Source: Pseudomonas sp. B21-056 (lineage in GTDB: Bacteria; Pseudomonadota; Gammaproteobacteria; Pseudomonadales; Pseudomonadaceae). Taken from it: a DNA stretch of 64,000 nucleotides. A program made the translations under genes and the position numbers. Every line of letters begins with the position of its first letter. The stretch's first letter is position 1. Where the stretch lies: assembly GCF_026016325.1 (NCBI RefSeq), contig NZ_CP087203.1:6262001-6326000 (forward strand), given 5' to 3'. Of this stretch, positions 1 to 64,000 are shown piece by piece. The notes under the pieces were generated by a model. It was not told the DNA's origin. It ran no database searches and saw only the letters and a list, made by a program, of their open reading frames with translations.

Positions 1-2
1 TG

Positions 3-62
3 CGCGGCGCCGGCTACTTGAAGGTCGGCCTGGTCGGACTCGAGACGGCGCCGAAGAAATGA
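3..62 (+). CDS. exbD: ExbD C-terminal end (partial, cut by window edge)
   Basis: The first bases encode the last 19 residues of a protein ending RGAGYLKVGLVGLETAPKK followed by TGA. This tail fits biopolymer transport protein ExbD, the inner-membrane partner of ExbB and TonB. The stop overlaps the tonB start in an ATGA arrangement, which supports an exbB-exbD-tonB operon. Only the tail is visible, so the call rests mostly on context. Confidence 0.7.
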   Translation, partial: RGAGYLKVGLVGLETAPKK

Positions 63-817
63 TCAACACGCGCCAAAAGCTGACGCGTTACGGCGCTAGT
101 CTGGCGGTGGTGCTGGGCGTGCACGCGCTCGCCATTGCGCTGGCGCTGAACTGGACATCGCGCCCGCCCCTGGAATTGCCGCCCCAGGCCATGATGGTCG
201 AGCTGGCGCCGCTTCCGGCCCCACCGCCGCCGGCACCGCCGAAAGTCGTCACGCCGCCACGACCGCCGGAGCCGGTTGAAGAGCTGCCGTTGCCGAAACT
301 CGCCGAAGCGCCGAAGCCGGAGATCTCCGTGCCCAAGCCGGTCAAGCCCAAGCCGAAGCCTCAACCGCCCAAGCCCAAGCCCGTGGAAGAGAAAAAGCCC
401 GAGCCGCCGAAGGAAGAGCCGTCGGAGCAGAAGCCGAGCGACACCCAGCCAACCCAGGCCCCGAGCGAAAAATCCGCGCAACCGGCCCCTGGCCCGTCGC
501 CGGCGCAAATGGCGGCCAAGGCCAACTGGCAAGGCACGCTGCTGGCGCACCTGGCCAAGCACAAGAAGTATCCCCTCAGGGCCCGGCAGATGAACAAGGA
601 AGGCACCAACCGCCTGCGCTTCGTGGTGGATGCCCAAGGTAACGTGCTGTCGTACAAACTGGTGGACAGCGCCGGTACGGAGTCCCTGGACCAGGCCACC
701 CTGGACATGATCCGCGACGCCCAGCCACTGCCCAAGCCGCCGGCCGACATGCTGACCAACGGCTCCGTCGAAATCGTGGCGCCGTTTGTGTACTCCATCG
801 AGAAACGCCGACGCTGA
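59..817 (+). CDS. tonB: TonB energy transducer
   Basis: This 252-aa protein couples the inner-membrane proton motive force, through ExbB/ExbD, to TonB-dependent outer-membrane receptors for siderophores and vitamin B12. A single N-terminal membrane anchor spans about residues 12-31. A long Pro/Lys/Glu-rich periplasmic linker follows (about 40-150), then a C-terminal TonB domain (about 160-245) beginning near YPLRARQ and containing the typical RFVVDAQGNV strand. The start overlaps the exbD stop by 4 bp, indicating translational coupling. The length is normal for Pseudomonas TonB. Fur control is expected for the family, but no Fur box is visible because the operon promoter lies outside the window. 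Confidence 0.93.
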   Translation: MINTRQKLTRYGASLAVVLGVHALAIALALNWTSRPPLELPPQAMMVELAPLPAPPPPAPPKVVTPPRPPEPVEELPLPKLAEAPKPEISVPKPVKPKPKPQPPKPKPVEEKKPEPPKEEPSEQKPSDTQPTQAPSEKSAQPAPGPSPAQMAAKANWQGTLLAHLAKHKKYPLRARQMNKEGTNRLRFVVDAQGNVLSYKLVDSAGTESLDQATLDMIRDAQPLPKPPADMLTNGSVEIVAPFVYSIEKRRR

Positions 818-838
818 TTCCTGTGGCGAGGGAGCCTT

Positions 839-955
839 GATCGTTCCCACGCTCCGCGTGGGAATGCCTCAAGGGACGCTCCGCGTTCCAGCTCTGACGC
901 GCCGCAAGCAGGTGTGACGCAGAGCGTCACGGGCTGCGTTCCCACGCGGAAGCGT
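839..955 (+). repeat. Pseudomonas interspersed palindromic repeat, left part (split by IS)
   Basis: This stretch begins GATCGTTCCCACGCTC and contains several short inverted repeats such as TTCCCACGC / GCGTGGGAA. A related copy lies at 32338-32440 between tssC and hcp. The repeat is interrupted by the insertion sequence at 956-2243 and resumes at 2244-2265, where it ends GCGTGGGAACGATC. It is untranslated and lies just after the tonB stop, so it may also form an RNA hairpin at the 3' end of that transcript. Confidence 0.8.
944..955 (+). repeat. 12-bp target-site duplication, left copy
   Basis: ACGCGGAAGCGT occurs immediately outside the left inverted repeat and again at 2244-2255 immediately outside the right one. 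Removing the element and one copy restores a continuous repeat (CCCACGCGGAAGCGTGGGAA). A 12-bp duplication fits the 10-13 bp typical of IS4-family elements. Confidence 0.88.
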
Positions 956-2243
956 CACTAGTGTCCGGTAAAAACTGAAGGGGGAGCTTGCTCCCCCTTG
1001 CTGTACCTGCCTTTGAGCGATACTCGGCTTTTTCAGACTCGATTCCGGCTATGTTCAGCAGCACTCGCTTTTCACAAATGCTCCAAGCACTCCCTCATCA
1101 GTTGTTCAAAAATGCAGTCAAACGCTGTGGCGCTGATCGTTATGCCAAGCAATTCAGCTCTTGGGATCTGCTCGTCACGCTGATCTTTGGTCAGATAACA
1201 CAAGCCAGCAGCCTGCGCGCCTTGGCGACAGCATCGCAATCGCTGGAACCTCACCATTATCATCTCAACGCTCGCAGCATGGTTCGCTCAACGCTTTGTG
1301 ATGCCTTGAGCAAACGCAGTTCAGAGCCTTTTCGGCTGGCCTGCGAGCACTTGCTGCAGGGCGTTGGCCGCAAGCAGCGCAAGTCCCTGGAAGCGATGGT
1401 CACGCTGATCGACTCGACCTCAATCACCTTGCGCGGTCCCGGCTTCGACGACTGGACCGCTGCGACGAAAACCCGCATAACACAAGGCCTGAAGGTGCAT
1501 GTGGCAATTGATCCACGACAAACAGCACCCACTTACGTGAACATCACTGCCGCCAACGTCAATGACCTGAGTGACGCCCTGACCATGCCGCTTGAAGCAG
1601 GCATCACGTACGTTTTCGACAAGGGATACTGCGATTACAACTGGTGGCACCAGATTGATCAGGTGGGGGCGTTCTTCGTCACACGACTCAAAAAAAATGC
1701 CAATGTGAATCACGTAGAGGATCTGAACAGAGGGGAAAATGCCGACTTCATAGAGTCGGACGAAGCCGTGCGATTTGGCAAAAAACACCTGAATACACGA
1801 CGGTTAAATCACTATCACGACCAAACCGTACGTCGGGTCCAGGTTCGTCGAGATGATCACGAAACGCCGCTGATCCTGGTGACTAATGATTTTTCACGCT
1901 CAGCTGAAGAAATTGCCGACCTGTACAAGCAGCGCTGGCAGATCGAGTTGTTCTTCAAGTGGATCAAGCAAAAACTCAAGCTCAAACGGTACTTCGGATT
2001 CTCTGAAAACGCGGTGCGTCTACAAATCTACAGCGCGCTGATCACATACCTTTTGCTGCTCCTGTATCAACAACGCTCGGCCTGCTCAGACTCACTTTCA
2101 AACTTCACTATCCGGCTGGCTCATAGCTTGTTTGAGCGCCCGCTCAGCGACACACACCGCGGATATCGAAGGCAAGAACGAACAGAGCTGAAGGCTGCCC
2201 AGGGTAGCCTTCAGCTATGAAAAGGTTTTACCGGACACTAGTG
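956..2243 (+). mobile_element. IS4-family insertion sequence, complete (1288 bp)
   Basis: The element is bounded by perfect 18-bp terminal inverted repeats, CACTAGTGTCCGGTAAAA at 956-973 and its reverse complement at 2226-2243. A 12-bp target duplication (ACGCGGAAGCGT) flanks it. It carries one intact transposase gene. It sits inside a Pseudomonas interspersed repeat between tonB and oxyR and breaks no protein-coding gene. Intact ends, exact duplication and an undamaged transposase suggest a recent insertion. Confidence 0.93.
1051..2220 (+). CDS. IS4-family transposase (DDE type)
   Basis: A 389-aa transposase. An N-terminal region of the DUF4372 type (MFSSTRFSQML...) is followed by a DDE catalytic domain. 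The three acidic residues are recognisable: D in TLIDSTSI, D in YVFDKGYCDY, and E in the IS4 signature Y-(2)-R-(3)-E-(6)-K, seen as YKQRWQIELFFKWIK. I chose ATG 1051 because the homologous N-terminus starts there; an in-frame ATG at 988 would add 21 residues of atypical sequence near the inverted repeat. The gene fills the element between its inverted repeats. The product name is secure; the exact IS name is not known to me. Confidence 0.93.
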   Translation: MFSSTRFSQMLQALPHQLFKNAVKRCGADRYAKQFSSWDLLVTLIFGQITQASSLRALATASQSLEPHHYHLNARSMVRSTLCDALSKRSSEPFRLACEHLLQGVGRKQRKSLEAMVTLIDSTSITLRGPGFDDWTAATKTRITQGLKVHVAIDPRQTAPTYVNITAANVNDLSDALTMPLEAGITYVFDKGYCDYNWWHQIDQVGAFFVTRLKKNANVNHVEDLNRGENADFIESDEAVRFGKKHLNTRRLNHYHDQTVRRVQVRRDDHETPLILVTNDFSRSAEEIADLYKQRWQIELFFKWIKQKLKLKRYFGFSENAVRLQIYSALITYLLLLLYQQRSACSDSLSNFTIRLAHSLFERPLSDTHRGYRRQERTELKAAQGSLQL

Positions 2244-2255
2244 ACGCGGAAGCGT
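2244..2255 (+). repeat. 12-bp target-site duplication, right copy
   Basis: This second copy of ACGCGGAAGCGT lies immediately right of the insertion sequence. It continues into GGGAACGATC, the end of the interrupted repeat. Confidence 0.88.
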
Positions 2256-2371
2256 GGGAACGATCAACAACGACAGGCATTGGACAGTGTCACACCCCTC
2301 CCCCAGTCTGATAACGTGCGTCTATCGATTGCAGCCGGTATGCTTGGCTCGCAACTTCACGGACGCTCGCC

Positions 2372-3292
2372 ATGACCCTCACAGAATTACGCTACATCGT
2401 GACCCTCGCCCAAGAGCAGCACTTCGGCCATGCGGCTGAGCGTTGCCATGTCAGCCAGCCGACGCTGTCGGTGGGTGTGAAAAAGCTGGAAGACGAACTC
2501 GGTGTGCTGATTTTCGAGCGCAGCAAGAGCGCCGTGCGCCTGACGCCGGTGGGTGAAGGCATCGTTGCCCAGGCGCAGAAAGTGCTTGAGCAGGCCCAGG
2601 GCATCCGCGAGTTGGCCCAGGCCGGCAAGAACCAGCTGACCGCTCCGCTGAAGGTCGGCGCCATCTACACCGTCGGCCCGTACCTGTTCCCGCACCTGAT
2701 CCCACAACTGCATCGGGTTGCTCCGCAGATGCCGTTGTACATCGAAGAAAACTTCACCCACGTGCTGCGGGACAAACTGCGCAACGGCGAGCTGGACGCG
2801 ATCATCATCGCCCTGCCCTTCAACGAAGCCGACGTGCTGACCCTGCCGCTCTACGACGAGCCGTTCTACGTGTTGATGCCGGCCCAGCACCCCTGGACCC
2901 AGAAAAAGTCCATCGACGCCGGCCTGCTCAACGACAAGAGCTTGCTGTTGCTTGGCGAAGGCCACTGCTTCCGCGACCAGGTGCTCGAAGCCTGCCCGAC
3001 CCTGACCAAGGGCGGCGAAGGCGCCAAGCACACCACGGTGGAATCCAGTTCCCTGGAGACCATCCGCCACATGGTCGCATCGGGCCTGGGCATTTCGATC
3101 CTGCCGCTGTCGGCGGTGGACAGCCATCACTACGCCCCAGGCGTGATCGAAGTCCGTCCGCTGTCGGCGCCCGTGCCGTTCCGCACCGTTGCCATCGCCT
3201 GGCGCGCCAGCTTCCCGCGACCCAAGGCCATCGAGATTCTCGCTGACTCGATCCGCCTGTGCTCCGTGGCCAAGCCGCCCGCCGCCAAGTAA
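2372..3292 (+). CDS. oxyR: OxyR, peroxide-sensing LysR-type regulator
   Basis: A 306-aa LysR-family transcription factor that activates catalase, alkyl hydroperoxide reductase and related genes when oxidised by hydrogen peroxide. The N-terminal winged helix-turn-helix (residues 1-60, MTLTELRYIVTLAQEQHFGHA) is canonical. The two redox cysteines fall at exactly C199 (GEGHCFRDQ) and C208 (LEACPT), as in E. coli OxyR. recG follows after 9 bp, so the two are probably co-transcribed, a common Pseudomonas arrangement. The insertion sequence lies about 130 bp upstream and could affect the promoter, though the immediate upstream region is intact. Confidence 0.96.
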   Translation: MTLTELRYIVTLAQEQHFGHAAERCHVSQPTLSVGVKKLEDELGVLIFERSKSAVRLTPVGEGIVAQAQKVLEQAQGIRELAQAGKNQLTAPLKVGAIYTVGPYLFPHLIPQLHRVAPQMPLYIEENFTHVLRDKLRNGELDAIIIALPFNEADVLTLPLYDEPFYVLMPAQHPWTQKKSIDAGLLNDKSLLLLGEGHCFRDQVLEACPTLTKGGEGAKHTTVESSSLETIRHMVASGLGISILPLSAVDSHHYAPGVIEVRPLSAPVPFRTVAIAWRASFPRPKAIEILADSIRLCSVAKPPAAK

Positions 3293-3301
3293 GCCGCTGC
3301 C

Positions 3302-5377
3302 ATGACTGAGCTGTCCAACGTACCGGTCACGACACTCAAGGGTGTCGGTGAAGCCATGGCCGAGAAACTGGCCAAGGTCGGTCTGGAAAACCTCCAGGAC
3401 GTGCTGTTTCACCTGCCGCTGCGGTACCAGGACCGCACCCGCGTGGTACCCATCGGCCATTTGCGGCCGGGCCAGGATGCGGTGATCGAAGGCACCGTCA
3501 GCGGCGCCGATGTGGTCATGGGCCGCCGTCGCAGCCTGGTGGTGCGCCTGCAGGACGGCACCGGCGGGCTCAGCCTGCGCTTCTATCACTTCAGCAATGC
3601 ACAGAAAGAAGGCCTCAAGCGCGGCACCCGCGTGCGCTGCTACGGCGAGGCGCGGCCCGGCGCGTCGGGGCTGGAGATCTATCACCCGGAATACCGCGCC
3701 ATCACCGGCGACGAACCACCGCCGGTGGCCGAAACCCTGACCCCGGTCTACCCGCTTACCGAAGGCCTGACCCAACAACGCCTGCGCCAGCTCTGCCAGC
3801 AGACCCTGACCCTGCTGGGCCCCAGCAGCCTGCCCGACTGGCTGCCCAAGGAGTTGGCCCGGGATTATCAACTGGCGCCGCTGGCCGATGCGATCCGTTA
3901 CCTGCACCATCCGCCGGCCGACGCCGATGTCGAAGAACTGGCCCTCGGTCATCACTGGGCCCAGCACCGGCTGGCCTTCGAAGAACTGCTGACCCATCAA
4001 CTGTCGCAACAGCGCCTGCGCGAAAGCCTGCGCTCGCTGCGCGCCCCGGCCATGCCCAAGGCTCGGGACTTGCCAGCGCGCTACCTGGCCAACCTGGGTT
4101 TCACGCCCACCGGCGCCCAACAGCGGGTCGGCAACGAAATCGCCTACGACCTGAGCCAGCCCGAGCCGATGCTGCGGCTGATCCAGGGCGACGTGGGCGC
4201 CGGCAAGACCGTGGTCGCCGCCCTCGCCGCGCTCCAGGCCCTGGAGGCCGGTTATCAGGTGGCGCTGATGGCGCCCACCGAGATCCTCGCCGAGCAGCAC
4301 TTCATCACCTTCCAGCGCTGGCTCGAACCCTTGGGCATCGAAGTCGCCTGGCTGGCCGGCAAGCTCAAGGGCAAGAACCGCACCGCCGCCCTGGCGCAGA
4401 TCGCCGAAGGCGCGCCGATGGTGGTAGGCACCCATGCGTTGTTCCAGGACGAAGTGCAGTTCAAGAACCTGGCCCTGGTGATCATCGACGAACAGCACCG
4501 CTTCGGCGTGCAACAGCGCCTGGCCCTGCGCCAGAAAGGCGTAGGCGGGCGGATGTGCCCGCATCAGTTGATCATGACCGCCACGCCGATTCCGCGAACC
4601 CTGGCCATGAGCGCCTACGCCGACCTCGACACCTCGATCCTCGACGAACTACCCCCCGGGCGCACCCCGGTCAACACCGTGCTGGTCACCGACACGCGGC
4701 GGGTCGAGGTAATCGAGCGGGTGCGCAGCGCTTGTGCCGAGGGGCGACAGGCCTACTGGGTCTGTACGTTGATCGAGGAATCCGAAGAGCTGACCTGCCA
4801 GGCCGCCGAAACCACATACGAAGACCTCACTGCCGCCCTGGGCGAGTTGAAAGTCGGGTTGATCCACGGACGCATGAAACCCGCCGAAAAAGCCGCTGTC
4901 ATGGCCGAATTCAAGGCCGGCGCCCTGCAATTGCTGGTCGCCACCACGGTCATCGAAGTCGGTGTGGACGTGCCCAACGCCAGCCTGATGATCATCGAAA
5001 ACCCCGAGCGCCTGGGCCTCGCGCAGTTGCACCAACTGCGCGGCCGGGTCGGTCGGGGCAGCGCCGCCAGCCATTGCGTGCTGCTGTACCACCCGCCGCT
5101 GTCGCAGATCGGCCGTCAGCGCCTGGGCATCATGCGAGAAACCAACGACGGGTTCGTCATCGCCGAAAAAGACCTCGAATTGCGCGGCCCGGGTGAAATG
5201 CTCGGCACGCGCCAGACCGGTCTGCTTCAATTCAAGGTAGCCGACCTGATGCGCGACGCCGATCTGCTCCCTGCGGTACGCGACGCCGCCCAGGCTCTGC
5301 TGGAACGCTGGCCCGATCACGTCAGCCCGCTGCTGGACCGCTGGCTGCGCCATGGGCAGCAATACGGCCAAGTGTGA
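3302..5377 (+). CDS. recG: ATP-dependent DNA helicase RecG
   Basis: A 691-aa superfamily 2 helicase that remodels stalled replication forks and branch-migrates Holliday junctions. An N-terminal wedge/OB region covers about residues 1-250. The motor domains carry Walker A GDVGAGKT near residue 297, the DEQH box (DEQHRFGVQQR) at about 396, MTATPIPRT, and the C-terminal QLHQLRGRVGR motif. Length is normal for RecG. The start lies 9 bp after the oxyR stop. Confidence 0.97.
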   Translation: MTELSNVPVTTLKGVGEAMAEKLAKVGLENLQDVLFHLPLRYQDRTRVVPIGHLRPGQDAVIEGTVSGADVVMGRRRSLVVRLQDGTGGLSLRFYHFSNAQKEGLKRGTRVRCYGEARPGASGLEIYHPEYRAITGDEPPPVAETLTPVYPLTEGLTQQRLRQLCQQTLTLLGPSSLPDWLPKELARDYQLAPLADAIRYLHHPPADADVEELALGHHWAQHRLAFEELLTHQLSQQRLRESLRSLRAPAMPKARDLPARYLANLGFTPTGAQQRVGNEIAYDLSQPEPMLRLIQGDVGAGKTVVAALAALQALEAGYQVALMAPTEILAEQHFITFQRWLEPLGIEVAWLAGKLKGKNRTAALAQIAEGAPMVVGTHALFQDEVQFKNLALVIIDEQHRFGVQQRLALRQKGVGGRMCPHQLIMTATPIPRTLAMSAYADLDTSILDELPPGRTPVNTVLVTDTRRVEVIERVRSACAEGRQAYWVCTLIEESEELTCQAAETTYEDLTAALGELKVGLIHGRMKPAEKAAVMAEFKAGALQLLVATTVIEVGVDVPNASLMIIENPERLGLAQLHQLRGRVGRGSAASHCVLLYHPPLSQIGRQRLGIMRETNDGFVIAEKDLELRGPGEMLGTRQTGLLQFKVADLMRDADLLPAVRDAAQALLERWPDHVSPLLDRWLRHGQQYGQV

Positions 5378-5456
5378 GCACGCTCTCAGTTTCCGGGCGC
5401 ACCTGCCTCGGCAAGCTGGTTATACTGCTGCACTTGTAGGAAAACGGATACAGACC

Positions 5457-6854
5457 ATGACTGAAGCTGCCCTCGCCCCCGAAATTCCGCACGCTCCGTC
5501 AGTTATTCGGCAGTTGCTCGAGAAATCAGGCATCGGCTTTGACGAAGTGATCGAGCGACCGAGCCTGAACCCCGCCCGCAAGGTGCAGGCAGTTCTGCTG
5601 CACGACGCCGTCGGCGCGCTCATGGTGCTGTTTCCACAAAGCCAGCTCCTGGACCTCAACCGCCTGGCCGAACTCACCGGTCGCAAGCTCACGGCGGTGC
5701 CGACCGAACGTCTGGAGCGCATGCTCGGCAAACACAGCCTGAGCCTGCTGCCCGGCCTGCCGGCGCTGACCAGCTCACCTTGCCTGTATGAAGAAGGCCT
5801 GCTGCGCGAACCGAAGCTGCTGATCAGTTCAGGCGAGCCGGGGGTGTTGCTGGAAGTCACCAGCGAGGCCTTCAAGACCATGCTCACCAAGGCCAGCGCC
5901 GCGACGTTCGGCGAACCCGTGAACAATATCACCCCCAACCTGGACCGCCCGCACGACGACCGCGCGGAAATCACCCAGGCCGTGCAAGCCTTCACCGCAC
6001 GACGGATCCAGCAACGGCTTGAAGAAACCATCGAGATTCCGCCACTGGCGGAAACCGCGCAAAAAATCATCAAGCTGCGGGTCGACCCCGACGCCACCAT
6101 CGATGACATCACCGGTGTCGTCGAAACCGACCCGGCCCTGGCCGCGCAGGTGGTCAGCTGGGCCGCCTCGCCGTACTACGCCTCGCCGGGCAAGATCCGG
6201 TCGGTGGAAGACGCCATCGTCCGGGTGCTGGGCTTCGACCTGGTGATCAACCTGGCGCTGGGCCTGGCCCTGGGCAAGACCCTGAGCCTGCCCAAGGACC
6301 ACCCGCAACACGCCACGCCGTACTGGCAGCAGTCGATCTACACGGCCGCCGTCATCGAAGGCCTGACCCGCGCCATGCCCCGCGCCCAGCGCCCGGAAGG
6401 TGGCCTGACGTACCTGTCCGGCCTGCTGCACAATTTCGGCTACTTGCTGCTGGCCCACGTGTTCCCACCGCACTTCTCGTTGATCTGCCGCCACCTGGAG
6501 GTCAACCCGCATCTGTGCCACAGCTACGTGGAACAGCACCTGCTGGGCATCAGCCGCGAACAGATCGGCGCCTGGCTGATGCGCTACTGGGACATGCCCG
6601 ACGAACTGGCCACCGCCCTGCGCTTCCAGCACGACCCGCACTACGACGGCGAATACGCCGCCTATCCGAACCTGGTCTGCCTGGCCGTGCGCCTGCTACG
6701 GGCCCGCAGCGTCGGCTCCGGCCCGGATGAGGAAATCCCCGATGCGCTGCTCGAACGTGTGGGCTTGACGCGGGAGAAGGCTAACGACGTGGTGAGCAAA
6801 GTGCTGGAGGCTGAGGTGTTGTTGCGGGAGTTGGCTTCGCAGTTTCATGGCTGA
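5457..6854 (+). CDS. YbaK/EbsC-HDOD two-domain protein
   Basis: A 465-aa protein starting MTEAALAPEIP at ATG 5457; an upstream in-frame ATG at 5352 overlaps recG and adds unlikely sequence. The N-terminal half (about 10-160) resembles the YbaK/ProX aminoacyl-tRNA deacylase fold. The C-terminal half (about 200-400) is an HDOD domain (IPPLAETAQKIIKLRVDPDA, AAQVVSWAASPYYASPG), a degenerate HD-domain signalling module that usually lacks phosphohydrolase activity. The fusion is common in Pseudomonas but its role is not established. A regulatory or signalling role is likely; deacylase activity cannot be inferred from sequence alone. Confidence 0.85.
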   Translation: MTEAALAPEIPHAPSVIRQLLEKSGIGFDEVIERPSLNPARKVQAVLLHDAVGALMVLFPQSQLLDLNRLAELTGRKLTAVPTERLERMLGKHSLSLLPGLPALTSSPCLYEEGLLREPKLLISSGEPGVLLEVTSEAFKTMLTKASAATFGEPVNNITPNLDRPHDDRAEITQAVQAFTARRIQQRLEETIEIPPLAETAQKIIKLRVDPDATIDDITGVVETDPALAAQVVSWAASPYYASPGKIRSVEDAIVRVLGFDLVINLALGLALGKTLSLPKDHPQHATPYWQQSIYTAAVIEGLTRAMPRAQRPEGGLTYLSGLLHNFGYLLLAHVFPPHFSLICRHLEVNPHLCHSYVEQHLLGISREQIGAWLMRYWDMPDELATALRFQHDPHYDGEYAAYPNLVCLAVRLLRARSVGSGPDEEIPDALLERVGLTREKANDVVSKVLEAEVLLRELASQFHG

Positions 6855-6900
6855 GCACTGCGCCTGAGCCAACCTGACGGCCGCCGGTGATGAGCTTTTT

Positions 6901-6994
6901 GTGGCGAGGGAGCTTGCTCCCGCTCGGCTGCGCAGCAGCCGCAAAACCGCCGGGGGCGACTGCGCCACCCAGCGGGAGCAAGCTCCCTCGCCAC
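6901..6994. repeat. REP/BIME palindromic pair
   Basis: GTGGCGAGGGAGCTTGCTCC at the left is matched by an inverted copy ending CTCCCTCGCCAC at 6994, with an inner CTGCGCAGCAGCC region. It lies between convergent genes and may act as a shared transcription-end structure. Confidence 0.85.
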
Positions 6995-7023
6995 GAAGAC
7001 GCGCCTGTCTTTATCCTCCCGGC

Positions 7024-8364
7024 TCAAGCCAGGTATCGGATGATCCAGCTTCCACCGATCATGGGCGAACCTGGGTGGTCCAGCCAGGCAAAACCGCCAA
7101 CGACGATGCGTCCATCCGGCATCAGCGCCATATCCTCAACAGTCTCATGCTGTCCGTCTTCGTCAAAAAGCACAAAACCACCGCCACCGAAGGTGGGGTC
7201 CAGCGAACCATCAGCGCGCAAACGGGCCGTCAACGCCGACGCCCCTGCTTCAACCACCCCCCTGCCGGTAGTGCCGGCGACAAGGATGGAACCGTCTGCC
7301 TGCCATACGCAGCGATGCCAGTCATGCCCCTGGGGCACCAGCCTGGAGAACAATGGCTGCCCGCTATTGAACGAAAAATCGAAGAACCCACCGCTGGTTA
7401 ATACGAACATCAACCCATGGCGGCGTTGCTCGCGCCAGATATCCCCAGCAACAACAATCGCACCGTCGCTTTCTCTTAGCGCCATCGCATTCGCATAAGT
7501 GAAATTGGCATCCGGAACGGTCACAACGCCGACGCCGCCGTTGAAACTGCTGTCGAGACGTCCCGCTGCATCTAAACGCAGTACATAGACACCTCTGGAA
7601 GCCGGGGTGTTTTGGACATATTCCCCGGAAACCAACACCTTGCCATCTGCTTGAATGACAACATTTCTGACACTGGTAGGGTCACGGGGAATACCTGGGA
7701 GTTCGATCACCACGAATCCATTTCCGTTGAACGTGTCGTCAGTGGAGCCATCCGGGTTAAGACGAAACACTGCCCATTGTCCTTGTGACGGGCCGGGGCC
7801 GGTCTCTACCCAACTGGGCAGAACGATCTTTCCATCCGGCTGCACAACTACAGCGACGCCGTTGTTGCCCGAAGATCGCGCACCCCCTGTGGAAATCGCC
7901 GGCCCATTGGCCATCTCTCCACCCGTTGGCTCATTACGATACGGAAGCAAGCGCACCCCGCCCTCGCCAAAGAGCGTATTCAGACGCCCATCCTGCAAGT
8001 ACCGCAATACACATGCGCCGCTATGATCGATCGATGAAAACTGACTGATCACCAGCCATCCACCATCGCTCAGGCCGCAGAGTTGGTAGACGTCCAAATC
8101 CGCCCCTTGCAGGGAGAATTCCACCAGGCCTGTCCCGGCTCCGCCAAACTCCATATCGATCGAGCCATCCTCATTCACCTTCCCCAGGCCGATAGCGGCG
8201 GTTGCTCTCCGTAGCTGCATGGCGATCAGCAGTTTGTTTTCGGCCAGCGGCAAGATGGCTTTCGTGTAATACCCGGTGAATTCGGCGGTCGGCAGCGTCA
8301 GCACGCCACCTTTGGCAAAGGTCGGGTCCAAGGTACCCGCGCTTATAGGAATGGATTGAGCCAT
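7024..8364 (-). CDS. Delta-60 repeat beta-propeller protein
   Basis: A 446-aa protein made of repeated units of about 50-60 residues, each with a D(P/S)(T/S)F(N/G)-type motif followed by a hydrophobic Gly-rich strand (DPTFAKGG, DTFNGNGF, DSSFNGG, DPTFGGGG). These are delta-60 repeats, predicted to form a beta-propeller-like fold. No signal peptide or membrane segment is visible. Such proteins occur in Pseudomonas and myxobacteria, often on the cell surface or secreted, but their function is unknown. It is a single gene, convergent with the YbaK-HDOD gene. Confidence 0.8.
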   Translation of the reverse strand: MAQSIPISAGTLDPTFAKGGVLTLPTAEFTGYYTKAILPLAENKLLIAMQLRRATAAIGLGKVNEDGSIDMEFGGAGTGLVEFSLQGADLDVYQLCGLSDGGWLVISQFSSIDHSGACVLRYLQDGRLNTLFGEGGVRLLPYRNEPTGGEMANGPAISTGGARSSGNNGVAVVVQPDGKIVLPSWVETGPGPSQGQWAVFRLNPDGSTDDTFNGNGFVVIELPGIPRDPTSVRNVVIQADGKVLVSGEYVQNTPASRGVYVLRLDAAGRLDSSFNGGVGVVTVPDANFTYANAMALRESDGAIVVAGDIWREQRRHGLMFVLTSGGFFDFSFNSGQPLFSRLVPQGHDWHRCVWQADGSILVAGTTGRGVVEAGASALTARLRADGSLDPTFGGGGFVLFDEDGQHETVEDMALMPDGRIVVGGFAWLDHPGSPMIGGSWIIRYLA

Positions 8365-8487
8365 GATTTTTGCTCCATCAAGGTATCAAGCTTGATGAAG
8401 CGCCTAAACGAGCCCCCCTGCACCTGTAGGAATTAACAGGCAGACAGTCATTGGAAGCCAGATTTCTGGCTTATCAAGCCACAGCGC

Positions 8488-8871
8488 TCAAGCCGTGGGC
8501 TTGGCCTTTTTCGGCTTCAGATACCGCATCAACCCCTGGAACCAGATCACCAGCGCCGGGTTGCCCTTGATCTGGATCGACTTGTCCTGAATCCCGTTCA
8601 TGAATGCCAGTTGCTTGTTCTTGGCCTGCATCGTGGCGAAGCCGTAGGCGGCGTCCTTGAAGGCGATGGCGAAAGCCGGGGTGGGGTAAGTGCCGGAGTG
8701 GCTGGTGATGCGCTGATTTTTCACGGTGAAATGCCGGGCGACTTTGCCATCCAGGGTTTGCAGCTGGAATACCAGTTCCTTGTCGCCCAATTGTTGCTGG
8801 AACGCCGGATTGGTCCGGCTGGCCTTGCTCATCAATAACCCCAGCATCCACAGCAGAAAACGAAATTTCAT
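8488..8871 (-). CDS. Small conserved SCP2-like protein (hypothetical)
   Basis: A 127-aa protein starting MKFRFLLWMLGLLMSKASRT; the longer in-frame start at 8937 adds 22 atypical residues. The central part (KELVFQLQTLDGKVARHFTV, then a stretch ending FKDAAYGFATMQ) resembles an SCP2 sterol-carrier-like beta sheet. The Lys-rich tail is LKPKKAKPTA. Small proteins of this kind are widespread in Pseudomonas without known function. The SCP2 resemblance is a pattern judgement and should be treated as tentative. Confidence 0.65.
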   Translation of the reverse strand: MKFRFLLWMLGLLMSKASRTNPAFQQQLGDKELVFQLQTLDGKVARHFTVKNQRITSHSGTYPTPAFAIAFKDAAYGFATMQAKNKQLAFMNGIQDKSIQIKGNPALVIWFQGLMRYLKPKKAKPTA

Positions 8872-9147
8872 GGGCACAGCCTCTTCAGAAAGATGAACGG
8901 CTGGCAGTTTAGCGATTCTTCGGCACAACGCCATCATCGAATCACGTTAGAGAGAGATGGATAGCTTTTCATGAAAAATGACTACCAAGTCACGGAAAAG
9001 CGCCGAAAAATCTCTCTTTCGACCCGTCATGGCCAAGGCGCTTGGCAGAACGCGTAGCCAGCCTGAGCAAGGGACTTGCTCCCTCGCCACGAACCGGCCC
9101 GGCTCCCGGGGCCGGAACGTTGAACAGATCGAAAGTGGGCGTCCGGC

Positions 9148-9537
9148 TCATTGAACAAAAATGCAGACCGGCACCGTACAAGCCCCTTTCTGGCCCGTCA
9201 CGGTGATGTATTTGATGGGGGTAGGCCTGTTATCCGGGAGCAGGATATTGATAGGAACCTCAGGATTACTTTCGCTGTTATAACTCTGCGTAGGCTCGAT
9301 CTTCTGAGACAGACCTTTCTGGCTGACCACGATGGCAATGTTACTTCTATTCCAGACCTGCGCCGTGGTGTTGGCCACAGCGGCCGTATCCGAAGCCGGA
9401 ATGGCCGCTTTAGGCACCGCGTCCTGGGTGGCGGGCTCGGGGGTTGGAACTATGGCAGTCGCCGTCTCGGCGTTCGTGGGCTGCATGGAAAACGCAAGGA
9501 ACAAGGCTGCGACGTGGATCGAATGCTTGATGTCCAT
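9148..9537 (-). CDS. Small exported hypothetical protein
   Basis: A 129-codon gene starting MDIKHSIHVAALFLAFSMQP with a probable signal peptide cleaved near TNA-ETA. A strong ribosome site (AAGGAGACC) lies just upstream of ATG 9537. The mature part has an Ala/Pro/Thr-rich linker and then a compact domain ending in a Cys pair (GACTVPVCIFVQ) that could form a disulfide in the periplasm. I do not recognise the family. It is single and unlinked to its neighbours. Confidence 0.6.
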   Translation of the reverse strand: MDIKHSIHVAALFLAFSMQPTNAETATAIVPTPEPATQDAVPKAAIPASDTAAVANTTAQVWNRSNIAIVVSQKGLSQKIEPTQSYNSESNPEVPINILLPDNRPTPIKYITVTGQKGACTVPVCIFVQ

Positions 9538-9804
9538 TTTTCCTGGTCTCCTTGATGAGATGCCAATGTGCGAAACCCGTCCTATCCTGCAAATACGGTT
9601 CTTTTGACGCATGGCTGTTGTCGTCAGGCAAGGCACCGAGGCGAGCGGTAACGCAACATAACGGTAACGGGCAACAATGGGTTATGACTGAAGCCCGTGG
9701 TTACATCATTCAACAATCTATACAGATGGGTGTCACCTGTAGTAACTGACAGGTCGCCAACTCTGGATTTTCGCGAAAGATGTCTGCCAAGTCATAAACA
9801 AGAA

Positions 9805-9878
9805 ATCAAAAGATCGCAGCCTCCGGCAGCTCCTACATCGATTTCTGTAGGAGCTGCCGGAGGCTGCGATCTTTTGAT
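9805..9878. repeat. Perfect inverted repeat with 33-bp arms
   Basis: Two exactly complementary 33-bp arms surround an 8-bp spacer. The left arm contains GATCGCAGCCTCCGGCAGCT and the right arm reads back to CTGCGATCTTTTGAT. This resembles a Pseudomonas REP variant (CTGTAGGAGCTGCCGGAGGC). It lies in the 9538-10199 gap. If transcribed it would form a very stable hairpin followed by T residues on either strand, so it could work as a bidirectional terminator. Confidence 0.85.
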
Positions 9879-9989
9879 CCCTTGCCCCTGCCAAACCTTC
9901 GGACATTTCCTTCAAAACGCAGGGCTGTTCATGAACTAGGCAAGGCTCTGGTGCGTCGCTAACCTTTGTTCGTCATCGCAAAAAACGGT

Positions 9990-10172
9990 GACACGGACGT
10001 GCAAGTCCGTCTCAGGGCGCATTCGTTTATGGCTATTCGTCGAGCATTTTTCTATGCTCGCAGGCTGTTATGGCGGCTGCGCGTGGGAGACCTTCGGGTC
10101 TGCCGGGTACCTGAGACCGGTCTTGCACACCTACGCACAGCTGCCACCCCTTTCGAGTGCAAACGAAGGGTG
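9990..10172 (+). ncRNA. Candidate structured leader RNA upstream of the DUF6124-like gene
   Basis: This non-coding stretch contains several precise complementarities: ACGGAC/GTCCGT (9993-9998 with 10005-10010), CGAGCAT/ATGCTCG (10041-10047 with 10054-10060), AGACC-TTCG-GGTCT (10088-10101), GTGCAAG with CTTGCAC (9999-10005 with 10122-10128), and CACCC...GGGTG (10145-10172). The first hairpin and the long-range GTGCAAG stem compete for the same bases, which would allow two states. The layout is reminiscent of phage C4-type antisense RNAs or a cis-acting leader. No covariation test was possible. Confidence 0.5.
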
Positions 10173-10199
10173 CCGGCTCCACCTCTCAGGATATTCACT

Positions 10200-10577
10200 A
10201 TGTTCAAAGTAACTCCGAATCCGCCGAACTCGGCAAAGTCCCGCGTCGAAGCCCTCGAAACAAAAAAACACGAGGACGCCGCCACCCGCGCCCTTGACTA
10301 CTACCTCAACCCCCAACCCTCCCCGCCTGAAGCCGACAAGCACCAGCTCTTCATCGTCGCCCCCCACATCGACACTGAAACCCTGCTGGCCAATGCCTCT
10401 GAGGACCTGCTGTCCATCAGCACCATTGCCGCCGACCTGGCCGAAGACGTCGACGACTCACGCCGCTGCGTAGCCCTGGCGATCAGTCGCATGGCGGATG
10501 GGGTTCAATTGTTGGTTGAGCGGGCGCTGGATCGTTTGGAGGCGCAGGAGGCCGTGGCGCTGGGAGGCAAGGGGTAA
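10200..10577 (+). CDS. DUF6124-like (DUF3077) small protein
   Basis: A 125-aa protein starting MFKVTPNPP, a start shared by a common Pseudomonas family of unknown function (DUF6124/DUF3077). It is largely helical: an N-terminal Lys/Glu-rich segment, a Pro-rich hinge (NPQPSPPEADK), then a helical region that includes ASEDLLSISTIAADLAEDVD and continues to near the C terminus. The reading frame stays open upstream to 9966, but that part encodes Arg-rich sequence overlapping the structured leader and is probably not translated. Members often occur in several copies per genome. No function is known. Confidence 0.75.
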   Translation: MFKVTPNPPNSAKSRVEALETKKHEDAATRALDYYLNPQPSPPEADKHQLFIVAPHIDTETLLANASEDLLSISTIAADLAEDVDDSRRCVALAISRMADGVQLLVERALDRLEAQEAVALGGKG

Positions 10578-10610
10578 GTCAGCCGGCCTTGATGCAAGCC
10601 GGGCGGCCGC

Positions 10611-10820
10611 CATCGCGAGCAGGCTCGCTCCCACAGGGATTGGGGTACATCCGAAAGATCCAGGACGGCTGTAAGGCCGCCATCGCGAGCAGGCTCGCTC
10701 CCACAGGGATTGGGGTACATCCGAAAGAGCCAGGCCGGCTGTAAGGCCGCCTTCGCGGGCAAGCCCGCTCCCATAGTGGATTGGCGTACACCCGAAAGAA
10801 ACAGACCGGCTGTAAGGCCG
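10611..10820. repeat. 70-bp tandem repeat, three copies, each containing a REP core
   Basis: Units start at 10611, 10681 and 10751, each beginning CATCGCGAGC or CTTCGCGGGC, followed by GGTACATCCGAAAGA-type sequence and a GGCTGTAAGGCCGC end. The first two copies are nearly identical; the third has diverged in its REP core (GGGCAAGCCCGCTCCC). A partial fourth unit begins at 10821. The exact 70-bp period suggests unit duplication of one REP plus its spacer. Confidence 0.85.
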
Positions 10821-10841
10821 CCTCGCGAGCTTTTGCTCTTG

Positions 10842-11110
10842 GGGCCCCGTTAACCACGATGGCCGAACGCAGGTATTGCGTAGTGGACATCCCGGCATGG
10901 ATGCCGGGATAGCCGCGCTGGGCCATGGATGGCCCTTCGCGGCGGGCCCACGGAGCAATGCCGGAGTGAGGGCACACCGAGCCTAGGCGAGGTGCCGAGT
11001 GGTGGGGCAAGACCTTTTGGTTACTTTTGGCTGGGCCGGCATTCCGGGCGTTTGCCAAAAGTGACTCGGCGTAAGGCCGAAACCATAAGTGGCCGTTACC
11101 GCGGCAATGG
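10842..11110. repeat. Long interspersed Pseudomonas repeat (about 270 bp)
   Basis: A stretch with inner palindromes (CCCGGCATGGATGCCGGG near 10891-10908) and the segment CTTTTGGTTACTTTTGGCTG near 11011-11030. I recognise this sequence as a dispersed element found many times in fluorescent Pseudomonas genomes and often mis-annotated as short proteins. It is flanked on both sides by REP units. It has no convincing gene, so it may be a non-autonomous or structural element. Confidence 0.6.
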
Positions 11111-11150
11111 ATATGTACTCAGTCCCTAACAGATAGGCCGGCTGTCAGGC

Positions 11151-11312
11151 CGCCATCGCGAGCAAGCTCGCTCCCACAGAGATTGGGGTTGGCGCGGATA
11201 CTTCAGTGAGCACAAAACAACTGTGGGAGCGAGCCTGCTCGCGATGGCGGGGTGTCAGTCGGCAGAGATACCAACTGAACCACCGCTATCGCGAGCAGGC
11301 TCGCTCCCACAG
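11151..11312. repeat. REP cluster (three alternating units)
   Basis: GCGAGCAAGCTCGCTCCCAC near 11158, its inverse GTGGGAGCGAGCCTGCTCGC at 11223-11242, and a third unit in the first orientation at 11290-11311. This is the classical Pseudomonas BIME arrangement. It lies just downstream of tagQ (minus strand) and may protect the 3' end of that long operon's mRNA. Confidence 0.85.
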
Positions 11313-11352
11313 GGTTTATGCAGTGATCAGATAATCAGCAACAACCACTCAA

Positions 11353-12288
11353 TCAAACATTCGGGCAAGGCACCGGTGCCCAGTCGCCCAGGTCCGGGTT
11401 CTTGCACATGCTGTTGACCTGAGTGGTGCCGGCGCTGGCGACCTGCTTGCTTTCATCCTGCTTGGCCTTGGCGGTCTGCAGGGTTTTCTCGGTGGTGACC
11501 GCTTCTTTCGGCACGGTTGGCAGCACAGGTTTTTTCGCCGGTTTCACGGCTTTCTTGGTCTTGGTCGTCGGCGCCACAACCGGCGTGGTGTCGGCGGTTG
11601 CCACGGTGACCACGTCAGTGCGCTGCACACCCACTTGCTGCAGGTCTTTCTCGTAGGCCTGGGTGTAGTTGTTCAGGTCTTCGGAGGCTTTGCCGTTGAC
11701 CGCGACGATCAGGTCGTTGGACTCCTTCAGGCCCGCAACGATTTCCGCCAGGCGCTTGCGGCCCTCGGTGTCGTTGACGGTCTTGGCCTTGCGATCGGCG
11801 ACCAGTTTGCTGAACGCACTCTGGTAGCACTGCTGCGACGCCTTGGCGTAGGCGGTGCTGCGGTCGATGTCGCCCACACGCTTGTTGACGTCAGCGGCGT
11901 AGGAGGCGATGCGCTGGTTGTCATCGGCGATCTGCTTCTGGCGCTCGTTGTAGTAACCCACTGCGCCGCCCGCGAGGGCACCGCCTGCGGCGCCGATGGC
12001 GGCGTTGCGGCCACGGCTATCGGAGTCGCCGGACAGGGCACCCAGCAAGGCACCGCCCACCGCACCAACGGCTGCGCCGGTGATGACCGACTGGGTCATG
12101 TTGCCTTCGGTGGAGCGCAGGTGTTGCACCGGCTCGTAGCAGTTAGGGTAGTACTCGACCTTGGTGCTCGACGCGACCTTGGACGTCGGCGACGTCGCGC
12201 AACCGGTCAGTACGGTGCTGAAGCCGACAGCGACCATCAGCAAGTGACGCTTGGAAACCGAAGCAGAAGGTTTACGGGAGAAAAGCAT
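11353..12288 (-). CDS. tagQ: TagQ, outer-membrane lipoprotein of the T6SS phospho-switch
   Basis: A 311-aa lipoprotein. The N-terminus ends in lipobox LTGC (STVLTGCATS). A glycine-zipper region follows at about 70-112 (TGAAVGAVGGALLGALSG), then a helical region and a Lys/Pro/Thr-rich tail. In P. aeruginosa TagQ anchors TagR at the outer membrane within the TagQRST sensor that activates PpkA. Gene order tagQ-tagR-tagS-tagT-ppkA-pppA matches HSI-I. It is the last gene of the minus-strand operon, 84 bp after tagR. The glycine zipper suggests membrane insertion or oligomerisation. Confidence 0.85.
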   Translation of the reverse strand: MLFSRKPSASVSKRHLLMVAVGFSTVLTGCATSPTSKVASSTKVEYYPNCYEPVQHLRSTEGNMTQSVITGAAVGAVGGALLGALSGDSDSRGRNAAIGAAGGALAGGAVGYYNERQKQIADDNQRIASYAADVNKRVGDIDRSTAYAKASQQCYQSAFSKLVADRKAKTVNDTEGRKRLAEIVAGLKESNDLIVAVNGKASEDLNNYTQAYEKDLQQVGVQRTDVVTVATADTTPVVAPTTKTKKAVKPAKKPVLPTVPKEAVTTEKTLQTAKAKQDESKQVASAGTTQVNSMCKNPDLGDWAPVPCPNV

Positions 12289-12372
12289 AGTTGTGTTCTC
12301 TTTTAAGTTTTGACCAACTCAGCACGGCCCGACGCCGCCTGAGTTCCCTCCAAGCTTGCCGACATTGAGCAC

Positions 12373-14118
12373 TCAGGACCGCAGGGCGCTCGTTGCCAGC
12401 AATTCCTTCAATATCGCCGCCGGGTCGGCTCGTTTTTGTTGACGATAATCCCCGACATGGCGAACGAATAACGTGGCGCGTGCCACTAGGCTCTTGCCCA
12501 GCACCGGCTTGCGCTCCATCTCCTCCTTGATGCGTTGAAACTGCGCCTGGATCACGGCATCGGTGTAGCGCGTGCCGGTCGCCAGGTTGTCGATATAGAT
12601 CGCCACCGCGCCATCCAGCGCGCTGCGGCCGTTGTCGATGGCCGTGGCGAATAGCTGCGCGCTGGCATCGTCCTTGGCATCCACCGCCGTCTGATGACTG
12701 CGCTGCAGATTGGTCAGGCGGATGTTGTAGTTGTTGACGGTCTCGGCCACCAGGGCCGCTGACTGGATCAGGTTGCCGGCCGCTTCCTCGCGCTGTTGGG
12801 CGATGAGCGAGACGTTGCGCTTGAGCTCTTCGTTGACCAGCCCCAACTCGGCTTGCAGGCGCGGGTCGACGCTGGCGGCGATGATGCTGTCCAGGCGTTT
12901 GGTCGGATCCTGGGCGTCGTCGATGGCATCGGTCAGGGACGCGAGGCGACCTTCTTTCTGCCATTGGGCGAACAGTTCCTTGTAACGCGAACGCGGCGCC
13001 GACAACGCACCGACCGCCACCCGGAAACCGGTGGTTTCGTTGCTCTGCTCGGTGCCGTCGGCGGCGAACAACGGGTATTCCCGGCGCATGCCGGTGAACA
13101 ACGTGCCCTCGCCTTCCAGGTAGTTGCCGCCCTTGACCACGAAGCCGCCGTAGGCGCCCTGGCGTCGTCCGGAATGCACCAACTGGAAGGATTCCTGGAC
13201 CATCTCGGCGGCGTTGCCGATCACGTCGAACAGGCCGATGGGGTTCGGCAACCTGGTGCCGATGGGCATCAGTCGCGCCGCCTGGCCGGTGCCACCGGCG
13301 ACCTGATTGAACACCGCCCAATCGGCCAGCGGCCCGTCGCCTTCACTGCCTTCCGCACGCCGAGGGAACAGACGCCCTTCCAGATCCTGACGGCTGACGG
13401 CTTGCCCGCCACGGGCGGCGAATTCCCACTCGACTTCGGTGGGCAGGCGCACGAAGCCCAGCCCGCCGTCTTCGGCGGAGGTGCCGCGACCGCTCACCGG
13501 CAGCAGGTCCTTGTGGTATTTCATCAGCCAGGCGCTGTACACCGCCGAGAAACGTTCCGCCTCGAACTTCGACAGCTTCACCTTGGGCAGACGCCCGGCC
13601 ATGCCTTGGGGCAAATCGGCTTGCAAGGCCTCGCAGGCCGGTGCCGGTTCGCCACTGGCCAGGGATTGCGCCTGGGCCATGACCTGGGCGTACTGGCGCG
13701 CGGTGACTTCGTACTTGCCGATGAAATACAGCATCGGCTTGAGCGGGGTCTGGGCGTCGGTCTTGGGCATCAACGGCGTGATGGTCTTGTTCCAGTCCTT
13801 GGGCAGGTCCTTGAGGGTGAACTGGCCGTTGATGAAGTCGCGCCGGTAACCGGAAATGAACGACTGCTGGTAGCCGGCCTCGTCTTCGCTGAACGGGTAG
13901 CCCAGGCTGATCTCGCGATCATCCAGGGTGCCCTGGGCGAGGATGTAGACGTAACGGAACACCATCTGCCCATCACACGGCAGCGGCAGGCTGACGTCAT
14001 CGGGCAACGGCTTGGGATTGTCCAGCTTGTCAGTGCCTTCATCGGCGCTGGCTATGTTGCTCAGAGCGACCATACCGGCCAGACTCAGCGCCACGGCGGC
14101 GCCCAATAACTTATACAT
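12373..14118 (-). CDS. tagR: TagR, periplasmic sulfatase-modifying-factor-like activator of PpkA
   Basis: A 581-aa exported protein starting MYKLLGAAVALSLAGMVALS (signal peptide to about residue 26, ASADEG). The middle (about 130-380) is a formylglycine-generating-enzyme/sulfatase-modifying-factor-like domain (YFIGKYEVTARQYAQ, RLPTEVEWEFAARGG, FRVAVGALSAPRSR). The C-terminal part is helical, with coiled-coil-like stretches. In P. aeruginosa TagR acts upstream of PpkA to promote Fha1 phosphorylation. I chose ATG 14118; a longer in-frame start at 14265 would lie inside tagS. The start overlaps the tagS stop. Confidence 0.9.
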   Translation of the reverse strand: MYKLLGAAVALSLAGMVALSNIASADEGTDKLDNPKPLPDDVSLPLPCDGQMVFRYVYILAQGTLDDREISLGYPFSEDEAGYQQSFISGYRRDFINGQFTLKDLPKDWNKTITPLMPKTDAQTPLKPMLYFIGKYEVTARQYAQVMAQAQSLASGEPAPACEALQADLPQGMAGRLPKVKLSKFEAERFSAVYSAWLMKYHKDLLPVSGRGTSAEDGGLGFVRLPTEVEWEFAARGGQAVSRQDLEGRLFPRRAEGSEGDGPLADWAVFNQVAGGTGQAARLMPIGTRLPNPIGLFDVIGNAAEMVQESFQLVHSGRRQGAYGGFVVKGGNYLEGEGTLFTGMRREYPLFAADGTEQSNETTGFRVAVGALSAPRSRYKELFAQWQKEGRLASLTDAIDDAQDPTKRLDSIIAASVDPRLQAELGLVNEELKRNVSLIAQQREEAAGNLIQSAALVAETVNNYNIRLTNLQRSHQTAVDAKDDASAQLFATAIDNGRSALDGAVAIYIDNLATGTRYTDAVIQAQFQRIKEEMERKPVLGKSLVARATLFVRHVGDYRQQKRADPAAILKELLATSALRS

Positions 14119-15307
14119 CGCGGATTCCTTCAGACGCCTGGATGCGCGCCACCCGCCAGCCGCCACAGGCCGCCGCCACGGCGCTGACGCCGAGCACGGC
14201 CAGCAGGGCCAGGGTGTAGTGACGCAGCAGCAGATGGCTGGCGTACTCGCCCGGCATCTGCGCAAATAAATGATTCAGACCCGACTGCGCCAAGCCGTAA
14301 AGCCCGACACTCAGCAGAGCCGCAAGACCGGCGCTGTACAGCGCCTGCAACACCACGAACAGCAACAGCGCGGCGGTGGACACCCCCAGCAGGCGCAGCA
14401 CCGACAGCTCCCGGCGCTTGCGCTCGACCGCCGCCAGCGCCCCGGCAAAAATCGCCGCGAATGCCCCCGCCAGCGCCAACCCGGCGATGATCCAGAACAC
14501 GATCGACAGGTTGCGGCTCAACGATTGCACTTGTGCGATGGTCTGGGCCTGGGTCGATACCAACAGATTCTGCGCCACGAAATACTGCCGCAGCGGCTCC
14601 ACATCGCCGAGTCTGCGTGCGTACAGGCGAAACGCCGGATAGACCCGCTGCCCGGCCACGCCCGCCGCATCGCCCGGCCAGCCGAATGCGGGCACGGCAC
14701 GCCCATCGCGGTAATCCTCAGCGGCCTCCAACAAGGCCAGCGGTGCGAACAAGCCGTCACGGGCGAAGGCCTCTAGTGGCAACACGTGCAGCACCCGCAC
14801 CCGGGTCCGCTGCGCCTCACTGCGACCGGCCACCTGCCGACCAAAACTGGCCTGCAACCAATCGCCGGCCTTGACCCCGAGTTTTTCGGCAGCGGTCTGG
14901 CTGAGCACCACCTCATCCAGCCCTTGGGGCAACGGCAGGTGCTCGAGCAAGGGGTCGTTGGCGGCGGTGGGGATCATCTCGACGGTGACGGCCGCCGTCG
15001 CGTTGTTCAGATCTGCGGTGGCGGCGATCTGCCGGGTGCGCGGCAAGGCGAACGACACATCGTTGCGCCGGCCCAACTGCTCGATGAACTCGGCGCTGAA
15101 GCGACCACCGCCCAGGGGAATGATTTCCCGGGTGGCCGGATCATTCTGCAGGCGCTCGGTCAGGCTGCTGACCAGGCCGAATTTCAGCCCGAACAGCACC
15201 AGCAACGGCGCCACCACTGCTACCAAGGCCAGCACCGAGCAAGCCGACAACCACGCGTCGTTGCGATAGTCCTGCCAGGCCAGAGAAGCCACCAGCGCGC
15301 TGCGCAT
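14111..15307 (-). CDS. tagS: TagS, ABC transporter permease of the TagQRST system
   Basis: A 398-aa inner-membrane protein of the MacB/FtsX permease type. One membrane segment lies near residues 20-45 (LSACSVLALVAVVAPLLVLF), then a large periplasmic domain, then three C-terminal segments (about 275-395), including WIIAGLALAGAFAAIFAGAL and ALAAVERKRRELSVLRLLGV. With TagT it forms an ABC complex that passes an envelope signal to PpkA rather than clearly transporting a substrate. Its start overlaps the tagT stop in an ATGA arrangement, so I preferred 15307 to the upstream in-frame 15361. Confidence 0.88.
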   Translation of the reverse strand: MRSALVASLAWQDYRNDAWLSACSVLALVAVVAPLLVLFGLKFGLVSSLTERLQNDPATREIIPLGGGRFSAEFIEQLGRRNDVSFALPRTRQIAATADLNNATAAVTVEMIPTAANDPLLEHLPLPQGLDEVVLSQTAAEKLGVKAGDWLQASFGRQVAGRSEAQRTRVRVLHVLPLEAFARDGLFAPLALLEAAEDYRDGRAVPAFGWPGDAAGVAGQRVYPAFRLYARRLGDVEPLRQYFVAQNLLVSTQAQTIAQVQSLSRNLSIVFWIIAGLALAGAFAAIFAGALAAVERKRRELSVLRLLGVSTAALLLFVVLQALYSAGLAALLSVGLYGLAQSGLNHLFAQMPGEYASHLLLRHYTLALLAVLGVSAVAAACGGWRVARIQASEGIRDV

Positions 15308-16026
15308 CAGCAAGCCTCCCCGAGGGTGGCAGTGACGCCGCCGTCGACGTCGCGCCGGCAACTGATGCGCCGCACCTGCAAACCGCTGGCGCGGGCCAGG
15401 GCTTCATCGTGGGTAGCAACCACACAGCACACACCGCTGTCGCGGGCCTGGGTCACCAGCAATTGCATGACCCGCTCGGCGTTCAACGGGTCGAGGGCCG
15501 CCGTCGGCTCATCCGCCAACAGCAGGCGCGGTCCGTGGGCCAGGGCCCGGGCGCAACTAACCCGCTGGCGCTGGCCGACGGAGAGGTCCGCCGGTTTCTT
15601 GTCCAGTTGATCAGCGATGTCCAGTTGTCCGGCCAGACGCGTCACGCTGCCGTCATCCTTCAAGCCGAGCAGTTTGCGCGACAACTCAATGTTGCCGCGC
15701 ACATCCAGGAACCCCAACAACCCGCCGGTTTGCAGCACATACCCCAGGTGCCGGCTGCGCAGCTCCGCCAGCGCACTTTGCTCGGCGCCACGCCATAGCC
15801 TGGCGATGTCCAGCGTGGTGTTGGCGGGGGCGAAGTCGAACTGCCCGGCCTGATCCGGCGCCAACACCAGCGCGAGCATGTCCAGCAGCGTGCTCTTGCC
15901 GCAGCCGCTGGGGCCGACCAGCGCCAGTTGCTCACCGGCACGCAGTTGCAGCCGTGGGATCACCAGGCTGTAGCGCTGGCTGCCGGCGCCCCGGCTTTTG
16001 TGCACTGCGCTCAGGTTCAGCATCAT
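15307..16026 (-). CDS. tagT: TagT, ABC transporter ATPase of the TagQRST system
   Basis: A 239-aa ABC ATPase with Walker A GPSGCGKST (38-46), signature LSVGQRQRVSCARAL and Walker B LLLADEPTAALD, then the H-loop VATHDEA. It pairs with the TagS permease encoded immediately downstream. The start overlaps the ppkA stop; ATG 16023 is an equally possible start one codon later. Confidence 0.92.
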   Translation of the reverse strand: MMLNLSAVHKSRGAGSQRYSLVIPRLQLRAGEQLALVGPSGCGKSTLLDMLALVLAPDQAGQFDFAPANTTLDIARLWRGAEQSALAELRSRHLGYVLQTGGLLGFLDVRGNIELSRKLLGLKDDGSVTRLAGQLDIADQLDKKPADLSVGQRQRVSCARALAHGPRLLLADEPTAALDPLNAERVMQLLVTQARDSGVCCVVATHDEALARASGLQVRRISCRRDVDGGVTATLGEAC

Positions 16027-19000
16027 GGCAAGGTCGACAGCGGAACGCGGTACAGGGCATCGCCCGGCTCGGCGTCACCGAAGCGAACCCAGTTGGCGAG
16101 GTCGTTGTGGAAGGTTTCGTAGAGGCGGATTTTCGAATCCAGCTCGTCGATGAAATCTTCCTGCTCGGCCACGCTCAAGGACAGCCACAGGTCCTGGGTC
16201 ATGCTCAGCGACTTGCTGCGGTACGGCAGCCCCTCCAGGTACTCACCGAGGATGCCGCCATCGGCCAGGTTGCCGCCCTTACGCAAGGCCGAGGGATCGC
16301 GGCTCATGTAGGCGCTGGCGCTGGCGATTTCCTGGAAGAAGTCCTTGGGCGAACTCTGGGTCTTGCGGGCCGCGTCGACGATCAGTTTCAGCGACTGTTG
16401 CAAATCGTTGAGTTGCAGCTTGGTCAGCATCACACAGACCTGGAACGCCGGCAGCGCCGGGTTGGTCAGGTCGCGGTCGGCGGTCCAGGCGCTGACCAGT
16501 TGCGGTGCCTGGCTGGCGGCCTTGCGTCCGAGGAAATCCATGTGCATGGCATAACCGACCGCCGCCGACTTGTCGGCCAGGCTCGGCGCGGCGCCCAACT
16601 GCGGAACCGCCTGCGCCTTGTTGCTGCGCACTTGATGCACCAGGTCGGCGAACACCGTGCCGATCTCGTCCACCCGCTCGCCGAGCTTGTGCACATCCGC
16701 GCCGGCGACAGGAATGTACAGATCGCCGATCTGCGGGTTGGCGTCGGCGGTCAGGGTGCGGTACTGGCTCTGGGCGCCGGCGTGGGTTTTCTTGCCGGCG
16801 TCGCTGAGCAGATGCAGGGCGTAGATCTTGATCTGCTTGCCCAGCGCCGCCTGACGGACCTCGGCCTCGTTCATTTGCGTGGTGGCAAACGGATCGTTCT
16901 TGCGCAAAGCACCGGCGTCGGTAATCAGCAGGATCAGGCGCCCGCCATAGCCGGACCAGTCCATGCCCTCGACCGCTTCCATGACCCCGGCAAACGCATC
17001 CTCGTTGAACGAATGGCTCGACACCGTGGACGCCTTGACCTGCCGCGCGAGGTCGAGGAAGCGTTGCGGATCGCGGCCCTGCTCCAGGGTGATCAGGGTC
17101 TTGGCGACGTATTCCAGGCCTGGGGTTTTCTTGGTGCTGTTGCGGAACCCCACCAAGCCGAAGCTGACACTGTCCAGCTCGCCGCGCTCGGCGATGCGGG
17201 TCTGCAGCTCATGGACCACGTCGCGCACCTGATCGATGTAGGGCTGCATGGACACGGTGGTGTCCACTACCAGCACCACCGCAGTGCGGAACGCATCGGC
17301 GTTGGCGGTCAGGATCGGCGTGTTGTTGGACGCTGCCCGGGGGGTGTTGCCGGGATCGATGGACGCCACGTTGAGCAACTGCACCGGCTGGCCATTCTCG
17401 TCAAAGCTCTCGCGGGAGTCGAAGATCGGCAACAGGTAGAACTGGTTCTGCGGCACGGCATTGGCGGCCGGTTCCAGGGCCAGCACTTGCTGGTTCTCTT
17501 CGCGGTTCTGCTGGGCCTTGAGCAGTACGTTCTTGGCGTTCGACGGGTTGGCCAGCAGTTTTTCCACTTCACCAGGCTGACGCAGGAACATCACCGGCGC
17601 GCGACCCGAGCGCTCGGTGAACTTGAGCACCAGGCTCTGTTTCCAGTCGCTGAGCTGGGCCGCCGGCAACCAGCCGTCGCTGCGCCCGTCCGTGGCGGCG
17701 CCGACCCGCACCCAGGCGCTGCCATTGACGTCCTTGCGCTGATACACGTAGAGCACCGAGAACGCCGGCAACTCCTTGCCCGGCGCAGCGCCCGGTTCGG
17801 CGGCGAGCTTCGCCCCCGGCTTGCTGAGCACCCGCTGGAACAGGGTTTTCTTGCCGGCCATCAGCAGTGGACGCTGGCCGCCATCGGCTTCCGTCGCTAC
17901 AGGAGGATTGACTGGCGGTGCCACGGGCGGCTTGACCGGCGGCGCTTCAGGGCTCTTCACCAGAGGCGTCTCAGGCGCTTTTACCGGCGGCTTGCTGGAC
18001 GAAGCCGTGGATGCCACGGACTGCTTGGTGGTTTTGCCACTGTCACCGGACAACCACCAATACCCCGCGCCACCCAACGCCAACGCCACGGCCACTGCAA
18101 CGGCGGCAAGGGCGAACACCGGGGTCTTGCGCGGCGGCGCAGCGGCAGGTCGCTGGGGCGGGCTCACCGGCGGCGCGGTTGGTTTCGGTTGTGGCTGTGG
18201 TTGCGATTGGGGCTGCGCGGGGCCGCTCGGGATGTCGATGGACATCGGCGTCAGCCCCGCAAGGTCATCCCGGGCCGGTTGCGGCGGCACGGGCAGCGGC
18301 AGCGGTCGGATCAGGGTCGCCTCAGCCGAATCCGCCGGCAGGTTATCCAGGGCCCGCAACAGCGCAGCCGCGTCCGGGAAACGCTCCGCCGGATCCTTGG
18401 CCAACAGCTTGCGCAGTACTTCCTGGTAACGGCCGTGGTGCACCGGCAGTTCCGGCAACGGTTCGGTCAGGTGGGCCAAGGCCGTGGACAGCGCGTCGTT
18501 GCCGATATACGGCAGCTTGCCAACGAGAATTTCGTAAAGCACCACCCCCAGGGCATAGAGGTCGGCGCGGCCGTCGATGTCCTGCCCACGAGCCTGTTCC
18601 GGGCTCATGTAGCTGGGCGTGCCTACCGCGAAACCGGCCTGGGTGAACTGGGTGCGGTCGTCCAGGGATTTGGCGATGCCGAAGTCCGAGAGCACCGCCG
18701 TACCGTCGGCACGGAACAGAATGTTGGCCGGCTTGACGTCGCGGTGCACCAGGCCCAGGCCATGGGCGTAACCCAGGGCCGAGGCGATCTGGCGAATGTA
18801 GATCAGGCCCTGCTCCGGCGTCAGGCCGGCGGCGATGCGCTCCTTGAGCGTGCCGTTGGGCAGGTATTCCATCGCCATGTAGTACAGCTCACCGACATTG
18901 CCGATGTCATGGATGGTGACGGTGTGCGGGTGCGACAGGCGCGCCAGGGTCTTGCCTTCGCGCAGGAAACGCTCGCAGAACGTCGGGTCGGCGGCCAGCG

Positions 19001-19136
19001 CGGCGGCCATGACCTTCAACGCCACCTTGCGCTCCAGGGAGCGCTGGGTTGCCAGGTACACGCTGGCCATCGCGCCTTCGCCGATCTCGCCGTCGATGTC
19101 GTAGCCAGGGATCTGGATGTTCAGAACGGGGTTCAT
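16023..19136 (-). CDS. ppkA: PpkA, T6SS serine/threonine kinase with C-terminal vWA domain
   Basis: A 1037-aa kinase. The N-terminal kinase domain has catalytic Lys41 (VALKVM), HRDVKPANIL with D133, DFG at 151-153 and GTPSYMSPEQ in the activation segment. A Pro-rich region is followed by one membrane segment near 340-365 (FALAAVAVAVALALGGAGYW). The periplasmic part contains a von Willebrand A domain with a MIDAS motif DTTVS (VVLVVDTTVSMQPYI). It phosphorylates Fha1 in response to TagQRST signalling and triggers T6SS assembly; PppA, encoded next to it, reverses this. Architecture and length match P. aeruginosa PpkA. Confidence 0.95.
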   Translation of the reverse strand: MNPVLNIQIPGYDIDGEIGEGAMASVYLATQRSLERKVALKVMAAALAADPTFCERFLREGKTLARLSHPHTVTIHDIGNVGELYYMAMEYLPNGTLKERIAAGLTPEQGLIYIRQIASALGYAHGLGLVHRDVKPANILFRADGTAVLSDFGIAKSLDDRTQFTQAGFAVGTPSYMSPEQARGQDIDGRADLYALGVVLYEILVGKLPYIGNDALSTALAHLTEPLPELPVHHGRYQEVLRKLLAKDPAERFPDAAALLRALDNLPADSAEATLIRPLPLPVPPQPARDDLAGLTPMSIDIPSGPAQPQSQPQPQPKPTAPPVSPPQRPAAAPPRKTPVFALAAVAVAVALALGGAGYWWLSGDSGKTTKQSVASTASSSKPPVKAPETPLVKSPEAPPVKPPVAPPVNPPVATEADGGQRPLLMAGKKTLFQRVLSKPGAKLAAEPGAAPGKELPAFSVLYVYQRKDVNGSAWVRVGAATDGRSDGWLPAAQLSDWKQSLVLKFTERSGRAPVMFLRQPGEVEKLLANPSNAKNVLLKAQQNREENQQVLALEPAANAVPQNQFYLLPIFDSRESFDENGQPVQLLNVASIDPGNTPRAASNNTPILTANADAFRTAVVLVVDTTVSMQPYIDQVRDVVHELQTRIAERGELDSVSFGLVGFRNSTKKTPGLEYVAKTLITLEQGRDPQRFLDLARQVKASTVSSHSFNEDAFAGVMEAVEGMDWSGYGGRLILLITDAGALRKNDPFATTQMNEAEVRQAALGKQIKIYALHLLSDAGKKTHAGAQSQYRTLTADANPQIGDLYIPVAGADVHKLGERVDEIGTVFADLVHQVRSNKAQAVPQLGAAPSLADKSAAVGYAMHMDFLGRKAASQAPQLVSAWTADRDLTNPALPAFQVCVMLTKLQLNDLQQSLKLIVDAARKTQSSPKDFFQEIASASAYMSRDPSALRKGGNLADGGILGEYLEGLPYRSKSLSMTQDLWLSLSVAEQEDFIDELDSKIRLYETFHNDLANWVRFGDAEPGDALYRVPLSTLP

Positions 19137-19864
19137 GACGGCACCTTCACAACCACCACGGTGATGTTGTCCGGCGCGCCGCGCATCAGCCCCAGGGACA
19201 CCAGGCTGCTGGCGATTTCGCCGGGTTCGTCGTGGCTCAGCACTTCACGGATCTCTTCGTCTTCGACGGTCTTGGTCAGCCCGTCGCTGCACAGCAGGTA
19301 GCTGTCGCCGGGTACCAGCAGCAGCTCGGTCATCGCCAGGTTCAACTGCGCCTCGACGCCGATGGCGCGGGTGACGATGTTGGCCCGTGGGTGCACCCGG
19401 GCTTCGGCTTCACTGAGCAGGCCGCTGTCCTGCAGGTCCTGGACGTAGCTGTGATCCCGGGAGATGCCTTCCAGCATGCCGTCGCGCAGGCGATACAAGC
19501 GGCTGTCACCGGCCCACAGGCACATGCCGCGCAGGTCACGGATGGCGAGTACCACCACAGTGCTGCCCATCATGGTCACGCCACGGTTGGCGGTTTCTTC
19601 CCGCACGGCGGCGTTGACCCGTTGCAGGTCGCTTTGCAGCGCCGCGACGTATTCGTCCAGCGAACGGCCCACGGCAATGTTGCGCAGGCTGTCGACGATC
19701 AGGCTGCTGACGTAGTCGCCCGCCGCGTGCCCGCCCATGCCATCGGCGACCACCCAGAGGCCGTTTTCCGGCAGGTCCAGACACGCGTCTTCGTTGACCT
19801 GACGGACCATGCCGACGTGGCTTTTGCTTGCAGACTTGCAGGCTTTCCCAGCACTTGGACGCAT
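19133..19864 (-). CDS. pppA: PppA, PP2C-type phosphatase opposing PpkA
   Basis: A 243-aa PP2C/PPM phosphatase. Metal-binding motifs are ED in RQVNEDACLD (25-26), DGMGGHAAGD (41-50), a later SDGLTKTVEDEEI and the C-terminal APDNITVVVV. It dephosphorylates Fha1 and allows disassembly and repeated firing of the apparatus. Start and stop overlap or touch those of tagF and ppkA, so kinase and phosphatase are made from one mRNA. Confidence 0.95.
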   Translation of the reverse strand: MRPSAGKACKSASKSHVGMVRQVNEDACLDLPENGLWVVADGMGGHAAGDYVSSLIVDSLRNIAVGRSLDEYVAALQSDLQRVNAAVREETANRGVTMMGSTVVVLAIRDLRGMCLWAGDSRLYRLRDGMLEGISRDHSYVQDLQDSGLLSEAEARVHPRANIVTRAIGVEAQLNLAMTELLLVPGDSYLLCSDGLTKTVEDEEIREVLSHDEPGEIASSLVSLGLMRGAPDNITVVVVKVPS

Positions 19865-20518
19865 CTACACAACACCTTCTTGGCCGAGCAAAAATTGCGC
19901 AAAGTCAGCCGCGGCCGGCAGGCCCTGGCAGCGCATCAAACCGGGCGCGATGCGCTCCGAACCCTGGCCCCACCACAGGCTCGCCCCTTCGCAGGCCGAC
20001 TCGGCCAGGGCACTCATGCGCCGCTGCGGGTCGGTGGCATCGAAGCGATGCAGGCTGGCAAACCGACTGCTCGGGACGCGTGGCAAATACATCGGGCTGC
20101 CGAGGCTTTCCAGTTCCGCACCGAAGGCTTCGAACGTGGCCTCCACGCTCAACGTGTTCAGCAGCAGGTTCTCCACCCGCTCGAACCACTCGTCCCCGCC
20201 GCCGACCACCGACGCCGGGTCCGCGTCAGGCTCCAGCAGCACCGCGACCGTCAGCGGGAAATAGCGCCCGACCCGGTCGATACTCGGCATCACCACCCCA
20301 ACCGCAGCGTCCGGCCCACACACGCCCGGCGCGACCATGAAGCGCCACAGCGGGCTGACCAGATAGGCATCCAGCCAGCGCTCGCCAAGGCTGGTCTGGC
20401 TGGCGAGCAGACCGGCCGCCAGCCACGAATCCCATGGGCCGATAAAGCTCTGGGGCAAACCACGGCTGACGAAATCCCCGCGGCTGGCCAACTTTCCATA
20501 GAAACCCGCTGTACTCAT
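19865..20518 (-). CDS. tagF: TagF, post-translational repressor of T6SS
   Basis: A 217-aa protein of the TagF/BMA_A0400 family, starting MSTAGFYGKLASRGDFVSRGLP, a strongly diagnostic N-terminus. In P. aeruginosa TagF sequesters Fha and blocks firing independently of phosphorylation; in some bacteria it is fused to PppA. Here it is separate but directly abuts pppA (no intergenic base) and overlaps the tssM stop by 4 bp. Confidence 0.93.
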   Translation of the reverse strand: MSTAGFYGKLASRGDFVSRGLPQSFIGPWDSWLAAGLLASQTSLGERWLDAYLVSPLWRFMVAPGVCGPDAAVGVVMPSIDRVGRYFPLTVAVLLEPDADPASVVGGGDEWFERVENLLLNTLSVEATFEAFGAELESLGSPMYLPRVPSSRFASLHRFDATDPQRRMSALAESACEGASLWWGQGSERIAPGLMRCQGLPAAADFAQFLLGQEGVV

Positions 20519-23500
20519 AGCCGCTCCGGCAGGCTGAAACCGCTGAGCACGCGGCTCTTGAACGGGTTGAAGGCGCTGTTGGCCCGCAGCTCATAAGACG
20601 CGCTGGCGTTATCGACCCGCAACCGCAGGTTGAAGCGATCCGGCGAGTTGCCGGCGGTCAGGTCCGATTGCTCCAGCAGCCGGAACCAGGCCCATGGCCC
20701 GTCCAGGGTGATGCCGGAGCGGCCGTTGGAGGGCGGTGGCATGATCGAGACCCGCACCACGCCGATGCTGCCCGGGTTCGGCCACTGCATGGCGGTGGGG
20801 CGGCTCGGGCCGTGGTCATAACTCAACTGTTGGCCGTCGAGATCGAGCAGGAACTGGGTGATGGTCGAGTCCATCGCCACCGGCTTGAGCTCGAAGCGCA
20901 CCATCGGCTGGGTGCCGCCGGAACGGAAGAACGCATCGCGGATGCTCGCCGCGCGCTGGAAGGTCTGCAGCACGCCAGGGGCGATGCCGAGTTTCTGCGC
21001 CGCGCCCGGTTGCCAGCGCCAGGTCGGTGTGGAGGTGTCGACGTAGGGTTGCAGGTACTTGCGGAAGTAGTTGTCCATCACCCCGCCGACGCCGAAGAAC
21101 TGGCCGAAGTCATCGAGGGTCGCGTCCCGCGCACTGCCCGGCGACATCGGATAACGCCCGGCCAGGGACTGGCGGTAAATGTTCACCACTTCGCTGGTCC
21201 AGGCGGCGTTCAGTTGATTGCGCACCCCGCCCATCATGGTGTTGGTGGTGGAGTTGACCACCGACTTGACCAACCCCTGCACCAACGGCGGCTGACGTTC
21301 GGCGTTGAGGCTGACCCGCGTCGCGGCAGCGCTCGCCTGGTTCTTGGCCTCGCCAAGCAAGGCCTCGCCACTGGCGCCGACCATGGCACTGACCTGCACG
21401 TACAGGGCATTCATGTCGGCCAGCAGGCCATCGATGGCCGCCGGTTCACCGTCGTTCTTGCTGACGATGCTGTTGAGCTCGGCAAAGTGCGCCGTGATCG
21501 GATCGTCGCTGGCCTGCGGTGCGTTCTGTGTCGCCTGTTCCTGGCCGAGCAAGCTGCCCAGGCGCTCCTTGAGCTTGTCCACCCCGCCCTCCACCGGCGC
21601 GCCCTGGGCGGCCAGCAGGCGTTCGTCCTGTTGCAGGTCGGTTTCCTTCGCCACCGCCACCAACAGCTTTTTCAACGGCGAGGTCGGCCCGGAAATCACC
21701 CGCAGCACGTCGGCGGCCTGGGCCACGCTGGTGATCGGCACGAAGTCGATATCGGCGAGCAAGGCATCCCATTGCCGCTGGTAGTCCTGGAAATACAGCC
21801 GGCGTACATCGGCGGCCAGGCTGGCGACGTTCTGCTGATCGGCCTCTTCGTGCCCCAGCACCCATTGCTCTTCGGCCAGGGTGCCGGTCTGGCTCAGGCT
21901 GGTAAGCAAAAAGCCCTGGCGGTAACCCTTGACCGTGAAGAACCCGCTCAACGGCTCGCCCAACGGCTTGCCGCTCTTGCGGCTGAACACCAACGCGGCG
22001 TCACGCCCGGCGGCTTCGTTGATGCGGAAGTCCGGGATGCCCTCGGGCAGTTTCTGCCGCTTGATCCGGTCGTAGACACGCTGGGCCACGGGCAGTTGCT
22101 GCAACTGCCGGCGCAGGTCTTCGATCAGCCGCGGGTCCAGCCGCGCAGTGGGTGGGCGCCGCTCGAACAGCGATTGCAAATGCTCGCTCAGGGCCAGCCG
22201 CTGTTCAGCCGGCAAGTCACGGGGCAGGCTGCGATCCCAATCCAGGGCAATCCAGGCTTTGACGAAGTCAGCATCGTAATGCTCGTTGTCGGCGAGCATC
22301 AGGTAGGCCTTCAAGCCTTCGTAGAGGAAATCCGAATTGCCGCCGCTGTGCAGTTGCTCTTCGATGCGCGTCAGCAGACGCGGCGCGAACACCGCGATCA
22401 GCAACTTGCGATAGACGCTGCCGGACTCGGCCTCCAGCATGTCGCCCTGGTACAGGCCCAGGCCCTCGGCCCAATCCGGTGCATCGCCCGCCAGGTGTTT
22501 CACGGCGTTGAGCAACGGCAGCACCGCCAGTACATCGCGTTGTGCGGGGCTGAGGTTCTGCACGGTCTGGCCCAGTGGCGCGACCTTCTGGTCGACCTGG
22601 GCAATGTACGCCTGGTTGGCGCGGTAGCTGACCCACCACAACGTGCCGACCACCAGCACCACCGCCACGGTGGAAGCCAGTACGCCCCGGGCGATCCACT
22701 TGCGCCGACGCTCGACCTTCGGATCGACGCCCACCAGCCCGCGCTCGGCGAAGGCCACGGCAGTGAACAGTTTTTCGATGAAGTAGCTGCGCCCGGTGCC
22801 GGTCTGGCGCGCCAGATGCTGGCGGTCCAGGTTCATGCTCTGGGCCATGGCGCCGATCAGCCGGTCGATCGGGCTGCCTTCCTGGGTGCCGCTGGTGAAA
22901 TACACACCGCGCAGCAGCACACGCTCTTCGAAAGCGTTGGGTTTGAACACGCCGTCGAGGAAGCTTTGCAGGCAATCCTTCAACGCGCCGAACTGCTGCG
23001 GGAAACCGTAGATCAGATCACGTCGCGCCGGATCGCGCTCTTGCTGCAAGCGTTCCACCAGACGGTCGTTGAGGCGCTGCTCGAGGCCGGTGAATTCGCT
23101 TTGCAGGTGCGCCAGCGGGCTGTCGTTGCTCTTGCCATCGTCGAGGGCGAAGGTCATGCCCCAGACCTGGGCGCGCTCTTCCTTGCTCAGGGTGTCGAAA
23201 TACTCCATGAACCCGGGCACCAGGTCGAGCTTGGTCAGCATCAGGTAGACCGGGAAGCGCACACCCAGTTGGGTGTACAACTCCTGGATGCGCAGACGAA
23301 TCGCCGCGGCATGGGCGGCGCGCTCGGCGTCGCTGCCCAGCAGCAGGTCGGACAGGCTGATGGCGATGAACGCGCCGTCAATCGGGCGACGGGCGCGCTG
23401 TTTTTTCAGCAGGCCCAGGAAGCCCAGCCAAGCGGCCTTGTCGATGGTCGCGTCGCTGTCCTGGGTGGTGTAGCGGCCGGCGGTGTCGAGCAGGACGGCC

Positions 23501-24015
23501 TGGTCGGTGAACCACCAATCGCAATTACGGGTACCACCGACGCCGCGCACCGCACCGGCGCCCAACTGCGCAGCGAGCGGGAAATGCAGCCCGGAGTTGA
23601 CCAGCGCGGTGGTCTTGCCCGAGCCCGGCGGGCCGATGATCACGTACCACGGCAGCTCATAGAGGTTACGGCGCTCGTCACCGCCCAGCTTGGCTTTCTT
23701 GAGCAATGCCAGGGCTTCGTCCATGCGCTGGCGCAGGGTTTCGAGTTCTTCGGCCGTGGCGATGCTGGTGGGGTCGGGTGGCGTCTGTGCGGCCAGGCTG
23801 CGCATGACTTCGGCAGCCTGGCGGCGGGCCTGGATGATGCGGAACACGCGGTAGGCGATCCACACCGCGAACACCAGGATGATCAAGGTCCAGCGCCGGC
23901 CTTCGGGCACCAGCCAGTCCAGCAGCGGGCCGACGAACCAGATGATCAGGCTCAGGGCGATCAGCCCCAGCAACGGGATGACCCAGCGGATCATGAAACT
24001 GAAAAACGCCTTCAC
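20515..24015 (-). CDS. tssM: TssM/IcmF, inner-membrane complex ATPase-like subunit
   Basis: A 1166-aa protein. Two N-terminal membrane segments (about 10-30 and 42-58) precede a cytoplasmic domain with an intact Walker A GPPGSGKT (128-135). A third membrane segment follows near 440-460 (VLASTVAVVLVVGTLWWVSY), then a large periplasmic domain that binds TssJ. With TssL and TssJ it forms the trans-envelope channel. Overlaps tssL and tagF by 4 bp each. Confidence 0.96.
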   Translation of the reverse strand: MKAFFSFMIRWVIPLLGLIALSLIIWFVGPLLDWLVPEGRRWTLIILVFAVWIAYRVFRIIQARRQAAEVMRSLAAQTPPDPTSIATAEELETLRQRMDEALALLKKAKLGGDERRNLYELPWYVIIGPPGSGKTTALVNSGLHFPLAAQLGAGAVRGVGGTRNCDWWFTDQAVLLDTAGRYTTQDSDATIDKAAWLGFLGLLKKQRARRPIDGAFIAISLSDLLLGSDAERAAHAAAIRLRIQELYTQLGVRFPVYLMLTKLDLVPGFMEYFDTLSKEERAQVWGMTFALDDGKSNDSPLAHLQSEFTGLEQRLNDRLVERLQQERDPARRDLIYGFPQQFGALKDCLQSFLDGVFKPNAFEERVLLRGVYFTSGTQEGSPIDRLIGAMAQSMNLDRQHLARQTGTGRSYFIEKLFTAVAFAERGLVGVDPKVERRRKWIARGVLASTVAVVLVVGTLWWVSYRANQAYIAQVDQKVAPLGQTVQNLSPAQRDVLAVLPLLNAVKHLAGDAPDWAEGLGLYQGDMLEAESGSVYRKLLIAVFAPRLLTRIEEQLHSGGNSDFLYEGLKAYLMLADNEHYDADFVKAWIALDWDRSLPRDLPAEQRLALSEHLQSLFERRPPTARLDPRLIEDLRRQLQQLPVAQRVYDRIKRQKLPEGIPDFRINEAAGRDAALVFSRKSGKPLGEPLSGFFTVKGYRQGFLLTSLSQTGTLAEEQWVLGHEEADQQNVASLAADVRRLYFQDYQRQWDALLADIDFVPITSVAQAADVLRVISGPTSPLKKLLVAVAKETDLQQDERLLAAQGAPVEGGVDKLKERLGSLLGQEQATQNAPQASDDPITAHFAELNSIVSKNDGEPAAIDGLLADMNALYVQVSAMVGASGEALLGEAKNQASAAATRVSLNAERQPPLVQGLVKSVVNSTTNTMMGGVRNQLNAAWTSEVVNIYRQSLAGRYPMSPGSARDATLDDFGQFFGVGGVMDNYFRKYLQPYVDTSTPTWRWQPGAAQKLGIAPGVLQTFQRAASIRDAFFRSGGTQPMVRFELKPVAMDSTITQFLLDLDGQQLSYDHGPSRPTAMQWPNPGSIGVVRVSIMPPPSNGRSGITLDGPWAWFRLLEQSDLTAGNSPDRFNLRLRVDNASASYELRANSAFNPFKSRVLSGFSLPERL

Positions 24016-25316
24016 TCGACTCCCTCCGCCAATACGGTGATTTCAACCCGACGGTTGCGTGCACGCCCTTCCGTGGTGGCGTTGGACGCCAGTGGTTCGG
24101 TGTCGCTGCGGCCTTCGGCGCTGAAGCGCTCGGGCTGGCCGGTCTTGGCCGACAGAATCTGCAGCACCGACTGCGCCCGCGCTTCGGACAAGGCCCAGTT
24201 GGACGGGAAGCGCAGCGTGGCAATCGGCCGATTGTCGCTGTGGCCGGTCACCAGGACCTGGCCCTTGACCTTGCGCACCGCATCGGCAATGCGCAGCATC
24301 AACGGCTCGAAATCGTCCTTGATGCTGGCGCTGCCCGAGGCGAACAGTTCGTCGCCACGGATGGTCACCACCGAACGGTCGACGGCGTCTTCCACCGCGA
24401 TCCGGTTGGCCCGGATTTCATCAGCGAGGAAACCGGCCAGGCGTGGTCGCTCGACCACTTTCGGCTGCACCACGGGGCGGTCGATGGTCTGCACCGGGAT
24501 TTCGCCCAGGAAGTGGATGTTCTTGAACACCGGTTCTGCATCCGCGGCGAGTTTCATGCGCAGACCGAACAACAGCGCCAGCAGCAAGGCCGCGCCGATG
24601 GCCACGGCGATCCATGGCGGCATGAATTGCGCCAGTCGATCACGCGCCACGGTGACGCCGCGCCAATGGGGCGACAGCTCGCGCTCGTAGTCGCCACGGG
24701 CACTGCGGATCACCGCACTGGTGCGTTCGCGCAGGGCTTCGAGCTGGCTGCGACCGTCGTTCATCACCCGGTAGCGGCCCTCGAAACCGAGGCACATGCA
24801 CAGGTACAACAGCTCCAGCAGGTACAGGCGCTCCCGCGGGCTTTGCAGGCAATGTTCCAATAACTGGAAGACTTTCTCGCCGCCCCAGGCTTCGTTGTGC
24901 ACAGTGATCAACAGGCTCTGCTTGCCCCAGTCACTGGTGCCACCCCACGGCGTGCTCAACACCGCTTCATCCAGCGCGGTGCACAAGGCGTAGCGCGCCA
25001 ACAGCACGTCGTTGCGCACCACGCCCGCCGCCTCGGCACGCTCTTCGAACTGGCGCAGGTAGGCCAGCAGTTGTGCGCGCAGGCTGGCCGGTGCCGGGTG
25101 CGCGATGGTGCTGCGCAGGCGCGTCAGCAGGGCCAGCAGCGGGCCGGCGGCGCTTTCCAGCGGATTGAGGCCCTGGGCCTTGCCGGTCAACACCGGCGCG
25201 GCCGGCATCGACAGCGGCGCGGGTGCGGGCTGAGGGCGACCGGCATCCGGGCGGAACGGATCCGCGCCACGGCCACCGGGCGTTGGCATGAACTGGGTAC
25301 GATCGTCATTGCTCAT
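24012..25316 (-). CDS. tssL: TssL/DotU with C-terminal OmpA-like domain
   Basis: A 434-aa protein. Residues about 50-220 form the cytoplasmic DotU domain (YALCTALDEAVLSTPWG, then LYLCMCLGFEGRYRV), followed by a single membrane segment (IAVAIGAALLLALLFGLRM). The periplasmic C-terminus is an OmpA/MotB-like peptidoglycan-binding domain (VTGHSDNRPIATLRFPSNWA, RNRRVEITVL). This extended form anchors the T6SS in the cell wall. Sits 6 bp after tssK. Confidence 0.95.
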   Translation of the reverse strand: MSNDDRTQFMPTPGGRGADPFRPDAGRPQPAPAPLSMPAAPVLTGKAQGLNPLESAAGPLLALLTRLRSTIAHPAPASLRAQLLAYLRQFEERAEAAGVVRNDVLLARYALCTALDEAVLSTPWGGTSDWGKQSLLITVHNEAWGGEKVFQLLEHCLQSPRERLYLLELLYLCMCLGFEGRYRVMNDGRSQLEALRERTSAVIRSARGDYERELSPHWRGVTVARDRLAQFMPPWIAVAIGAALLLALLFGLRMKLAADAEPVFKNIHFLGEIPVQTIDRPVVQPKVVERPRLAGFLADEIRANRIAVEDAVDRSVVTIRGDELFASGSASIKDDFEPLMLRIADAVRKVKGQVLVTGHSDNRPIATLRFPSNWALSEARAQSVLQILSAKTGQPERFSAEGRSDTEPLASNATTEGRARNRRVEITVLAEGVE

Positions 25317-25322
25317 CGCGGT

Positions 25323-26657
25323 TTATCCTCGGATCGCCCAGAACGCCAGGTTCAGCCCTGGGAACTGGCCGGCAATGTGGAACGCAAAGCCGCCGGAGTT
25401 GCTCAGTTGCTGCCAGTGGTCGCTGCCCCGGTCGAGTTCGTAATAGGTCGATCCGGCGTGGTACGGCAGCTGACGTGGCGCCACCGGCAACGGCAGCAAG
25501 CCGATGCCCGGCAATTGCAGGTTGACCAGATCACGGATGTGCTCCACCGAACCGACCTTGCTCTGCTGGCCGAAACGGCCGCGCAGGGTTTCGGCGGGGA
25601 CGTCGGCGCGCACCACCAGGATGAAACTGGCGTTGTCGAGCAAGGTCTTGTCGGCCAGCATCGCCACGTGGATGCCGTAGGCTTTCTCGACAATCGGAAT
25701 CGGCGTGGCCTTGCTGTCGATCAGCATCGACAAGGCCTCACGCAACGCCTGCATCACCGGCGTAAAACTCAGCACCAGGTCGTCGTGTTGATATGCCGGG
25801 TATTCCTGCGGTCGTCGCCCGGACGCGGTGAAGGTCGAAAACTCTCCAGCCAGGGCCACCAGCTCGCTGTAGAACCGCTCGGGGTGCAGCGGGCTCAACT
25901 GGCTCAGGTGCTGGATCAGCGGCTGGGCGCGGTTGACCAGTTGCAGCAGCATGAAGTCGGCGATCTCCGAAGCGCCACCGGCACCGGACGCCACCACCCG
26001 CCCGGCGAGGGCTTCGCCACGTTGATGGAGCAGGCCCAGCAGTTCGCTGCGAAACGCCGCCAGCGGCTTGGAAGCGACCACGTCCAGCAGCGGCGGGATG
26101 TAGGTGTCGTCGAGCACCAGGGCGCGGTCGGCGCGCTTCTCCTTGATGCGCACCACGCCGACGGCGGCGTAATCGCCGATGCCGTCCTGGGCGGTCAACA
26201 AACGCAGCGCCCGCGAACCGAGGGCCACCGGGGCGCGGTTCTCGAACGGTGCGTTGTCGTCGCGCACTTCACTGACCTGGCTGACGTAGCGCGCAGCGCC
26301 CAGGGGCTCGCCTTCATCGACGGTGTCACGGGCGCCGGCGCGCTTGAGCGGCAGGGCCAGGTACACCAGGCCATCGCGCAGGTTGTCGTCGATGTTCAAC
26401 GGGGTGGGCGCCACGTCGTCCTGGGGGATGTTGAAGGGCGTGCCGTCCGGCAACAGGCCGCGGGCCGAAATGATCGCCAGCTTGCCCTGGGCCAGCAGGC
26501 CCTGGTCGATCAGCAATTCGGAAAAACCCCAGGCACCGGCCGACAGCGGGCGGCTGCGGGCGTCGATGAGGTTTTCCAGGTAACGGTCGTGCTGTTGGAA
26601 GTGCTGCGTTCCGATGAACATGCCTTCCGACCAGACCACGCGATTGTTCCAGGACAT
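25323..26657 (-). CDS. tssK: TssK, baseplate-to-membrane-complex connector
   Basis: A 444-aa protein with the characteristic TssK start MSWNNRVVWSEGMFIGTQHF followed by QQHDRYLE. TssK trimers link the TssFG wedges of the baseplate to TssL/TssM at the inner membrane. Located between tssJ and tssL as in HSI-I, 15 bp after tssJ. Confidence 0.95.
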   Translation of the reverse strand: MSWNNRVVWSEGMFIGTQHFQQHDRYLENLIDARSRPLSAGAWGFSELLIDQGLLAQGKLAIISARGLLPDGTPFNIPQDDVAPTPLNIDDNLRDGLVYLALPLKRAGARDTVDEGEPLGAARYVSQVSEVRDDNAPFENRAPVALGSRALRLLTAQDGIGDYAAVGVVRIKEKRADRALVLDDTYIPPLLDVVASKPLAAFRSELLGLLHQRGEALAGRVVASGAGGASEIADFMLLQLVNRAQPLIQHLSQLSPLHPERFYSELVALAGEFSTFTASGRRPQEYPAYQHDDLVLSFTPVMQALREALSMLIDSKATPIPIVEKAYGIHVAMLADKTLLDNASFILVVRADVPAETLRGRFGQQSKVGSVEHIRDLVNLQLPGIGLLPLPVAPRQLPYHAGSTYYELDRGSDHWQQLSNSGGFAFHIAGQFPGLNLAFWAIRG

Positions 26658-26672
26658 GGGGGCTCCGATTGC

Positions 26673-27179
26673 TTATTGGGCAGGGCTGGATGGGGGAACG
26701 ACGACGTCGCTGCGCACGGCGCGCACATCGAGGCTGATCTGGTATTCGGTGTAGGCGCGCGGCGGCACATTCAACACCGTGCGCCACAACGACTGATCCA
26801 GCTCGCGGTAGCCCACCAGAATGCCAATGTGGCGGGTCGATGGGTCGAGGTCGCGTTGCAGGCTCAACTGCTGGCCGGGCTGGATCAGCACTTCGTCCTG
26901 ATCGATCAGATCGGCGCCCAGGGTCGCCTGGGCCCGCTCGGCCAGGGCGAAATAATCGGAGCGGCCGAAGGTCGCCGCATTCTTCAATTCGAAAATCCGC
27001 ACCCGTACCGGGGCCGGCTGGCCGGTGGCACCGGGGTTGAGACCGTTGATGGCGTGGAAGTGCAGCTCGACGGCGGCGGTATCGGCCTCAGCCTCTTCGG
27101 GCTGGGGTTTGGCCGCATCCTTGGCACACGCCGTCAACAGAAGCGCGGTGGCAACTGCGAGTAAAAACCTGGGAATCAT
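26673..27179 (-). CDS. tssJ: TssJ, outer-membrane lipoprotein
   Basis: A 168-aa lipoprotein with signal peptide MIPRFLLAVATALLLTAC and lipobox LTAC (C18). The mature part is the transthyretin-like TssJ domain (VRIFELKNAATFGRSDYFAL). It anchors TssM to the outer membrane. Separated from fha1 by 63 bp. Confidence 0.93.
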   Translation of the reverse strand: MIPRFLLAVATALLLTACAKDAAKPQPEEAEADTAAVELHFHAINGLNPGATGQPAPVRVRIFELKNAATFGRSDYFALAERAQATLGADLIDQDEVLIQPGQQLSLQRDLDPSTRHIGILVGYRELDQSLWRTVLNVPPRAYTEYQISLDVRAVRSDVVVPPSSPAQ

Positions 27180-27242
27180 CCTGCGTCCTCAATGACGTTT
27201 GAGCTATCCGTTGTTTGTCTGAAGGGTTATGGACAGCGACGC

Positions 27243-28778
27243 TCAACGGCGTCGCTGTCGGGTACTGTGTTCTTCGTAGGCACGACTGAATTCACGACCG
27301 AACAGGTCCTGGAAATCCTCCTGGGCTTCCCGGGAAATATTGCTGTAGAGCTCGGTAAACTGCTGCCAATACTGAGCCTGTCGCGAGCCGCTGAAAATCC
27401 CCGACAGCCCGCCGGGCTTGCCCATGCGTTCTTCCAGTTGCGCCGGCTCGAAGCGCGCCAGCAAATGTTTGATCGCCGCTTCCACGCCGGCCATCACCGC
27501 CAGTTGGTGAGCGCGCAGGTCATCGAAGCTGTCACGCACGGCCGCGTCCGGGGCCATGAACGCCTGGTTGCCATGACGCAATAGCAATAGCAGGGCTTCA
27601 TCGACGTTGGGGGCAAACTTCAGCGGGTTGTTTTCCACCGGTTGGATCATCGTTTGCTGGATCCGGAATTCACCCTTGAGGCTGCTGCGGGCGCGCAAGA
27701 CGTCGATCAGGCCTTCGACCATCAACCGATAGCTGCGCCCGATGCTTTCCATCTGCGCCTCGGCCTGGGCCTTGTCCAAGCGCAACTGCTCCAGGCCGGC
27801 GCCGCGCAGGAAGGCTTGCAGCAGGTCGGGTTGGGCGGCGTCGACCGGAACGGCCGGCGTGGCTGGCATGACTGGCGCAACTGGCGGCTCGACACGGGCC
27901 AGCGGCGGCTCGGGCAGCGGCGCAGGTTCGCTCGGTATGCGGATATCCGCCAGGTTGAACTCGGCGACACTCGTCTCAGGGGCGAAAATGTCAGGCAGCG
28001 GGATCGGCGGCTCGGGTACTTGCGGCACGGCGATCGAAACCGGTTCGACCACCGGCAGTTGTGCAACCGGCGGCGCGGCGACGGCTACCGGGGCCACGGT
28101 CACGGGCGCCGGCTTGTCGCTGAACAGGTCCCAATCCTCAGGAATCACCGAGGCCGAACTCATCGCTACAGGTTCGACCACGGGCGGCGGGCTGGGACGG
28201 GGAATCGGCGTCGGCGGACGGAAATCATGCTGTTGGGCCGGCACATGATCCGGTTGGGTGGCCGGCGGCACGCTGGACGGCGCGAGGAAATCGAACAGGT
28301 CGGGCATGGTGTCCATGGCGGACACGCCCTGGAACTGCGCCGGCGGAACCATGGCGATCGGCGCGGGGGTATTCACCGCAGCGCCCTGGCGCCCCATCAG
28401 GGCCTCGAAGCTGCTGGAGGATTCGGCAAAGGGGTTGCTGTCGGTGACCGGCAGGTTGAAGTCGACGCGGGCCTGGATTTCATAATCGCCGATGCGGATG
28501 ATTTCGCCATCCTGCAGGGGTTCACTGTTGCCTTTGCGCAGACGAATACCGGTCTTGACCAATTCCACGCCATTGGTGCTGTTATCGGTTAAATAATACC
28601 GGCCGTCTTTGTATTGAATAACGCAATGTTTACCGGACACCAAGCGTTCAGGATCCGGTAATACCCAGTCATTATCGGAATTACGGCCAATTGCCATCAC
28701 TCCCTGGTCCATGGACTTTTCAGAACACTGACCGGGAGTAATCTTGTGATAACTAGTGATAGTCAAACACAGTGGCAT
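27243..28778 (-). CDS. fha1: Fha1/TagH, FHA-domain scaffold phosphorylated by PpkA
   Basis: A 511-aa protein. The N-terminal FHA domain (about 1-105) has the phosphothreonine-binding motifs GRNSDNDW, SGKH and NSTNG. A long Pro/Val/Ala-rich linker follows (about 140-320), then a conserved C-terminal helical domain (about 330-500, FLRGAGLEQLRLDKAQAEAQ). In P. aeruginosa Thr phosphorylation of Fha1 by PpkA triggers assembly. It is the first gene of the minus-strand operon. Its ribosome site overlaps a CANGGANG motif, a candidate RsmA site. Confidence 0.93.
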   Translation of the reverse strand: MPLCLTITSYHKITPGQCSEKSMDQGVMAIGRNSDNDWVLPDPERLVSGKHCVIQYKDGRYYLTDNSTNGVELVKTGIRLRKGNSEPLQDGEIIRIGDYEIQARVDFNLPVTDSNPFAESSSSFEALMGRQGAAVNTPAPIAMVPPAQFQGVSAMDTMPDLFDFLAPSSVPPATQPDHVPAQQHDFRPPTPIPRPSPPPVVEPVAMSSASVIPEDWDLFSDKPAPVTVAPVAVAAPPVAQLPVVEPVSIAVPQVPEPPIPLPDIFAPETSVAEFNLADIRIPSEPAPLPEPPLARVEPPVAPVMPATPAVPVDAAQPDLLQAFLRGAGLEQLRLDKAQAEAQMESIGRSYRLMVEGLIDVLRARSSLKGEFRIQQTMIQPVENNPLKFAPNVDEALLLLLRHGNQAFMAPDAAVRDSFDDLRAHQLAVMAGVEAAIKHLLARFEPAQLEERMGKPGGLSGIFSGSRQAQYWQQFTELYSNISREAQEDFQDLFGREFSRAYEEHSTRQRRR

Positions 28779-29196
28779 TTCGCCTCCTTGCTGAATACTT
28801 TCGCACGTCTGCGCGTGCGGGTGAGCCGAGGGGGAAATTCGCCTTGGGACTCACCGGAAAACCCTGCAAACAACCGCGAAACGGCTTTTTGCCAGCATGA
28901 TGGCTGATATTAACCGGCCTGCATGACAAAAAACCGCTCTCAGTACCTTCCCAGACCTGCCAGTCGCGCGGGTTGTTAAGCGCCTCACAACTGTAACAGA
29001 GTGGAAATAGCTTACCTTGACAAGCGATAAGTACTACACCAAAAATGCACAACTTCTTGAATATCAATGATGGCACTTTAAGATCATCAAGCATCTAATG
29101 GGCCATTACCGTCAAGGGACATGCGAAGTTCCACCCGGAACTTGCGTGTGAACTGCCCGACTCATTGTTCAGCGGGCGATAGGGAGATCGATCCAA
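28779..29196. promoter_or_regulatory. Divergent control region between fha1 and tssA operons
   Basis: A 418-bp intergenic region, relatively AT-rich (especially 28990-29090), from which both T6SS operons are read outward. It must hold both promoters. TTGACA occurs near 29017 on the plus strand but I could not find a convincing -10 partner, so I do not mark promoters. A short minus-strand frame across it (28753-29094) is not a plausible gene. Confidence 0.6.
28783..28790 (-). promoter_or_regulatory. Candidate RsmA/CsrA-binding site over the fha1 ribosome site
   Basis: On the minus strand CAAGGAGG lies just upstream of the fha1 ATG (GGAGG ends 4 bases before the start) and exactly matches the CANGGANG consensus. 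RsmA is known to repress translation of HSI-I genes, including fha1, in P. aeruginosa under Gac/Rsm control. The match is visible; actual binding is inferred. Confidence 0.5.
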
Positions 29197-30234
29197 GTGG
29201 ATGTGCCTTTGTTGCTCGCCGCCGTTTCCGCGAACTCGCCTTGTGGCGAAGACCTGGAATATGACGCGGATTTCCTGCGCCTGGAGCGTGATTCCCGAGG
29301 CCAACCCGAGCGCAGCATGGGCGACTCGATATTGCCCGCCGAGCCTCCCGAGTGGCGCAGCATCCAGCAACAGAGCCTGGACCTGCTGCAACGCAGCAAA
29401 GACCTGCGCATCACCCATTTCCTGTTGCAAAGCTCCCTGGCCCTCGAAGGCCTTCCAGGCCTGGCCCGCGTCCTGACGCTGATCAGCGAATTGCTCAAGC
29501 AATACTGGGCCGACCTGCACCCGCGCCTGGATGCCGATGACGACAACGATCCCACCGTGCGCATCAATGCCCTCGCCGGCCTGACGTCCGATGTCACCAT
29601 CCGTCTGCTGCGCGAAAGCATCCTGGCCCGGTCGCGCACTTTCGGCGCCGTCAGCCTGCGCGCCGCCGCCAACGCCAGCGGCCTGCAAAGCTTCGCCGAC
29701 GAAAGCCTCGGTGCCGAACAGCTTGCCGGCGCGTTGCTCGACAGCGATCCCGAGCAGTTGGAAATCACCCGTGCGGCGCTGCTGGAAGCCCGCGCCGCCG
29801 CCGAAGCCATCGAACAGCAGGTCAGCGATCAGGTCGGTTCCGCCCAGGGCGTGGACCTCGGTCCGCTGAAGCAGCCCCTGAAGATGGCCTTGCAGATCCT
29901 CGGTCAATTCGCCCCGCAGAGCGGCGACAGCAGCCTGACCGAGACTGCCGCCGACGACAGCGCCGCGCCGGCTGAATACACCAGCGCGCCGAGCGCACCG
30001 CGCAACACCGGCACGAGCACCGTCAGCGGTGAAATCAACAACCGCGACGATGTGCTGCGCAGCCTGGACCGGATTCTTGCCTACTACACCCGTCACGAGC
30101 CCTCCAGCCCCCTGCCGGTGCTGCTGAATCGGGCGAAGAATCTGGTGCACGCCGACTTCGCGGCCATCGTGCGCAACCTGATTCCCGACGGCATGAGTCA
30201 ATTTGAAAACCTGCGCGGCCCGGACAGCGAATAA
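29197..30234 (+). CDS. tssA: TssA, baseplate/sheath priming protein
   Basis: A 345-aa protein of the TssA family with the N-terminal ImpA region (SANSPCGEDLEYDADFLRLE) and a short C-terminal helical region (RSLDRILAYYTRHEPSSPLP). It coordinates tube and sheath polymerisation from the baseplate. The start is GTG at 29197, supported by AGGGAG about 9 bases upstream. First gene of the plus-strand operon. Confidence 0.93.
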   Translation: MDVPLLLAAVSANSPCGEDLEYDADFLRLERDSRGQPERSMGDSILPAEPPEWRSIQQQSLDLLQRSKDLRITHFLLQSSLALEGLPGLARVLTLISELLKQYWADLHPRLDADDDNDPTVRINALAGLTSDVTIRLLRESILARSRTFGAVSLRAAANASGLQSFADESLGAEQLAGALLDSDPEQLEITRAALLEARAAAEAIEQQVSDQVGSAQGVDLGPLKQPLKMALQILGQFAPQSGDSSLTETAADDSAAPAEYTSAPSAPRNTGTSTVSGEINNRDDVLRSLDRILAYYTRHEPSSPLPVLLNRAKNLVHADFAAIVRNLIPDGMSQFENLRGPDSE

Positions 30235-30315
30235 CAGCAAGCGGATCACGCAGTCACGTCACCGGCCCCACCGGATGACGCCAACACCGTCGCTCAAGCG
30301 ACCAGGAGCAGCAAC

Positions 30316-30822
30316 GTGGCGAAGCAAAGTTCTCAGAAATTCATCGCGCGCAACCGCGCGCCTCGAGTGCAGATCGAGTACGACGTCGAGCTCTACGGCG
30401 CCGAGAAGAAGGTCCAGTTGCCCTTCGTCATGGGCGTAATGGCCGACCTCGCCGGCAAGCCTGCCGAGCCTCTGGCACCCGTGGCCGACCGCAAGTTCCT
30501 TGAGATCGACGTCGACAATTTCGACTCGCGCCTCAAGGCCATGCAACCACGCGTAGCGTTCCATGTGCCCAACGAACTGACCGGCGAAGGCAACCTGAGC
30601 CTGGACCTGACATTCGAAAGCATGGACGACTTCAGCCCGGCCGCCGTGGCCCGCAAGGTCGACTCGCTGAACAAGTTGCTCGAAGCACGCACCCAACTGG
30701 CCAACCTGCTGACCTACATGGACGGCAAGACCGGCGCCGAAGAAATCATCATGAAGGCGATCAAGGACCCAGCGCTGTTGCAGGCCCTGGCGAGCGCGCC
30801 GAAGCCAGCACAGGATCAATGA
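30316..30822 (+). CDS. tssB: TssB, contractile sheath small subunit
   Basis: A 168-aa sheath protein (MAKQSSQKFIARNRAPRVQI...) with the conserved VQIEYDVELYGAEKKVQLPF segment. With TssC it forms the contractile sheath around the Hcp tube. Starts with GTG, preceded by AGGAGC. Its stop overlaps the first of two possible tssC starts. Confidence 0.96.
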   Translation: MAKQSSQKFIARNRAPRVQIEYDVELYGAEKKVQLPFVMGVMADLAGKPAEPLAPVADRKFLEIDVDNFDSRLKAMQPRVAFHVPNELTGEGNLSLDLTFESMDDFSPAAVARKVDSLNKLLEARTQLANLLTYMDGKTGAEEIIMKAIKDPALLQALASAPKPAQDQ

Positions 30823-30824
30823 TC

Positions 30825-32321
30825 ATGACCGACAATACCGCCCGCGAAGGCGCACAGAACCTCGGCGCGACCGAAGAAACCAGCGAATTCGCGTCCCTGC
30901 TGCTGCAAGAATTCAAGCCCAAGACCGAGCGCGCCCGCGAAGCGGTCGAGACCGCCGTGCGCACGCTGGCCGAACAGGCCCTGGCGCAGACCGACCTGGT
31001 GTCCAACGACGCCATCAAGTCGATCGAGTCGATCATCGCCGCCATCGACGCCAAACTCACCGCCCAGGTCAACCAGGTCATCCACCACCCGGACTTCCAG
31101 CAGCTGGAAAGCGCCTGGCGTGGCCTGCACTACCTGGTCAACAACACCGAGACCGATGAGCAGCTCAAGATCCGCGTGCTCAATATCTCCAAGCCCGACC
31201 TGCACAAGACCCTGAAGAAATTCAAGGGCACCGCGTGGGACCAGAGCCCGCTCTTCAAGAAGATGTACGAAGAAGAATACGGCCAGTTCGGCGGCGAGCC
31301 TTATGGCTGCCTGGTAGGCGACTACTACTTCGACCAGTCGCCACCGGACGTGGAGCTGCTGGGCGAACTGTCGAAAGTCTGCGCGGCGATGCACGCCCCG
31401 TTCATTTCCGCCGCCTCGCCGACCGTGATGGGCATGGGCTCGTGGCAGGAACTGTCGAACCCGCGCGACCTGACCAAGATCTTCACCACGCCGGAATACG
31501 CCGGCTGGCGCTCGCTGCGTGAATCGGAAGACTCGCGCTACATCGGCCTGACCATGCCACGCTTCCTGGCGCGCCTGCCATACGGCGCCAAGACCGACCC
31601 GGTGGAAGCCTTCGCCTTCGAAGAAAACACCGACGGCGCCGACAGCTCGAAATACACCTGGGCCAACGCCGCCTACGCGATGGCAGTAAACATCAACCGT
31701 TCGTTCAAACACTTCGGCTGGTGCTCGCGCATCCGCGGCGTGGAGTCCGGCGGTGAAGTGGAAAACCTGCCGGCCCACACGTTCCCGACCGATGACGGTG
31801 GCGTGGACATGAAGTGCCCGACCGAGATCGCCATTTCGGACCGCCGTGAAGCGGAACTGGCGAAAAACGGTTTCATGCCGCTGCTGCACAAGAAAAACAC
31901 CGACTTCGCCGCGTTCATCGGCGCCCAGTCGTTGCAGAAACCGGCCGAATACGACGACCCGGACGCCACCGCCAACGCCAACCTGGCCGCACGCCTGCCG
32001 TACCTGTTCGCCACCTGCCGGTTCGCCCATTACCTGAAGTGCATCGTGCGCGACAAGATCGGTTCCTTCAAAGAGAAGGACGAGATGCAGCGCTGGTTGC
32101 AGGACTGGATCCTCAACTACGTCGACGGCGACCCGGCGCACTCCACCGAAACCACCAAGGCCCAGCACCCACTGGCAGCGGCCGAAGTGATCGTCGAAGA
32201 AGTCGAAGGCAACCCGGGGTACTACAACTCCAAGTTCTTCCTGCGCCCGCACTACCAGCTCGAAGGACTGACCGTGTCGCTGCGCCTGGTTTCGAAACTG
32301 CCTTCGGCAAAGGGCGCGTAA
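30825..32321 (+). CDS. tssC: TssC, contractile sheath large subunit
   Basis: A 498-aa protein with the signature AWRGLHYLVNNTETDEQLKI and a C-terminal FFLRPHYQLEGLTVSLRLVS. It interlocks with TssB to make the sheath; ClpV recycles the contracted form. Two ATGs are possible: 30819 overlaps the tssB stop, while 30825 lies 9 bases after AGGA and is better spaced. Confidence 0.96.
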   Translation: MTDNTAREGAQNLGATEETSEFASLLLQEFKPKTERAREAVETAVRTLAEQALAQTDLVSNDAIKSIESIIAAIDAKLTAQVNQVIHHPDFQQLESAWRGLHYLVNNTETDEQLKIRVLNISKPDLHKTLKKFKGTAWDQSPLFKKMYEEEYGQFGGEPYGCLVGDYYFDQSPPDVELLGELSKVCAAMHAPFISAASPTVMGMGSWQELSNPRDLTKIFTTPEYAGWRSLRESEDSRYIGLTMPRFLARLPYGAKTDPVEAFAFEENTDGADSSKYTWANAAYAMAVNINRSFKHFGWCSRIRGVESGGEVENLPAHTFPTDDGGVDMKCPTEIAISDRREAELAKNGFMPLLHKKNTDFAAFIGAQSLQKPAEYDDPDATANANLAARLPYLFATCRFAHYLKCIVRDKIGSFKEKDEMQRWLQDWILNYVDGDPAHSTETTKAQHPLAAAEVIVEEVEGNPGYYNSKFFLRPHYQLEGLTVSLRLVSKLPSAKGA

Positions 32322-32337
32322 TCCGACCCCTTGATGT

Positions 32338-32440
32338 GATCGTTCCCACGCTCGGCGTGGGAATGCCGCCCGGGACGCTCCGCGTCCCTGGAACGCAGAG
32401 CGTCCCAAGATGCGTTGCCACGCAGAGCGTGGGAACGATC
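32338..32440. repeat. Pseudomonas interspersed palindromic repeat between tssC and hcp
   Basis: A second copy of the repeat also found at 839-955/2244-2265. It starts GATCGTTCCCACGCTC and ends GAGCGTGGGAACGATC, so its ends are inverted repeats of each other, with further hairpins inside. It lies in the tssC-hcp gap of the operon and could separate the expression of hcp from the upstream genes through RNA processing or 3'-end protection. Confidence 0.8.
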
Positions 32441-32481
32441 GACACAACACAACGTGGTTAGAAACCACACAGGGAGAAAAC

Positions 32482-32970
32482 ATGGCTGTTGATATTTTCA
32501 TCAAGATCGGCGACATCAAGGGCGAGTCCATGGACAAGGCCCACAAGGACGAGATCGACGTCCTGAACTGGAGCTGGGGCATGTCCCAGTCCGGCAACAT
32601 GCACACCGGCAGCGGTGGTGGCGCCGGCAAGGTGAACATCCAGGACCTGTCGCTGACCAAGTACGTCGACAAGGCTTCGCCGAACCTGATGATGCACTGC
32701 GCCAGCGGCAAGCACATCGACAAGGTCAAGTTGACCGTGCGCAAGGCCGGCGGTGAAAGCCAGGTCGAGTACATGATCATCAACCTGGAAGAAGTGCTGA
32801 TCACCTCCCTGAGCACTGGCGGCTCGGGCAGCGATGATCGCCTGACCGAAAACGTCACCCTGAACTTCGCCAAGGTGCTGGTGGACTACCAGCCGCAGAA
32901 AGCCGACGGCACCAAGGAAGGCGGTCCGGTCAAGTTCGGCTGGAACGTGCGTCAGAACGTCAAGGTGTAA
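32482..32970 (+). CDS. hcp: Hcp, T6SS inner-tube protein
   Basis: A 162-aa Hcp1-type protein (MAVDIFIKIGDIKGESMDKA..., with DVLNWSWGMSQSG). Hexamers stack into the tube propelled out of the cell and act as chaperones for small effectors such as Tae-type amidases. ATG 32482 follows AGGGAGAA; an upstream in-frame ATG at 32410 lies within the repeat and is rejected. A hairpin follows the stop. Confidence 0.96.
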   Translation: MAVDIFIKIGDIKGESMDKAHKDEIDVLNWSWGMSQSGNMHTGSGGGAGKVNIQDLSLTKYVDKASPNLMMHCASGKHIDKVKLTVRKAGGESQVEYMIINLEEVLITSLSTGGSGSDDRLTENVTLNFAKVLVDYQPQKADGTKEGGPVKFGWNVRQNVKV

Positions 32971-32973
32971 TCG

Positions 32974-33007
32974 AACACGCCCCCGGTGCCACGCGCCGGG
33001 GGTGTTT
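32974..33007 (+). terminator. Hairpin after hcp, possible partial terminator
   Basis: AACACGCCCCCGG pairs with CCGGGGGTGTT across a short loop, 3 bases after the hcp stop. The T tract is weak (GTTTGG). It may protect the abundant hcp transcript and reduce read-through into tae4 and the baseplate genes. Confidence 0.55.
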
Positions 33008-33051
33008 GGTGCTTGCTCTCATCCAATCCTTTACCGCGCGGTGTCTGAGTC

Positions 33052-33492
33052 ATGGCCAAGCCTTCGTTTATCAATTTGTGGAACAGCTATCCCAATACGC
33101 CAACGCCCTGCGACGGCCCTTGGGACAATCAATGCGCTATCCGCATGAGTGTCACGCTCAACGCGGAAAAAACCATCAAGGTCAACAAGTCGACCTATAC
33201 CGAACCCAAATGCGCGCACGAACACGCACGGGGGGCGGAGTCGTTGGCCAACTGGCTCTGGCGACATCATCTAGGGCGTCCGCTGATTCTCTCGGGAAGT
33301 GCCGAAGATCGGCGCAAGCTCATTCAGAAGACCGGGATCATCTTCTTCAAGGACTGCTTTGCACGGCATGGGCAATCCCTGGAAGCACGCACCGGCGACC
33401 ACATCGATCTGTGGAATCGCGGCAGGGTCACGGGCGACTTCGCCGACCAGGCCCATCGCTCAAAACAAGTCTGGTTCTGGGAACTGTCATGA
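33052..33492 (+). CDS. tae4: Tae4-family T6SS peptidoglycan amidase effector
   Basis: A 146-aa NlpC/P60-like amidase starting MAKPSFINLWNSYPNT. The catalytic Cys is C28 in NQCAIRMS and the His-Asp pair is H117/D119 in GDHIDLWN, both typical of Tae4 enzymes, which cut the D-Glu to mDAP bond of peptidoglycan in target cells. No signal peptide is present, as expected for an Hcp-delivered effector. It lies directly after hcp and overlaps the next gene in an ATGA arrangement. Confidence 0.92.
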   Translation: MAKPSFINLWNSYPNTPTPCDGPWDNQCAIRMSVTLNAEKTIKVNKSTYTEPKCAHEHARGAESLANWLWRHHLGRPLILSGSAEDRRKLIQKTGIIFFKDCFARHGQSLEARTGDHIDLWNRGRVTGDFADQAHRSKQVWFWELS

Positions 33493-33935
33493 TCAAGCCA
33501 ACGCTACAGTCGCTTCTGGCCAGTTGCATGATCGTAAGCCTGCACGCCTGTGCCGAAACGGTGCCTGCCGATGCGAACCGGGCGAGCAACAACCAGGTCG
33601 ACCTTGGCGGCCAGATCCTGACCCTGGAAAACCACAACCAACGTTGCGCCCTACGCAAACCGGATCAAAGCGTCCTGACCCTGGACATGACATGGCCCTG
33701 CCACCTGAGCGTCGATCGCCAGGACAAGCCACGGGTCGAGAGTTTCAATAACGCAAAAATCATCATCGTCCAGCACTTTGAGGCCGAACCTGCACCCAGT
33801 CAGGAGTGCCGCTCCCAGTACCAGGCCGTCAGGCTGATAGCCGGTCGCCTGGAAGCCTCGATGCTCGCCGAAGGCGGCCGTTGCACTCAAGGTGCCGTCG
33901 ACCAGAAAAACTTCGTGGCCCTTTTTACGTGGTAA
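33489..33935 (+). CDS. Putative immunity lipoprotein for Tae4 (not recognisably Tai4)
   Basis: A 148-aa exported protein starting [20 protein letters not shown] with a Cys at 21 that could be a weak lipobox (LHAC). The mature part has four further Cys residues and looks beta-rich ([32 protein letters not shown]). Immunity to a periplasmic amidase must act in the periplasm, which fits the exported nature. Coupling to tae4 by a 4-bp overlap makes immunity the best guess. It does not show the helical pattern of classical Tai4. The stop overlaps the tssE start by 7 bp. Confidence 0.65.
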
Positions 33936-34441
33936 CCGAAATCGCCACCCGCGATCGCCTCCAACCCTCCCTATTGGACCGGTTGACCGACGACGATCCG
34001 ACCAATCCCAAGGAAAGCGCCGACAAGCGCGTGCTGTCGCTCACCCAGCTGAAAGCCTCGGTGCTGCGTGACCTGGCGTGGTTGCTCAATACCACTTCGT
34101 TGCTCGACGCCGATGCCACGCTGCATACCCCGGCGGGCACCTCGGTGGTGAACTTCGGGCTGCCGGCGCTGGCCGGCAACAGCGCGTCGAACGTCGATCT
34201 TTCGGCGCTGGAAGCCCTGATCCAGCAAGCCATCGCCACCTTCGAGCCGCGCATCCTGCGCCATACCCTGCGCGTGCGCGCCCGGGCGACAGCCGAGATG
34301 AACCACAACGCCTTGAGTTTCGAGATCGAAGGCGACCTCTGGGCCCAGCCGGTGCCGCTGCGCCTGATGCTGCAAACCGACCTGGACCTGGAAACCGGCC
34401 ATGTGCGGGTGGTCAACGCCGATCAGCGGAGACGCTCATGA
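33929..34441 (+). CDS. tssE: TssE, gp25-like baseplate protein
   Basis: A 170-aa gp25-family protein with the typical [15 protein letters not shown] start and the conserved [11 protein letters not shown] and [20 protein letters not shown] segments. Start is GTG 33929 ([10 protein letters not shown]), overlapping the end of the preceding gene; the longer open frame from 33806 is not needed. Stop overlaps tssF (ATGA). No tagJ gene lies before it, unlike HSI-I. Confidence 0.93.
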
Positions 34442-36297
34442 ACCCGCGCCTGCTGGAGCTGTACAACCAGGAACTGCACCACGTGCGCGAAAGCGCGGCG
34501 GAGTTCGCCAAGGAATACCCCAAGATCGCCAGTCGGCTGACGTTGTCCGGCATGGACTGCGCCGACCCTTATGTCGAACGGCTGCTGGAAGGTTTCGCCT
34601 ACCTGACGGCGCGGGTTCAACTCAAGCTCGACGCCGAGTACCCGACCTTCACCCACAACCTGCTGGAAATCGCCTACCCCCATTACCTGGCGCCGACGCC
34701 GTCGATGACCGTGGTGCAGATGCAGGCTGATCCCGACGAAGGTTCATTGAGCAGCGGCTTCGAGCTGCCCCGTGACAGTGTCCTGCGCGCCGCCCTCGGT
34801 CGTGAAACCCAGACCTGCTGCGAGTACCGCACCGCCCACTCGGTGACGTTGTGGCCATTGCAGGTCAGCCAGGCCGAGTACTTCGGCAACCCGTCCACGG
34901 TGCTCGGGCGCTTGGCGGCCAGTGAGCCGAAAGCCAAGGCCGGCCTGCGCCTGACCCTGCGCACCGGCGCCGAATTGCCGTTCAACAGCCTGGCCCTGGA
35001 CAACCTGCCGCTGTACCTCAGCGGCGCGGACGAGCAACCGTTCCGCCTCTACGAACAACTGCTGGGCAGCGCCTGCGCGGTGTTCGCCCGCCAGCCCGGC
35101 GGCAATTGGGTGGAGCGGCTGCCCCAGGATGCATTGCGCTCCCGCGGCTTCGATGATGTCGACGCTGCGCTGCCAGTGGTGCCGCGGGCGTTCCAGGGCT
35201 ATCGCCTGTTGCAGGAATACTTCGCCCTGCCCCAGCGCTTTCTGTTCGTCGACTTCACCCAACTGAGCCGGGCAGTCAAGCGCTGCGACGGCCAGGAGCT
35301 GGAGTTGATCGTGCTGTTCGACCGCCACGACCCGAGCCTGGAAGGCAGCGTCGGCGCTGCGCAGTTCCTGCCGTTCTGCACCCCGGCCATTAACCTGTTT
35401 CCCAAGCGCCTGGACCGCATCCACCTGTCGGACCGGGTCAACGAGCACCACCTGATCGCTGACCGCACCCGACCGATGGATTTCGAAGTGCATTCGCTGA
35501 CCGGTCTCACCGGCCACGGCACCGGGCCGGAGCAGCCGTTCCTGCCGTTCTATGCCGTGCGCGACCCGTCCCGCTATGGCCGTGACCAGGCCTATTACAC
35601 GGTGCGCCGTGAACCGCGGGTGTTGTCCAGCGATCAGCGGCGCAACGGCCCGCGCTCGACCTACATCGGCAGCGAAACCTTTGTCAGCCTGGTGGACAGT
35701 CACCAGGCGCCCTACCGCCACGATCTGCGTCAATTAGGCGTGACCGCGCTGTGCACCAACCGCGACCTGCCGCTGTTCATGAGCGTGGGCAACGGCAAGA
35801 CCGACTTCACCCTGGCCGACAGTGCGCCGGTGGGCGCCGTGCGCTGCGTCGCCGGGCCGAGTCGCCCACGGGCCAGCCATGCCCACGACGCCAAGGCCTG
35901 GCGGCTGATCAGCCAACTCTCGCTGAACTACTTGTCCCTCAGCGAACAAGGCCAGGGCGCCGCCGCCCTGCGCGAACTGCTGCGCCTGTATGGCGACAGC
36001 AACGACGCGGCGTTGCAATTGCAGATCGAAGGCCTGCGGGACGTCAGCAGCAAGGCCTGCACCCGGCGCCTGCCGATGCCCGGCCCGATCGTGTTCGGTC
36101 GCGGCCTGGAGATCACCCTGGAATTCGATGAAAACGCGTTTCGCGGCACCGGGGTGTTTCTGCTCGGCGCGGTGTTCGAGCGCTTCCTGGCACGCTACGT
36201 GTCGATCAACAGTTTTACCGAGACGGTGATTCGTACCACCGAACGCGGCGAGATCATGCGATGGAAAGCCAAGCCCGGACGTCGTCCGACCCTGTGA
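34438..36297 (+). CDS. tssF: TssF, baseplate wedge protein
   Basis: A 619-aa TssF/ImpG protein starting [20 protein letters not shown], the family's diagnostic N-terminus, and containing [11 protein letters not shown]. With TssG it makes the baseplate wedge that TssK binds. I chose ATG 34438 (ATGA overlap with tssE) rather than 34078, which would overlap tssE extensively. Confidence 0.95.
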
Positions 36298-37313
36298 GTA
36301 CCCTGGACGCGATGCACCAGGAACCCTGGGAATACGACTTCTTCCAGGCGTTGCGGCGTATCGAGTGCGAAAGCCCCGGACTGCCGCGCCTGGGCCATTC
36401 GTTGCGCCTGGCCGATGACCCGCTGCGCCTCGGGCAACAGGCCGACTGCACTTTCGCCCCGGCCACCCTCGCCTCGGTGCAACCGGGCGTCGACGGCGCA
36501 CCGGCGCGGCTGGAGCAGTTCTTCTTCGGCCTCGGCGGCCCCAACGGTCCGATGCCGTTGCACATGACCGAATACGTGCGCGAGCGCCAGCGCAACAACG
36601 CCGACAGCACCAGCAAGCGCTTTCTCGATGTGTTCCACCATCGCCTGCTCAGCCTGTTCTACCGGGCCTGGGCCGAAGCGCGGCCAACGGTCAGCCATGA
36701 CCGTCCGGACGACGACTACTGGTCGGCGCGCCTGGCGGCGTTCAGCGGCCGGGGCATGCCAAGCCTGCTCGAACAGGGGCTGATCCCCGACACGGCGAAG
36801 CTGCATTACAGCGGTCACCTGGCAGCGCAAACCCGCTACCCGGACGGTTTGAAAGCCATCCTCGGCGAGTACTTCGGCCTGCCGGTGGAGATCGAAGAAT
36901 ACGTCGGCCAATGGCTGGAGTTGCCCGAACGCAGCCGCGTCGGCGTCAGCGCCTATCAACTGGGCGTGGACTTCTGCCTGGGCCGCTACGTGTGGGACCG
37001 CCAGCACAAATTCCGCATTCGCCTCGGGCCGCTCAAGCTCGTCGACTACATGGGCATGCTGCCCGGTGGTGAGCCGTTCAACGAATTGGTGGCCTGGGTC
37101 GCCGAGTACCTGGGCCATGAACTGGACTGGGACCTGAACCTGGTCCTGGAGCAGCCCGAAGTCCCGGCGCTCCAACTCAACGGCCGTTTCCGCCTGGGGT
37201 TCAACACCTGGCTGGGACAGCCCGAAAAAGATGCCAACGATCTAATACTGGCCCGGCATTACGCCGAACAGGCCAACACCTCACAGACCTCAAGGAGCCA
37301 TGAGCATGGGTGA
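36261..37313 (+). CDS. tssG: TssG, baseplate wedge protein
   Basis: A 350-aa TssG/ImpH protein with PWEYDFFQALRRIECESP near the N-terminus and FFFGLGGPNGPMPLHMTEYV. It overlaps tssF by 37 bp; a later ATG at 36312 (MHQEPWEYD) would avoid the overlap but leaves no upstream part. TssF-TssG overlaps of this kind are common. Confidence 0.93.
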   Translation: MESQARTSSDPVSTLDAMHQEPWEYDFFQALRRIECESPGLPRLGHSLRLADDPLRLGQQADCTFAPATLASVQPGVDGAPARLEQFFFGLGGPNGPMPLHMTEYVRERQRNNADSTSKRFLDVFHHRLLSLFYRAWAEARPTVSHDRPDDDYWSARLAAFSGRGMPSLLEQGLIPDTAKLHYSGHLAAQTRYPDGLKAILGEYFGLPVEIEEYVGQWLELPERSRVGVSAYQLGVDFCLGRYVWDRQHKFRIRLGPLKLVDYMGMLPGGEPFNELVAWVAEYLGHELDWDLNLVLEQPEVPALQLNGRFRLGFNTWLGQPEKDANDLILARHYAEQANTSQTSRSHEHG

Positions 37314-39996
37314 AATCAGTCGCGCCGCGTTGTTCGGCAAACTCAACAGCGTGGCCTACAAAGCCATCGAAGCCGCCACTGTGTTCTGCAAATTGCGCGG
37401 CAACCCTTATGTGGAGCTGGCCCACTGGTTTCACCAGTTGCTGCAACTGCAGGACTCGGACCTGCACCGCATCATCCGCCAGTTCAACGTCGAGCCGGCA
37501 CGCCTGGCCCGAGACCTGACCGACGCGTTGGACCGCCTGCCGCGGGGTTCGACCTCGATCACCGACCTGTCCTCCCACGTCGAAGAAGCCGTGGAACGCG
37601 GCTGGGTCTACGGCAGCCTGATGTTCGGCGAAAGCCAGGTGCGCACCGGTTACCTGGTACTGGGCATCCTCAAGACCCCAAGCCTGCGCCACGCGTTGCT
37701 GGGGCTGTCGTCGGAGTTCGACAAGGTCAAGGCCGAAGCCTTGAGCGAACGCTTTGACGAATACGTCGGCGACTCCCCGGAAAACGCCCTGACCGCCAGC
37801 GACGGCTTCAACGCCGGCAGCGTGCCGGGCGAAGCCAGCGGCGCCATGGCCCCCAGCGCCATGGGCAAGCAGGAAGCCCTCAAGCGCTTTACCGTCGACC
37901 TCACCGAGCAGGCCCGCAGCGGCAAACTCGACCCGATCGTCGGCCGTGACGAAGAGATCCGCCAACTGGTGGACATCCTCATGCGCCGCCGACAGAACAA
38001 CCCGATCCTCACCGGTGAAGCCGGCGTGGGCAAGACCGCCGTGGTCGAGGGCTTTGCCCTGCGCATCGTCGCCGGTGACGTGCCGCCGTCCCTCAAGGAC
38101 GTGGAACTGCGCAGCCTCGACGTCGGCCTGTTGCAGGCCGGCGCGAGCATGAAAGGCGAGTTCGAACAGCGCCTGCGCCAGGTCATCGAAGACGTCCAGG
38201 CCTCGCCGAAGCCGATCATCCTGTTCATCGACGAAGCCCACACACTGGTGGGTGCCGGTGGCGCCGCCGGGACCGGTGACGCAGCCAACCTGCTCAAGCC
38301 GGCCCTGGCCCGCGGCACCCTGCGCACCGTGGCCGCCACGACCTGGGCCGAGTACAAGAAGCACATCGAGAAAGACCCGGCCCTGACCCGGCGTTTCCAG
38401 GTGGTGCAAGTGGCCGAGCCGTCGGAAGACAAGGCCCTGCTGATGATGCGCGGCGTGGCCTCGACCATGGAACAGCACCATCAGGTGCAGATCCTCGACG
38501 AAGCCCTGGAGGCCTCGGTCAAGCTGTCCCACCGCTACATCCCGGCGCGTCAGTTGCCGGACAAATCCGTGAGCCTGCTGGACACCGCCTGCGCCCGCGT
38601 CGCCATCAGCCTACACGCAGTGCCGGCCGAAGTGGACGACAGCCGCCGGCGCATCGAAGCCCTGGAAACCGAGCTGCAGATCATCGCCCGTGAACACGCT
38701 ATCGGCGTGAGCATCGGCACGCGCCAGACCCAGAGCGAAACCCTGCTGAGCACCGAGCGCGAACGCCTCGCCGAGCTGGAAAGCCGCTGGGCCGAAGAGA
38801 AAACCCTGGTGGACGAACTGCTCGCCACCCGCGCCACCCTGCGCGAACGCGTCGGCGTAGTGGACAGCGACGACGCCAGCGACGCTTGCGACAACGAAAG
38901 CCACGCCCTGCGCGAGCAACTGGTGGACCTGCAACAGCGCCTCAGCGCCCTGCAAGGCGAAACCCCGTTGATCCTGCCGACCGTGGATTACCAGGCCGTG
39001 GCCTCGGTGGTCGCCGACTGGACCGGTATCCCGGTGGGCCGCATGGCTCGCAACGAACTGGAAACCGTGCTCAACCTCGACCAGCACCTGAAGAAACGCA
39101 TCATCGGCCAGGACCATGCCTTGCAGATGATCGCCAAGCGCATCCAGACCTCCCGCGCCGGCCTCGACAACCCGAGCAAGCCCATCGGCGTGTTCATGCT
39201 CGCCGGCACCTCCGGCGTGGGCAAGACCGAAACCGCCCTGGCCCTGGCCGAAGCCATGTATGGCGGTGAACAGAACGTCATCACCATCAACATGAGCGAG
39301 TTCCAGGAAGCCCACACCGTGTCCACCCTCAAGGGCGCGCCACCGGGCTACATCGGCTACGGCGAAGGCGGCGTGCTGACCGAAGCCGTGCGGCGCAAAC
39401 CGTACAGCGTGGTGTTGCTGGACGAGGTGGAAAAAGCCCACCCGGACGTGCATGAAATCTTCTTCCAGGTGTTCGACAAAGGCGTGATGGAAGATGGCGA
39501 AGGCCGGGTGATCGACTTCAAGAACACCCTGATCCTGCTGACCACCAACGCCGGTACCGAGCTGATCGCCGAGGTGTGCAAAAACCCGCAGGATGTGCCC
39601 GAGCCGGAAGAAATCGCCAAGGCCCTGCGCCAGCCGCTGCTGGAGATCTTCCCGCCGGCCCTGCTCGGGCGCCTGGTGACGATTCCGTACTACCCGCTCA
39701 GCGACGTGATGCTCAAGGCCATCACCCGTCTGCAACTCAACCGCATCAAGAAGCGCGTGGAGAACACCCACAAAGTGGCGTTCGACTATGACGACGCGGT
39801 GATCGACCTGATCGTCTCGCGCTGCACCGAGACCGAAAGCGGCGGCCGCATGATCGACACCATCCTGACCAACAGCCTGTTGCCGGACATGAGTCGCGAG
39901 TTCCTGACCCGCATGCTCGAAGGCAAGGCCCTGGCCGGGGTGCGGATCAGCGCGGTGGATAACGAATTGCAATACGATTTCAGCGACGCGGCCTGA
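37306..39996 (+). CDS. clpV: ClpV/TssH, AAA+ sheath-recycling ATPase
   Basis: An 896-aa ClpB-like ATPase starting MGEISRAALFGKLNSVAYKA. Two AAA+ modules carry Walker A motifs GEAGVGKT (237-244) and GTSGVGKT (634-641). ClpV extracts TssC from contracted sheaths so the parts can be reused. ATG 37306 is 8 bases after AAGGAG, so I prefer it to 37300, which is only 2 bases away. Overlaps the tssG stop. Confidence 0.96.
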   Translation: MGEISRAALFGKLNSVAYKAIEAATVFCKLRGNPYVELAHWFHQLLQLQDSDLHRIIRQFNVEPARLARDLTDALDRLPRGSTSITDLSSHVEEAVERGWVYGSLMFGESQVRTGYLVLGILKTPSLRHALLGLSSEFDKVKAEALSERFDEYVGDSPENALTASDGFNAGSVPGEASGAMAPSAMGKQEALKRFTVDLTEQARSGKLDPIVGRDEEIRQLVDILMRRRQNNPILTGEAGVGKTAVVEGFALRIVAGDVPPSLKDVELRSLDVGLLQAGASMKGEFEQRLRQVIEDVQASPKPIILFIDEAHTLVGAGGAAGTGDAANLLKPALARGTLRTVAATTWAEYKKHIEKDPALTRRFQVVQVAEPSEDKALLMMRGVASTMEQHHQVQILDEALEASVKLSHRYIPARQLPDKSVSLLDTACARVAISLHAVPAEVDDSRRRIEALETELQIIAREHAIGVSIGTRQTQSETLLSTERERLAELESRWAEEKTLVDELLATRATLRERVGVVDSDDASDACDNESHALREQLVDLQQRLSALQGETPLILPTVDYQAVASVVADWTGIPVGRMARNELETVLNLDQHLKKRIIGQDHALQMIAKRIQTSRAGLDNPSKPIGVFMLAGTSGVGKTETALALAEAMYGGEQNVITINMSEFQEAHTVSTLKGAPPGYIGYGEGGVLTEAVRRKPYSVVLLDEVEKAHPDVHEIFFQVFDKGVMEDGEGRVIDFKNTLILLTTNAGTELIAEVCKNPQDVPEPEEIAKALRQPLLEIFPPALLGRLVTIPYYPLSDVMLKAITRLQLNRIKKRVENTHKVAFDYDDAVIDLIVSRCTETESGGRMIDTILTNSLLPDMSREFLTRMLEGKALAGVRISAVDNELQYDFSDAA

Positions 39997-40019
39997 CCTG
40001 ACAGGAACACAAAGAACCC

Positions 40020-40110
40020 TGTGGGAGCGAGCCTGCTCGCGATAGCGGAATTACATTCAACATCGAGGTTGAATGACACACCGCAATCGCGAGCAGGCTC
40101 GCTCCCACAG
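40020..40110. repeat. REP/BIME pair between clpV and vgrG
   Basis: TGTGGGAGCGAGCCTGCTCG at 40020 and its inverse ending at 40110, enclosing a small ATTCAAC/GTTGAAT hairpin. Likely separates vgrG and the effector genes from the core operon at the RNA level. Confidence 0.85.
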
Positions 40111-40154
40111 TGGGTCCGGTTCCTTCAGCTCCTACAACTTGCACGGGATACTCG

Positions 40155-42086
40155 ATGTTACTCAACCAAGCCACACGCCTGGCCAAAATCACCAGCCCCC
40201 TGGGGCCCGAGGTGCTGTTGCTCAAGGACATGGGCGGCGGCGAAGAGCTGGGAAGGCTGTTCAACTATGAGTTGCAGCTGCACTCGCTGGACAACGCCAT
40301 CGACCTCAACCAGGTGCTCGGCAAGCCCATGTGCGTGAGCATGCAGCTGGACGGCGGTGGCGAGCGGCATTTCCACGGCATCGTGGCCCGCTTCAGCCAG
40401 AACGTCGACCAGGGCCAGTTCGCCAGTTACCAGGCCACGCTGCGGCCCTGGCTGTGGCTGCTGACGCGTACTTCCGATTGCCGGATTTTCCAGAACCTGA
40501 CCATCCCGCAGATCATCAAGCAGGTGTTCCGCGACCTGGGGTTTTCCGACTTCGAAGACGCCCTGAGCCGACCCTACCGCGAGTGGGAATACTGCGTGCA
40601 GTATCGCGAGACCAGCTTCGACTTCGTCAGCCGCCTGATGGAACAGGAAGGGATCTACTACTTCTTCCGCCACGAACAGGGCCGTCACGTGCTGGTGCTG
40701 GCCGATGCCTACGGTGCGCACACCAGCGCGCCCGGCTACGCGTCGGTGCCCTACTACCCGAAGAACGAGCAGCAACGCGAGCGTGACCACATTCACGACT
40801 GGCACCTGGCCCAGGAAGTCCAGCCCGGCTCCCTGGAGCTCAACGACTATGACTTCCAGCGCCCCAGCGCGCGCATCGACGTGCGCTCGGCCATGCCCCG
40901 TCCGCACACCGCCGGCGACTATCCGCTGTACGACTATCCCGGCACCTATGTGCAGAGCGCAGACGGCGAACACTACGCCCGCACCCGCATCGAAGCCTTG
41001 CAGACCCTGCACGAACAGGTCGAGCTGGCCGGTAACGCACGGGGCCTGGGCTCGGGCCATCTGTTCAGCCTCACCGGCTTCACCCGCCAGGACCAGAACC
41101 GCGAATACCTGATCGTCGGCGCCCGCTACTACCTGTCCCAGGAAAGTGGCGAAACCAGCGGCGGCGCACCGTCGGCACAGTTCGAAAGCAGCCTGACCTG
41201 CATCGTCGCCCAGCAAAGCTATCGTCCGCTGCCCCACACCCACCGGCCCATTGTCAAAGGTCCGCAGACCGCCCTGGTGGTCGGCCCCAAGGGCGAGGAA
41301 ATCTGGACCGACCAGTTCGGCCGGGTGAAGGTGCACTTCTATTGGGACCGTCACGACCAGTCCAACGAAAACAGCTCGTGCTGGATCCGCGTGTCGCAAT
41401 CCTGGGCCGGAAAGAACTGGGGCTCGATGCAGATCCCGCGCATCGGCCAGGAAGTGATCGTCAGCTTCCTCGAAGGCGACCCGGACCGACCGATCATCAC
41501 CGGACGCGTCTATAACGCCGAGCAGACCGTGCCTTACGACCTGCCCGACAACGCCACCCAGAGCGGCATGAAGAGCCGTTCGAGCAAGGGCGGCACGCCG
41601 GCGAATTTCAACGAAATCCGCATGGAAGACAAGAAAGGCGCCGAACAGTTGTACATCCATGCCGAGCGCAACCAGGACATCGTGGTCGAGGTGGACGAAA
41701 GCCATTCGGTGGGCCACGACCGCAACAAGAGCATCGGCCATGACGAGACGGTGACCATCGGCAACAACCGCCTGCGCATCGTCAAACAGGAAGACATCCT
41801 CTCGGTGGGCCTGCGCAAGACCGACAGTATCAGCCAGAGCTACGTCATCGAAGTGGGCGAAAACCTGCGGCTGGTGTGCGGTGAAAGCATCCTGGAGCTC
41901 AACGCCAGCGGCCAGATCAACCTGACCGGCGTGCAGATCAGCTTCTATGCCAAGGGCGATGCCGAGTTCAACACCGGCGGCGTTTTGCACCTGAACAATG
42001 GCGGCGGTCCCGGCGCTACCCCGGATGGCCAGGGCGTCAAGGCCAGCATCGACGCCAACGTCAAAGCCGCGTTCCCCAAGGGTTAA
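40155..42086 (+). CDS. vgrG: VgrG, T6SS spike protein
   Basis: A 643-aa VgrG. The N-terminal gp27-like part (MLLNQATRLAKITSPLGPEV...) includes FDFVSRLMEQEGIYYFFRHE. A gp5 OB-like part contains VWPKGE-like VGPKGEEIWTDQFGRVKVHF. The C-terminal needle has repeated charged strands (HSVGHDRNKSIGHDETVTIG). No extra C-terminal effector domain is visible, so it is a carrier spike. It should be sharpened by the PAAR region of the Rhs proteins and Tse6-like protein downstream. I chose ATG 40155 over 40110. Confidence 0.95.
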   Translation: MLLNQATRLAKITSPLGPEVLLLKDMGGGEELGRLFNYELQLHSLDNAIDLNQVLGKPMCVSMQLDGGGERHFHGIVARFSQNVDQGQFASYQATLRPWLWLLTRTSDCRIFQNLTIPQIIKQVFRDLGFSDFEDALSRPYREWEYCVQYRETSFDFVSRLMEQEGIYYFFRHEQGRHVLVLADAYGAHTSAPGYASVPYYPKNEQQRERDHIHDWHLAQEVQPGSLELNDYDFQRPSARIDVRSAMPRPHTAGDYPLYDYPGTYVQSADGEHYARTRIEALQTLHEQVELAGNARGLGSGHLFSLTGFTRQDQNREYLIVGARYYLSQESGETSGGAPSAQFESSLTCIVAQQSYRPLPHTHRPIVKGPQTALVVGPKGEEIWTDQFGRVKVHFYWDRHDQSNENSSCWIRVSQSWAGKNWGSMQIPRIGQEVIVSFLEGDPDRPIITGRVYNAEQTVPYDLPDNATQSGMKSRSSKGGTPANFNEIRMEDKKGAEQLYIHAERNQDIVVEVDESHSVGHDRNKSIGHDETVTIGNNRLRIVKQEDILSVGLRKTDSISQSYVIEVGENLRLVCGESILELNASGQINLTGVQISFYAKGDAEFNTGGVLHLNNGGGPGATPDGQGVKASIDANVKAAFPKG

Positions 42087-42104
42087 TCCAGAGATTCAGG
42101 CGCC

Positions 42105-42539
42105 ATGACTTACCGTATCAATGAATTCCAGTTCCAATTGCCGCCCGGCGAGTTGCTGGATGCGACGATCAACATCCTCAAGTTCCCCGAACTGGGCACA
42201 TCCTTGATCGTCAGCCGCAGCTTGCTGGCCGAGGGCGAAACCCTGCAAAGCAACCTCGACGACCAGCTCAAGCGCCTGGAAAAACAGGTACAGGACCTGC
42301 GCTGCCAACCGGGCGCCACGGTGCGCCTGGGCGCCAACCAGGAAGTCGAAGGCATCGAGCTGCGCAGCCAGTTCAGCAAGGGCAATGAAAAGGTCTTCCA
42401 GTACCAGTTGGCGCTGGTGTTGCCCGGCACGCGCAAGATGTTTGCCTTGAGTTACGTCAAGGCGGAAAAACTCGGCGATGCCGAAGCCGCGCATTGGGCA
42501 ACGATCAAGAACTCCTTGCTGTTCGACGTTCCGGCCTGA
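42105..42539 (+). CDS. Eag-family chaperone (DUF1795/DcrB) for the first Rhs toxin
   Basis: A 144-aa DUF1795 protein (MTYRINEFQFQLPPGELLDA...). Eag chaperones bind the hydrophobic N-terminal segments of PAAR/Rhs effectors, keep them soluble and help load them onto VgrG. It lies 18 bp after vgrG and 12 bp before the Rhs gene, exactly the expected position. It is distant in sequence from the second Eag protein at 52270-52704. Confidence 0.9.
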   Translation: MTYRINEFQFQLPPGELLDATINILKFPELGTSLIVSRSLLAEGETLQSNLDDQLKRLEKQVQDLRCQPGATVRLGANQEVEGIELRSQFSKGNEKVFQYQLALVLPGTRKMFALSYVKAEKLGDAEAAHWATIKNSLLFDVPA

Positions 42540-42551
42540 TGAGCGACCGGC

Positions 42552-45500
42552 ATGTCTGACGCGCTCTGGGCCGCGCGCCTGGGCGACGCACTGGATCACA
42601 CCTCGATGATGGCCGACATCCTCGGCGGCGTGCTGGAGGTGGCGGCCAACATTGCGATCACGGCCGTCGCCACCGCTGCCGTGGTGGCGGCCACGGGCAT
42701 CACCGTCGCCACCGGCGGCCTGGGCTGTTTCCTCCTGGGGGCGGTGGTCGGTGCGGTTGTCGGCATCGCCATGAGCAAGACCGGGGCCGACAAGGGCCTG
42801 AGCAATATGTGCGAGGGCATCGGCAACGCCCTCTTTCCGCCCACGGTGCAGGCGAACATTCTTACCGGTTCCACCGACACCCTGACCAATAACATCCCGG
42901 CCGCCCGTGCTGCCGGAGCCATCGAGTCCCACGTCGCACCCGCTGGCACCGAACTGGAAGCGCCCGAGCCCAGCTACCTGGACATGGCCGAGAGCTTCTT
43001 CTCGCAGATGTGGCGCCCCACCGTCGCCACACCGGCCCCCGGCGCCGTACCCAAGCCGCTGGACATGATCACCTGCCTGAAACATCCGCCGATGCCGCCG
43101 CAGTTCCTGGCCGAAGGCTCGGACAAGGTCACCATCAACGGCCAGCCCGCCGTGCGCAGCGGTGACCGCAGTACCTGCGAAGCGAAGGTAGTGTCGTCCG
43201 GGTTGATTTCACCCGATGTGACCATTGGCGGCGGCACCGTGGTGGTGCGCGAGATTCGCAGCGGCAAGACGCCGGGCGTGGGGCTGGCGGTGACTGCGTT
43301 GCTGATGCTTAAGGGAAGCAAGGGCAAGTTCTTCAGCAAGCTGCCGTGCATGTTGATTGGCGGCGCCGCTTCGATGGCGGTCAGCAGTGCGATGGGCGCT
43401 GCAGCCAATGCGGCCATGGGCTCATCCAATCCGGTGCACGCCGCCACCGGCGCCAAGGTGCTGGGTGGCGATGAGGACATGGACTTCGTCTTGCCGGGGA
43501 TCCTGCCCATCGACTGGCAGCGCTTCTACAACAGCCGTGACGAACGCGGCGAAGGGCTGCTCGGCGTCGGCTGGAGCGTGGCCTACGAAGTGTGCGTCGA
43601 GATCCGGCCCCATCCCGAGGGTGGTGAAACCCTGGTCTACACCGACGAACAGGGCCGTCCCATCGACATGGGCTCGATCCCCCTGGGTGGCGCGATGTTC
43701 AGCCCCGGCGAAGGCCTCGCCGTGCGGCGCCATGCCAACGGGCAATTGCTGATCGAAAGCGAGGACGGTCTGTATCGTCTGTTCGAACCGGCGCCGGGGA
43801 ACGCGGCTTTGCTGCGCCTGAATCAGTTGGGCGACCGCAACGACAACCGCATCCACCTCGACTACGACGAGGCCGGGCGCCTGGTACGGCTGCGCGACGC
43901 TTTCGACCTGGCACAGGTCGAGCTGGCTTACGAGCGTGAACGTGTCGTCCAGATCGAACGCCTGTACCCCGATCAGCAACGGGAAGTGCTGGTCAGCTAC
44001 GCCTACGACACGGCGGGCAATTTGGCCGAAGTGCGCGACGCCGGCGGCCAGGTGCAACGACGCTTCGCCTATGACGCCGGCCGGCGCATGGTGGAGCACC
44101 TGTTACCGACCGGCCTGCGCTGTTTCTATGACTGGGCCCTGGTCGAGGATCGGGAATGGCGGGTGGTTCGCCATTGGACCGACGAGGGCGACAGCTACCA
44201 GTTCGATTATGACCTCGCTGCCGGCATCACGCGCATCAGCGATGGCCTGCAGCGAGTCAGCACCCGCCATTGGAACACTCAGCACCAGATCACCCAGTTC
44301 ACCGACAATCTCGGCCAGACCTGGTCGTTCGAGTGGAACGACGAGCGCCAGATGCTCAGCGCCACCGACCCACAGGGCGGGCGCTACGCCTATAGCTACG
44401 ACGAAGCCGGCAACCTGATCAGCGAAACCGACCCGCTGGGTCGCAGTGGCTCAACCCTCTGGCTGGAACACTGGGCCTTGCCGCTGATGGAAACCGACGC
44501 GGCAGGCAATAGCTGGAAATACCGCTACGATCAGCGCGGCAACTGCATCGCCGAAACCGACCCGCTGGGCCACATCACCCGCTACCACTACGACACCCAC
44601 GGCCAGGTCGTCGAGATCATCGACGCCACCGGCAAAAGCAAGAAGCTGCGCTGGAACCCGTTCGGGCAACTGGTGGAGCATGTCGATTGCTCGGGTTATC
44701 CGACACGGTTCAGCTACGACCCACGCGGCTACCTGCACACCATTACCGATGCCCTCGGCGAGCGCACCCAGTTCAGCTATGACGCCCAAGGTCGACTGCT
44801 CAGCAGCCAGTTGCCGGACGGTCGCACTGAGCTTTACCAACGCGACGTCGCCGGCCAGTTGACCGGCTATACAGACCCGGCCGGGCACACCACGCTCTAC
44901 CAGCACAACCGTCGCGGCCAGGTCCGCCAGCGCACCGACGCCCAGGGCCGGCAGGTGCAGTTTGCGTATGACAGCTACGGGCGCCTGCAAGCGCTGGTCA
45001 ATGAAAATGGCGAGAGCTATCGGTTTGCCTGGGATGCGGGCGACCGGTTGACCGAACAACAGGATCTGGATGGCAGCGCCAAGCGCTACGCCTACGACCG
45101 GCTGGACAACGTCGCGGCGGTGACGGCCGTTCCGGCCCCTTACGACACAGGCCTGGCGGTTATCCCCGAAACGCCAACGCCCTCCATTGTCCATCGACTG
45201 GAACGCGATGCCATGGGTCGGCTGATCGCCAAAATCACCGACGATGGCCGCACCGAATACGCCTACGACCCGCTGGACCAGCTCACCGCTGTCACCTTCA
45301 CCGACCACCAGGACAACGCCCAGTCCCTGAGCTTCGCCTACGACGCCCTCGGCCAGTTGCTGGCCGAAAACAGCGCCGCCGGCAGTTTGCAACACCACTA
45401 CGACGAACTCGGCAACCTGATCCAGACCCAACTGCCCGATGGCCGCTGGCTCAACCGGCTGTACTACGGCAGCGGGCATCTGCACCAGATCAACCTCGAC

Positions 45501-46946
45501 GGCCAGGTCATCAGCGATTTCGAACGCGACCGCCTGCACCGCGAAGTGCTGCGCACCCAAGGGCAGATCAGCACCCGCAGCGAATACGACCGCAGCGGCC
45601 GCCTACGCTCGCGCCAGCGCCGCCACACCAGCCAACCGTCGCTCCTGCCGGCGGCGGTGCAAAAACACTTCGAGTACGACCCCGCCGACAACCTGATCGG
45701 CAAACTCGACCAGCAACCGGCCTCGCAACACCGCCAACTGCTGCACTACGACACTACCGGCCGCATCATCGCCAGCCAGGACAGCCTCCACGGCCAACGC
45801 GAAACCTTCACCTACGACGCCGCCGCCAACCTGCTGGATGGCCCGCAAGCGGGCGCCGGGCTGGTGGTGCACAACAAGCTGCTGACCTATCAGGACAAGC
45901 GTTACCGCTACGACGCGTTTGGCCGAATGATTGAAAAGCGCAGCGCAAAACGAGGCCTGCAACGCTTCGCCTACGATGCCGAAAGTCGCTTGATCGAAGT
46001 GCGCAACGAGAACGGCAACGTCGTGCGCATGACCTACGACCCGCTCGGCCGACGCATCATCAAAAGTGAGCACGACACCCACGGTTATCCGCTCGGCGAA
46101 ACCCGCTTTACCTGGGACGGTCTGCGCCTGTTGCAGGAACATCGCCACCAGCAGACCAGCCTGTACCTCTACGACGACAACAGCTACGAACCCCTGGCCC
46201 GAGTCGACGGCACTGGCCCACTGCAAAAGATCCGCTACTACCACAACGACCTCAACGGCCTGCCGGAACAACTCACCGAGGCCGACGGCCACAGCGTCTG
46301 GCAGGCGACCTATCGGGTCTGGGGCAACATGCTGCAAGAGGTACGCGAACCCTATTACATCGAAGAGCAGAACCTGCGGTTCCAAGGACAGTACCTGGAT
46401 CGGGAGACGGGGCTGCATTTCAATACGTTCAGGTTTTATGATCCGGATGTGGGGCGGTTTATTACACTGGATCCGATTGGGTTGGCGGGGGGATTAAACC
46501 TCTATCAGTACGCGCCAAATCCCCTGACGTGGATAGACCCGTGGGGATGGGCTTGCAAAAGCGCGGTCAGTGGTAACAAAGGCCGAACCAAGGCGATTCA
46601 TGACCTCAAGCGCAATGGCTTCAAGGTCGTTTCTGAAGAAGTGACCATGAAGGTCAACGGCAAGCGCATTCGGGCCGACTTCGTAGCCAAAGACCAAAAC
46701 GGAAAGCTGCATGTTTTTGAGGTGAAACACGGCACCGGGAAATTGACCCCCAACCAAACCGGTTCCAATGTCTTCGATATGACTAAGCCGGCCAACACCA
46801 CACAGCACCTGGGAGGGGGGACAATTAAACCATCCGCCGGAACAAAGGGATCGTTCAAAGTCGATACCAAAGGCATGCCGGGTGTACCGCTGGGTGGCAA
46901 AGGCGCTCAACACAACGCAACCTTCAATCTTTTAATCTACAAGTGA
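42552..46946 (+). CDS. Rhs-PAAR toxin 1 with PD-(D/E)XK-like nuclease tip
   Basis: A 1464-aa polymorphic toxin. Residues 1-90 hold a prePAAR/Eag-binding region and hydrophobic segments (VAANIAITAVATAAVVAATG). A PAAR domain lies at about 150-240 (DKVTINGQPAVRSGDRSTCE), followed by a second hydrophobic stretch near 245-295. About 1000 residues of YD/Rhs repeats form the cocoon, ending at GRFITLDPIGLAGGLNLYQY and NPLTWIDPWGW. The tip (about 1334-1464) carries D1376 (RADFVA) and E1390-x-K1392 (FEVKHG), a pattern of PD-(D/E)XK nucleases, so a DNase is likely. The body is nearly identical to Rhs 2. Confidence 0.92.
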   Translation: MSDALWAARLGDALDHTSMMADILGGVLEVAANIAITAVATAAVVAATGITVATGGLGCFLLGAVVGAVVGIAMSKTGADKGLSNMCEGIGNALFPPTVQANILTGSTDTLTNNIPAARAAGAIESHVAPAGTELEAPEPSYLDMAESFFSQMWRPTVATPAPGAVPKPLDMITCLKHPPMPPQFLAEGSDKVTINGQPAVRSGDRSTCEAKVVSSGLISPDVTIGGGTVVVREIRSGKTPGVGLAVTALLMLKGSKGKFFSKLPCMLIGGAASMAVSSAMGAAANAAMGSSNPVHAATGAKVLGGDEDMDFVLPGILPIDWQRFYNSRDERGEGLLGVGWSVAYEVCVEIRPHPEGGETLVYTDEQGRPIDMGSIPLGGAMFSPGEGLAVRRHANGQLLIESEDGLYRLFEPAPGNAALLRLNQLGDRNDNRIHLDYDEAGRLVRLRDAFDLAQVELAYERERVVQIERLYPDQQREVLVSYAYDTAGNLAEVRDAGGQVQRRFAYDAGRRMVEHLLPTGLRCFYDWALVEDREWRVVRHWTDEGDSYQFDYDLAAGITRISDGLQRVSTRHWNTQHQITQFTDNLGQTWSFEWNDERQMLSATDPQGGRYAYSYDEAGNLISETDPLGRSGSTLWLEHWALPLMETDAAGNSWKYRYDQRGNCIAETDPLGHITRYHYDTHGQVVEIIDATGKSKKLRWNPFGQLVEHVDCSGYPTRFSYDPRGYLHTITDALGERTQFSYDAQGRLLSSQLPDGRTELYQRDVAGQLTGYTDPAGHTTLYQHNRRGQVRQRTDAQGRQVQFAYDSYGRLQALVNENGESYRFAWDAGDRLTEQQDLDGSAKRYAYDRLDNVAAVTAVPAPYDTGLAVIPETPTPSIVHRLERDAMGRLIAKITDDGRTEYAYDPLDQLTAVTFTDHQDNAQSLSFAYDALGQLLAENSAAGSLQHHYDELGNLIQTQLPDGRWLNRLYYGSGHLHQINLDGQVISDFERDRLHREVLRTQGQISTRSEYDRSGRLRSRQRRHTSQPSLLPAAVQKHFEYDPADNLIGKLDQQPASQHRQLLHYDTTGRIIASQDSLHGQRETFTYDAAANLLDGPQAGAGLVVHNKLLTYQDKRYRYDAFGRMIEKRSAKRGLQRFAYDAESRLIEVRNENGNVVRMTYDPLGRRIIKSEHDTHGYPLGETRFTWDGLRLLQEHRHQQTSLYLYDDNSYEPLARVDGTGPLQKIRYYHNDLNGLPEQLTEADGHSVWQATYRVWGNMLQEVREPYYIEEQNLRFQGQYLDRETGLHFNTFRFYDPDVGRFITLDPIGLAGGLNLYQYAPNPLTWIDPWGWACKSAVSGNKGRTKAIHDLKRNGFKVVSEEVTMKVNGKRIRADFVAKDQNGKLHVFEVKHGTGKLTPNQTGSNVFDMTKPANTTQHLGGGTIKPSAGTKGSFKVDTKGMPGVPLGGKGAQHNATFNLLIYK

Positions 46947-46951
46947 ACCCC

Positions 46952-47578
46952 ATGAGCCTCGAAATTCGTAAAATTGTGGAAGCGCAATTACTGGCGGCAC
47001 TCAAACAAATTGCCTCACCTCACTTGGATCTGAAGGCAGGAAAAAACAAGCTTGGTTTGCTTGCTTCCAAGGAAAAGCTTGGAGAAATCTACGTTCAACA
47101 TTTGAACAAAGCCGATGGCTATTACGCAGGAATGGAAATTTACACCTGTGAAGCATTCACCTTCTGCAAAGACCAGACCCCACCCTACGAAAGCCGTCTG
47201 CTGAACGCGTCCTTTCTATCGAGGAGTTCGCTATCTGAAGAGAAAAAAGAATTTGGCGATGAGCTGGGCGGCATCATCAGAACCCCAGCACCAAATGAAG
47301 TCAGTATCACGGTTAACAAAATAGTCGAACGGCTTACAAAGAATTACCTGACCAAGGCAGAGAACTGCATTCTCGGCACACCTTCACTGATCGATGACGT
47401 ACTGGCCGAACCCGAAAACTACGCGTTCCCGTTCCTGACGATTCTCTTCGCAGCGCAGAAACACGAACTGAGCCTGGATTCTCAGGTGCTGAAAAAAGCA
47501 TTCGCGACCAAATCAATTTTCGGAAACAAGCAGTTTGATCTGGCGTTAGCGAACAAGTTACTTGCTGGGGAAAAATAA
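46952..47578 (+). CDS. Putative immunity protein for Rhs toxin 1
   Basis: A 208-aa cytoplasmic protein (MSLEIRKIVEAQLLAALKQI...) with no signal peptide or membrane segment. It follows the nuclease tip without a gap; a GTG at 46943 overlapping the Rhs stop is an alternative start. Codon use is AT-richer than the T6SS core, as is usual for immunity genes. I do not recognise the family. Immunity is inferred from position only. Confidence 0.7.
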   Translation: MSLEIRKIVEAQLLAALKQIASPHLDLKAGKNKLGLLASKEKLGEIYVQHLNKADGYYAGMEIYTCEAFTFCKDQTPPYESRLLNASFLSRSSLSEEKKEFGDELGGIIRTPAPNEVSITVNKIVERLTKNYLTKAENCILGTPSLIDDVLAEPENYAFPFLTILFAAQKHELSLDSQVLKKAFATKSIFGNKQFDLALANKLLAGEK

Positions 47579-47596
47579 AAATATGACCAAGACAGT

Positions 47597-48102
47597 ATGA
47601 AAAACAACACTCAAACTGTGGATCTACTGATCTCCCACAGCCAGATTCAATTCCGATCACGGGCCTTCGACGAAAGCTCCAGCCAATGGGGCAACGTCAA
47701 TCTGGAGCAGGGTGCGATCATTCATAGCGACTATGTGGTGTTTGATCCTCTACCCGAAGATGCTTCGGCGCAAATGTGCACTTGAAACTCGACGACAGTT
47801 TCAAGCTCGCACCCACCGCCCAACGCTGCATCGTCGTGCCGTTTCAAGTCACCGATACCAGCCATGTGGAAATTGCATCCGCTGCTGAAAAATTCAAGGT
47901 CGAGCTTGATCTGGAAGCACGCGCCTATGCGTTGTACTTTGAAGTGTGCGAAGGAGACGAGATTTTCTACAAAATCACTCTAGTGCCCTCAGACAGCAAG
48001 GCACCAGCCAAGTATCTACTGGACGACCCCTGGGGCGGTGAGAAAGACAAGGTACTGGCAGAGGGACTTGTTAGAACTCGTCTCCCCCAGAGAAACGGGT
48101 AA
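47597..48102 (+). pseudogene. Frameshifted ComJ-like protein, probable orphan immunity gene
   Basis: Two adjoining frames join into one ComJ-like protein. The first (47597-47785) has DLLISHSQIQFRSRAFDESS and WGNVNLEQGAIIHSDYVVFD. The second (from 47776) continues HLKLDDSFKLAP, then PFQVTDTSHVEIASAAEKFK and YALYFEVCEG. B. subtilis ComJ (Nin) inhibits the NucA DNase and has the same ISYHQF, W-DEAIEKGY and VPFHVT-type pattern. The shift is near 47771-47776: removing two bases joins AQ to VHLKL. It follows the Rhs 1 immunity gene and may be a leftover from an earlier toxin tip. Confidence 0.7.
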
Positions 48103-48170
48103 CCGGTGCAGCGGCCTGTAACGCTTCTCGATGCCGGAAGTCGGCGCTTGTTCGTGATAGAAGCTCAACA

Positions 48171-48644
48171 ATGATTGAAAACACATTCTCGAATGACATT
48201 ACGGCTGTTACTCCTGCGGATCTTGACCACCTGGAATCCGTCATTGGCAAAAAGCTACCGGCGCCCTTCAGGGATCATTACCTCAAGTACAACGGCGGCG
48301 TACCGGAGCGGACCTATTGGGTCAGTGGCGAGTTCGATGAGCCGTTGGAAGTGGCTGCCTTCAAACCCATTGCCGGAAGCGACTCCACAGTGCTATCCAC
48401 CTACCATCTGATGCTGAAGAAACAGGTGCTTGCTCCCCACCTGCTGCCTTTCGCGAACGATTGGGGTGGAAACTTCTTTTGTCTGAACCTTGATTCGGGA
48501 GCCATCAGTTATTTCACCACCGATACTTTCGACAGCGACCTCAGCCCTGAAGAGAATCAGGCCGAATCCGAAAAACTTGTATGCTCGAATTTCCTTCGGT
48601 TCGTCCAAGGGTTGATCGACGAGGAGGATTTGGACGAAGCGTGA
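48171..48644 (+). CDS. SMI1/KNR4 (SUKH) family protein, probable orphan immunity
   Basis: A 157-aa SUKH-superfamily protein: ADLDHLESVIGKKLPAPFRD followed by HYLKYNGGVPE is the classic SUKH N-terminal pattern, with a later LLPFANDWGGNFFCLNLDSG. SUKH proteins are common immunity proteins against polymorphic toxins. No toxin tip beside it is an obvious match, so it is probably an orphan kept from, or for, another tip. Confidence 0.85.
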   Translation: MIENTFSNDITAVTPADLDHLESVIGKKLPAPFRDHYLKYNGGVPERTYWVSGEFDEPLEVAAFKPIAGSDSTVLSTYHLMLKKQVLAPHLLPFANDWGGNFFCLNLDSGAISYFTTDTFDSDLSPEENQAESEKLVCSNFLRFVQGLIDEEDLDEA

Positions 48645-48685
48645 ATCCATCGCAGCACAAAATGCGGATTCAAGAACACAATCCT

Positions 48686-48816
48686 GTGGCGAGGGGATTT
48701 ATCCCCGCTGGGCTGCGCAGCAGCCCCAAAAACCATGCACTGGGGTCCTTCTGGAAGACCGCATGAGCCTGACTACGGCTGCTGCGCAGCCGAGCGGGGA
48801 TGAATCCCCTCGCCAC
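48686..48816. repeat. REP/BIME pair
   Basis: TGGCGAGGGGATTTATCCCC near 48687 and an inverse copy ending CCCCTCGCCAC at 48816, with CTGCGCAGCAGCC-type inner arms. Lies between the convergent SUKH gene and the 504-aa gene. A near-identical pair is at 62586-62716. Confidence 0.85.
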
Positions 48817-48865
48817 GGATAGGTGGAGGCAGGGCACATGGTGCACGCCCAACCTGTCGCCCCCA

Positions 48866-50380
48866 TCAGTCGAAACTCAGCACCTCAGCGCCCTTGGCCT
48901 CGAGCATCGCGCTGAACACCGGCAACCTGGCAACGAAATCCGCCTCGAACGCCAGGTAGCGATCCTGTGCCGGCAGGTAGCGCACGTGCGGCTTGATGCG
49001 CCGGATATCCTGGCTGGACAGCTTGAGCACCTGATTGCTGAGCTGATTCCAGAACCAGGCCAGGGTGTACGAGCCGAACGTATTGGTGTCGTAGTTCCAG
49101 ACCCACCAGTCGCCATGCCCTCGGGCGACATGAATATGCCCGTGAAACGTGCGCAACGTGATGAGGTTCTTGGGCTCTGTGACAAGCAGGCGGGTGTCCT
49201 GGCGCACTTCGCTGCCAAAGCCGTCCAGCAGCGCCTTCGTCGCGGTGCCCGTGACCAGGTTGAAGCGCCACGCCAGCAGCACGGTCTCGTGGTAGCGCGG
49301 GTCTTCGAGGTTCTTTCGCTTGTCTTCGCTGAACAGCAGGATCTCATCGCCCCCCAGGTAGGCGGTTGAGGCCCTGAGGTGGTAACCATCCACCGCCGGC
49401 ATCGGTTTGGCGGCGATGGCTTGGTGCGGTGGGTCCTGATGCCAGATCCAGCACAACGGGCCGTTGTGTTGCATGAACAGCAGGCGGCGGGGGCCGATGG
49501 GCAATATCGTCAGTTCGTCCGGGTGTTCGAAGATGACTTCGCTGGTGTGCGCCGTGATCCGCCAGATACGCGTCAATGGCGCCGGCTCGTAGAGGCGTTG
49601 ACGCTCGAATACCTCGCCATCCACCACCACACAGGGCTGTTCAAATCCCGGCCACTCCACCTGGGCAGGGCCGAAATCCTTGATGTCGGCGCCTTGGCGA
49701 GTTTCGTATCTGTAGCGGTCGTCCGAGCTGTAATCGCCGCTTTTGACCCGACGCCGCCACAGGCTGCGCCGGGCATCGGCGTCGATGAGTTGCAGATCGG
49801 CACCGTCGAGCCCATCGGTGCGATGTTCGAGCATGTCCTGCTCTGCAGGTGGCCACTGGTTGTAGTCAATCAGAAAGCACAGCCACTGCTCATCGTCCTG
49901 CTCGGTAATACCGGCCCAGCCGTTGTGGTAGTTGTAGTCATGGACGTAAGTGGGGCCGGGATAGTCGTGCACGTCCTGCAACCAGTTCAGCTTGCTGCGC
50001 TTGGACTTGGCCGGCTTGCGCGCGGTTTTTCCCTCAGCGGCAACGGGCTTCTCGGGCTCGATCAGGCTCGGTGTAAAGTCCTCCTGGTCTTGCCAGTGCC
50101 TGGCAAATGCCTCGCGCTGATCGGTCTCGACAATGACCGGCCGATAATCATCACCGCCAGCGTCCAGGTTCCACAGGTCGTAACCGCGTTCGGCCAAGGC
50201 GTTCGCCAGCGCCTGGAAGCAGATCTCGGGCATTTCGTTGGAGAGCTCATCCAGCAACGCCTCGAATGGCTGGCCGACAAACACGTCGATATCGGGGTAG
50301 TAATGCTGGAGCAACCCAAGGAGATCGCCGCCGGGGGTTTTCCAGTCGATATGCACCAGCGGATCAAAACGAGATTGCAT
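48866..50380 (-). CDS. Unknown 504-aa protein in the Tse6-like module
   Basis: A 504-aa cytoplasmic protein, no signal peptide. The N-terminal 110 residues (LLQHYYPDIDVFVGQPFEAL then LDELSNEMPEICFQALANAL) resemble a small compact domain of the DUF6630 type (weak). A Lys-rich linker (KTARKPAKSKRSKLN) follows. The rest is rich in Trp, Tyr and beta-strand patterns, suggesting a propeller-like fold. It lies 36 bp after the presumed immunity gene, same strand. I do not know its function: an additional immunity or accessory effector protein is possible. Confidence 0.6.
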   Translation of the reverse strand: MQSRFDPLVHIDWKTPGGDLLGLLQHYYPDIDVFVGQPFEALLDELSNEMPEICFQALANALAERGYDLWNLDAGGDDYRPVIVETDQREAFARHWQDQEDFTPSLIEPEKPVAAEGKTARKPAKSKRSKLNWLQDVHDYPGPTYVHDYNYHNGWAGITEQDDEQWLCFLIDYNQWPPAEQDMLEHRTDGLDGADLQLIDADARRSLWRRRVKSGDYSSDDRYRYETRQGADIKDFGPAQVEWPGFEQPCVVVDGEVFERQRLYEPAPLTRIWRITAHTSEVIFEHPDELTILPIGPRRLLFMQHNGPLCWIWHQDPPHQAIAAKPMPAVDGYHLRASTAYLGGDEILLFSEDKRKNLEDPRYHETVLLAWRFNLVTGTATKALLDGFGSEVRQDTRLLVTEPKNLITLRTFHGHIHVARGHGDWWVWNYDTNTFGSYTLAWFWNQLSNQVLKLSSQDIRRIKPHVRYLPAQDRYLAFEADFVARLPVFSAMLEAKGAEVLSFD

Positions 50381-50416
50381 CGCGCCTGCCTTCCTTGAGT
50401 GTAAGAATCAGCCCCG

Positions 50417-50950
50417 TCAGATGTTGGCCGGCACGAAATCCGGGCCGCCCAGCTTGTCGCGCACCATCACCGCCGAGCGCATCAACGGCGTCCACATGCC
50501 GTCCGGGCTGTTCCACGCCGCGCCCGCCCAGCGGGTGTCGGCCACCAGCTCGGCCTTGTGCCGCTCCAGCAGGCGCTTGAGGGCGACGGCGACGCTGCCC
50601 ATGTCCACGGCAAACAGGTCGCCGTAGGGGCCTTGCGGCTGCTTGCGCTGTTTGTCCTGGCAGAAGCGGTAGTACCAGACCCAGTCATGGGCGATGTAGA
50701 TCGCCCGTGTGCGGTCCGGGTATGTCGCCAGCATGGTCAGCAGGGCCGAGACGAAACGCATGGGGAAACTGGCGTCGTGGGTCTGGCGCCAGTACGGCAT
50801 GATCAACTGGTCGAACGCGGCCACCACGTTCTGCGGCTCGTCGTTATCGCTCTTGGCTTCGAGAAAGTAGAACGGCTCGCCCACCAGGAACTTGTCCAGA
50901 TCGTTGTTGGCCAACGCCAGCAGCAGCACGTTGTCGCTTGGATTGCTCAT
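50417..50950 (-). CDS. Putative immunity protein for the Tse6-like toxin
   Basis: A 177-aa protein starting MSNPSDNVLLLALANNDLDK. Mostly helical and soluble, with Trp/Tyr-rich stretches (YIAHDWVWYYRFCQDKQRKQ). It overlaps the toxin gene stop by 4 bp, the position held by tsi6 in P. aeruginosa, but it is nearly twice as long as Tsi6 and shows no obvious similarity to it. I chose ATG 50950 for the ATGA coupling; the upstream in-frame start at 51073 lies within the toxin. Confidence 0.7.
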   Translation of the reverse strand: MSNPSDNVLLLALANNDLDKFLVGEPFYFLEAKSDNDEPQNVVAAFDQLIMPYWRQTHDASFPMRFVSALLTMLATYPDRTRAIYIAHDWVWYYRFCQDKQRKQPQGPYGDLFAVDMGSVAVALKRLLERHKAELVADTRWAGAAWNSPDGMWTPLMRSAVMVRDKLGGPDFVPANI

Positions 50951-52242
50951 TGGATTCTCACTACGTCTCGGGTGGTCATCAACGCGTTGATGTCGTTGCC
51001 GTGGGCGATCGGCACGTTGTCCAGCACCGCTTCGCGCATGCCGCCCGGATGGGTCAGGCCGCCCGGGCGCCACAGCGAATTCACCCCGCCCTCGTTGCCG
51101 GTGGGCATCAGCACCTTGGGGTTGTCCAGGTTCATCATGTAGATGTCCTTGCCGACCAGCGATCCCGGATCGTAACCCAGGGCCGACTCCAGTACCGAAA
51201 CGTCGCCGGTTTTCTTGTACTCGGCGACCACGGCGTTCAGGTCGGATTTTGCCATGACAAACTTGTTCGGGTTGAACGATCCATATTTGGGGTTGGCGAT
51301 ATCGTCCGAGGTGAACAGGAAACTGCCGCCCTCCTCCTCGAATGTCTTGAGGTGCTTATCGACATACGGGCCTTCCAGATAATCCCTTGGCGGCGGCCGG
51401 CTGCCCTTGGGAATCGCCATGATATCGGCTTCGGTCATGCCCGCCTTGTAGGCCGCCGCGCGGGGTGTCGGGGCCGCGCCGAGACGGGCCATTTTCGGCC
51501 CCAGGCCCAGCAGCGCCATGCCGGCGATGCCCTGCAGCAAGTCGCGATAACCCGGGCCGAGGCGGTCCCCCAACTGACCCAACAGCGCCATGCCGCCCAT
51601 CATCGCGCCGCCGATTACCACGAACCCTGCGAAGGCCGCCGCACCGGCCATCGCCGCCAGTACCGCAGCGGCGCCCATGGCGACCATGCCCAGGGCTTCC
51701 AGCCCGGTGTGCAGCCAGCCTTCGAGATCGAGGACAAACGCGACGGCCACCGTTGGCCCGCCGATGAACGTATTGGGGCTGCCGCTCTTGATGTGCGCGC
51801 CGCAGACCATCTTGCTCTGCAACCGCGCCGCCGGCCTGCCGTTGATGTAGACCGTGGCGCTGCCTTCGGCGATCAGCACCGGGAAGGGCCAGATCGGGTG
51901 ATTCATCGGCAGGCCCGAGCAGGTGGACGACACATCCGCGCCCGCGCGCATCGCATTACGGTTATTGATCTGGACGTTGAGGCTGCCCATGATCAACACC
52001 CCCGTGGTCGGCTCGGGCAGGTTGAAGAGGGTGTTCAGACCCTTGATGATCTGGAACATCGACAGGCCGCCCGCCGCAATCGAGCCGGCCATGATCGCCA
52101 GCGCCACGCCGCCGGTCGCCACGGTGGCCGCGACCACCGCCGCACCGATCAACGCACCGGCAACGGCCCCCGCCACCATCGCGGCGACACCAAAACCGTG
52201 GGCAATTTCATCGCCAAGGCGCGCAGCGGCCAGCATATCCAT
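50947..52242 (-). CDS. tse6: Tse6-like PAAR effector with unrecognised toxin tip
   Basis: A 431-aa effector. Its first 260 residues closely follow the Tse6 plan: MDMLAAARLGDEIAHGFGVA, hydrophobic segments near 18-60, a PAAR region (SATVYINGRPAARLQSKMVC then GAHIKSGSPNTFIGGPTVAV), and a second hydrophobic region at about 180-215. The tip (about 265-431) contains GPYVDKHLKTFEEEGGSFLF and MPTGNEGGVNSLWRPGG. Tse6 of P. aeruginosa is an NAD(P) glycohydrolase. I cannot tell whether this tip shares that activity. Flanked by EagT6 and a presumed immunity gene. Confidence 0.82.
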   Translation of the reverse strand: MDMLAAARLGDEIAHGFGVAAMVAGAVAGALIGAAVVAATVATGGVALAIMAGSIAAGGLSMFQIIKGLNTLFNLPEPTTGVLIMGSLNVQINNRNAMRAGADVSSTCSGLPMNHPIWPFPVLIAEGSATVYINGRPAARLQSKMVCGAHIKSGSPNTFIGGPTVAVAFVLDLEGWLHTGLEALGMVAMGAAAVLAAMAGAAAFAGFVVIGGAMMGGMALLGQLGDRLGPGYRDLLQGIAGMALLGLGPKMARLGAAPTPRAAAYKAGMTEADIMAIPKGSRPPPRDYLEGPYVDKHLKTFEEEGGSFLFTSDDIANPKYGSFNPNKFVMAKSDLNAVVAEYKKTGDVSVLESALGYDPGSLVGKDIYMMNLDNPKVLMPTGNEGGVNSLWRPGGLTHPGGMREAVLDNVPIAHGNDINALMTTRDVVRIQ

Positions 52243-52269
52243 GGGGTTTATCGTCTTCGCGCAGGGTAA

Positions 52270-52704
52270 TCAGGCGGTCTGTGGGCGCAGCTTGAGGGAG
52301 TGCATGGCCATCTTCCACGCCGGCTCGTGGTGCACGAGATCGTTCGGAGTGGTCGTCAGCGTCGTGATCAACCCCACGGGCTGGCGGTCGATGAACACCT
52401 GGCGCAGCATCAGCTCCCGCCCTTCGCGCTGCCAGCTGTAGTCGAGCAACACCGCGGCGTGACCATGGAGCGCGAAATCCCAGCGCTTGATCAGGTTGAA
52501 TCCGGGCAACTGCTGCTCGGCGCTCGCCAGTTGCGCGGCAACGTAGTCGCTGAACGGCGTATCGCCCCGACCCGGGTCGCGACTGATGACGAAACTGGCT
52601 TCCCGGGCCGTTCCCACCGCGGGTAACTTGAAGATGTTGATGCTCTGGTCCTGCCAACTGTCGGGAATGTCGAGATCGGCTTCTTGGAGGCGATAGAGCG
52701 GCAT
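52270..52704 (-). CDS. eagT6: EagT6 chaperone (DUF1795)
   Basis: A 144-aa DUF1795 chaperone starting MPLYRLQEADLDIPDSWQDQ, very close to P. aeruginosa EagT6 (PA0094). It binds the hydrophobic segments of the Tse6-like effector encoded 27 bp downstream. I chose ATG 52704 because the family starts there; an in-frame ATG at 52761 adds 19 unrelated residues. Confidence 0.93.
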   Translation of the reverse strand: MPLYRLQEADLDIPDSWQDQSINIFKLPAVGTAREASFVISRDPGRGDTPFSDYVAAQLASAEQQLPGFNLIKRWDFALHGHAAVLLDYSWQREGRELMLRQVFIDRQPVGLITTLTTTPNDLVHHEPAWKMAMHSLKLRPQTA

Positions 52705-52932
52705 GATTCGGGCGTTTCCAGGCAAGGAGAGCGGCTGAGTAGGCGGCAGATCTTCAAGCAATAAACGGGAACAATCAAGGCACCCAGACAGGCCGTTTTC
52801 GAGGTCATGACCGCCGTCTCACTTTCGCCGCCTCCAAGGACATCCCGCAATGGGAATGGTAACCTTCTCCGCTTGATTGCCTCACGATGAGCAAGCCGTA
52901 GCCACCAGGGAGAAGGTGAATGGAAGCGTCGC

Positions 52933-55900
52933 ATGTCTGACCCACTCTGGGCCGCGCGCCTGGGCGATGCGCTGGAGCACACCTCGATGATGGCCGACAT
53001 TCTCGGCGGCGTGCTCGAGGTGGCGGCCAACATTGCGATCACTGCCTTGGCGACGGCAGCCGTGGTGGCGGCCACCGGCATTACCGTCGCCACCGGCGGC
53101 CTCGGCTGTTTCCTGCTGGGCGCCGTGGTCGGTGCGGTTGTCGGCATCGCCATGAGCAAGACCGGGGCCGACAAGGGCCTGAGCAATATCTGCGAGGGCA
53201 TCGGCAACGCGCTCTTTCCGCCCACGGTGCAGGCCAACATCCTCACCGGCTCCACCGACACCCTGACCAACAACATTCCCGCCGCCCGCGCCGCCGGGGC
53301 CATCGAGTCCCATGTCGCACCGGCCGGCACCGAGCTGGAAGCGCCCGAGCCCAGCTACCTGGACATGGCCGAGAGCTTCTTCCCGCAGATGTGGCGGCCC
53401 ACCGTTGCCACGCCCGCGCCCGGTGCGGTGCCCAAACCGTTGGACCTGATCATCTGCATGAAGCATCCGCCGATGCCGCCGCAGTTTCTGGCCGAAGGTT
53501 CGGACAAGGTCACCATCAACGGCCAGCCCGCCGTGCGCAGCACCGACCGCAGTACCTGCGAGGGGAAAGTGGTGTCGTCCGGGTTGATTTCCCCTGACGT
53601 GACCATTGGCGGCGGTTCGGTGGTGGTGCGCGAGATCCGCAGCGGCAAGACGCCGGGCGTGGGCCTGGCGGTGACCGCGTTATTGATGCTCAAGGGCAGC
53701 AAGGGCAAGTTCTTCAGCAAACTGCCCTGCATGCTGGCCGGGGCAGCGGCGTCGATGGCAGTCAGCAGTGCCATGAACGCGGCGGCCAATGCGACCATGG
53801 GTTCGTCGAACCCGGTGCATGCGGCCACCGGGGCCAAGGTGCTGGGTGGCGATGAGGACATGGACTTCGTCTTGCCGGGGATCCTGCCCATCGACTGGCA
53901 GCGGTTCTACAACAGCCGCGACGAGCGCGGCGATGGGTTGTTTGGCCTCGGCTGGAGCGTGGCCTACGAAGTGTGCGTCGAGATCCGACCTCATCCTGAA
54001 GGCGGTGAGACCCTGGTCTACACCGACGAACAGGGCCGCCCCATCGACATGGGACCGATCCCCTTGGGCGGCGCGGTGTTCAGCGCCGGCGAAGGCCTCG
54101 CCGTGCGTCGGCACCCCAACGGCCAGCTACTGATCGAAAGCGCGGACGGGTTGTACCGTTTGTTCGAACCGACGCCGGGTCACACCTCGCTGCTGCGCCT
54201 GGACCAGCTCGGTGATCGCAACGACAACCGCATCCACCTCGACTACGACGCCGTCGGGCGCCTCGCGGGGTTGCGCGACAGCTTCGACCTGATGCGAGTC
54301 GAACTGATCCACGAACAGGAACGCGTGATCCGGATAGAGCGCCTGTATCCCGACCAGCAACGCGAAGTGCTGGTCAGCTACGGCTACGACGCGGCGGGTA
54401 ATCTCGCCGAGGTGCTCGACGCCAGCGGCCAGGTTCAACGACGTTTCGCCTACGATGCCGGGCGGCGCATGGTGGAACACCAGTTGTCGACCGGCCTGCG
54501 CTGCTTCTACGACTGGGCGTTGATTGAAGGCCAGGAATGGCGTGTGGTCCGTCACTGGACCGACGAGGGCGACACCTACCAGTTCGACTATGACCTCAAG
54601 ATCGGTGTAACTCGCATCACCGACAGCTTGCAGCGCATCAACACCCGCCACTGGAACACTCAGCACCAGATCACCCAATGCACCGACAATCTCGGCCATA
54701 CCTGGACGTTCGAGTGGAACGACGAGCGCCAGATGCTCGGCGCCACCGATCCCCAGGGCGGCCAGTACGCCTACAGCTACGACGAGGCCGGCAACCTGAT
54801 CGGCGAAACCGACCCGTTGGGCCGCAGTGACTCTACCCTCTGGCTGGAGCATTGGGCACTGCCGCAGATAGAAACGGATACGGCCGGCCACACCTGGCGC
54901 TACCGCTACGATCAACGCGGCAACTGCACCGCCGAGACCAATCCGCTGGGCCATGTCACCCGCTACCGCTACGACAATCATGGCCAGGTCGTGGAAATCA
55001 TCGACGCCACCGGCAAAAGCAAACAGCTGCGCTGGAACCCGTTCGGCCAGTTGGTCGAGCATATCGATTGCTCGGGGTATCCAACGCGGTTCACCTACGA
55101 CCAGCGCGGCTATCTGCAAGCCATCACCGATGCCCTCGGCGAACGCACCCAGTTCAGCTACGACGCCCAGGGTCGGTTGCTCGGCAGCCAGTTGCCGGAC
55201 GGTCGCACCGAGCAGTACCAGCGTGATGCCAGCGGCCAGTTGACCGGCTACATCAACCCCGCCGGGCACACCACGCTCTATCAGCACAACCGTCGCGGCC
55301 AGGTTCGCCAGCGCACCGACGCGCATGGCCGGCAGGTGCAGTTTGCGTACGACAGCTATGGCCGCCTGCAAGCGCTGACCAATGAGAACGACGAGAGCTA
55401 TCGGTTTGCCTGGGATGCCGGGGATCGGTTGGCTGAGCAACGCAACCTCGATGGCAGCGCCAGACGCTACACGTACGACGCCCTCGACCACGTAAGACAG
55501 GTCGAGACCATTGCCGCACCGCGACAGGATCGCCAGCCCAGCGAGAACACCATCGTCCACACCCTGGAGCGCGATGCGATTGGCCGGCTGACCACCAGGA
55601 CCACCGCTGATGGACAGTCCCACTACCGCTATAGCCCGCTGAATCAATTGGTGGAGGCCGTCACTGTCGATAACGACGGCACCGAACAACGACTGGCTTT
55701 TGCCTACGACGCCCTGGGTTACCTGATTGAAGAGCAGAGTTCGGCAGGTTCCCTGAAGCACCACTATGACGAGTTGGGCAACCTGATCCAGAGCCAATTG
55801 CCCGATGGTCGCTGGCTCAACCGGCTGTACTACGGCAGTGGTCACCTGCACCAGATCAACCTCGACGGCCAGGTCATCAGCGACTTCGAACGTGATCGCC

Positions 55901-57288
55901 TGCACCGCGAAGTACTGCGCACCCAGGGCCAGATCAGCACCCGCAGCGAATACGACCGCAGCGGTCGCCTGCGCAGTCGCCAGCGTCGGCTCAACAGCCA
56001 GCCCGCGTTGATGCCGGCCGTCGGGCAGATGCATTTTGAGTTCGACCCGGGTGATCAACTGATAGGGCGTCTCGAACGTCTGCCGCAAGGCCAGCAACAC
56101 CAGTTGCTGCACTACGATGCGACAGGCCGCATCGTTGCGAGCCAGGGCAATCGCCAAGGGCAGAATGAAACGTTTGCCTTCGATGCCGCGGCCAACCTCC
56201 TCGACGGCCCCGCAGGCTCCGCCGGACGGGTTGTGCATAACCAACTGCTGACGTATCAGGACAAACGTTACCGCTACGACGGCTTCGGCCGAATGATTGA
56301 AAAACGCAGCAGGCGCCATGGGCTGCAGCGTTTCAGCTACGACACCGACCATCGTCTGGTTGAAGTGCGGACACAGCGAGGTACCGGGGAAAACGTGGTC
56401 CGGATGCGCTATGACCCGCTAGGTCGGCGAATTGATAAAGCCGAACACGACAGCTTGGGGCGTCTCGTCACCCGCACCCGTTTTGATTGGGATGGCCTGC
56501 AACTGCTCAAGGAACATAAGAATAATCAGACCAGCCTGTATCTCTATGCCGACAACGGTCATGAGCCCTTGGCCAGGGTCGACGGCAGCGATGAAAACCA
56601 GAAAATCCGTTATTACCACAACGACCCCAATGGGCTGCCGCAGGCACTGACCGAAAGCGACGGCCATCCGGTCTGGCAGGCCCATTACCAGGTGTGGGGC
56701 AACACCCTCGATGAGGTGCGGGAGCCGTACTACATCGAAGAGCAGAACCTGCGGTTCCAGGGGCAGTACCTGGATCGGGAGACGGGGCTGCATTTCAATA
56801 CGTTCAGGTTCTATGATCCTGATGTGGGGCGCTTCATAACGCCGGACCCGATTGGATTGTCGGGAGGAATCAATTTTTATCAATACAGCCCCAACCCGTT
56901 CAACTGGATAGATCCACTGGGCTTGAGATGTTCTCACTTCGCTAAAAATCCCAAGCAAGCTCATGCTGCAATCAAAAGCAAGTGGGGACACACCATGTCG
57001 AAGCAGGAAATGAAAGAACTTCAGAGCACTATCAATAGAATAAAACTAAGACAACCCCATTACTCCAATGATGGAACACCGTTTAGTAACAGTCACACCA
57101 TTGGCAATCCCAGCAGTCAACGATTGAATACCGGAAGCGGCCCCTATCAGGAATGGACGGTCAAGACGCCTGGTGTTGGAAATAACGGTGCACGACGCAT
57201 TGTCGTCGACAAGAAAACGGGCCAAGCTTATTACACGCACGACCACTACGACTCTTTCATAGAGTTAAACTTGGGGGGATGGAAATAA
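52933..57288 (+). CDS. Rhs-PAAR toxin 2 with barnase-like RNase tip
   Basis: A 1451-aa polymorphic toxin with the same N-terminal, PAAR and Rhs-repeat plan as Rhs 1; the first 300 residues and large repeat sections are almost identical. The cocoon ends GRFITPDPIGLSGGINFYQY and NPFNWIDPLGL. The tip (about 1332-1451) is a microbial RNase (barnase/N1) domain: E1407 in YQEWTV, R1421-R1422 in GARRIVVDK and H1438 in YYTHDHYDSF fit the barnase E73, R83/R87 and H102 roles. The following gene is a barstar-like inhibitor, which agrees strongly. Confidence 0.93.
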   Translation: MSDPLWAARLGDALEHTSMMADILGGVLEVAANIAITALATAAVVAATGITVATGGLGCFLLGAVVGAVVGIAMSKTGADKGLSNICEGIGNALFPPTVQANILTGSTDTLTNNIPAARAAGAIESHVAPAGTELEAPEPSYLDMAESFFPQMWRPTVATPAPGAVPKPLDLIICMKHPPMPPQFLAEGSDKVTINGQPAVRSTDRSTCEGKVVSSGLISPDVTIGGGSVVVREIRSGKTPGVGLAVTALLMLKGSKGKFFSKLPCMLAGAAASMAVSSAMNAAANATMGSSNPVHAATGAKVLGGDEDMDFVLPGILPIDWQRFYNSRDERGDGLFGLGWSVAYEVCVEIRPHPEGGETLVYTDEQGRPIDMGPIPLGGAVFSAGEGLAVRRHPNGQLLIESADGLYRLFEPTPGHTSLLRLDQLGDRNDNRIHLDYDAVGRLAGLRDSFDLMRVELIHEQERVIRIERLYPDQQREVLVSYGYDAAGNLAEVLDASGQVQRRFAYDAGRRMVEHQLSTGLRCFYDWALIEGQEWRVVRHWTDEGDTYQFDYDLKIGVTRITDSLQRINTRHWNTQHQITQCTDNLGHTWTFEWNDERQMLGATDPQGGQYAYSYDEAGNLIGETDPLGRSDSTLWLEHWALPQIETDTAGHTWRYRYDQRGNCTAETNPLGHVTRYRYDNHGQVVEIIDATGKSKQLRWNPFGQLVEHIDCSGYPTRFTYDQRGYLQAITDALGERTQFSYDAQGRLLGSQLPDGRTEQYQRDASGQLTGYINPAGHTTLYQHNRRGQVRQRTDAHGRQVQFAYDSYGRLQALTNENDESYRFAWDAGDRLAEQRNLDGSARRYTYDALDHVRQVETIAAPRQDRQPSENTIVHTLERDAIGRLTTRTTADGQSHYRYSPLNQLVEAVTVDNDGTEQRLAFAYDALGYLIEEQSSAGSLKHHYDELGNLIQSQLPDGRWLNRLYYGSGHLHQINLDGQVISDFERDRLHREVLRTQGQISTRSEYDRSGRLRSRQRRLNSQPALMPAVGQMHFEFDPGDQLIGRLERLPQGQQHQLLHYDATGRIVASQGNRQGQNETFAFDAAANLLDGPAGSAGRVVHNQLLTYQDKRYRYDGFGRMIEKRSRRHGLQRFSYDTDHRLVEVRTQRGTGENVVRMRYDPLGRRIDKAEHDSLGRLVTRTRFDWDGLQLLKEHKNNQTSLYLYADNGHEPLARVDGSDENQKIRYYHNDPNGLPQALTESDGHPVWQAHYQVWGNTLDEVREPYYIEEQNLRFQGQYLDRETGLHFNTFRFYDPDVGRFITPDPIGLSGGINFYQYSPNPFNWIDPLGLRCSHFAKNPKQAHAAIKSKWGHTMSKQEMKELQSTINRIKLRQPHYSNDGTPFSNSHTIGNPSSQRLNTGSGPYQEWTVKTPGVGNNGARRIVVDKKTGQAYYTHDHYDSFIELNLGGWK

Positions 57289-57620
57289 TGAAGATAAAAA
57301 CAACGATCGAGCTGAACTTCTCCGAGATAAAGGACGTTGAGCATCTCTACGAGACCCTTGCCGAAAAATTTGGTTTTCCTGAAGGTTATGGCAAGAATGT
57401 CGATGCCATGATTGACTGCCTGTTTGGCTTGAGATACCCGAAAGAAGGAATGACCAAAATAAGCATAGACCTTACCGAAGCAATCATTATCCAGGCAAAA
57501 AATATAACTTCCACACAACAGAATCTACGAGACACTCTTATCTTCATTGTTGAGTTTGTGAATTTCAAATGCAAATTCAAAGAAACACCACCTTCCATCC
57601 TTTTGCTTCTTGAGCGCTAG
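57288..57620 (+). CDS. Barstar-like RNase inhibitor, immunity to Rhs toxin 2
   Basis: A 110-aa protein (MKIKTTIELNFSEIKDVEHL...) with the barstar core FGFPEGYGKNVDAMIDCLFG, matching barstar's FPEYYGENLDALWDCLTG region that plugs the barnase active site. Starts at ATG 57288 (TAATG overlap with the Rhs stop), 9 bases after a G-rich ribosome site; ATG 57279 is less well spaced. Markedly AT-rich compared with the T6SS core. Confidence 0.9.
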   Translation: MKIKTTIELNFSEIKDVEHLYETLAEKFGFPEGYGKNVDAMIDCLFGLRYPKEGMTKISIDLTEAIIIQAKNITSTQQNLRDTLIFIVEFVNFKCKFKETPPSILLLLER

Positions 57621-57628
57621 TCATTGAC

Positions 57629-58063
57629 ATGGACTTTAGAGATGGGTCGTACAATGAGTTGATGAACGATGGATACCCATGGACATATTCAATCTCCTCT
57701 CATACAAGCTTGAAAACTTCCTGAATATCCGCCCCTACCCTAAAGAACCGGGCACGGTGTTCTACGAGGAAGACGAGCCTTGCCTGCTCTCTGTTGCCGC
57801 CCGAAAAAAAAGCAACGGCGCACCCCTCTTCGCAACCCGCTGGGAATTATTCCTTTTATATCTTGAGGAACCAGCCTCGGGACATTCTCAAGCTGAAAAA
57901 ACATGTCGATGATGAGGCGCTGTTCGGCAAGTTGCTGGAAGCTGTCATCCTGCGTCGGATGGGCGTCAACAAAGCGCTGTTCGAAAAGCTCCCCCTGGGC
58001 GATAGCCTGGCGTTGGTAAAAGACCACAACGCCTCGTTCTACAATATTCTGTACAGCTTCTAG
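57629..58063 (+). pseudogene. Broken small gene, probable orphan immunity remnant
   Basis: Three coding-like pieces lie in alternating frames. A short piece from 57629 (MDFRDGSYNELMNDGYPW) is followed by 57679-57912 in another frame (MDIFNLLSYKLENFLNIRPY..., RWELFLLYLEE). A third piece, in the first frame again, ends at 58063 (QPRDILKLKKHVDDEALFGK, ILRRMGVNKALFEKLPLGDS). A shift near 57860-57890 would join the second and third into one protein of about 125 aa. I do not recognise the family. Its place right after a toxin-immunity pair suggests a decayed immunity gene. Confidence 0.5.
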
Positions 58064-58452
58064 GCCGCTCTGCAGGTCAGCCAGGCACTCCAGAACAGAC
58101 TGCTGAAAAAACGGGTGGCATCGCCGAATCCGGACTCATGCAACAACGCTTTCACCGCCGCCTCGGAATGGGGAGGGTCGGCGCCTTCCAGGATCTTGGC
58201 GAGCTTGACCCTTACTTCATCCGGGCTTGCGCCATGCTGCCGCCAGCGTTGTCCCCAGGCCGCCAGCAACAGCGGTTGGCTGGCATAGGCGTATTGGTTT
58301 CCCGCGACGACCAGCGGCGCCCCCGGTTCAGATAAGAAAAATTCATTAATTTCATGCGCTGCATTCCCATCAGGAATGGCGGCTTCAGCCAGGAGACCTC
58401 GATCTGTAATAGCGAGTAAGCTTGCGCCCGGCCTCCCATCCGAGCTGCACAA
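58060..58452 (-). pseudogene. C-terminal fragment resembling a SAM-dependent methyltransferase
   Basis: The frame encodes up to 130 aa whose last 90 (NQYAYASQPLLLAAWGQRWR to a FFSSLFWSAWLTCRAA end, with a SEAAVKALLHESGFGDATRF turn) resemble the C-terminal part of class I methyltransferases. The N-terminal SAM-binding motif is absent, so this is probably a truncated remnant. Its stop touches the stop of the remnant on the opposite strand. It marks the edge of the effector region. Confidence 0.45.
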
Positions 58453-58454
58453 TC

Positions 58455-58832
58455 ATGAACAACCAGGCAATGTGCCGTGCGCTATTGGCTTTGACACTCC
58501 CGATCATGTGCGCGCCCGTACACGCGGCAACATGGCAAATCTGCCGCATGGAGCTGCGCATCGTCGAGGTACTGAAGCAACCGTATCCGCAGCTACAGGC
58601 CCAGGTCCTGAAGGTCAGTCCGAAATCGCCTACGGTGGAATGCCCGGAGGAAGGAACAAGCGTTACGTTCATACCGGAAACGCCCGACTACCAAGCCACG
58701 CTTCCTCGCAAACAATGGCCCAGGAAGGGACAACCGGTGCGCGTCGACTACCGGTACCTGGATGGTATCTGCAAGGGCGATGGCAATGATTATGCGTGCC
58801 GGATCAGACACTACCCGGTGGTGGGTCGATAG
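58455..58832 (+). CDS. Small exported hypothetical protein
   Basis: A 125-aa protein with a signal peptide (MNNQAMCRALLALTLPIMCA, cleavage near VHA-ATW). The mature part has several Cys residues (WQICRMEL, VECPEEG, GICKGDG, YACRIRHY), which suggests disulfides in the periplasm. I do not recognise a named family. Small exported proteins ending in CRIRHYP-type motifs are common in Pseudomonas. It is a single gene between the effector island and hupB. Confidence 0.65.
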   Translation: MNNQAMCRALLALTLPIMCAPVHAATWQICRMELRIVEVLKQPYPQLQAQVLKVSPKSPTVECPEEGTSVTFIPETPDYQATLPRKQWPRKGQPVRVDYRYLDGICKGDGNDYACRIRHYPVVGR

Positions 58833-58860
58833 ATCCAGCAGCACCGATTCAAACAGACCG

Positions 58861-58958
58861 CTATCGCGAGCAGGCTCGCTCCCACACTGGACCGGGTCGC
58901 CCGCAGATCCCGCGCCCGCCGCAAATCCCCTGTGGGAGCGAGCCTGCTCGCGATAGCG
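58861..58958. repeat. REP/BIME pair
   Basis: CTATCGCGAGCAGGCTCGCT at 58861 and the inverse GAGCGAGCCTGCTCGCGATA ending near 58956. Located between the convergent small exported protein gene and hupB. Confidence 0.85.
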
Positions 58959-59011
58959 CCTCAAAGGCGCTGCATGCTTGAATGATCTGCATCGAACCCA
59001 CTGAAAAAAGC

Positions 59012-59053
59012 CATAAAAAAAGGGCACCCAACTCCCTCGTCATGCCCTTTTTC
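59012..59053 (-). terminator. Rho-independent terminator of hupB
   Basis: On the minus strand AAAAGGGCA and TGCCCTTTT form a 9-bp stem around a 16-base loop, followed by a run of T residues (59021 down to 59015). It lies about 40 bp after the hupB stop. Confidence 0.85.
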
Positions 59054-59092
59054 GTTGCCGCTTATCCCCTCTGCCCGAGGAGCCCGCAGCAA

Positions 59093-59368
59093 TTATGGGT
59101 TAACACTGTCCTTCAGCATCTTGCCTGGCTTGAAAGCAACCGTGTTGCTGGCCTTGATTTTCACCGGCTCACCGGTTTGCGGGTTCTTGCCGGTGCGGGC
59201 GCCGCGGTGGCGTTGCAGGAAGGTGCCGAAGCCAACCAGGGTGACGCTGTCCTTGCGGTGCAGGGCGCCGGTGATTTCTTCGAGGACGGCGTTGAGGACG
59301 CGGTTGGCTTGTTCTTTGGTGAGGTCTGCTTTTTCCGCGATGGCGGCAGCGAGTTCTGGTTTACGCAT
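59093..59368 (-). CDS. hupB: HU-family DNA-binding protein
   Basis: A 91-aa histone-like protein (MRKPELAAAIAEKADLTKEQ...) with the GFGTFLQRHRGARTGKNPQT beta-arm region and a C-terminal KPGKMLKDSVN. HU bends DNA and compacts the nucleoid. It resembles the Pseudomonas HU variants (HupN/HupB); which paralogue is not certain. Followed by a strong terminator. Confidence 0.92.
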   Translation of the reverse strand: MRKPELAAAIAEKADLTKEQANRVLNAVLEEITGALHRKDSVTLVGFGTFLQRHRGARTGKNPQTGEPVKIKASNTVAFKPGKMLKDSVNP

Positions 59369-59560
59369 GAATGAAGCCCCTTTGACGGTTTTTTTGTTGT
59401 TATGTCTGGGCTGCTCTCTTGGGGAACAGCCTCTAAGGCACCGCAGGCTCTACTCTGCGGCAGACGGGAGTGAGGATGGCACGGGGCCGGACACGACGCC
59501 AGTGTCAGGGCGACCTTTGTGGCATCAAAAGCATGGCTTTTGCGACAGAACCCCCAGCAT

Positions 59561-60709
59561 TTACGCCAGCAGGGCCGGAAGTTCCTTGTTCAGGGCCAGT
59601 TTTTCCATCACCGCCGCGCCTGTCAGGGCATAGCCCAGCAAATTGCCTTCGGCGTCGCGGCACAACGCCTTGATGTCGGCACCCTGCCCTTCGACGCTCC
59701 AAGCGCCTTCGCGGCCCCGTGGCGGCGGTGATACCACCAACGGGCAGACCGGCGTCTTCACGGTAATCGGCATGGCGCCATAGGTGACGGCGGTCGGATT
59801 GCCGGCCAGGGTCTGGGCCAGGGCGCGGGCGCAGCTCATCAACGGCATCACGTACAGCAGGTTCAGGCCATCGACCTCGGCACAGTCGCCCAGGGCATAG
59901 ATGTTGGCGTGGGAGGTTTTCAGGTGACGGTCGACCACGACACCCCGATTGACCACCAGGCCGGCGGCGGCCGCCAGGTCGATGCGCGGACGCAGGCCGA
60001 TGGCCGAGACCACCAGGTCGCAGGCGATCACCTGGCCGTCGGACAGATGCGCCTCCAACCCGTCGGCCACTCGCTGCAAACGGTTGAGCACCGGCCCCAG
60101 GTGGAAGCGTGCGCCGAGGCTCTCCAGCCCGGCCTGCACCGCAGCGGCCGCCGCCGGGTGCAGCAGCGTCGGCATGACTTGCTCGCAGGGCGCCACCAGT
60201 TGCACTTCGTAGCCGCCGAGGATCAGGTCGTTGGCGAACTCACAACCGATCAGACCGGCGCCGAGCAACAGCACCCGACGCTTGCCGGCGGCTGCGGCAC
60301 GAAAACGTGCGTAGTCTTCCAGGTCGTTGATGGGGAAAATCAGGTCCGCCGCGTCGCCCTGCACCGGCACACGCACGGTTTCGGCACCCCAGGCCAGGAC
60401 CAGGTCGCGGTAGTTCAGCGCTTCTTCACCGATCCACAAGCGCTTGTGGCCCGGATCGATGCCGCTGATGCGGGTGTGGGTGCGCACTTCGGCCTTCAAT
60501 TGCTCGGCCATGGCGCCCGGCTCGGCCATGCTCAGGCCGTCGGCGTCCTTGTTCTTGCCAAAGCCGGTGGAAAGCATCGGCTTGGAGTAGGAGCGACCGT
60601 CGTCCGCGGTAATCAGCAGCAGCGGGGTTTCGCTATCGAGTTTGCGAAACTCCCGGGCCAGGTTGTAACCGGCCAGGCCGGTACCGACGATGACGACAGG
60701 TGCACTCAT
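59561..60709 (-). CDS. alkT: Rubredoxin-NAD(+) reductase (FAD-dependent)
   Basis: A 382-aa flavoprotein of the pyridine nucleotide-disulfide oxidoreductase class. The FAD site is [17 protein letters not shown] near the N-terminus, the NAD site is [20 protein letters not shown], and the second FAD motif is [15 protein letters not shown]. No redox CxxC pair is present, as expected for rubredoxin reductases. It transfers electrons from NADH to rubredoxin encoded 33 bp upstream. I chose ATG 60709 rather than 60721. Confidence 0.93.
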
Positions 60710-60742
60710 GTTGCTCTCCATGTAAAAAACGCTGGGAAACGA

Positions 60743-60910
60743 TCAGTTGATGCTGGTCATTTCGAAATCCATTTTGCCAACACCGCAGTCCGGGCATAGC
60801 CAGTCGTCCGGGACGTCTTCCCAGCGAGTACCGGCGGGGATGCCTTCTTCCGGCAAACCTTTGGCTTCGTCATAGATAAAACCGCAGACGATACATTGCC
60901 ATGTCTTCAT
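60743..60910 (-). CDS. rubA: Rubredoxin
   Basis: A 55-aa rubredoxin, [20 protein letters not shown] followed by a segment ending [19 protein letters not shown]. The iron centre is formed by C6, C9, C39 and C42 (CxxC twice). It carries single electrons for oxygenases or oxygen/superoxide detoxification. Co-transcribed with the reductase gene downstream on the same strand, and divergent from ubiC. Confidence 0.96.
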
Positions 60911-61107
60911 TCAAATACTTCCTCAGGTGTCAGGCGTTGGCCGGCATAGTCGGGTCGATGGGAGATTGCCCTTGCGGCTCAGGGCGTTTTGTACTGATCG
61001 ATCGTCCCGGATGCAAGCGTGATCGATGCGGCGGCAGGCCAGGGCCGGCAAAATCGCCGACCGACATGGTAAGCTCGCGGCCTCCTTTGCTGCCAATCAA
61101 GACGCCT

Positions 61108-61671
61108 GTGCCGCATACAAATTCGATATTTCCTACACTTCAATGGCGGCCCCAGCACCTGCTGTCACCTCGCCCCGATGCCTGTGTACTCGACTGGCTG
61201 TTCGACGAAGGCTCCCTGACCCGGCGCCTCACGCGCCTGTCGGACGAGCATTTCAATGTGACACCGCTGTTCGAGGGTTGGCAGCCGTTGCGCGACGACG
61301 AGTGTGCCGCACTGGACCTGGCCCCAGGCAGCGAGGGCTGGGTGCGCGAGGTGTATCTGCGCGGCCATGGCGAGCCCTGGGTATTCGCCCGCAGTGTGGC
61401 GGCCCGCAGTGCATTGCAGGGCGACGGGCTGCAAATGGACGATCTGGGCAGCCGCTCCCTGGGGGAGCTGCTGTTTTGCGACCAGGCTTTCCAGCGCCAG
61501 GCAATCGAGGTGTGCCATTACCCCGCGCCGTGGTTGCCAAGCGAGGTGCGCACAGCTGAATTGTGGGGCAGGCGCTCGCGCTTCGATCGCGGGGCGTTGA
61601 GCGTGCTGGTCGCGGAAATCTTCCTGCCGCGCCTGTGGAGCGTCGCTCGCGCCTATTCGGAGACTTGCTGA
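61108..61671 (+). CDS. ubiC: Chorismate lyase (chorismate pyruvate-lyase)
   Basis: A 187-aa UbiC enzyme that converts chorismate to 4-hydroxybenzoate and pyruvate, the first step of ubiquinone ring synthesis. Features: [40 protein letters not shown] and the C-terminal [15 protein letters not shown] 61108 gives [13 protein letters not shown], a typical start; ATG 61066 is an alternative. The stop overlaps ubiA. Confidence 0.9.
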
Positions 61672-62561
61672 TGTACCTGCAACTGCTCAAATCCTTGAAC
61701 CGCCTCAACCCACGAGCCTGGGACTTCGTGCAATTGACCCGCATGGACAAGCCCATCGGCATTTATCTGCTGCTGTGGCCGACCCTGTGGGCACTGTGGA
61801 TTGCCGGTGACGGCTCGCCGTCGCTGGTCAACATCGTGATCTTCGTCCTCGGCGTGACGCTGACCCGCGCCGGTGGTTGCGTGATCAACGATTGGGCCGA
61901 CCGCAAGGTCGACGGCCACGTCAAGCGCACCGCACAGCGCCCGCTGGCCAGCGGCAAGATCAGTTCGAAGGAAGCCCTGGTGTTCTTCGCCGTGCTGATG
62001 ACCGTGAGTTTCCTGCTGGTGCTGTGCACCAACATGCCGACGATCCTGCTGTCCTTTGGCGGGCTGGCACTGGCCCTCACCTACCCGTTCATGAAGCGCT
62101 ACACCTACTACCCGCAAGTGGTGCTGGGCGCGGCGTTCTCCTGGGGCATGCCAATGGCGTTCACCGCCGAAACCGGCCATTTGCCGGCGGCTGCATGGCT
62201 GCTGTACATCGCCAACCTGCTGTGGACGGTGGCCTATGACACCTACTACGCGATGACCGACCGCGACGACGACTTGCGTATCGGCGTGAAGTCCACGGCG
62301 ATCCTGTTTGGCGATGCCGACCGGGTGATCAATCTGACCCTGCAAGGCCTGGCCCTGGGCTGCCTGCTGCTGGCCGGTGCGCAGTTCAAGCTGGGCGGCT
62401 GGTTCCACCTGGGGCTGCTGGTCGCCGCCGGCTGTTTTGCCTGGGAGTTCTGGTACACCCGTGGCCGTGACCGGATGCGCTGCTTCCAGGCGTTCCTGCA
62501 CAACCACTGGGCCGGGTTGGCGATTTTCGTGGGGATCGTGCTGGATTATGCGTTGCGCTGA
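61671..62561 (+). CDS. ubiA: 4-hydroxybenzoate octaprenyltransferase
   Basis: A 296-aa membrane prenyltransferase that attaches the polyprenyl tail to 4-hydroxybenzoate. About 8-9 membrane segments; the two Asp-rich motifs are [11 protein letters not shown] (first) and [12 protein letters not shown] (second), which bind Mg-diphosphate. Starts at ATG 61671 overlapping the ubiC stop, so the two enzymes are translationally coupled. Confidence 0.96.
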
Positions 62562-62585
62562 GGCCACCTGATCGGACTGGACCCT

Positions 62586-62716
62586 TGTGGCGAGGGGATT
62601 TATCCCCGCTGGGTTGCGCAGCAACCCCAAAACAGCGGACTCAGTCCGCCTGACACTCCGAGGTGCCTGGTTTTAGGGCTGCTGCGCAACCCAGCGGGGA
62701 TAAATCCCCTCGCCAC
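62586..62716. repeat. REP/BIME pair
   Basis: GTGGCGAGGGGATTTATCCC at 62586 and an inverse ending CCCTCGCCAC at 62716, with GTTGCGCAGCAACC inner arms. Lies between convergent ubiA and the small exported protein gene; same type as 48686-48816. Confidence 0.85.
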
Positions 62717-62739
62717 AGTAGTCTCCCGTCAGACCTGGG

Positions 62740-63123
62740 TCAGTCAGCCTTGGCGACCTTCCAGGCGCCGTCCATCAGGCCATCACCGGTCTTGTCCCCC
62801 GGCGCCGTGTCCTTGATGAAGGTGTACAGCGGCTTGCCATCGTAAGCCCACTGCATCGAGCCGTCGTCTCGCTTGATCACCGTCCACTCGCCCATGGATT
62901 TAGCGCCTTCTTTAGCCATCAGCGGGGGCCAGTTGGTCGCGCATTTGTCATTGCACATCGACTTGCCGCCCGCATCCTTGGCAAACGTGTACAGCGTCAT
63001 GCCTTTGTGGTCCGTCAGCATGCCGTCCTTTTCCATCGCCGGCTCAGCCGCGAAGGCCAACGCCGGCAACGCCAGGGCAGCCGTTACCGCCAATGCCTTG
63101 AGGGATTGCGTGAAATAAGTCAT
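62740..63123 (-). CDS. Exported COG4315-type repeat-motif protein
   Basis: A 127-aa exported protein with a signal peptide (MTYFTQSLKALAVTAALALP, cleavage at AFA-AEP). Two repeats carry the Yx(F/W)xxD motif: LYTFAKD and LYTFIKD, each preceded by a MTL or GKPL turn, and a Cys pair (SMCNDKCATNWPP). This family is periplasmic or secreted and of unknown function. Single gene, divergent from phoB. Confidence 0.85.
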   Translation of the reverse strand: MTYFTQSLKALAVTAALALPALAFAAEPAMEKDGMLTDHKGMTLYTFAKDAGGKSMCNDKCATNWPPLMAKEGAKSMGEWTVIKRDDGSMQWAYDGKPLYTFIKDTAPGDKTGDGLMDGAWKVAKAD

Positions 63124-63204
63124 GGAAACCTTCTTTGGTGGTTGTCAGGATTCGGACTGAAAAGCGTAGCCCAGAAACCTCCTCACCGCCGGGCGCCGAA
63201 ATAA

Positions 63205-63222
63205 CTGTCACACGACTGCAAT
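63205..63222 (+). promoter_or_regulatory. Pho box upstream of phoB
   Basis: CTGTCAC and CTGCAAT, spaced 11 bp centre to centre, match the PhoB direct-repeat consensus CTGTCAT-N4-CTGTCAT. A possible -10 (TATCTA) lies at 63231. This fits known autoregulation of phoBR under phosphate starvation. Confidence 0.75.
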
Positions 63223-63275
63223 AATTCCGTTATCTAATGCGGCGCAAGACAGTTAAATGACAAGAGGATTACCCC

Positions 63276-63965
63276 ATGGTTGGCAGGAGCATTCTGATCG
63301 TCGACGACGAGGCGCCCATCCGCGAGATGATTGCCGTTGCGTTGGAGATGGCCGGCTATGACTGCATGGAAGCAGAGAACTCCCAACAGGCCCACGCCAT
63401 CATCGTCGACCGCAAGCCCGACCTGATCCTGCTGGACTGGATGCTGCCTGGCACGTCCGGCATCGAGCTGGCGCGACGCCTCAAGCGCGATGAGCTGACC
63501 GGGGACATCCCGATCATCATGCTCACCGCCAAAGGCGAAGAGGACAACAAGATCCAGGGCCTGGAAGTGGGTGCCGACGACTACATCACCAAGCCGTTTT
63601 CCCCACGGGAGCTGGTGGCACGCCTCAAAGCCGTGTTGCGCCGCGCCGGGCCGACAGACGGCGAAGCGCCGATTGAAGTCGGCGGCCTGCTGCTGGACCC
63701 CATCAGCCATCGCGTGACCATTGACGGCAAACCTGCCGAGATGGGCCCGACCGAGTACCGCCTGCTGCAATTCTTCATGACCCATCAGGAGCGCGCCTAC
63801 ACCCGCGGGCAACTGCTGGACCAGGTCTGGGGCGGCAACGTGTATGTCGAGGAACGCACCGTGGACGTGCACATCCGCCGCCTGCGCAAAGCCCTCGGTG
63901 ATGCCTACGAGAATCTGGTACAAACCGTACGTGGCACCGGTTATCGTTTCTCTACCAAGGCCTGA
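63276..63965 (+). CDS. phoB: PhoB, phosphate response regulator
   Basis: A 229-aa OmpR/PhoB-type response regulator. The receiver domain has D9-D10 acidic pocket, phospho-acceptor D in [10 protein letters not shown] (about 53), T in MLTAKGE and K in [11 protein letters not shown]. The C-terminal winged helix includes [20 protein letters not shown] and [15 protein letters not shown]. Activates phosphate-starvation genes after phosphorylation by PhoR, expected just right of the window. Confidence 0.97.
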
Positions 63966-64000
63966 CCCGAGCCCTTACCGCCCGACAAGCTGACAAGGAC

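What the first reader, a model, noticed from the sequence alone, without database searches (positions are those of the whole stretch)
50417..52242. Tse6-like delivery part with a different toxin-immunity cassette
The EagT6 chaperone and the first ~260 residues of the effector follow P. aeruginosa Tse6, but the presumed immunity protein is 177 aa, about twice Tsi6, and unlike it. The toxin tip has a conserved-looking MPTGNEGGVNSLWRPGG motif I cannot assign. This may be an uncharacterised T6SS toxin class.
Basis: partly seen in the sequence, partly recalled or inferred. Interest (0 to 1): 0.7.

Follow-up and report, generated by a model that had tools for sequence, protein, structure and literature searches.

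The report
Known Tne3 NADase cassette on Tse6-type carrier
This Pseudomonas gene looks like a bacterial weapon whose exchangeable tip resembles the NAD-destroying enzyme of Streptococcus pyogenes; the type was already predicted in print and we found no bench test of it, so it is a good test target rather than a new class.

Summary
The effector at 50947-52242 (-) has a Tse6/Tas1-type prePAAR-PAAR delivery half and, after about residue 258, a tip unlike Tse6; a 177-aa immunity gene follows with a 4-base overlap. But the tip is not unassigned: it is the toxin named Tne3 (immunity Tni3) in a 2023 in silico survey that lists the P. aeruginosa PA7 and P. corrugata copies (PMC9846239, passages). The PA7 tip is 80% identical to ours.

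I tested the predicted fold independently. An AlphaFold2 model of the tip (pLDDT 90.2) matches S. pyogenes NAD+ glycohydrolase SPN in PDB ranks 1-4 (best E 2.2e-4); the next rows have E >= 0.68. One of three family profiles also finds SPN alone (E 0.012); two do not. The published likeness of the immunity protein to the SPN inhibitor IFS was not reproduced, but its model is only fair.

Most likely an injected NAD(P)+ hydrolase neutralised by the 177-aa protein; activity is inferred. New member of a known, apparently untested kind. Added here: related tips sit beside immunity genes of several sizes and sequences, and tni3 persists as orphans and arrays.

The parts
50947..52242 (-). Effector, 431 aa: prePAAR/TM + PAAR delivery half (residues 1 to about 258) and C-terminal toxin tip (about 259-431), Tne3 type
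50950..51468 (-). Toxin tip, residues about 259-431; SPN-type NAD+ glycohydrolase fold (predicted)
   Evidence: AlphaFold2 pLDDT 90.2, pTM 0.85 (residues 258-431); Foldseek ranks 1-4 all SPN; family profile A6 finds SPN only, profiles A1 and A8 do not
51055..51108 (-). MPTGNEGGVNSLWRPGGL motif, residues 379-396 with E384, W391, P393-G395; E404 follows at 51031-51033
   Evidence: those residues invariant in 16 of 16 rows of A6; PxGxE/WxPGG motif reported for Tne3
50417..50950 (-). Immunity gene, 177 aa (Tni3), predicted helical; overlaps the effector stop by 4 bases
   Evidence: a homologue with the same 4-base overlap directly behind the tip in 19 of 19 distinct window-type rows printed
52270..52704 (-). 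EagT6-type chaperone, 144 aa (DcrB/DUF1795)
   Evidence: Pfam PF08786 E 3.3e-31; a homologue in 29 of the 37 loci searched
20515..42086 (.). Type VI secretion genes next door (IcmF/TssM, DotU/TssL, VasE/TssK, Fha, TssC, TssF, TssG, ClpV-like ATPase, VgrG at 40110-42086): the presumed delivery machine
   Evidence: Pfam, (9 of the 10 proteins scanned are of this kind; the tenth, at 15310-16026, is an ABC ATPase)

Best explanation
An antibacterial type VI effector with an exchangeable cassette at the tse6 locus. The EagT6-type chaperone holds the prePAAR/transmembrane half, which is loaded by its PAAR on the VgrG spike of the neighbouring T6SS and injected (inferred from Tse6). The tip, an SPN-fold enzyme, then hydrolyses NAD+ (perhaps also NADP+) to nicotinamide and ADP-ribose in the target cytosol and stops growth (fold supported by prediction; activity inferred). 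R282 and E404 are my candidates for the two ART-like catalytic residues (inferred from conservation). The 177-aa helical protein encoded with a 4-base overlap binds the tip and protects kin (inferred from gene order). It is Tne3-Tni3 in the sense of PMC9846239.
For: Foldseek of the tip model: 3pnt_A E 2.2e-4, probability 1.00, TM 0.58 by query length, 18% identity; 7wvh_A, 4kt6_A and 7wvh_B next; rank 5 has E 0.68 and probability 0.02. Profile A6 against 177,635 PDB sequences, E <= 10: only 4kt6_A (E 0.012) and 3pnt_A (0.018). The PA7 orthologue is 80% identical in the tip and is named Tne3 in print, with a P. corrugata protein. The tip domain also ends Rhs-like and WXG/LXG-like proteins (my recognition by eye) and an annotated hemagglutinin-repeat protein, as expected of a polymorphic toxin. 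The immunity gene mostly travels with the tip: of 398 genus genomes 24 have a tni3 match; of the 23 other than the window's own, 14 have an intact window-type tip directly beside it, 1 a tip fragment, 4 a divergent tip and 4 no tip. The locus exchanges tips at residue about 255-262.
Against: No activity has been measured. The sequence link to SPN is fragile: profiles A1 and A8 do not recover it, and another profile gave a chance hit at E 0.035. The structural match is moderate (TM 0.58, rmsd 4.2). By the alignment and my count of chain numbering, SPN R289 falls in a stretch missing from this family, and the aligned part stops short of E404, so catalytic equivalence is not established. The immunity protein did not match IFS by profile or fold (the 50 rows shown of 153; model pLDDT only 75.3).
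Confidence: 0.82

Rival explanations
1. The tip has the SPN/ART-related fold but transfers ADP-ribose to a target macromolecule, or cyclises NAD+, instead of plain hydrolysis.
For: The ART superfamily holds transferases and cyclases as well as hydrolases (recalled); pertussis S1 appears at ranks 15-16 but with E 4.0 and probability 0.03.
Against: SPN, the only confident match, is described as a hydrolase without transferase or cyclase activity (PMC3795565, part 1 of 4 read).
Confidence: 0.12
2. A divergent Tse6 (Tne1), Tne2 or TNT-type NADase tip, or a Tas1-type (p)ppApp synthetase tip.
For: Same carrier as Tas1, and by the literature as Tse6.
Against: No PDB sequence match of the tip to any of these at E <= 10, and none stands among the 50 Foldseek rows shown, of 65 with E <= 10. 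Structures of their tips exist (4ZV0, 6B12, 4QLP, cited in PMC10539506; 6ox6); I did not check that each is in the Foldseek library.
Confidence: 0.03
3. A degenerate cassette without enzymatic activity.
For: A Tne3 tip remnant does occur elsewhere (G913).
Against: The window ORF is intact, it keeps the invariant positions of A6 and its tip is 96-99% identical to the seven loci L002-L008.
Confidence: 0.03

Closest known systems
Tne3-Tni3 of P. aeruginosa PALA37 / PA7 and P. corrugata (PMC9846239, in silico in the passages read)
   Same: Same carrier, same kind of locus beside a T6SS, same PxGxE...WxPGG tip; PA7 tip 80% and PA7 immunity protein 72% identical
   Different: Only sequence divergence seen. 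The name Tne3 was also offered for a different Serratia Rhs tip (PMC10539506, passages).
SPN (Nga) NAD+ glycohydrolase and its inhibitor IFS, Streptococcus pyogenes
   Same: Fold of the enzyme domain; part of the motif region in one profile alignment; toxin encoded beside an inhibitor
   Different: 18% identity; different delivery; IFS likeness of the immunity protein not reproduced here
Tse6/Tne1-Tsi6 (P. aeruginosa PAO1)
   Same: Carrier, chaperone type and locus type
   Different: No sequence match of tip or immunity protein
Tas1 (P. aeruginosa PA14)
   Same: Carrier: residues 22-259, E 1.6e-119
   Different: The match ends at the tip

Membership tests
Tse6-type prePAAR/PAAR T6SS effector | prePAAR and transmembrane start plus PAAR | tested here: met
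   PAAR_motif E 1.2e-11, 45.1 bits (cut-off 27); prePAAR_I 19.8 bits, below its cut-off of 25; NCBIfam PAAR model 33.2 bits, below its cut-off of 124; but 6xrf and 6ox6 match
Tse6-type prePAAR/PAAR T6SS effector | Eag chaperone gene beside it | tested here: met
   52270-52704, PF08786 E 3.3e-31
Tne3 (PMC9846239) | Tip homologous to PSPA7_0167 of PA7 on the Tse6 carrier | tested here: met
   L014 (NC_009656.1, PA7) tip 80% identical over 167 of 167 residues, carrier 82%; that L014 holds PSPA7_0167 rests on the paper's text, not on an annotation read here
Tne3 (PMC9846239) | PxGxE and WxPGG motif | tested here: met
   380-PTGNE-384 and 391-WRPGG-395; E384, W391, P393, G394, G395 invariant, P380 and G382 nearly so, in 16 rows of A6
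Tne3 (PMC9846239) | NAD+ glycohydrolase activity | not testable with these tools
   needs an assay; none is reported in the passages read
SPN-type NAD+ glycohydrolase fold | Structural similarity to SPN catalytic domain | tested here: met
   Foldseek ranks 1-4, best E 2.2e-4
SPN-type NAD+ glycohydrolase fold | Detectable sequence homology | tested here: inconclusive
   A6 finds SPN at E 0.012; A1 and A8 do not
SPN-type NAD+ glycohydrolase fold | Counterparts of R289, G330, E389/E391 | tested here: inconclusive
   the alignment does not place them firmly; residues from PMC6893971 passages
IFS-type inhibitor (Tni3 as published) | Similarity of the immunity protein to IFS | tested here: inconclusive
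   no IFS by profile or in the 50 Foldseek rows shown of 153; model pLDDT 75.3
Tse6/Tne1 toxin domain with Tsi6 | Tip homologous to Tse6 NADase domain; immunity homologous to Tsi6 | tested here: not met

The most novel reading that the evidence does not exclude
One SPN-fold interbacterial toxin family has been paired independently with several unrelated inhibitors (177 aa, 156 aa, about 87-97 aa, 68-77 aa, 112 aa beside different members), and the window's helical 177-aa inhibitor is not IFS-like. Inhibitors would then be replaced as well as co-inherited, and the S. pyogenes virulence factor SPN with IFS would be one human-directed branch of an antibacterial lineage. Only three of these types were compared with each other, with shallow profiles; the tree of tips puts the 156-aa and 177-aa partners' tips together, which speaks against those two being unrelated.
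Probability: 0.3. Interest if true: 0.45.

Novelty: new member of a known kind. Interest (0 to 1): 0.27.

Why it matters
It replaces 'unknown toxin class' with a specific, testable assignment and supports a 2023 prediction by an independent method. It also illustrates how one carrier gene exchanges toxin-immunity cassettes and leaves orphan immunity genes behind. If the SPN link is right, a human virulence factor and a presumed antibacterial weapon share one enzyme fold, which bears on how such toxins change use.

Tried and rejected
Pfam and NCBIfam on the tip and four divergent tips: nothing at E <= 1. Single-sequence PDB search of the tip, the immunity protein, one divergent tip and the 156-aa immunity protein: chance hits only. 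TelB of S. intermedius was considered as the same family because an IMG/VR locus with a WXG/LXG-like gene carries this tip; set aside because the paper describes TelB as TNT-like (PMC5555719, passages). Bacteroides Bxa paper (PMC11699363, passages): mentions SPN only for comparison. Profile A8 (two close rows dropped, two very divergent ones added) lost the SPN match. hhalign between the 177-aa and 156-aa immunity families: probability 3.8%, inconclusive; 177-aa and 156-aa against the 87-aa family: 0.2% and 0.1%. Phages: no match. Four scans of viral contigs gave one and the same contig. The tree of tips has long branches and is used only loosely. Frames printed for minus-strand loci in the script were taken on the wrong strand and were not used; redid them. 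The script found no matches because its query file was empty.

Full report
The observation. The effector is a 431-aa ORF at 50947-52242 on the minus strand; its immunity gene (177 aa) overlaps the effector's stop by 4 bases and ends at 50417; the Eag chaperone is at 52270-52704, outside the stated span. Pfam gives PAAR for the effector and DcrB for the chaperone, nothing for tip or immunity protein. NCBIfam gives only a PAAR model, below its cut-off. Residues 22-259 match the PDB sequence of Tas1 (E 1.6e-119) and residues 1-62 match 6xrf. The tip has no PDB sequence match beyond one chance hit, nor has the immunity protein.

Where the parts meet. I aligned the window effector with six effectors on the same carrier, one from PA7 and five from four unnamed Pseudomonas genomes. 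Identity is 45-100% per 20-residue block up to residue 260. Then, for the three with other tips (G913, G930 and the second effector of G800), it is 0-30%. PA7 stays at 60-100%. The two with a divergent tip of the same family (first effector of G800, G897) stay at 20-60% until the last block, where it is 0. The cassette thus begins at about residue 255-262. G+C is 60.7% in the tip against 68.2% in the carrier half, a weak sign of separate origin.

Relatives. A scan of genome contigs gave 14 loci, all Pseudomonas, 78-99% identical over the whole tip, among them P. mediterranea, P. corrugata and P. aeruginosa PA7. The 98-99% identity to P. corrugata and P. mediterranea suggests that the window is of that group; I did not establish the species. 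Of 398 Pseudomonadaceae genomes 23 have a tip match at E <= 0.01: 15 with 69% identity or more in frames of 433-451 aa, and 8 more distant, in frames of 312-1719 aa. Of 398 genomes across the phylum 5 match profile A1, and of 350 across the class 2 match profile A2, the window's own included each time. Elsewhere the tip ends an annotated hemagglutinin-repeat protein on a Rahnella plasmid, a WXG/LXG-like protein (by eye) in an IMG/VR contig, and a partial form occurs on an Enterococcus faecalis conjugative plasmid. No phage record matched. This is the pattern of a polymorphic toxin domain.

What is in print. A search for Tse6 and PA7 led to PMC9846239 (passages). That survey of 52 clinical P. 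aeruginosa isolates found in two of them a Tse6 homologue with a third kind of tip, named Tne3. It lists PSPA7_0167 of PA7 and a P. corrugata protein as homologues, predicts SPN-like NADase function from HHpred and Phyre2, notes the PxGxE and WxPGG motifs, counts PAAR, Rhs, LXG and haemagglutinin-type architectures, and names the neighbour Tni3 as IFS-like. It also reports a tni3 beside tse6-tsi6 in another isolate. No activity test appears in the passages read. My searches for Tne3, Tni3 (10 of 13 papers listed), Tne2 with Tse6, Tse6 with PA7 and SPN with type VI secretion listed no experiment on this tip that I could recognise; the held library lacks most subscription journals and all preprints. 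The name is ambiguous: PMC10539506 (passages) offers Tne3 for a Serratia Rhs tip, and PMC13285283 (passages) uses Tne3 in a tree without my being able to see which is meant.

Independent test of the fold. I aligned the window tip with 15 relatives (A4) and predicted the structure: pLDDT 90.2, pTM 0.85, the five models ranging from 69.0 to 90.2. Foldseek against 350,542 PDB chains puts SPN in ranks 1-4 (3pnt_A E 2.2e-4, probability 1.00; 7wvh_A 1.3e-3; 4kt6_A 1.6e-3; 7wvh_B 2.3e-3), and then nothing until E 0.68 with probability 0.02. A profile of 16 diverse tips (A6) matched in the PDB sequences only 4kt6_A (E 0.012) and 3pnt_A (E 0.018), over profile positions 29-138 including the motif. The sequence link alone is weak; the fold link is good.

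Residues. In A6, P283, Y288, H297, F301, L355, E384, G386, W391, P393, G394, G395 and E404 are invariant in 16 rows, and R282 nearly so. In A8, where two close rows were exchanged for two very divergent ones, L355, G395 and E404 stay invariant. I take E404 as the likely ART-type glutamate and R282 as the likely arginine, by inference only. SPN residues R289, G330 and E389/E391 are reported to matter for its activity (PMC6893971 passages), but the alignment does not place them firmly on this family.

Immunity. In 398 genus genomes 24 have a tni3 match; in two of these (G897, G800) only fragments. Of the 23 besides the window's own, 19 have a tip match and 4 (G334, G892, G930, G1042) none at E <= 0.01. 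Of the 19, 14 have an intact window-type tip directly adjacent, G913 has only the second half of one, and 4 (G332, G897, G800, G1070) have a divergent tip. G1042 carries three tni3 copies without a tip; G913 has a displaced tip fragment with tni3 behind an effector that bears another tip, and a second tni3 further on. I read these as orphan immunity genes left by cassette exchange. The 19 distinct window-type rows printed have the immunity gene with a 4-base overlap, 19 of 19; that script saw only loci whose tip fits its motif pattern. Divergent tips have other neighbours: 156 aa (L031, L032, L035), 87-97 aa (L030, L033, L044, L072, L073, L085), 68-77 aa (L036, L038), 112 aa (L042), 98 aa (L040) and 80 aa (L046). 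Comparison of the 177-aa type with the 156-aa type was inconclusive, and with the 87-aa type negative, on shallow profiles; the others were not compared. The tree of tips joins the partners of the 177-aa and 156-aa types against the rest, with long branches. The immunity model is helical but only fair (pLDDT 75.3, pTM 0.75). IFS is absent from the 50 Foldseek rows shown of 153 (best E 0.62) and from two profile searches. So the IFS-like nature reported in print is neither confirmed nor excluded here.

Setting. The window contains T6SS genes between 20515 and 42086, including VgrG at 40110-42086, so a delivery machine is next door. The effector gave the only match in its own genome, for the tip at E <= 1 and for the whole protein at E <= 1e-5.

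Conclusion. The finding is a correctly seen Tse6-type effector with another cassette; the cassette is the published but, as far as found, untested Tne3-Tni3 type. Most likely it depletes NAD(P)+ in competitors. Fold: supported by prediction. Activity, catalytic residues, delivery and neutralisation: inferred.

Noticed in passing
52933-57288 (+) and 57279-57620 (+): Rhs-like protein (by eye) whose tip matches Pfam Ribonuclease PF00545, E 1.9e-11; the overlapping 113-aa ORF looks like a barstar-type inhibitor (recalled, not tested).
   Followed up: partly
42552-46946 (+), 46943-47578 (+): A second Rhs-like protein with a closely similar body (by eye) but another tip without a Pfam match at E <= 0.01; by eye nuclease-like, with a 211-aa probable immunity gene overlapping it.
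   Followed up: partly
47776-48102 and 48171-48644 (+): ComJ-like (PF11033, E 8e-6) and SUKH-1 (PF09346, E 6e-16) genes: perhaps further, possibly orphan, immunity genes.
   Followed up: partly
48866-50380 (-): 504-aa protein with a DUF6630 match (30.4 bits, cut-off 27), found beside tni3 in 7 loci (L001, L002, L004, L005, L008, L016, L017; some may be one genome twice); function unknown.
   Followed up: no
L043 1894-2139 and 3872-4399: Enterococcus faecalis conjugative plasmid with two partial copies of a Tne3-like tip end sharing the same C-terminus (by eye); no delivery part recognised.
   Followed up: no
L084 (G1042) 4198-4728, 6210-6752, 9413-9955; L083 (G913) 7019-7794 and 3840-4397: Three diverged tni3 copies with no tip match in G1042; a displaced tip remnant with tni3, and a second tni3, in G913.
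   Followed up: yes
L091: Very divergent relative that lacks the E384 and W391 counterparts but keeps the E404 counterpart in the alignment.
   Followed up: no
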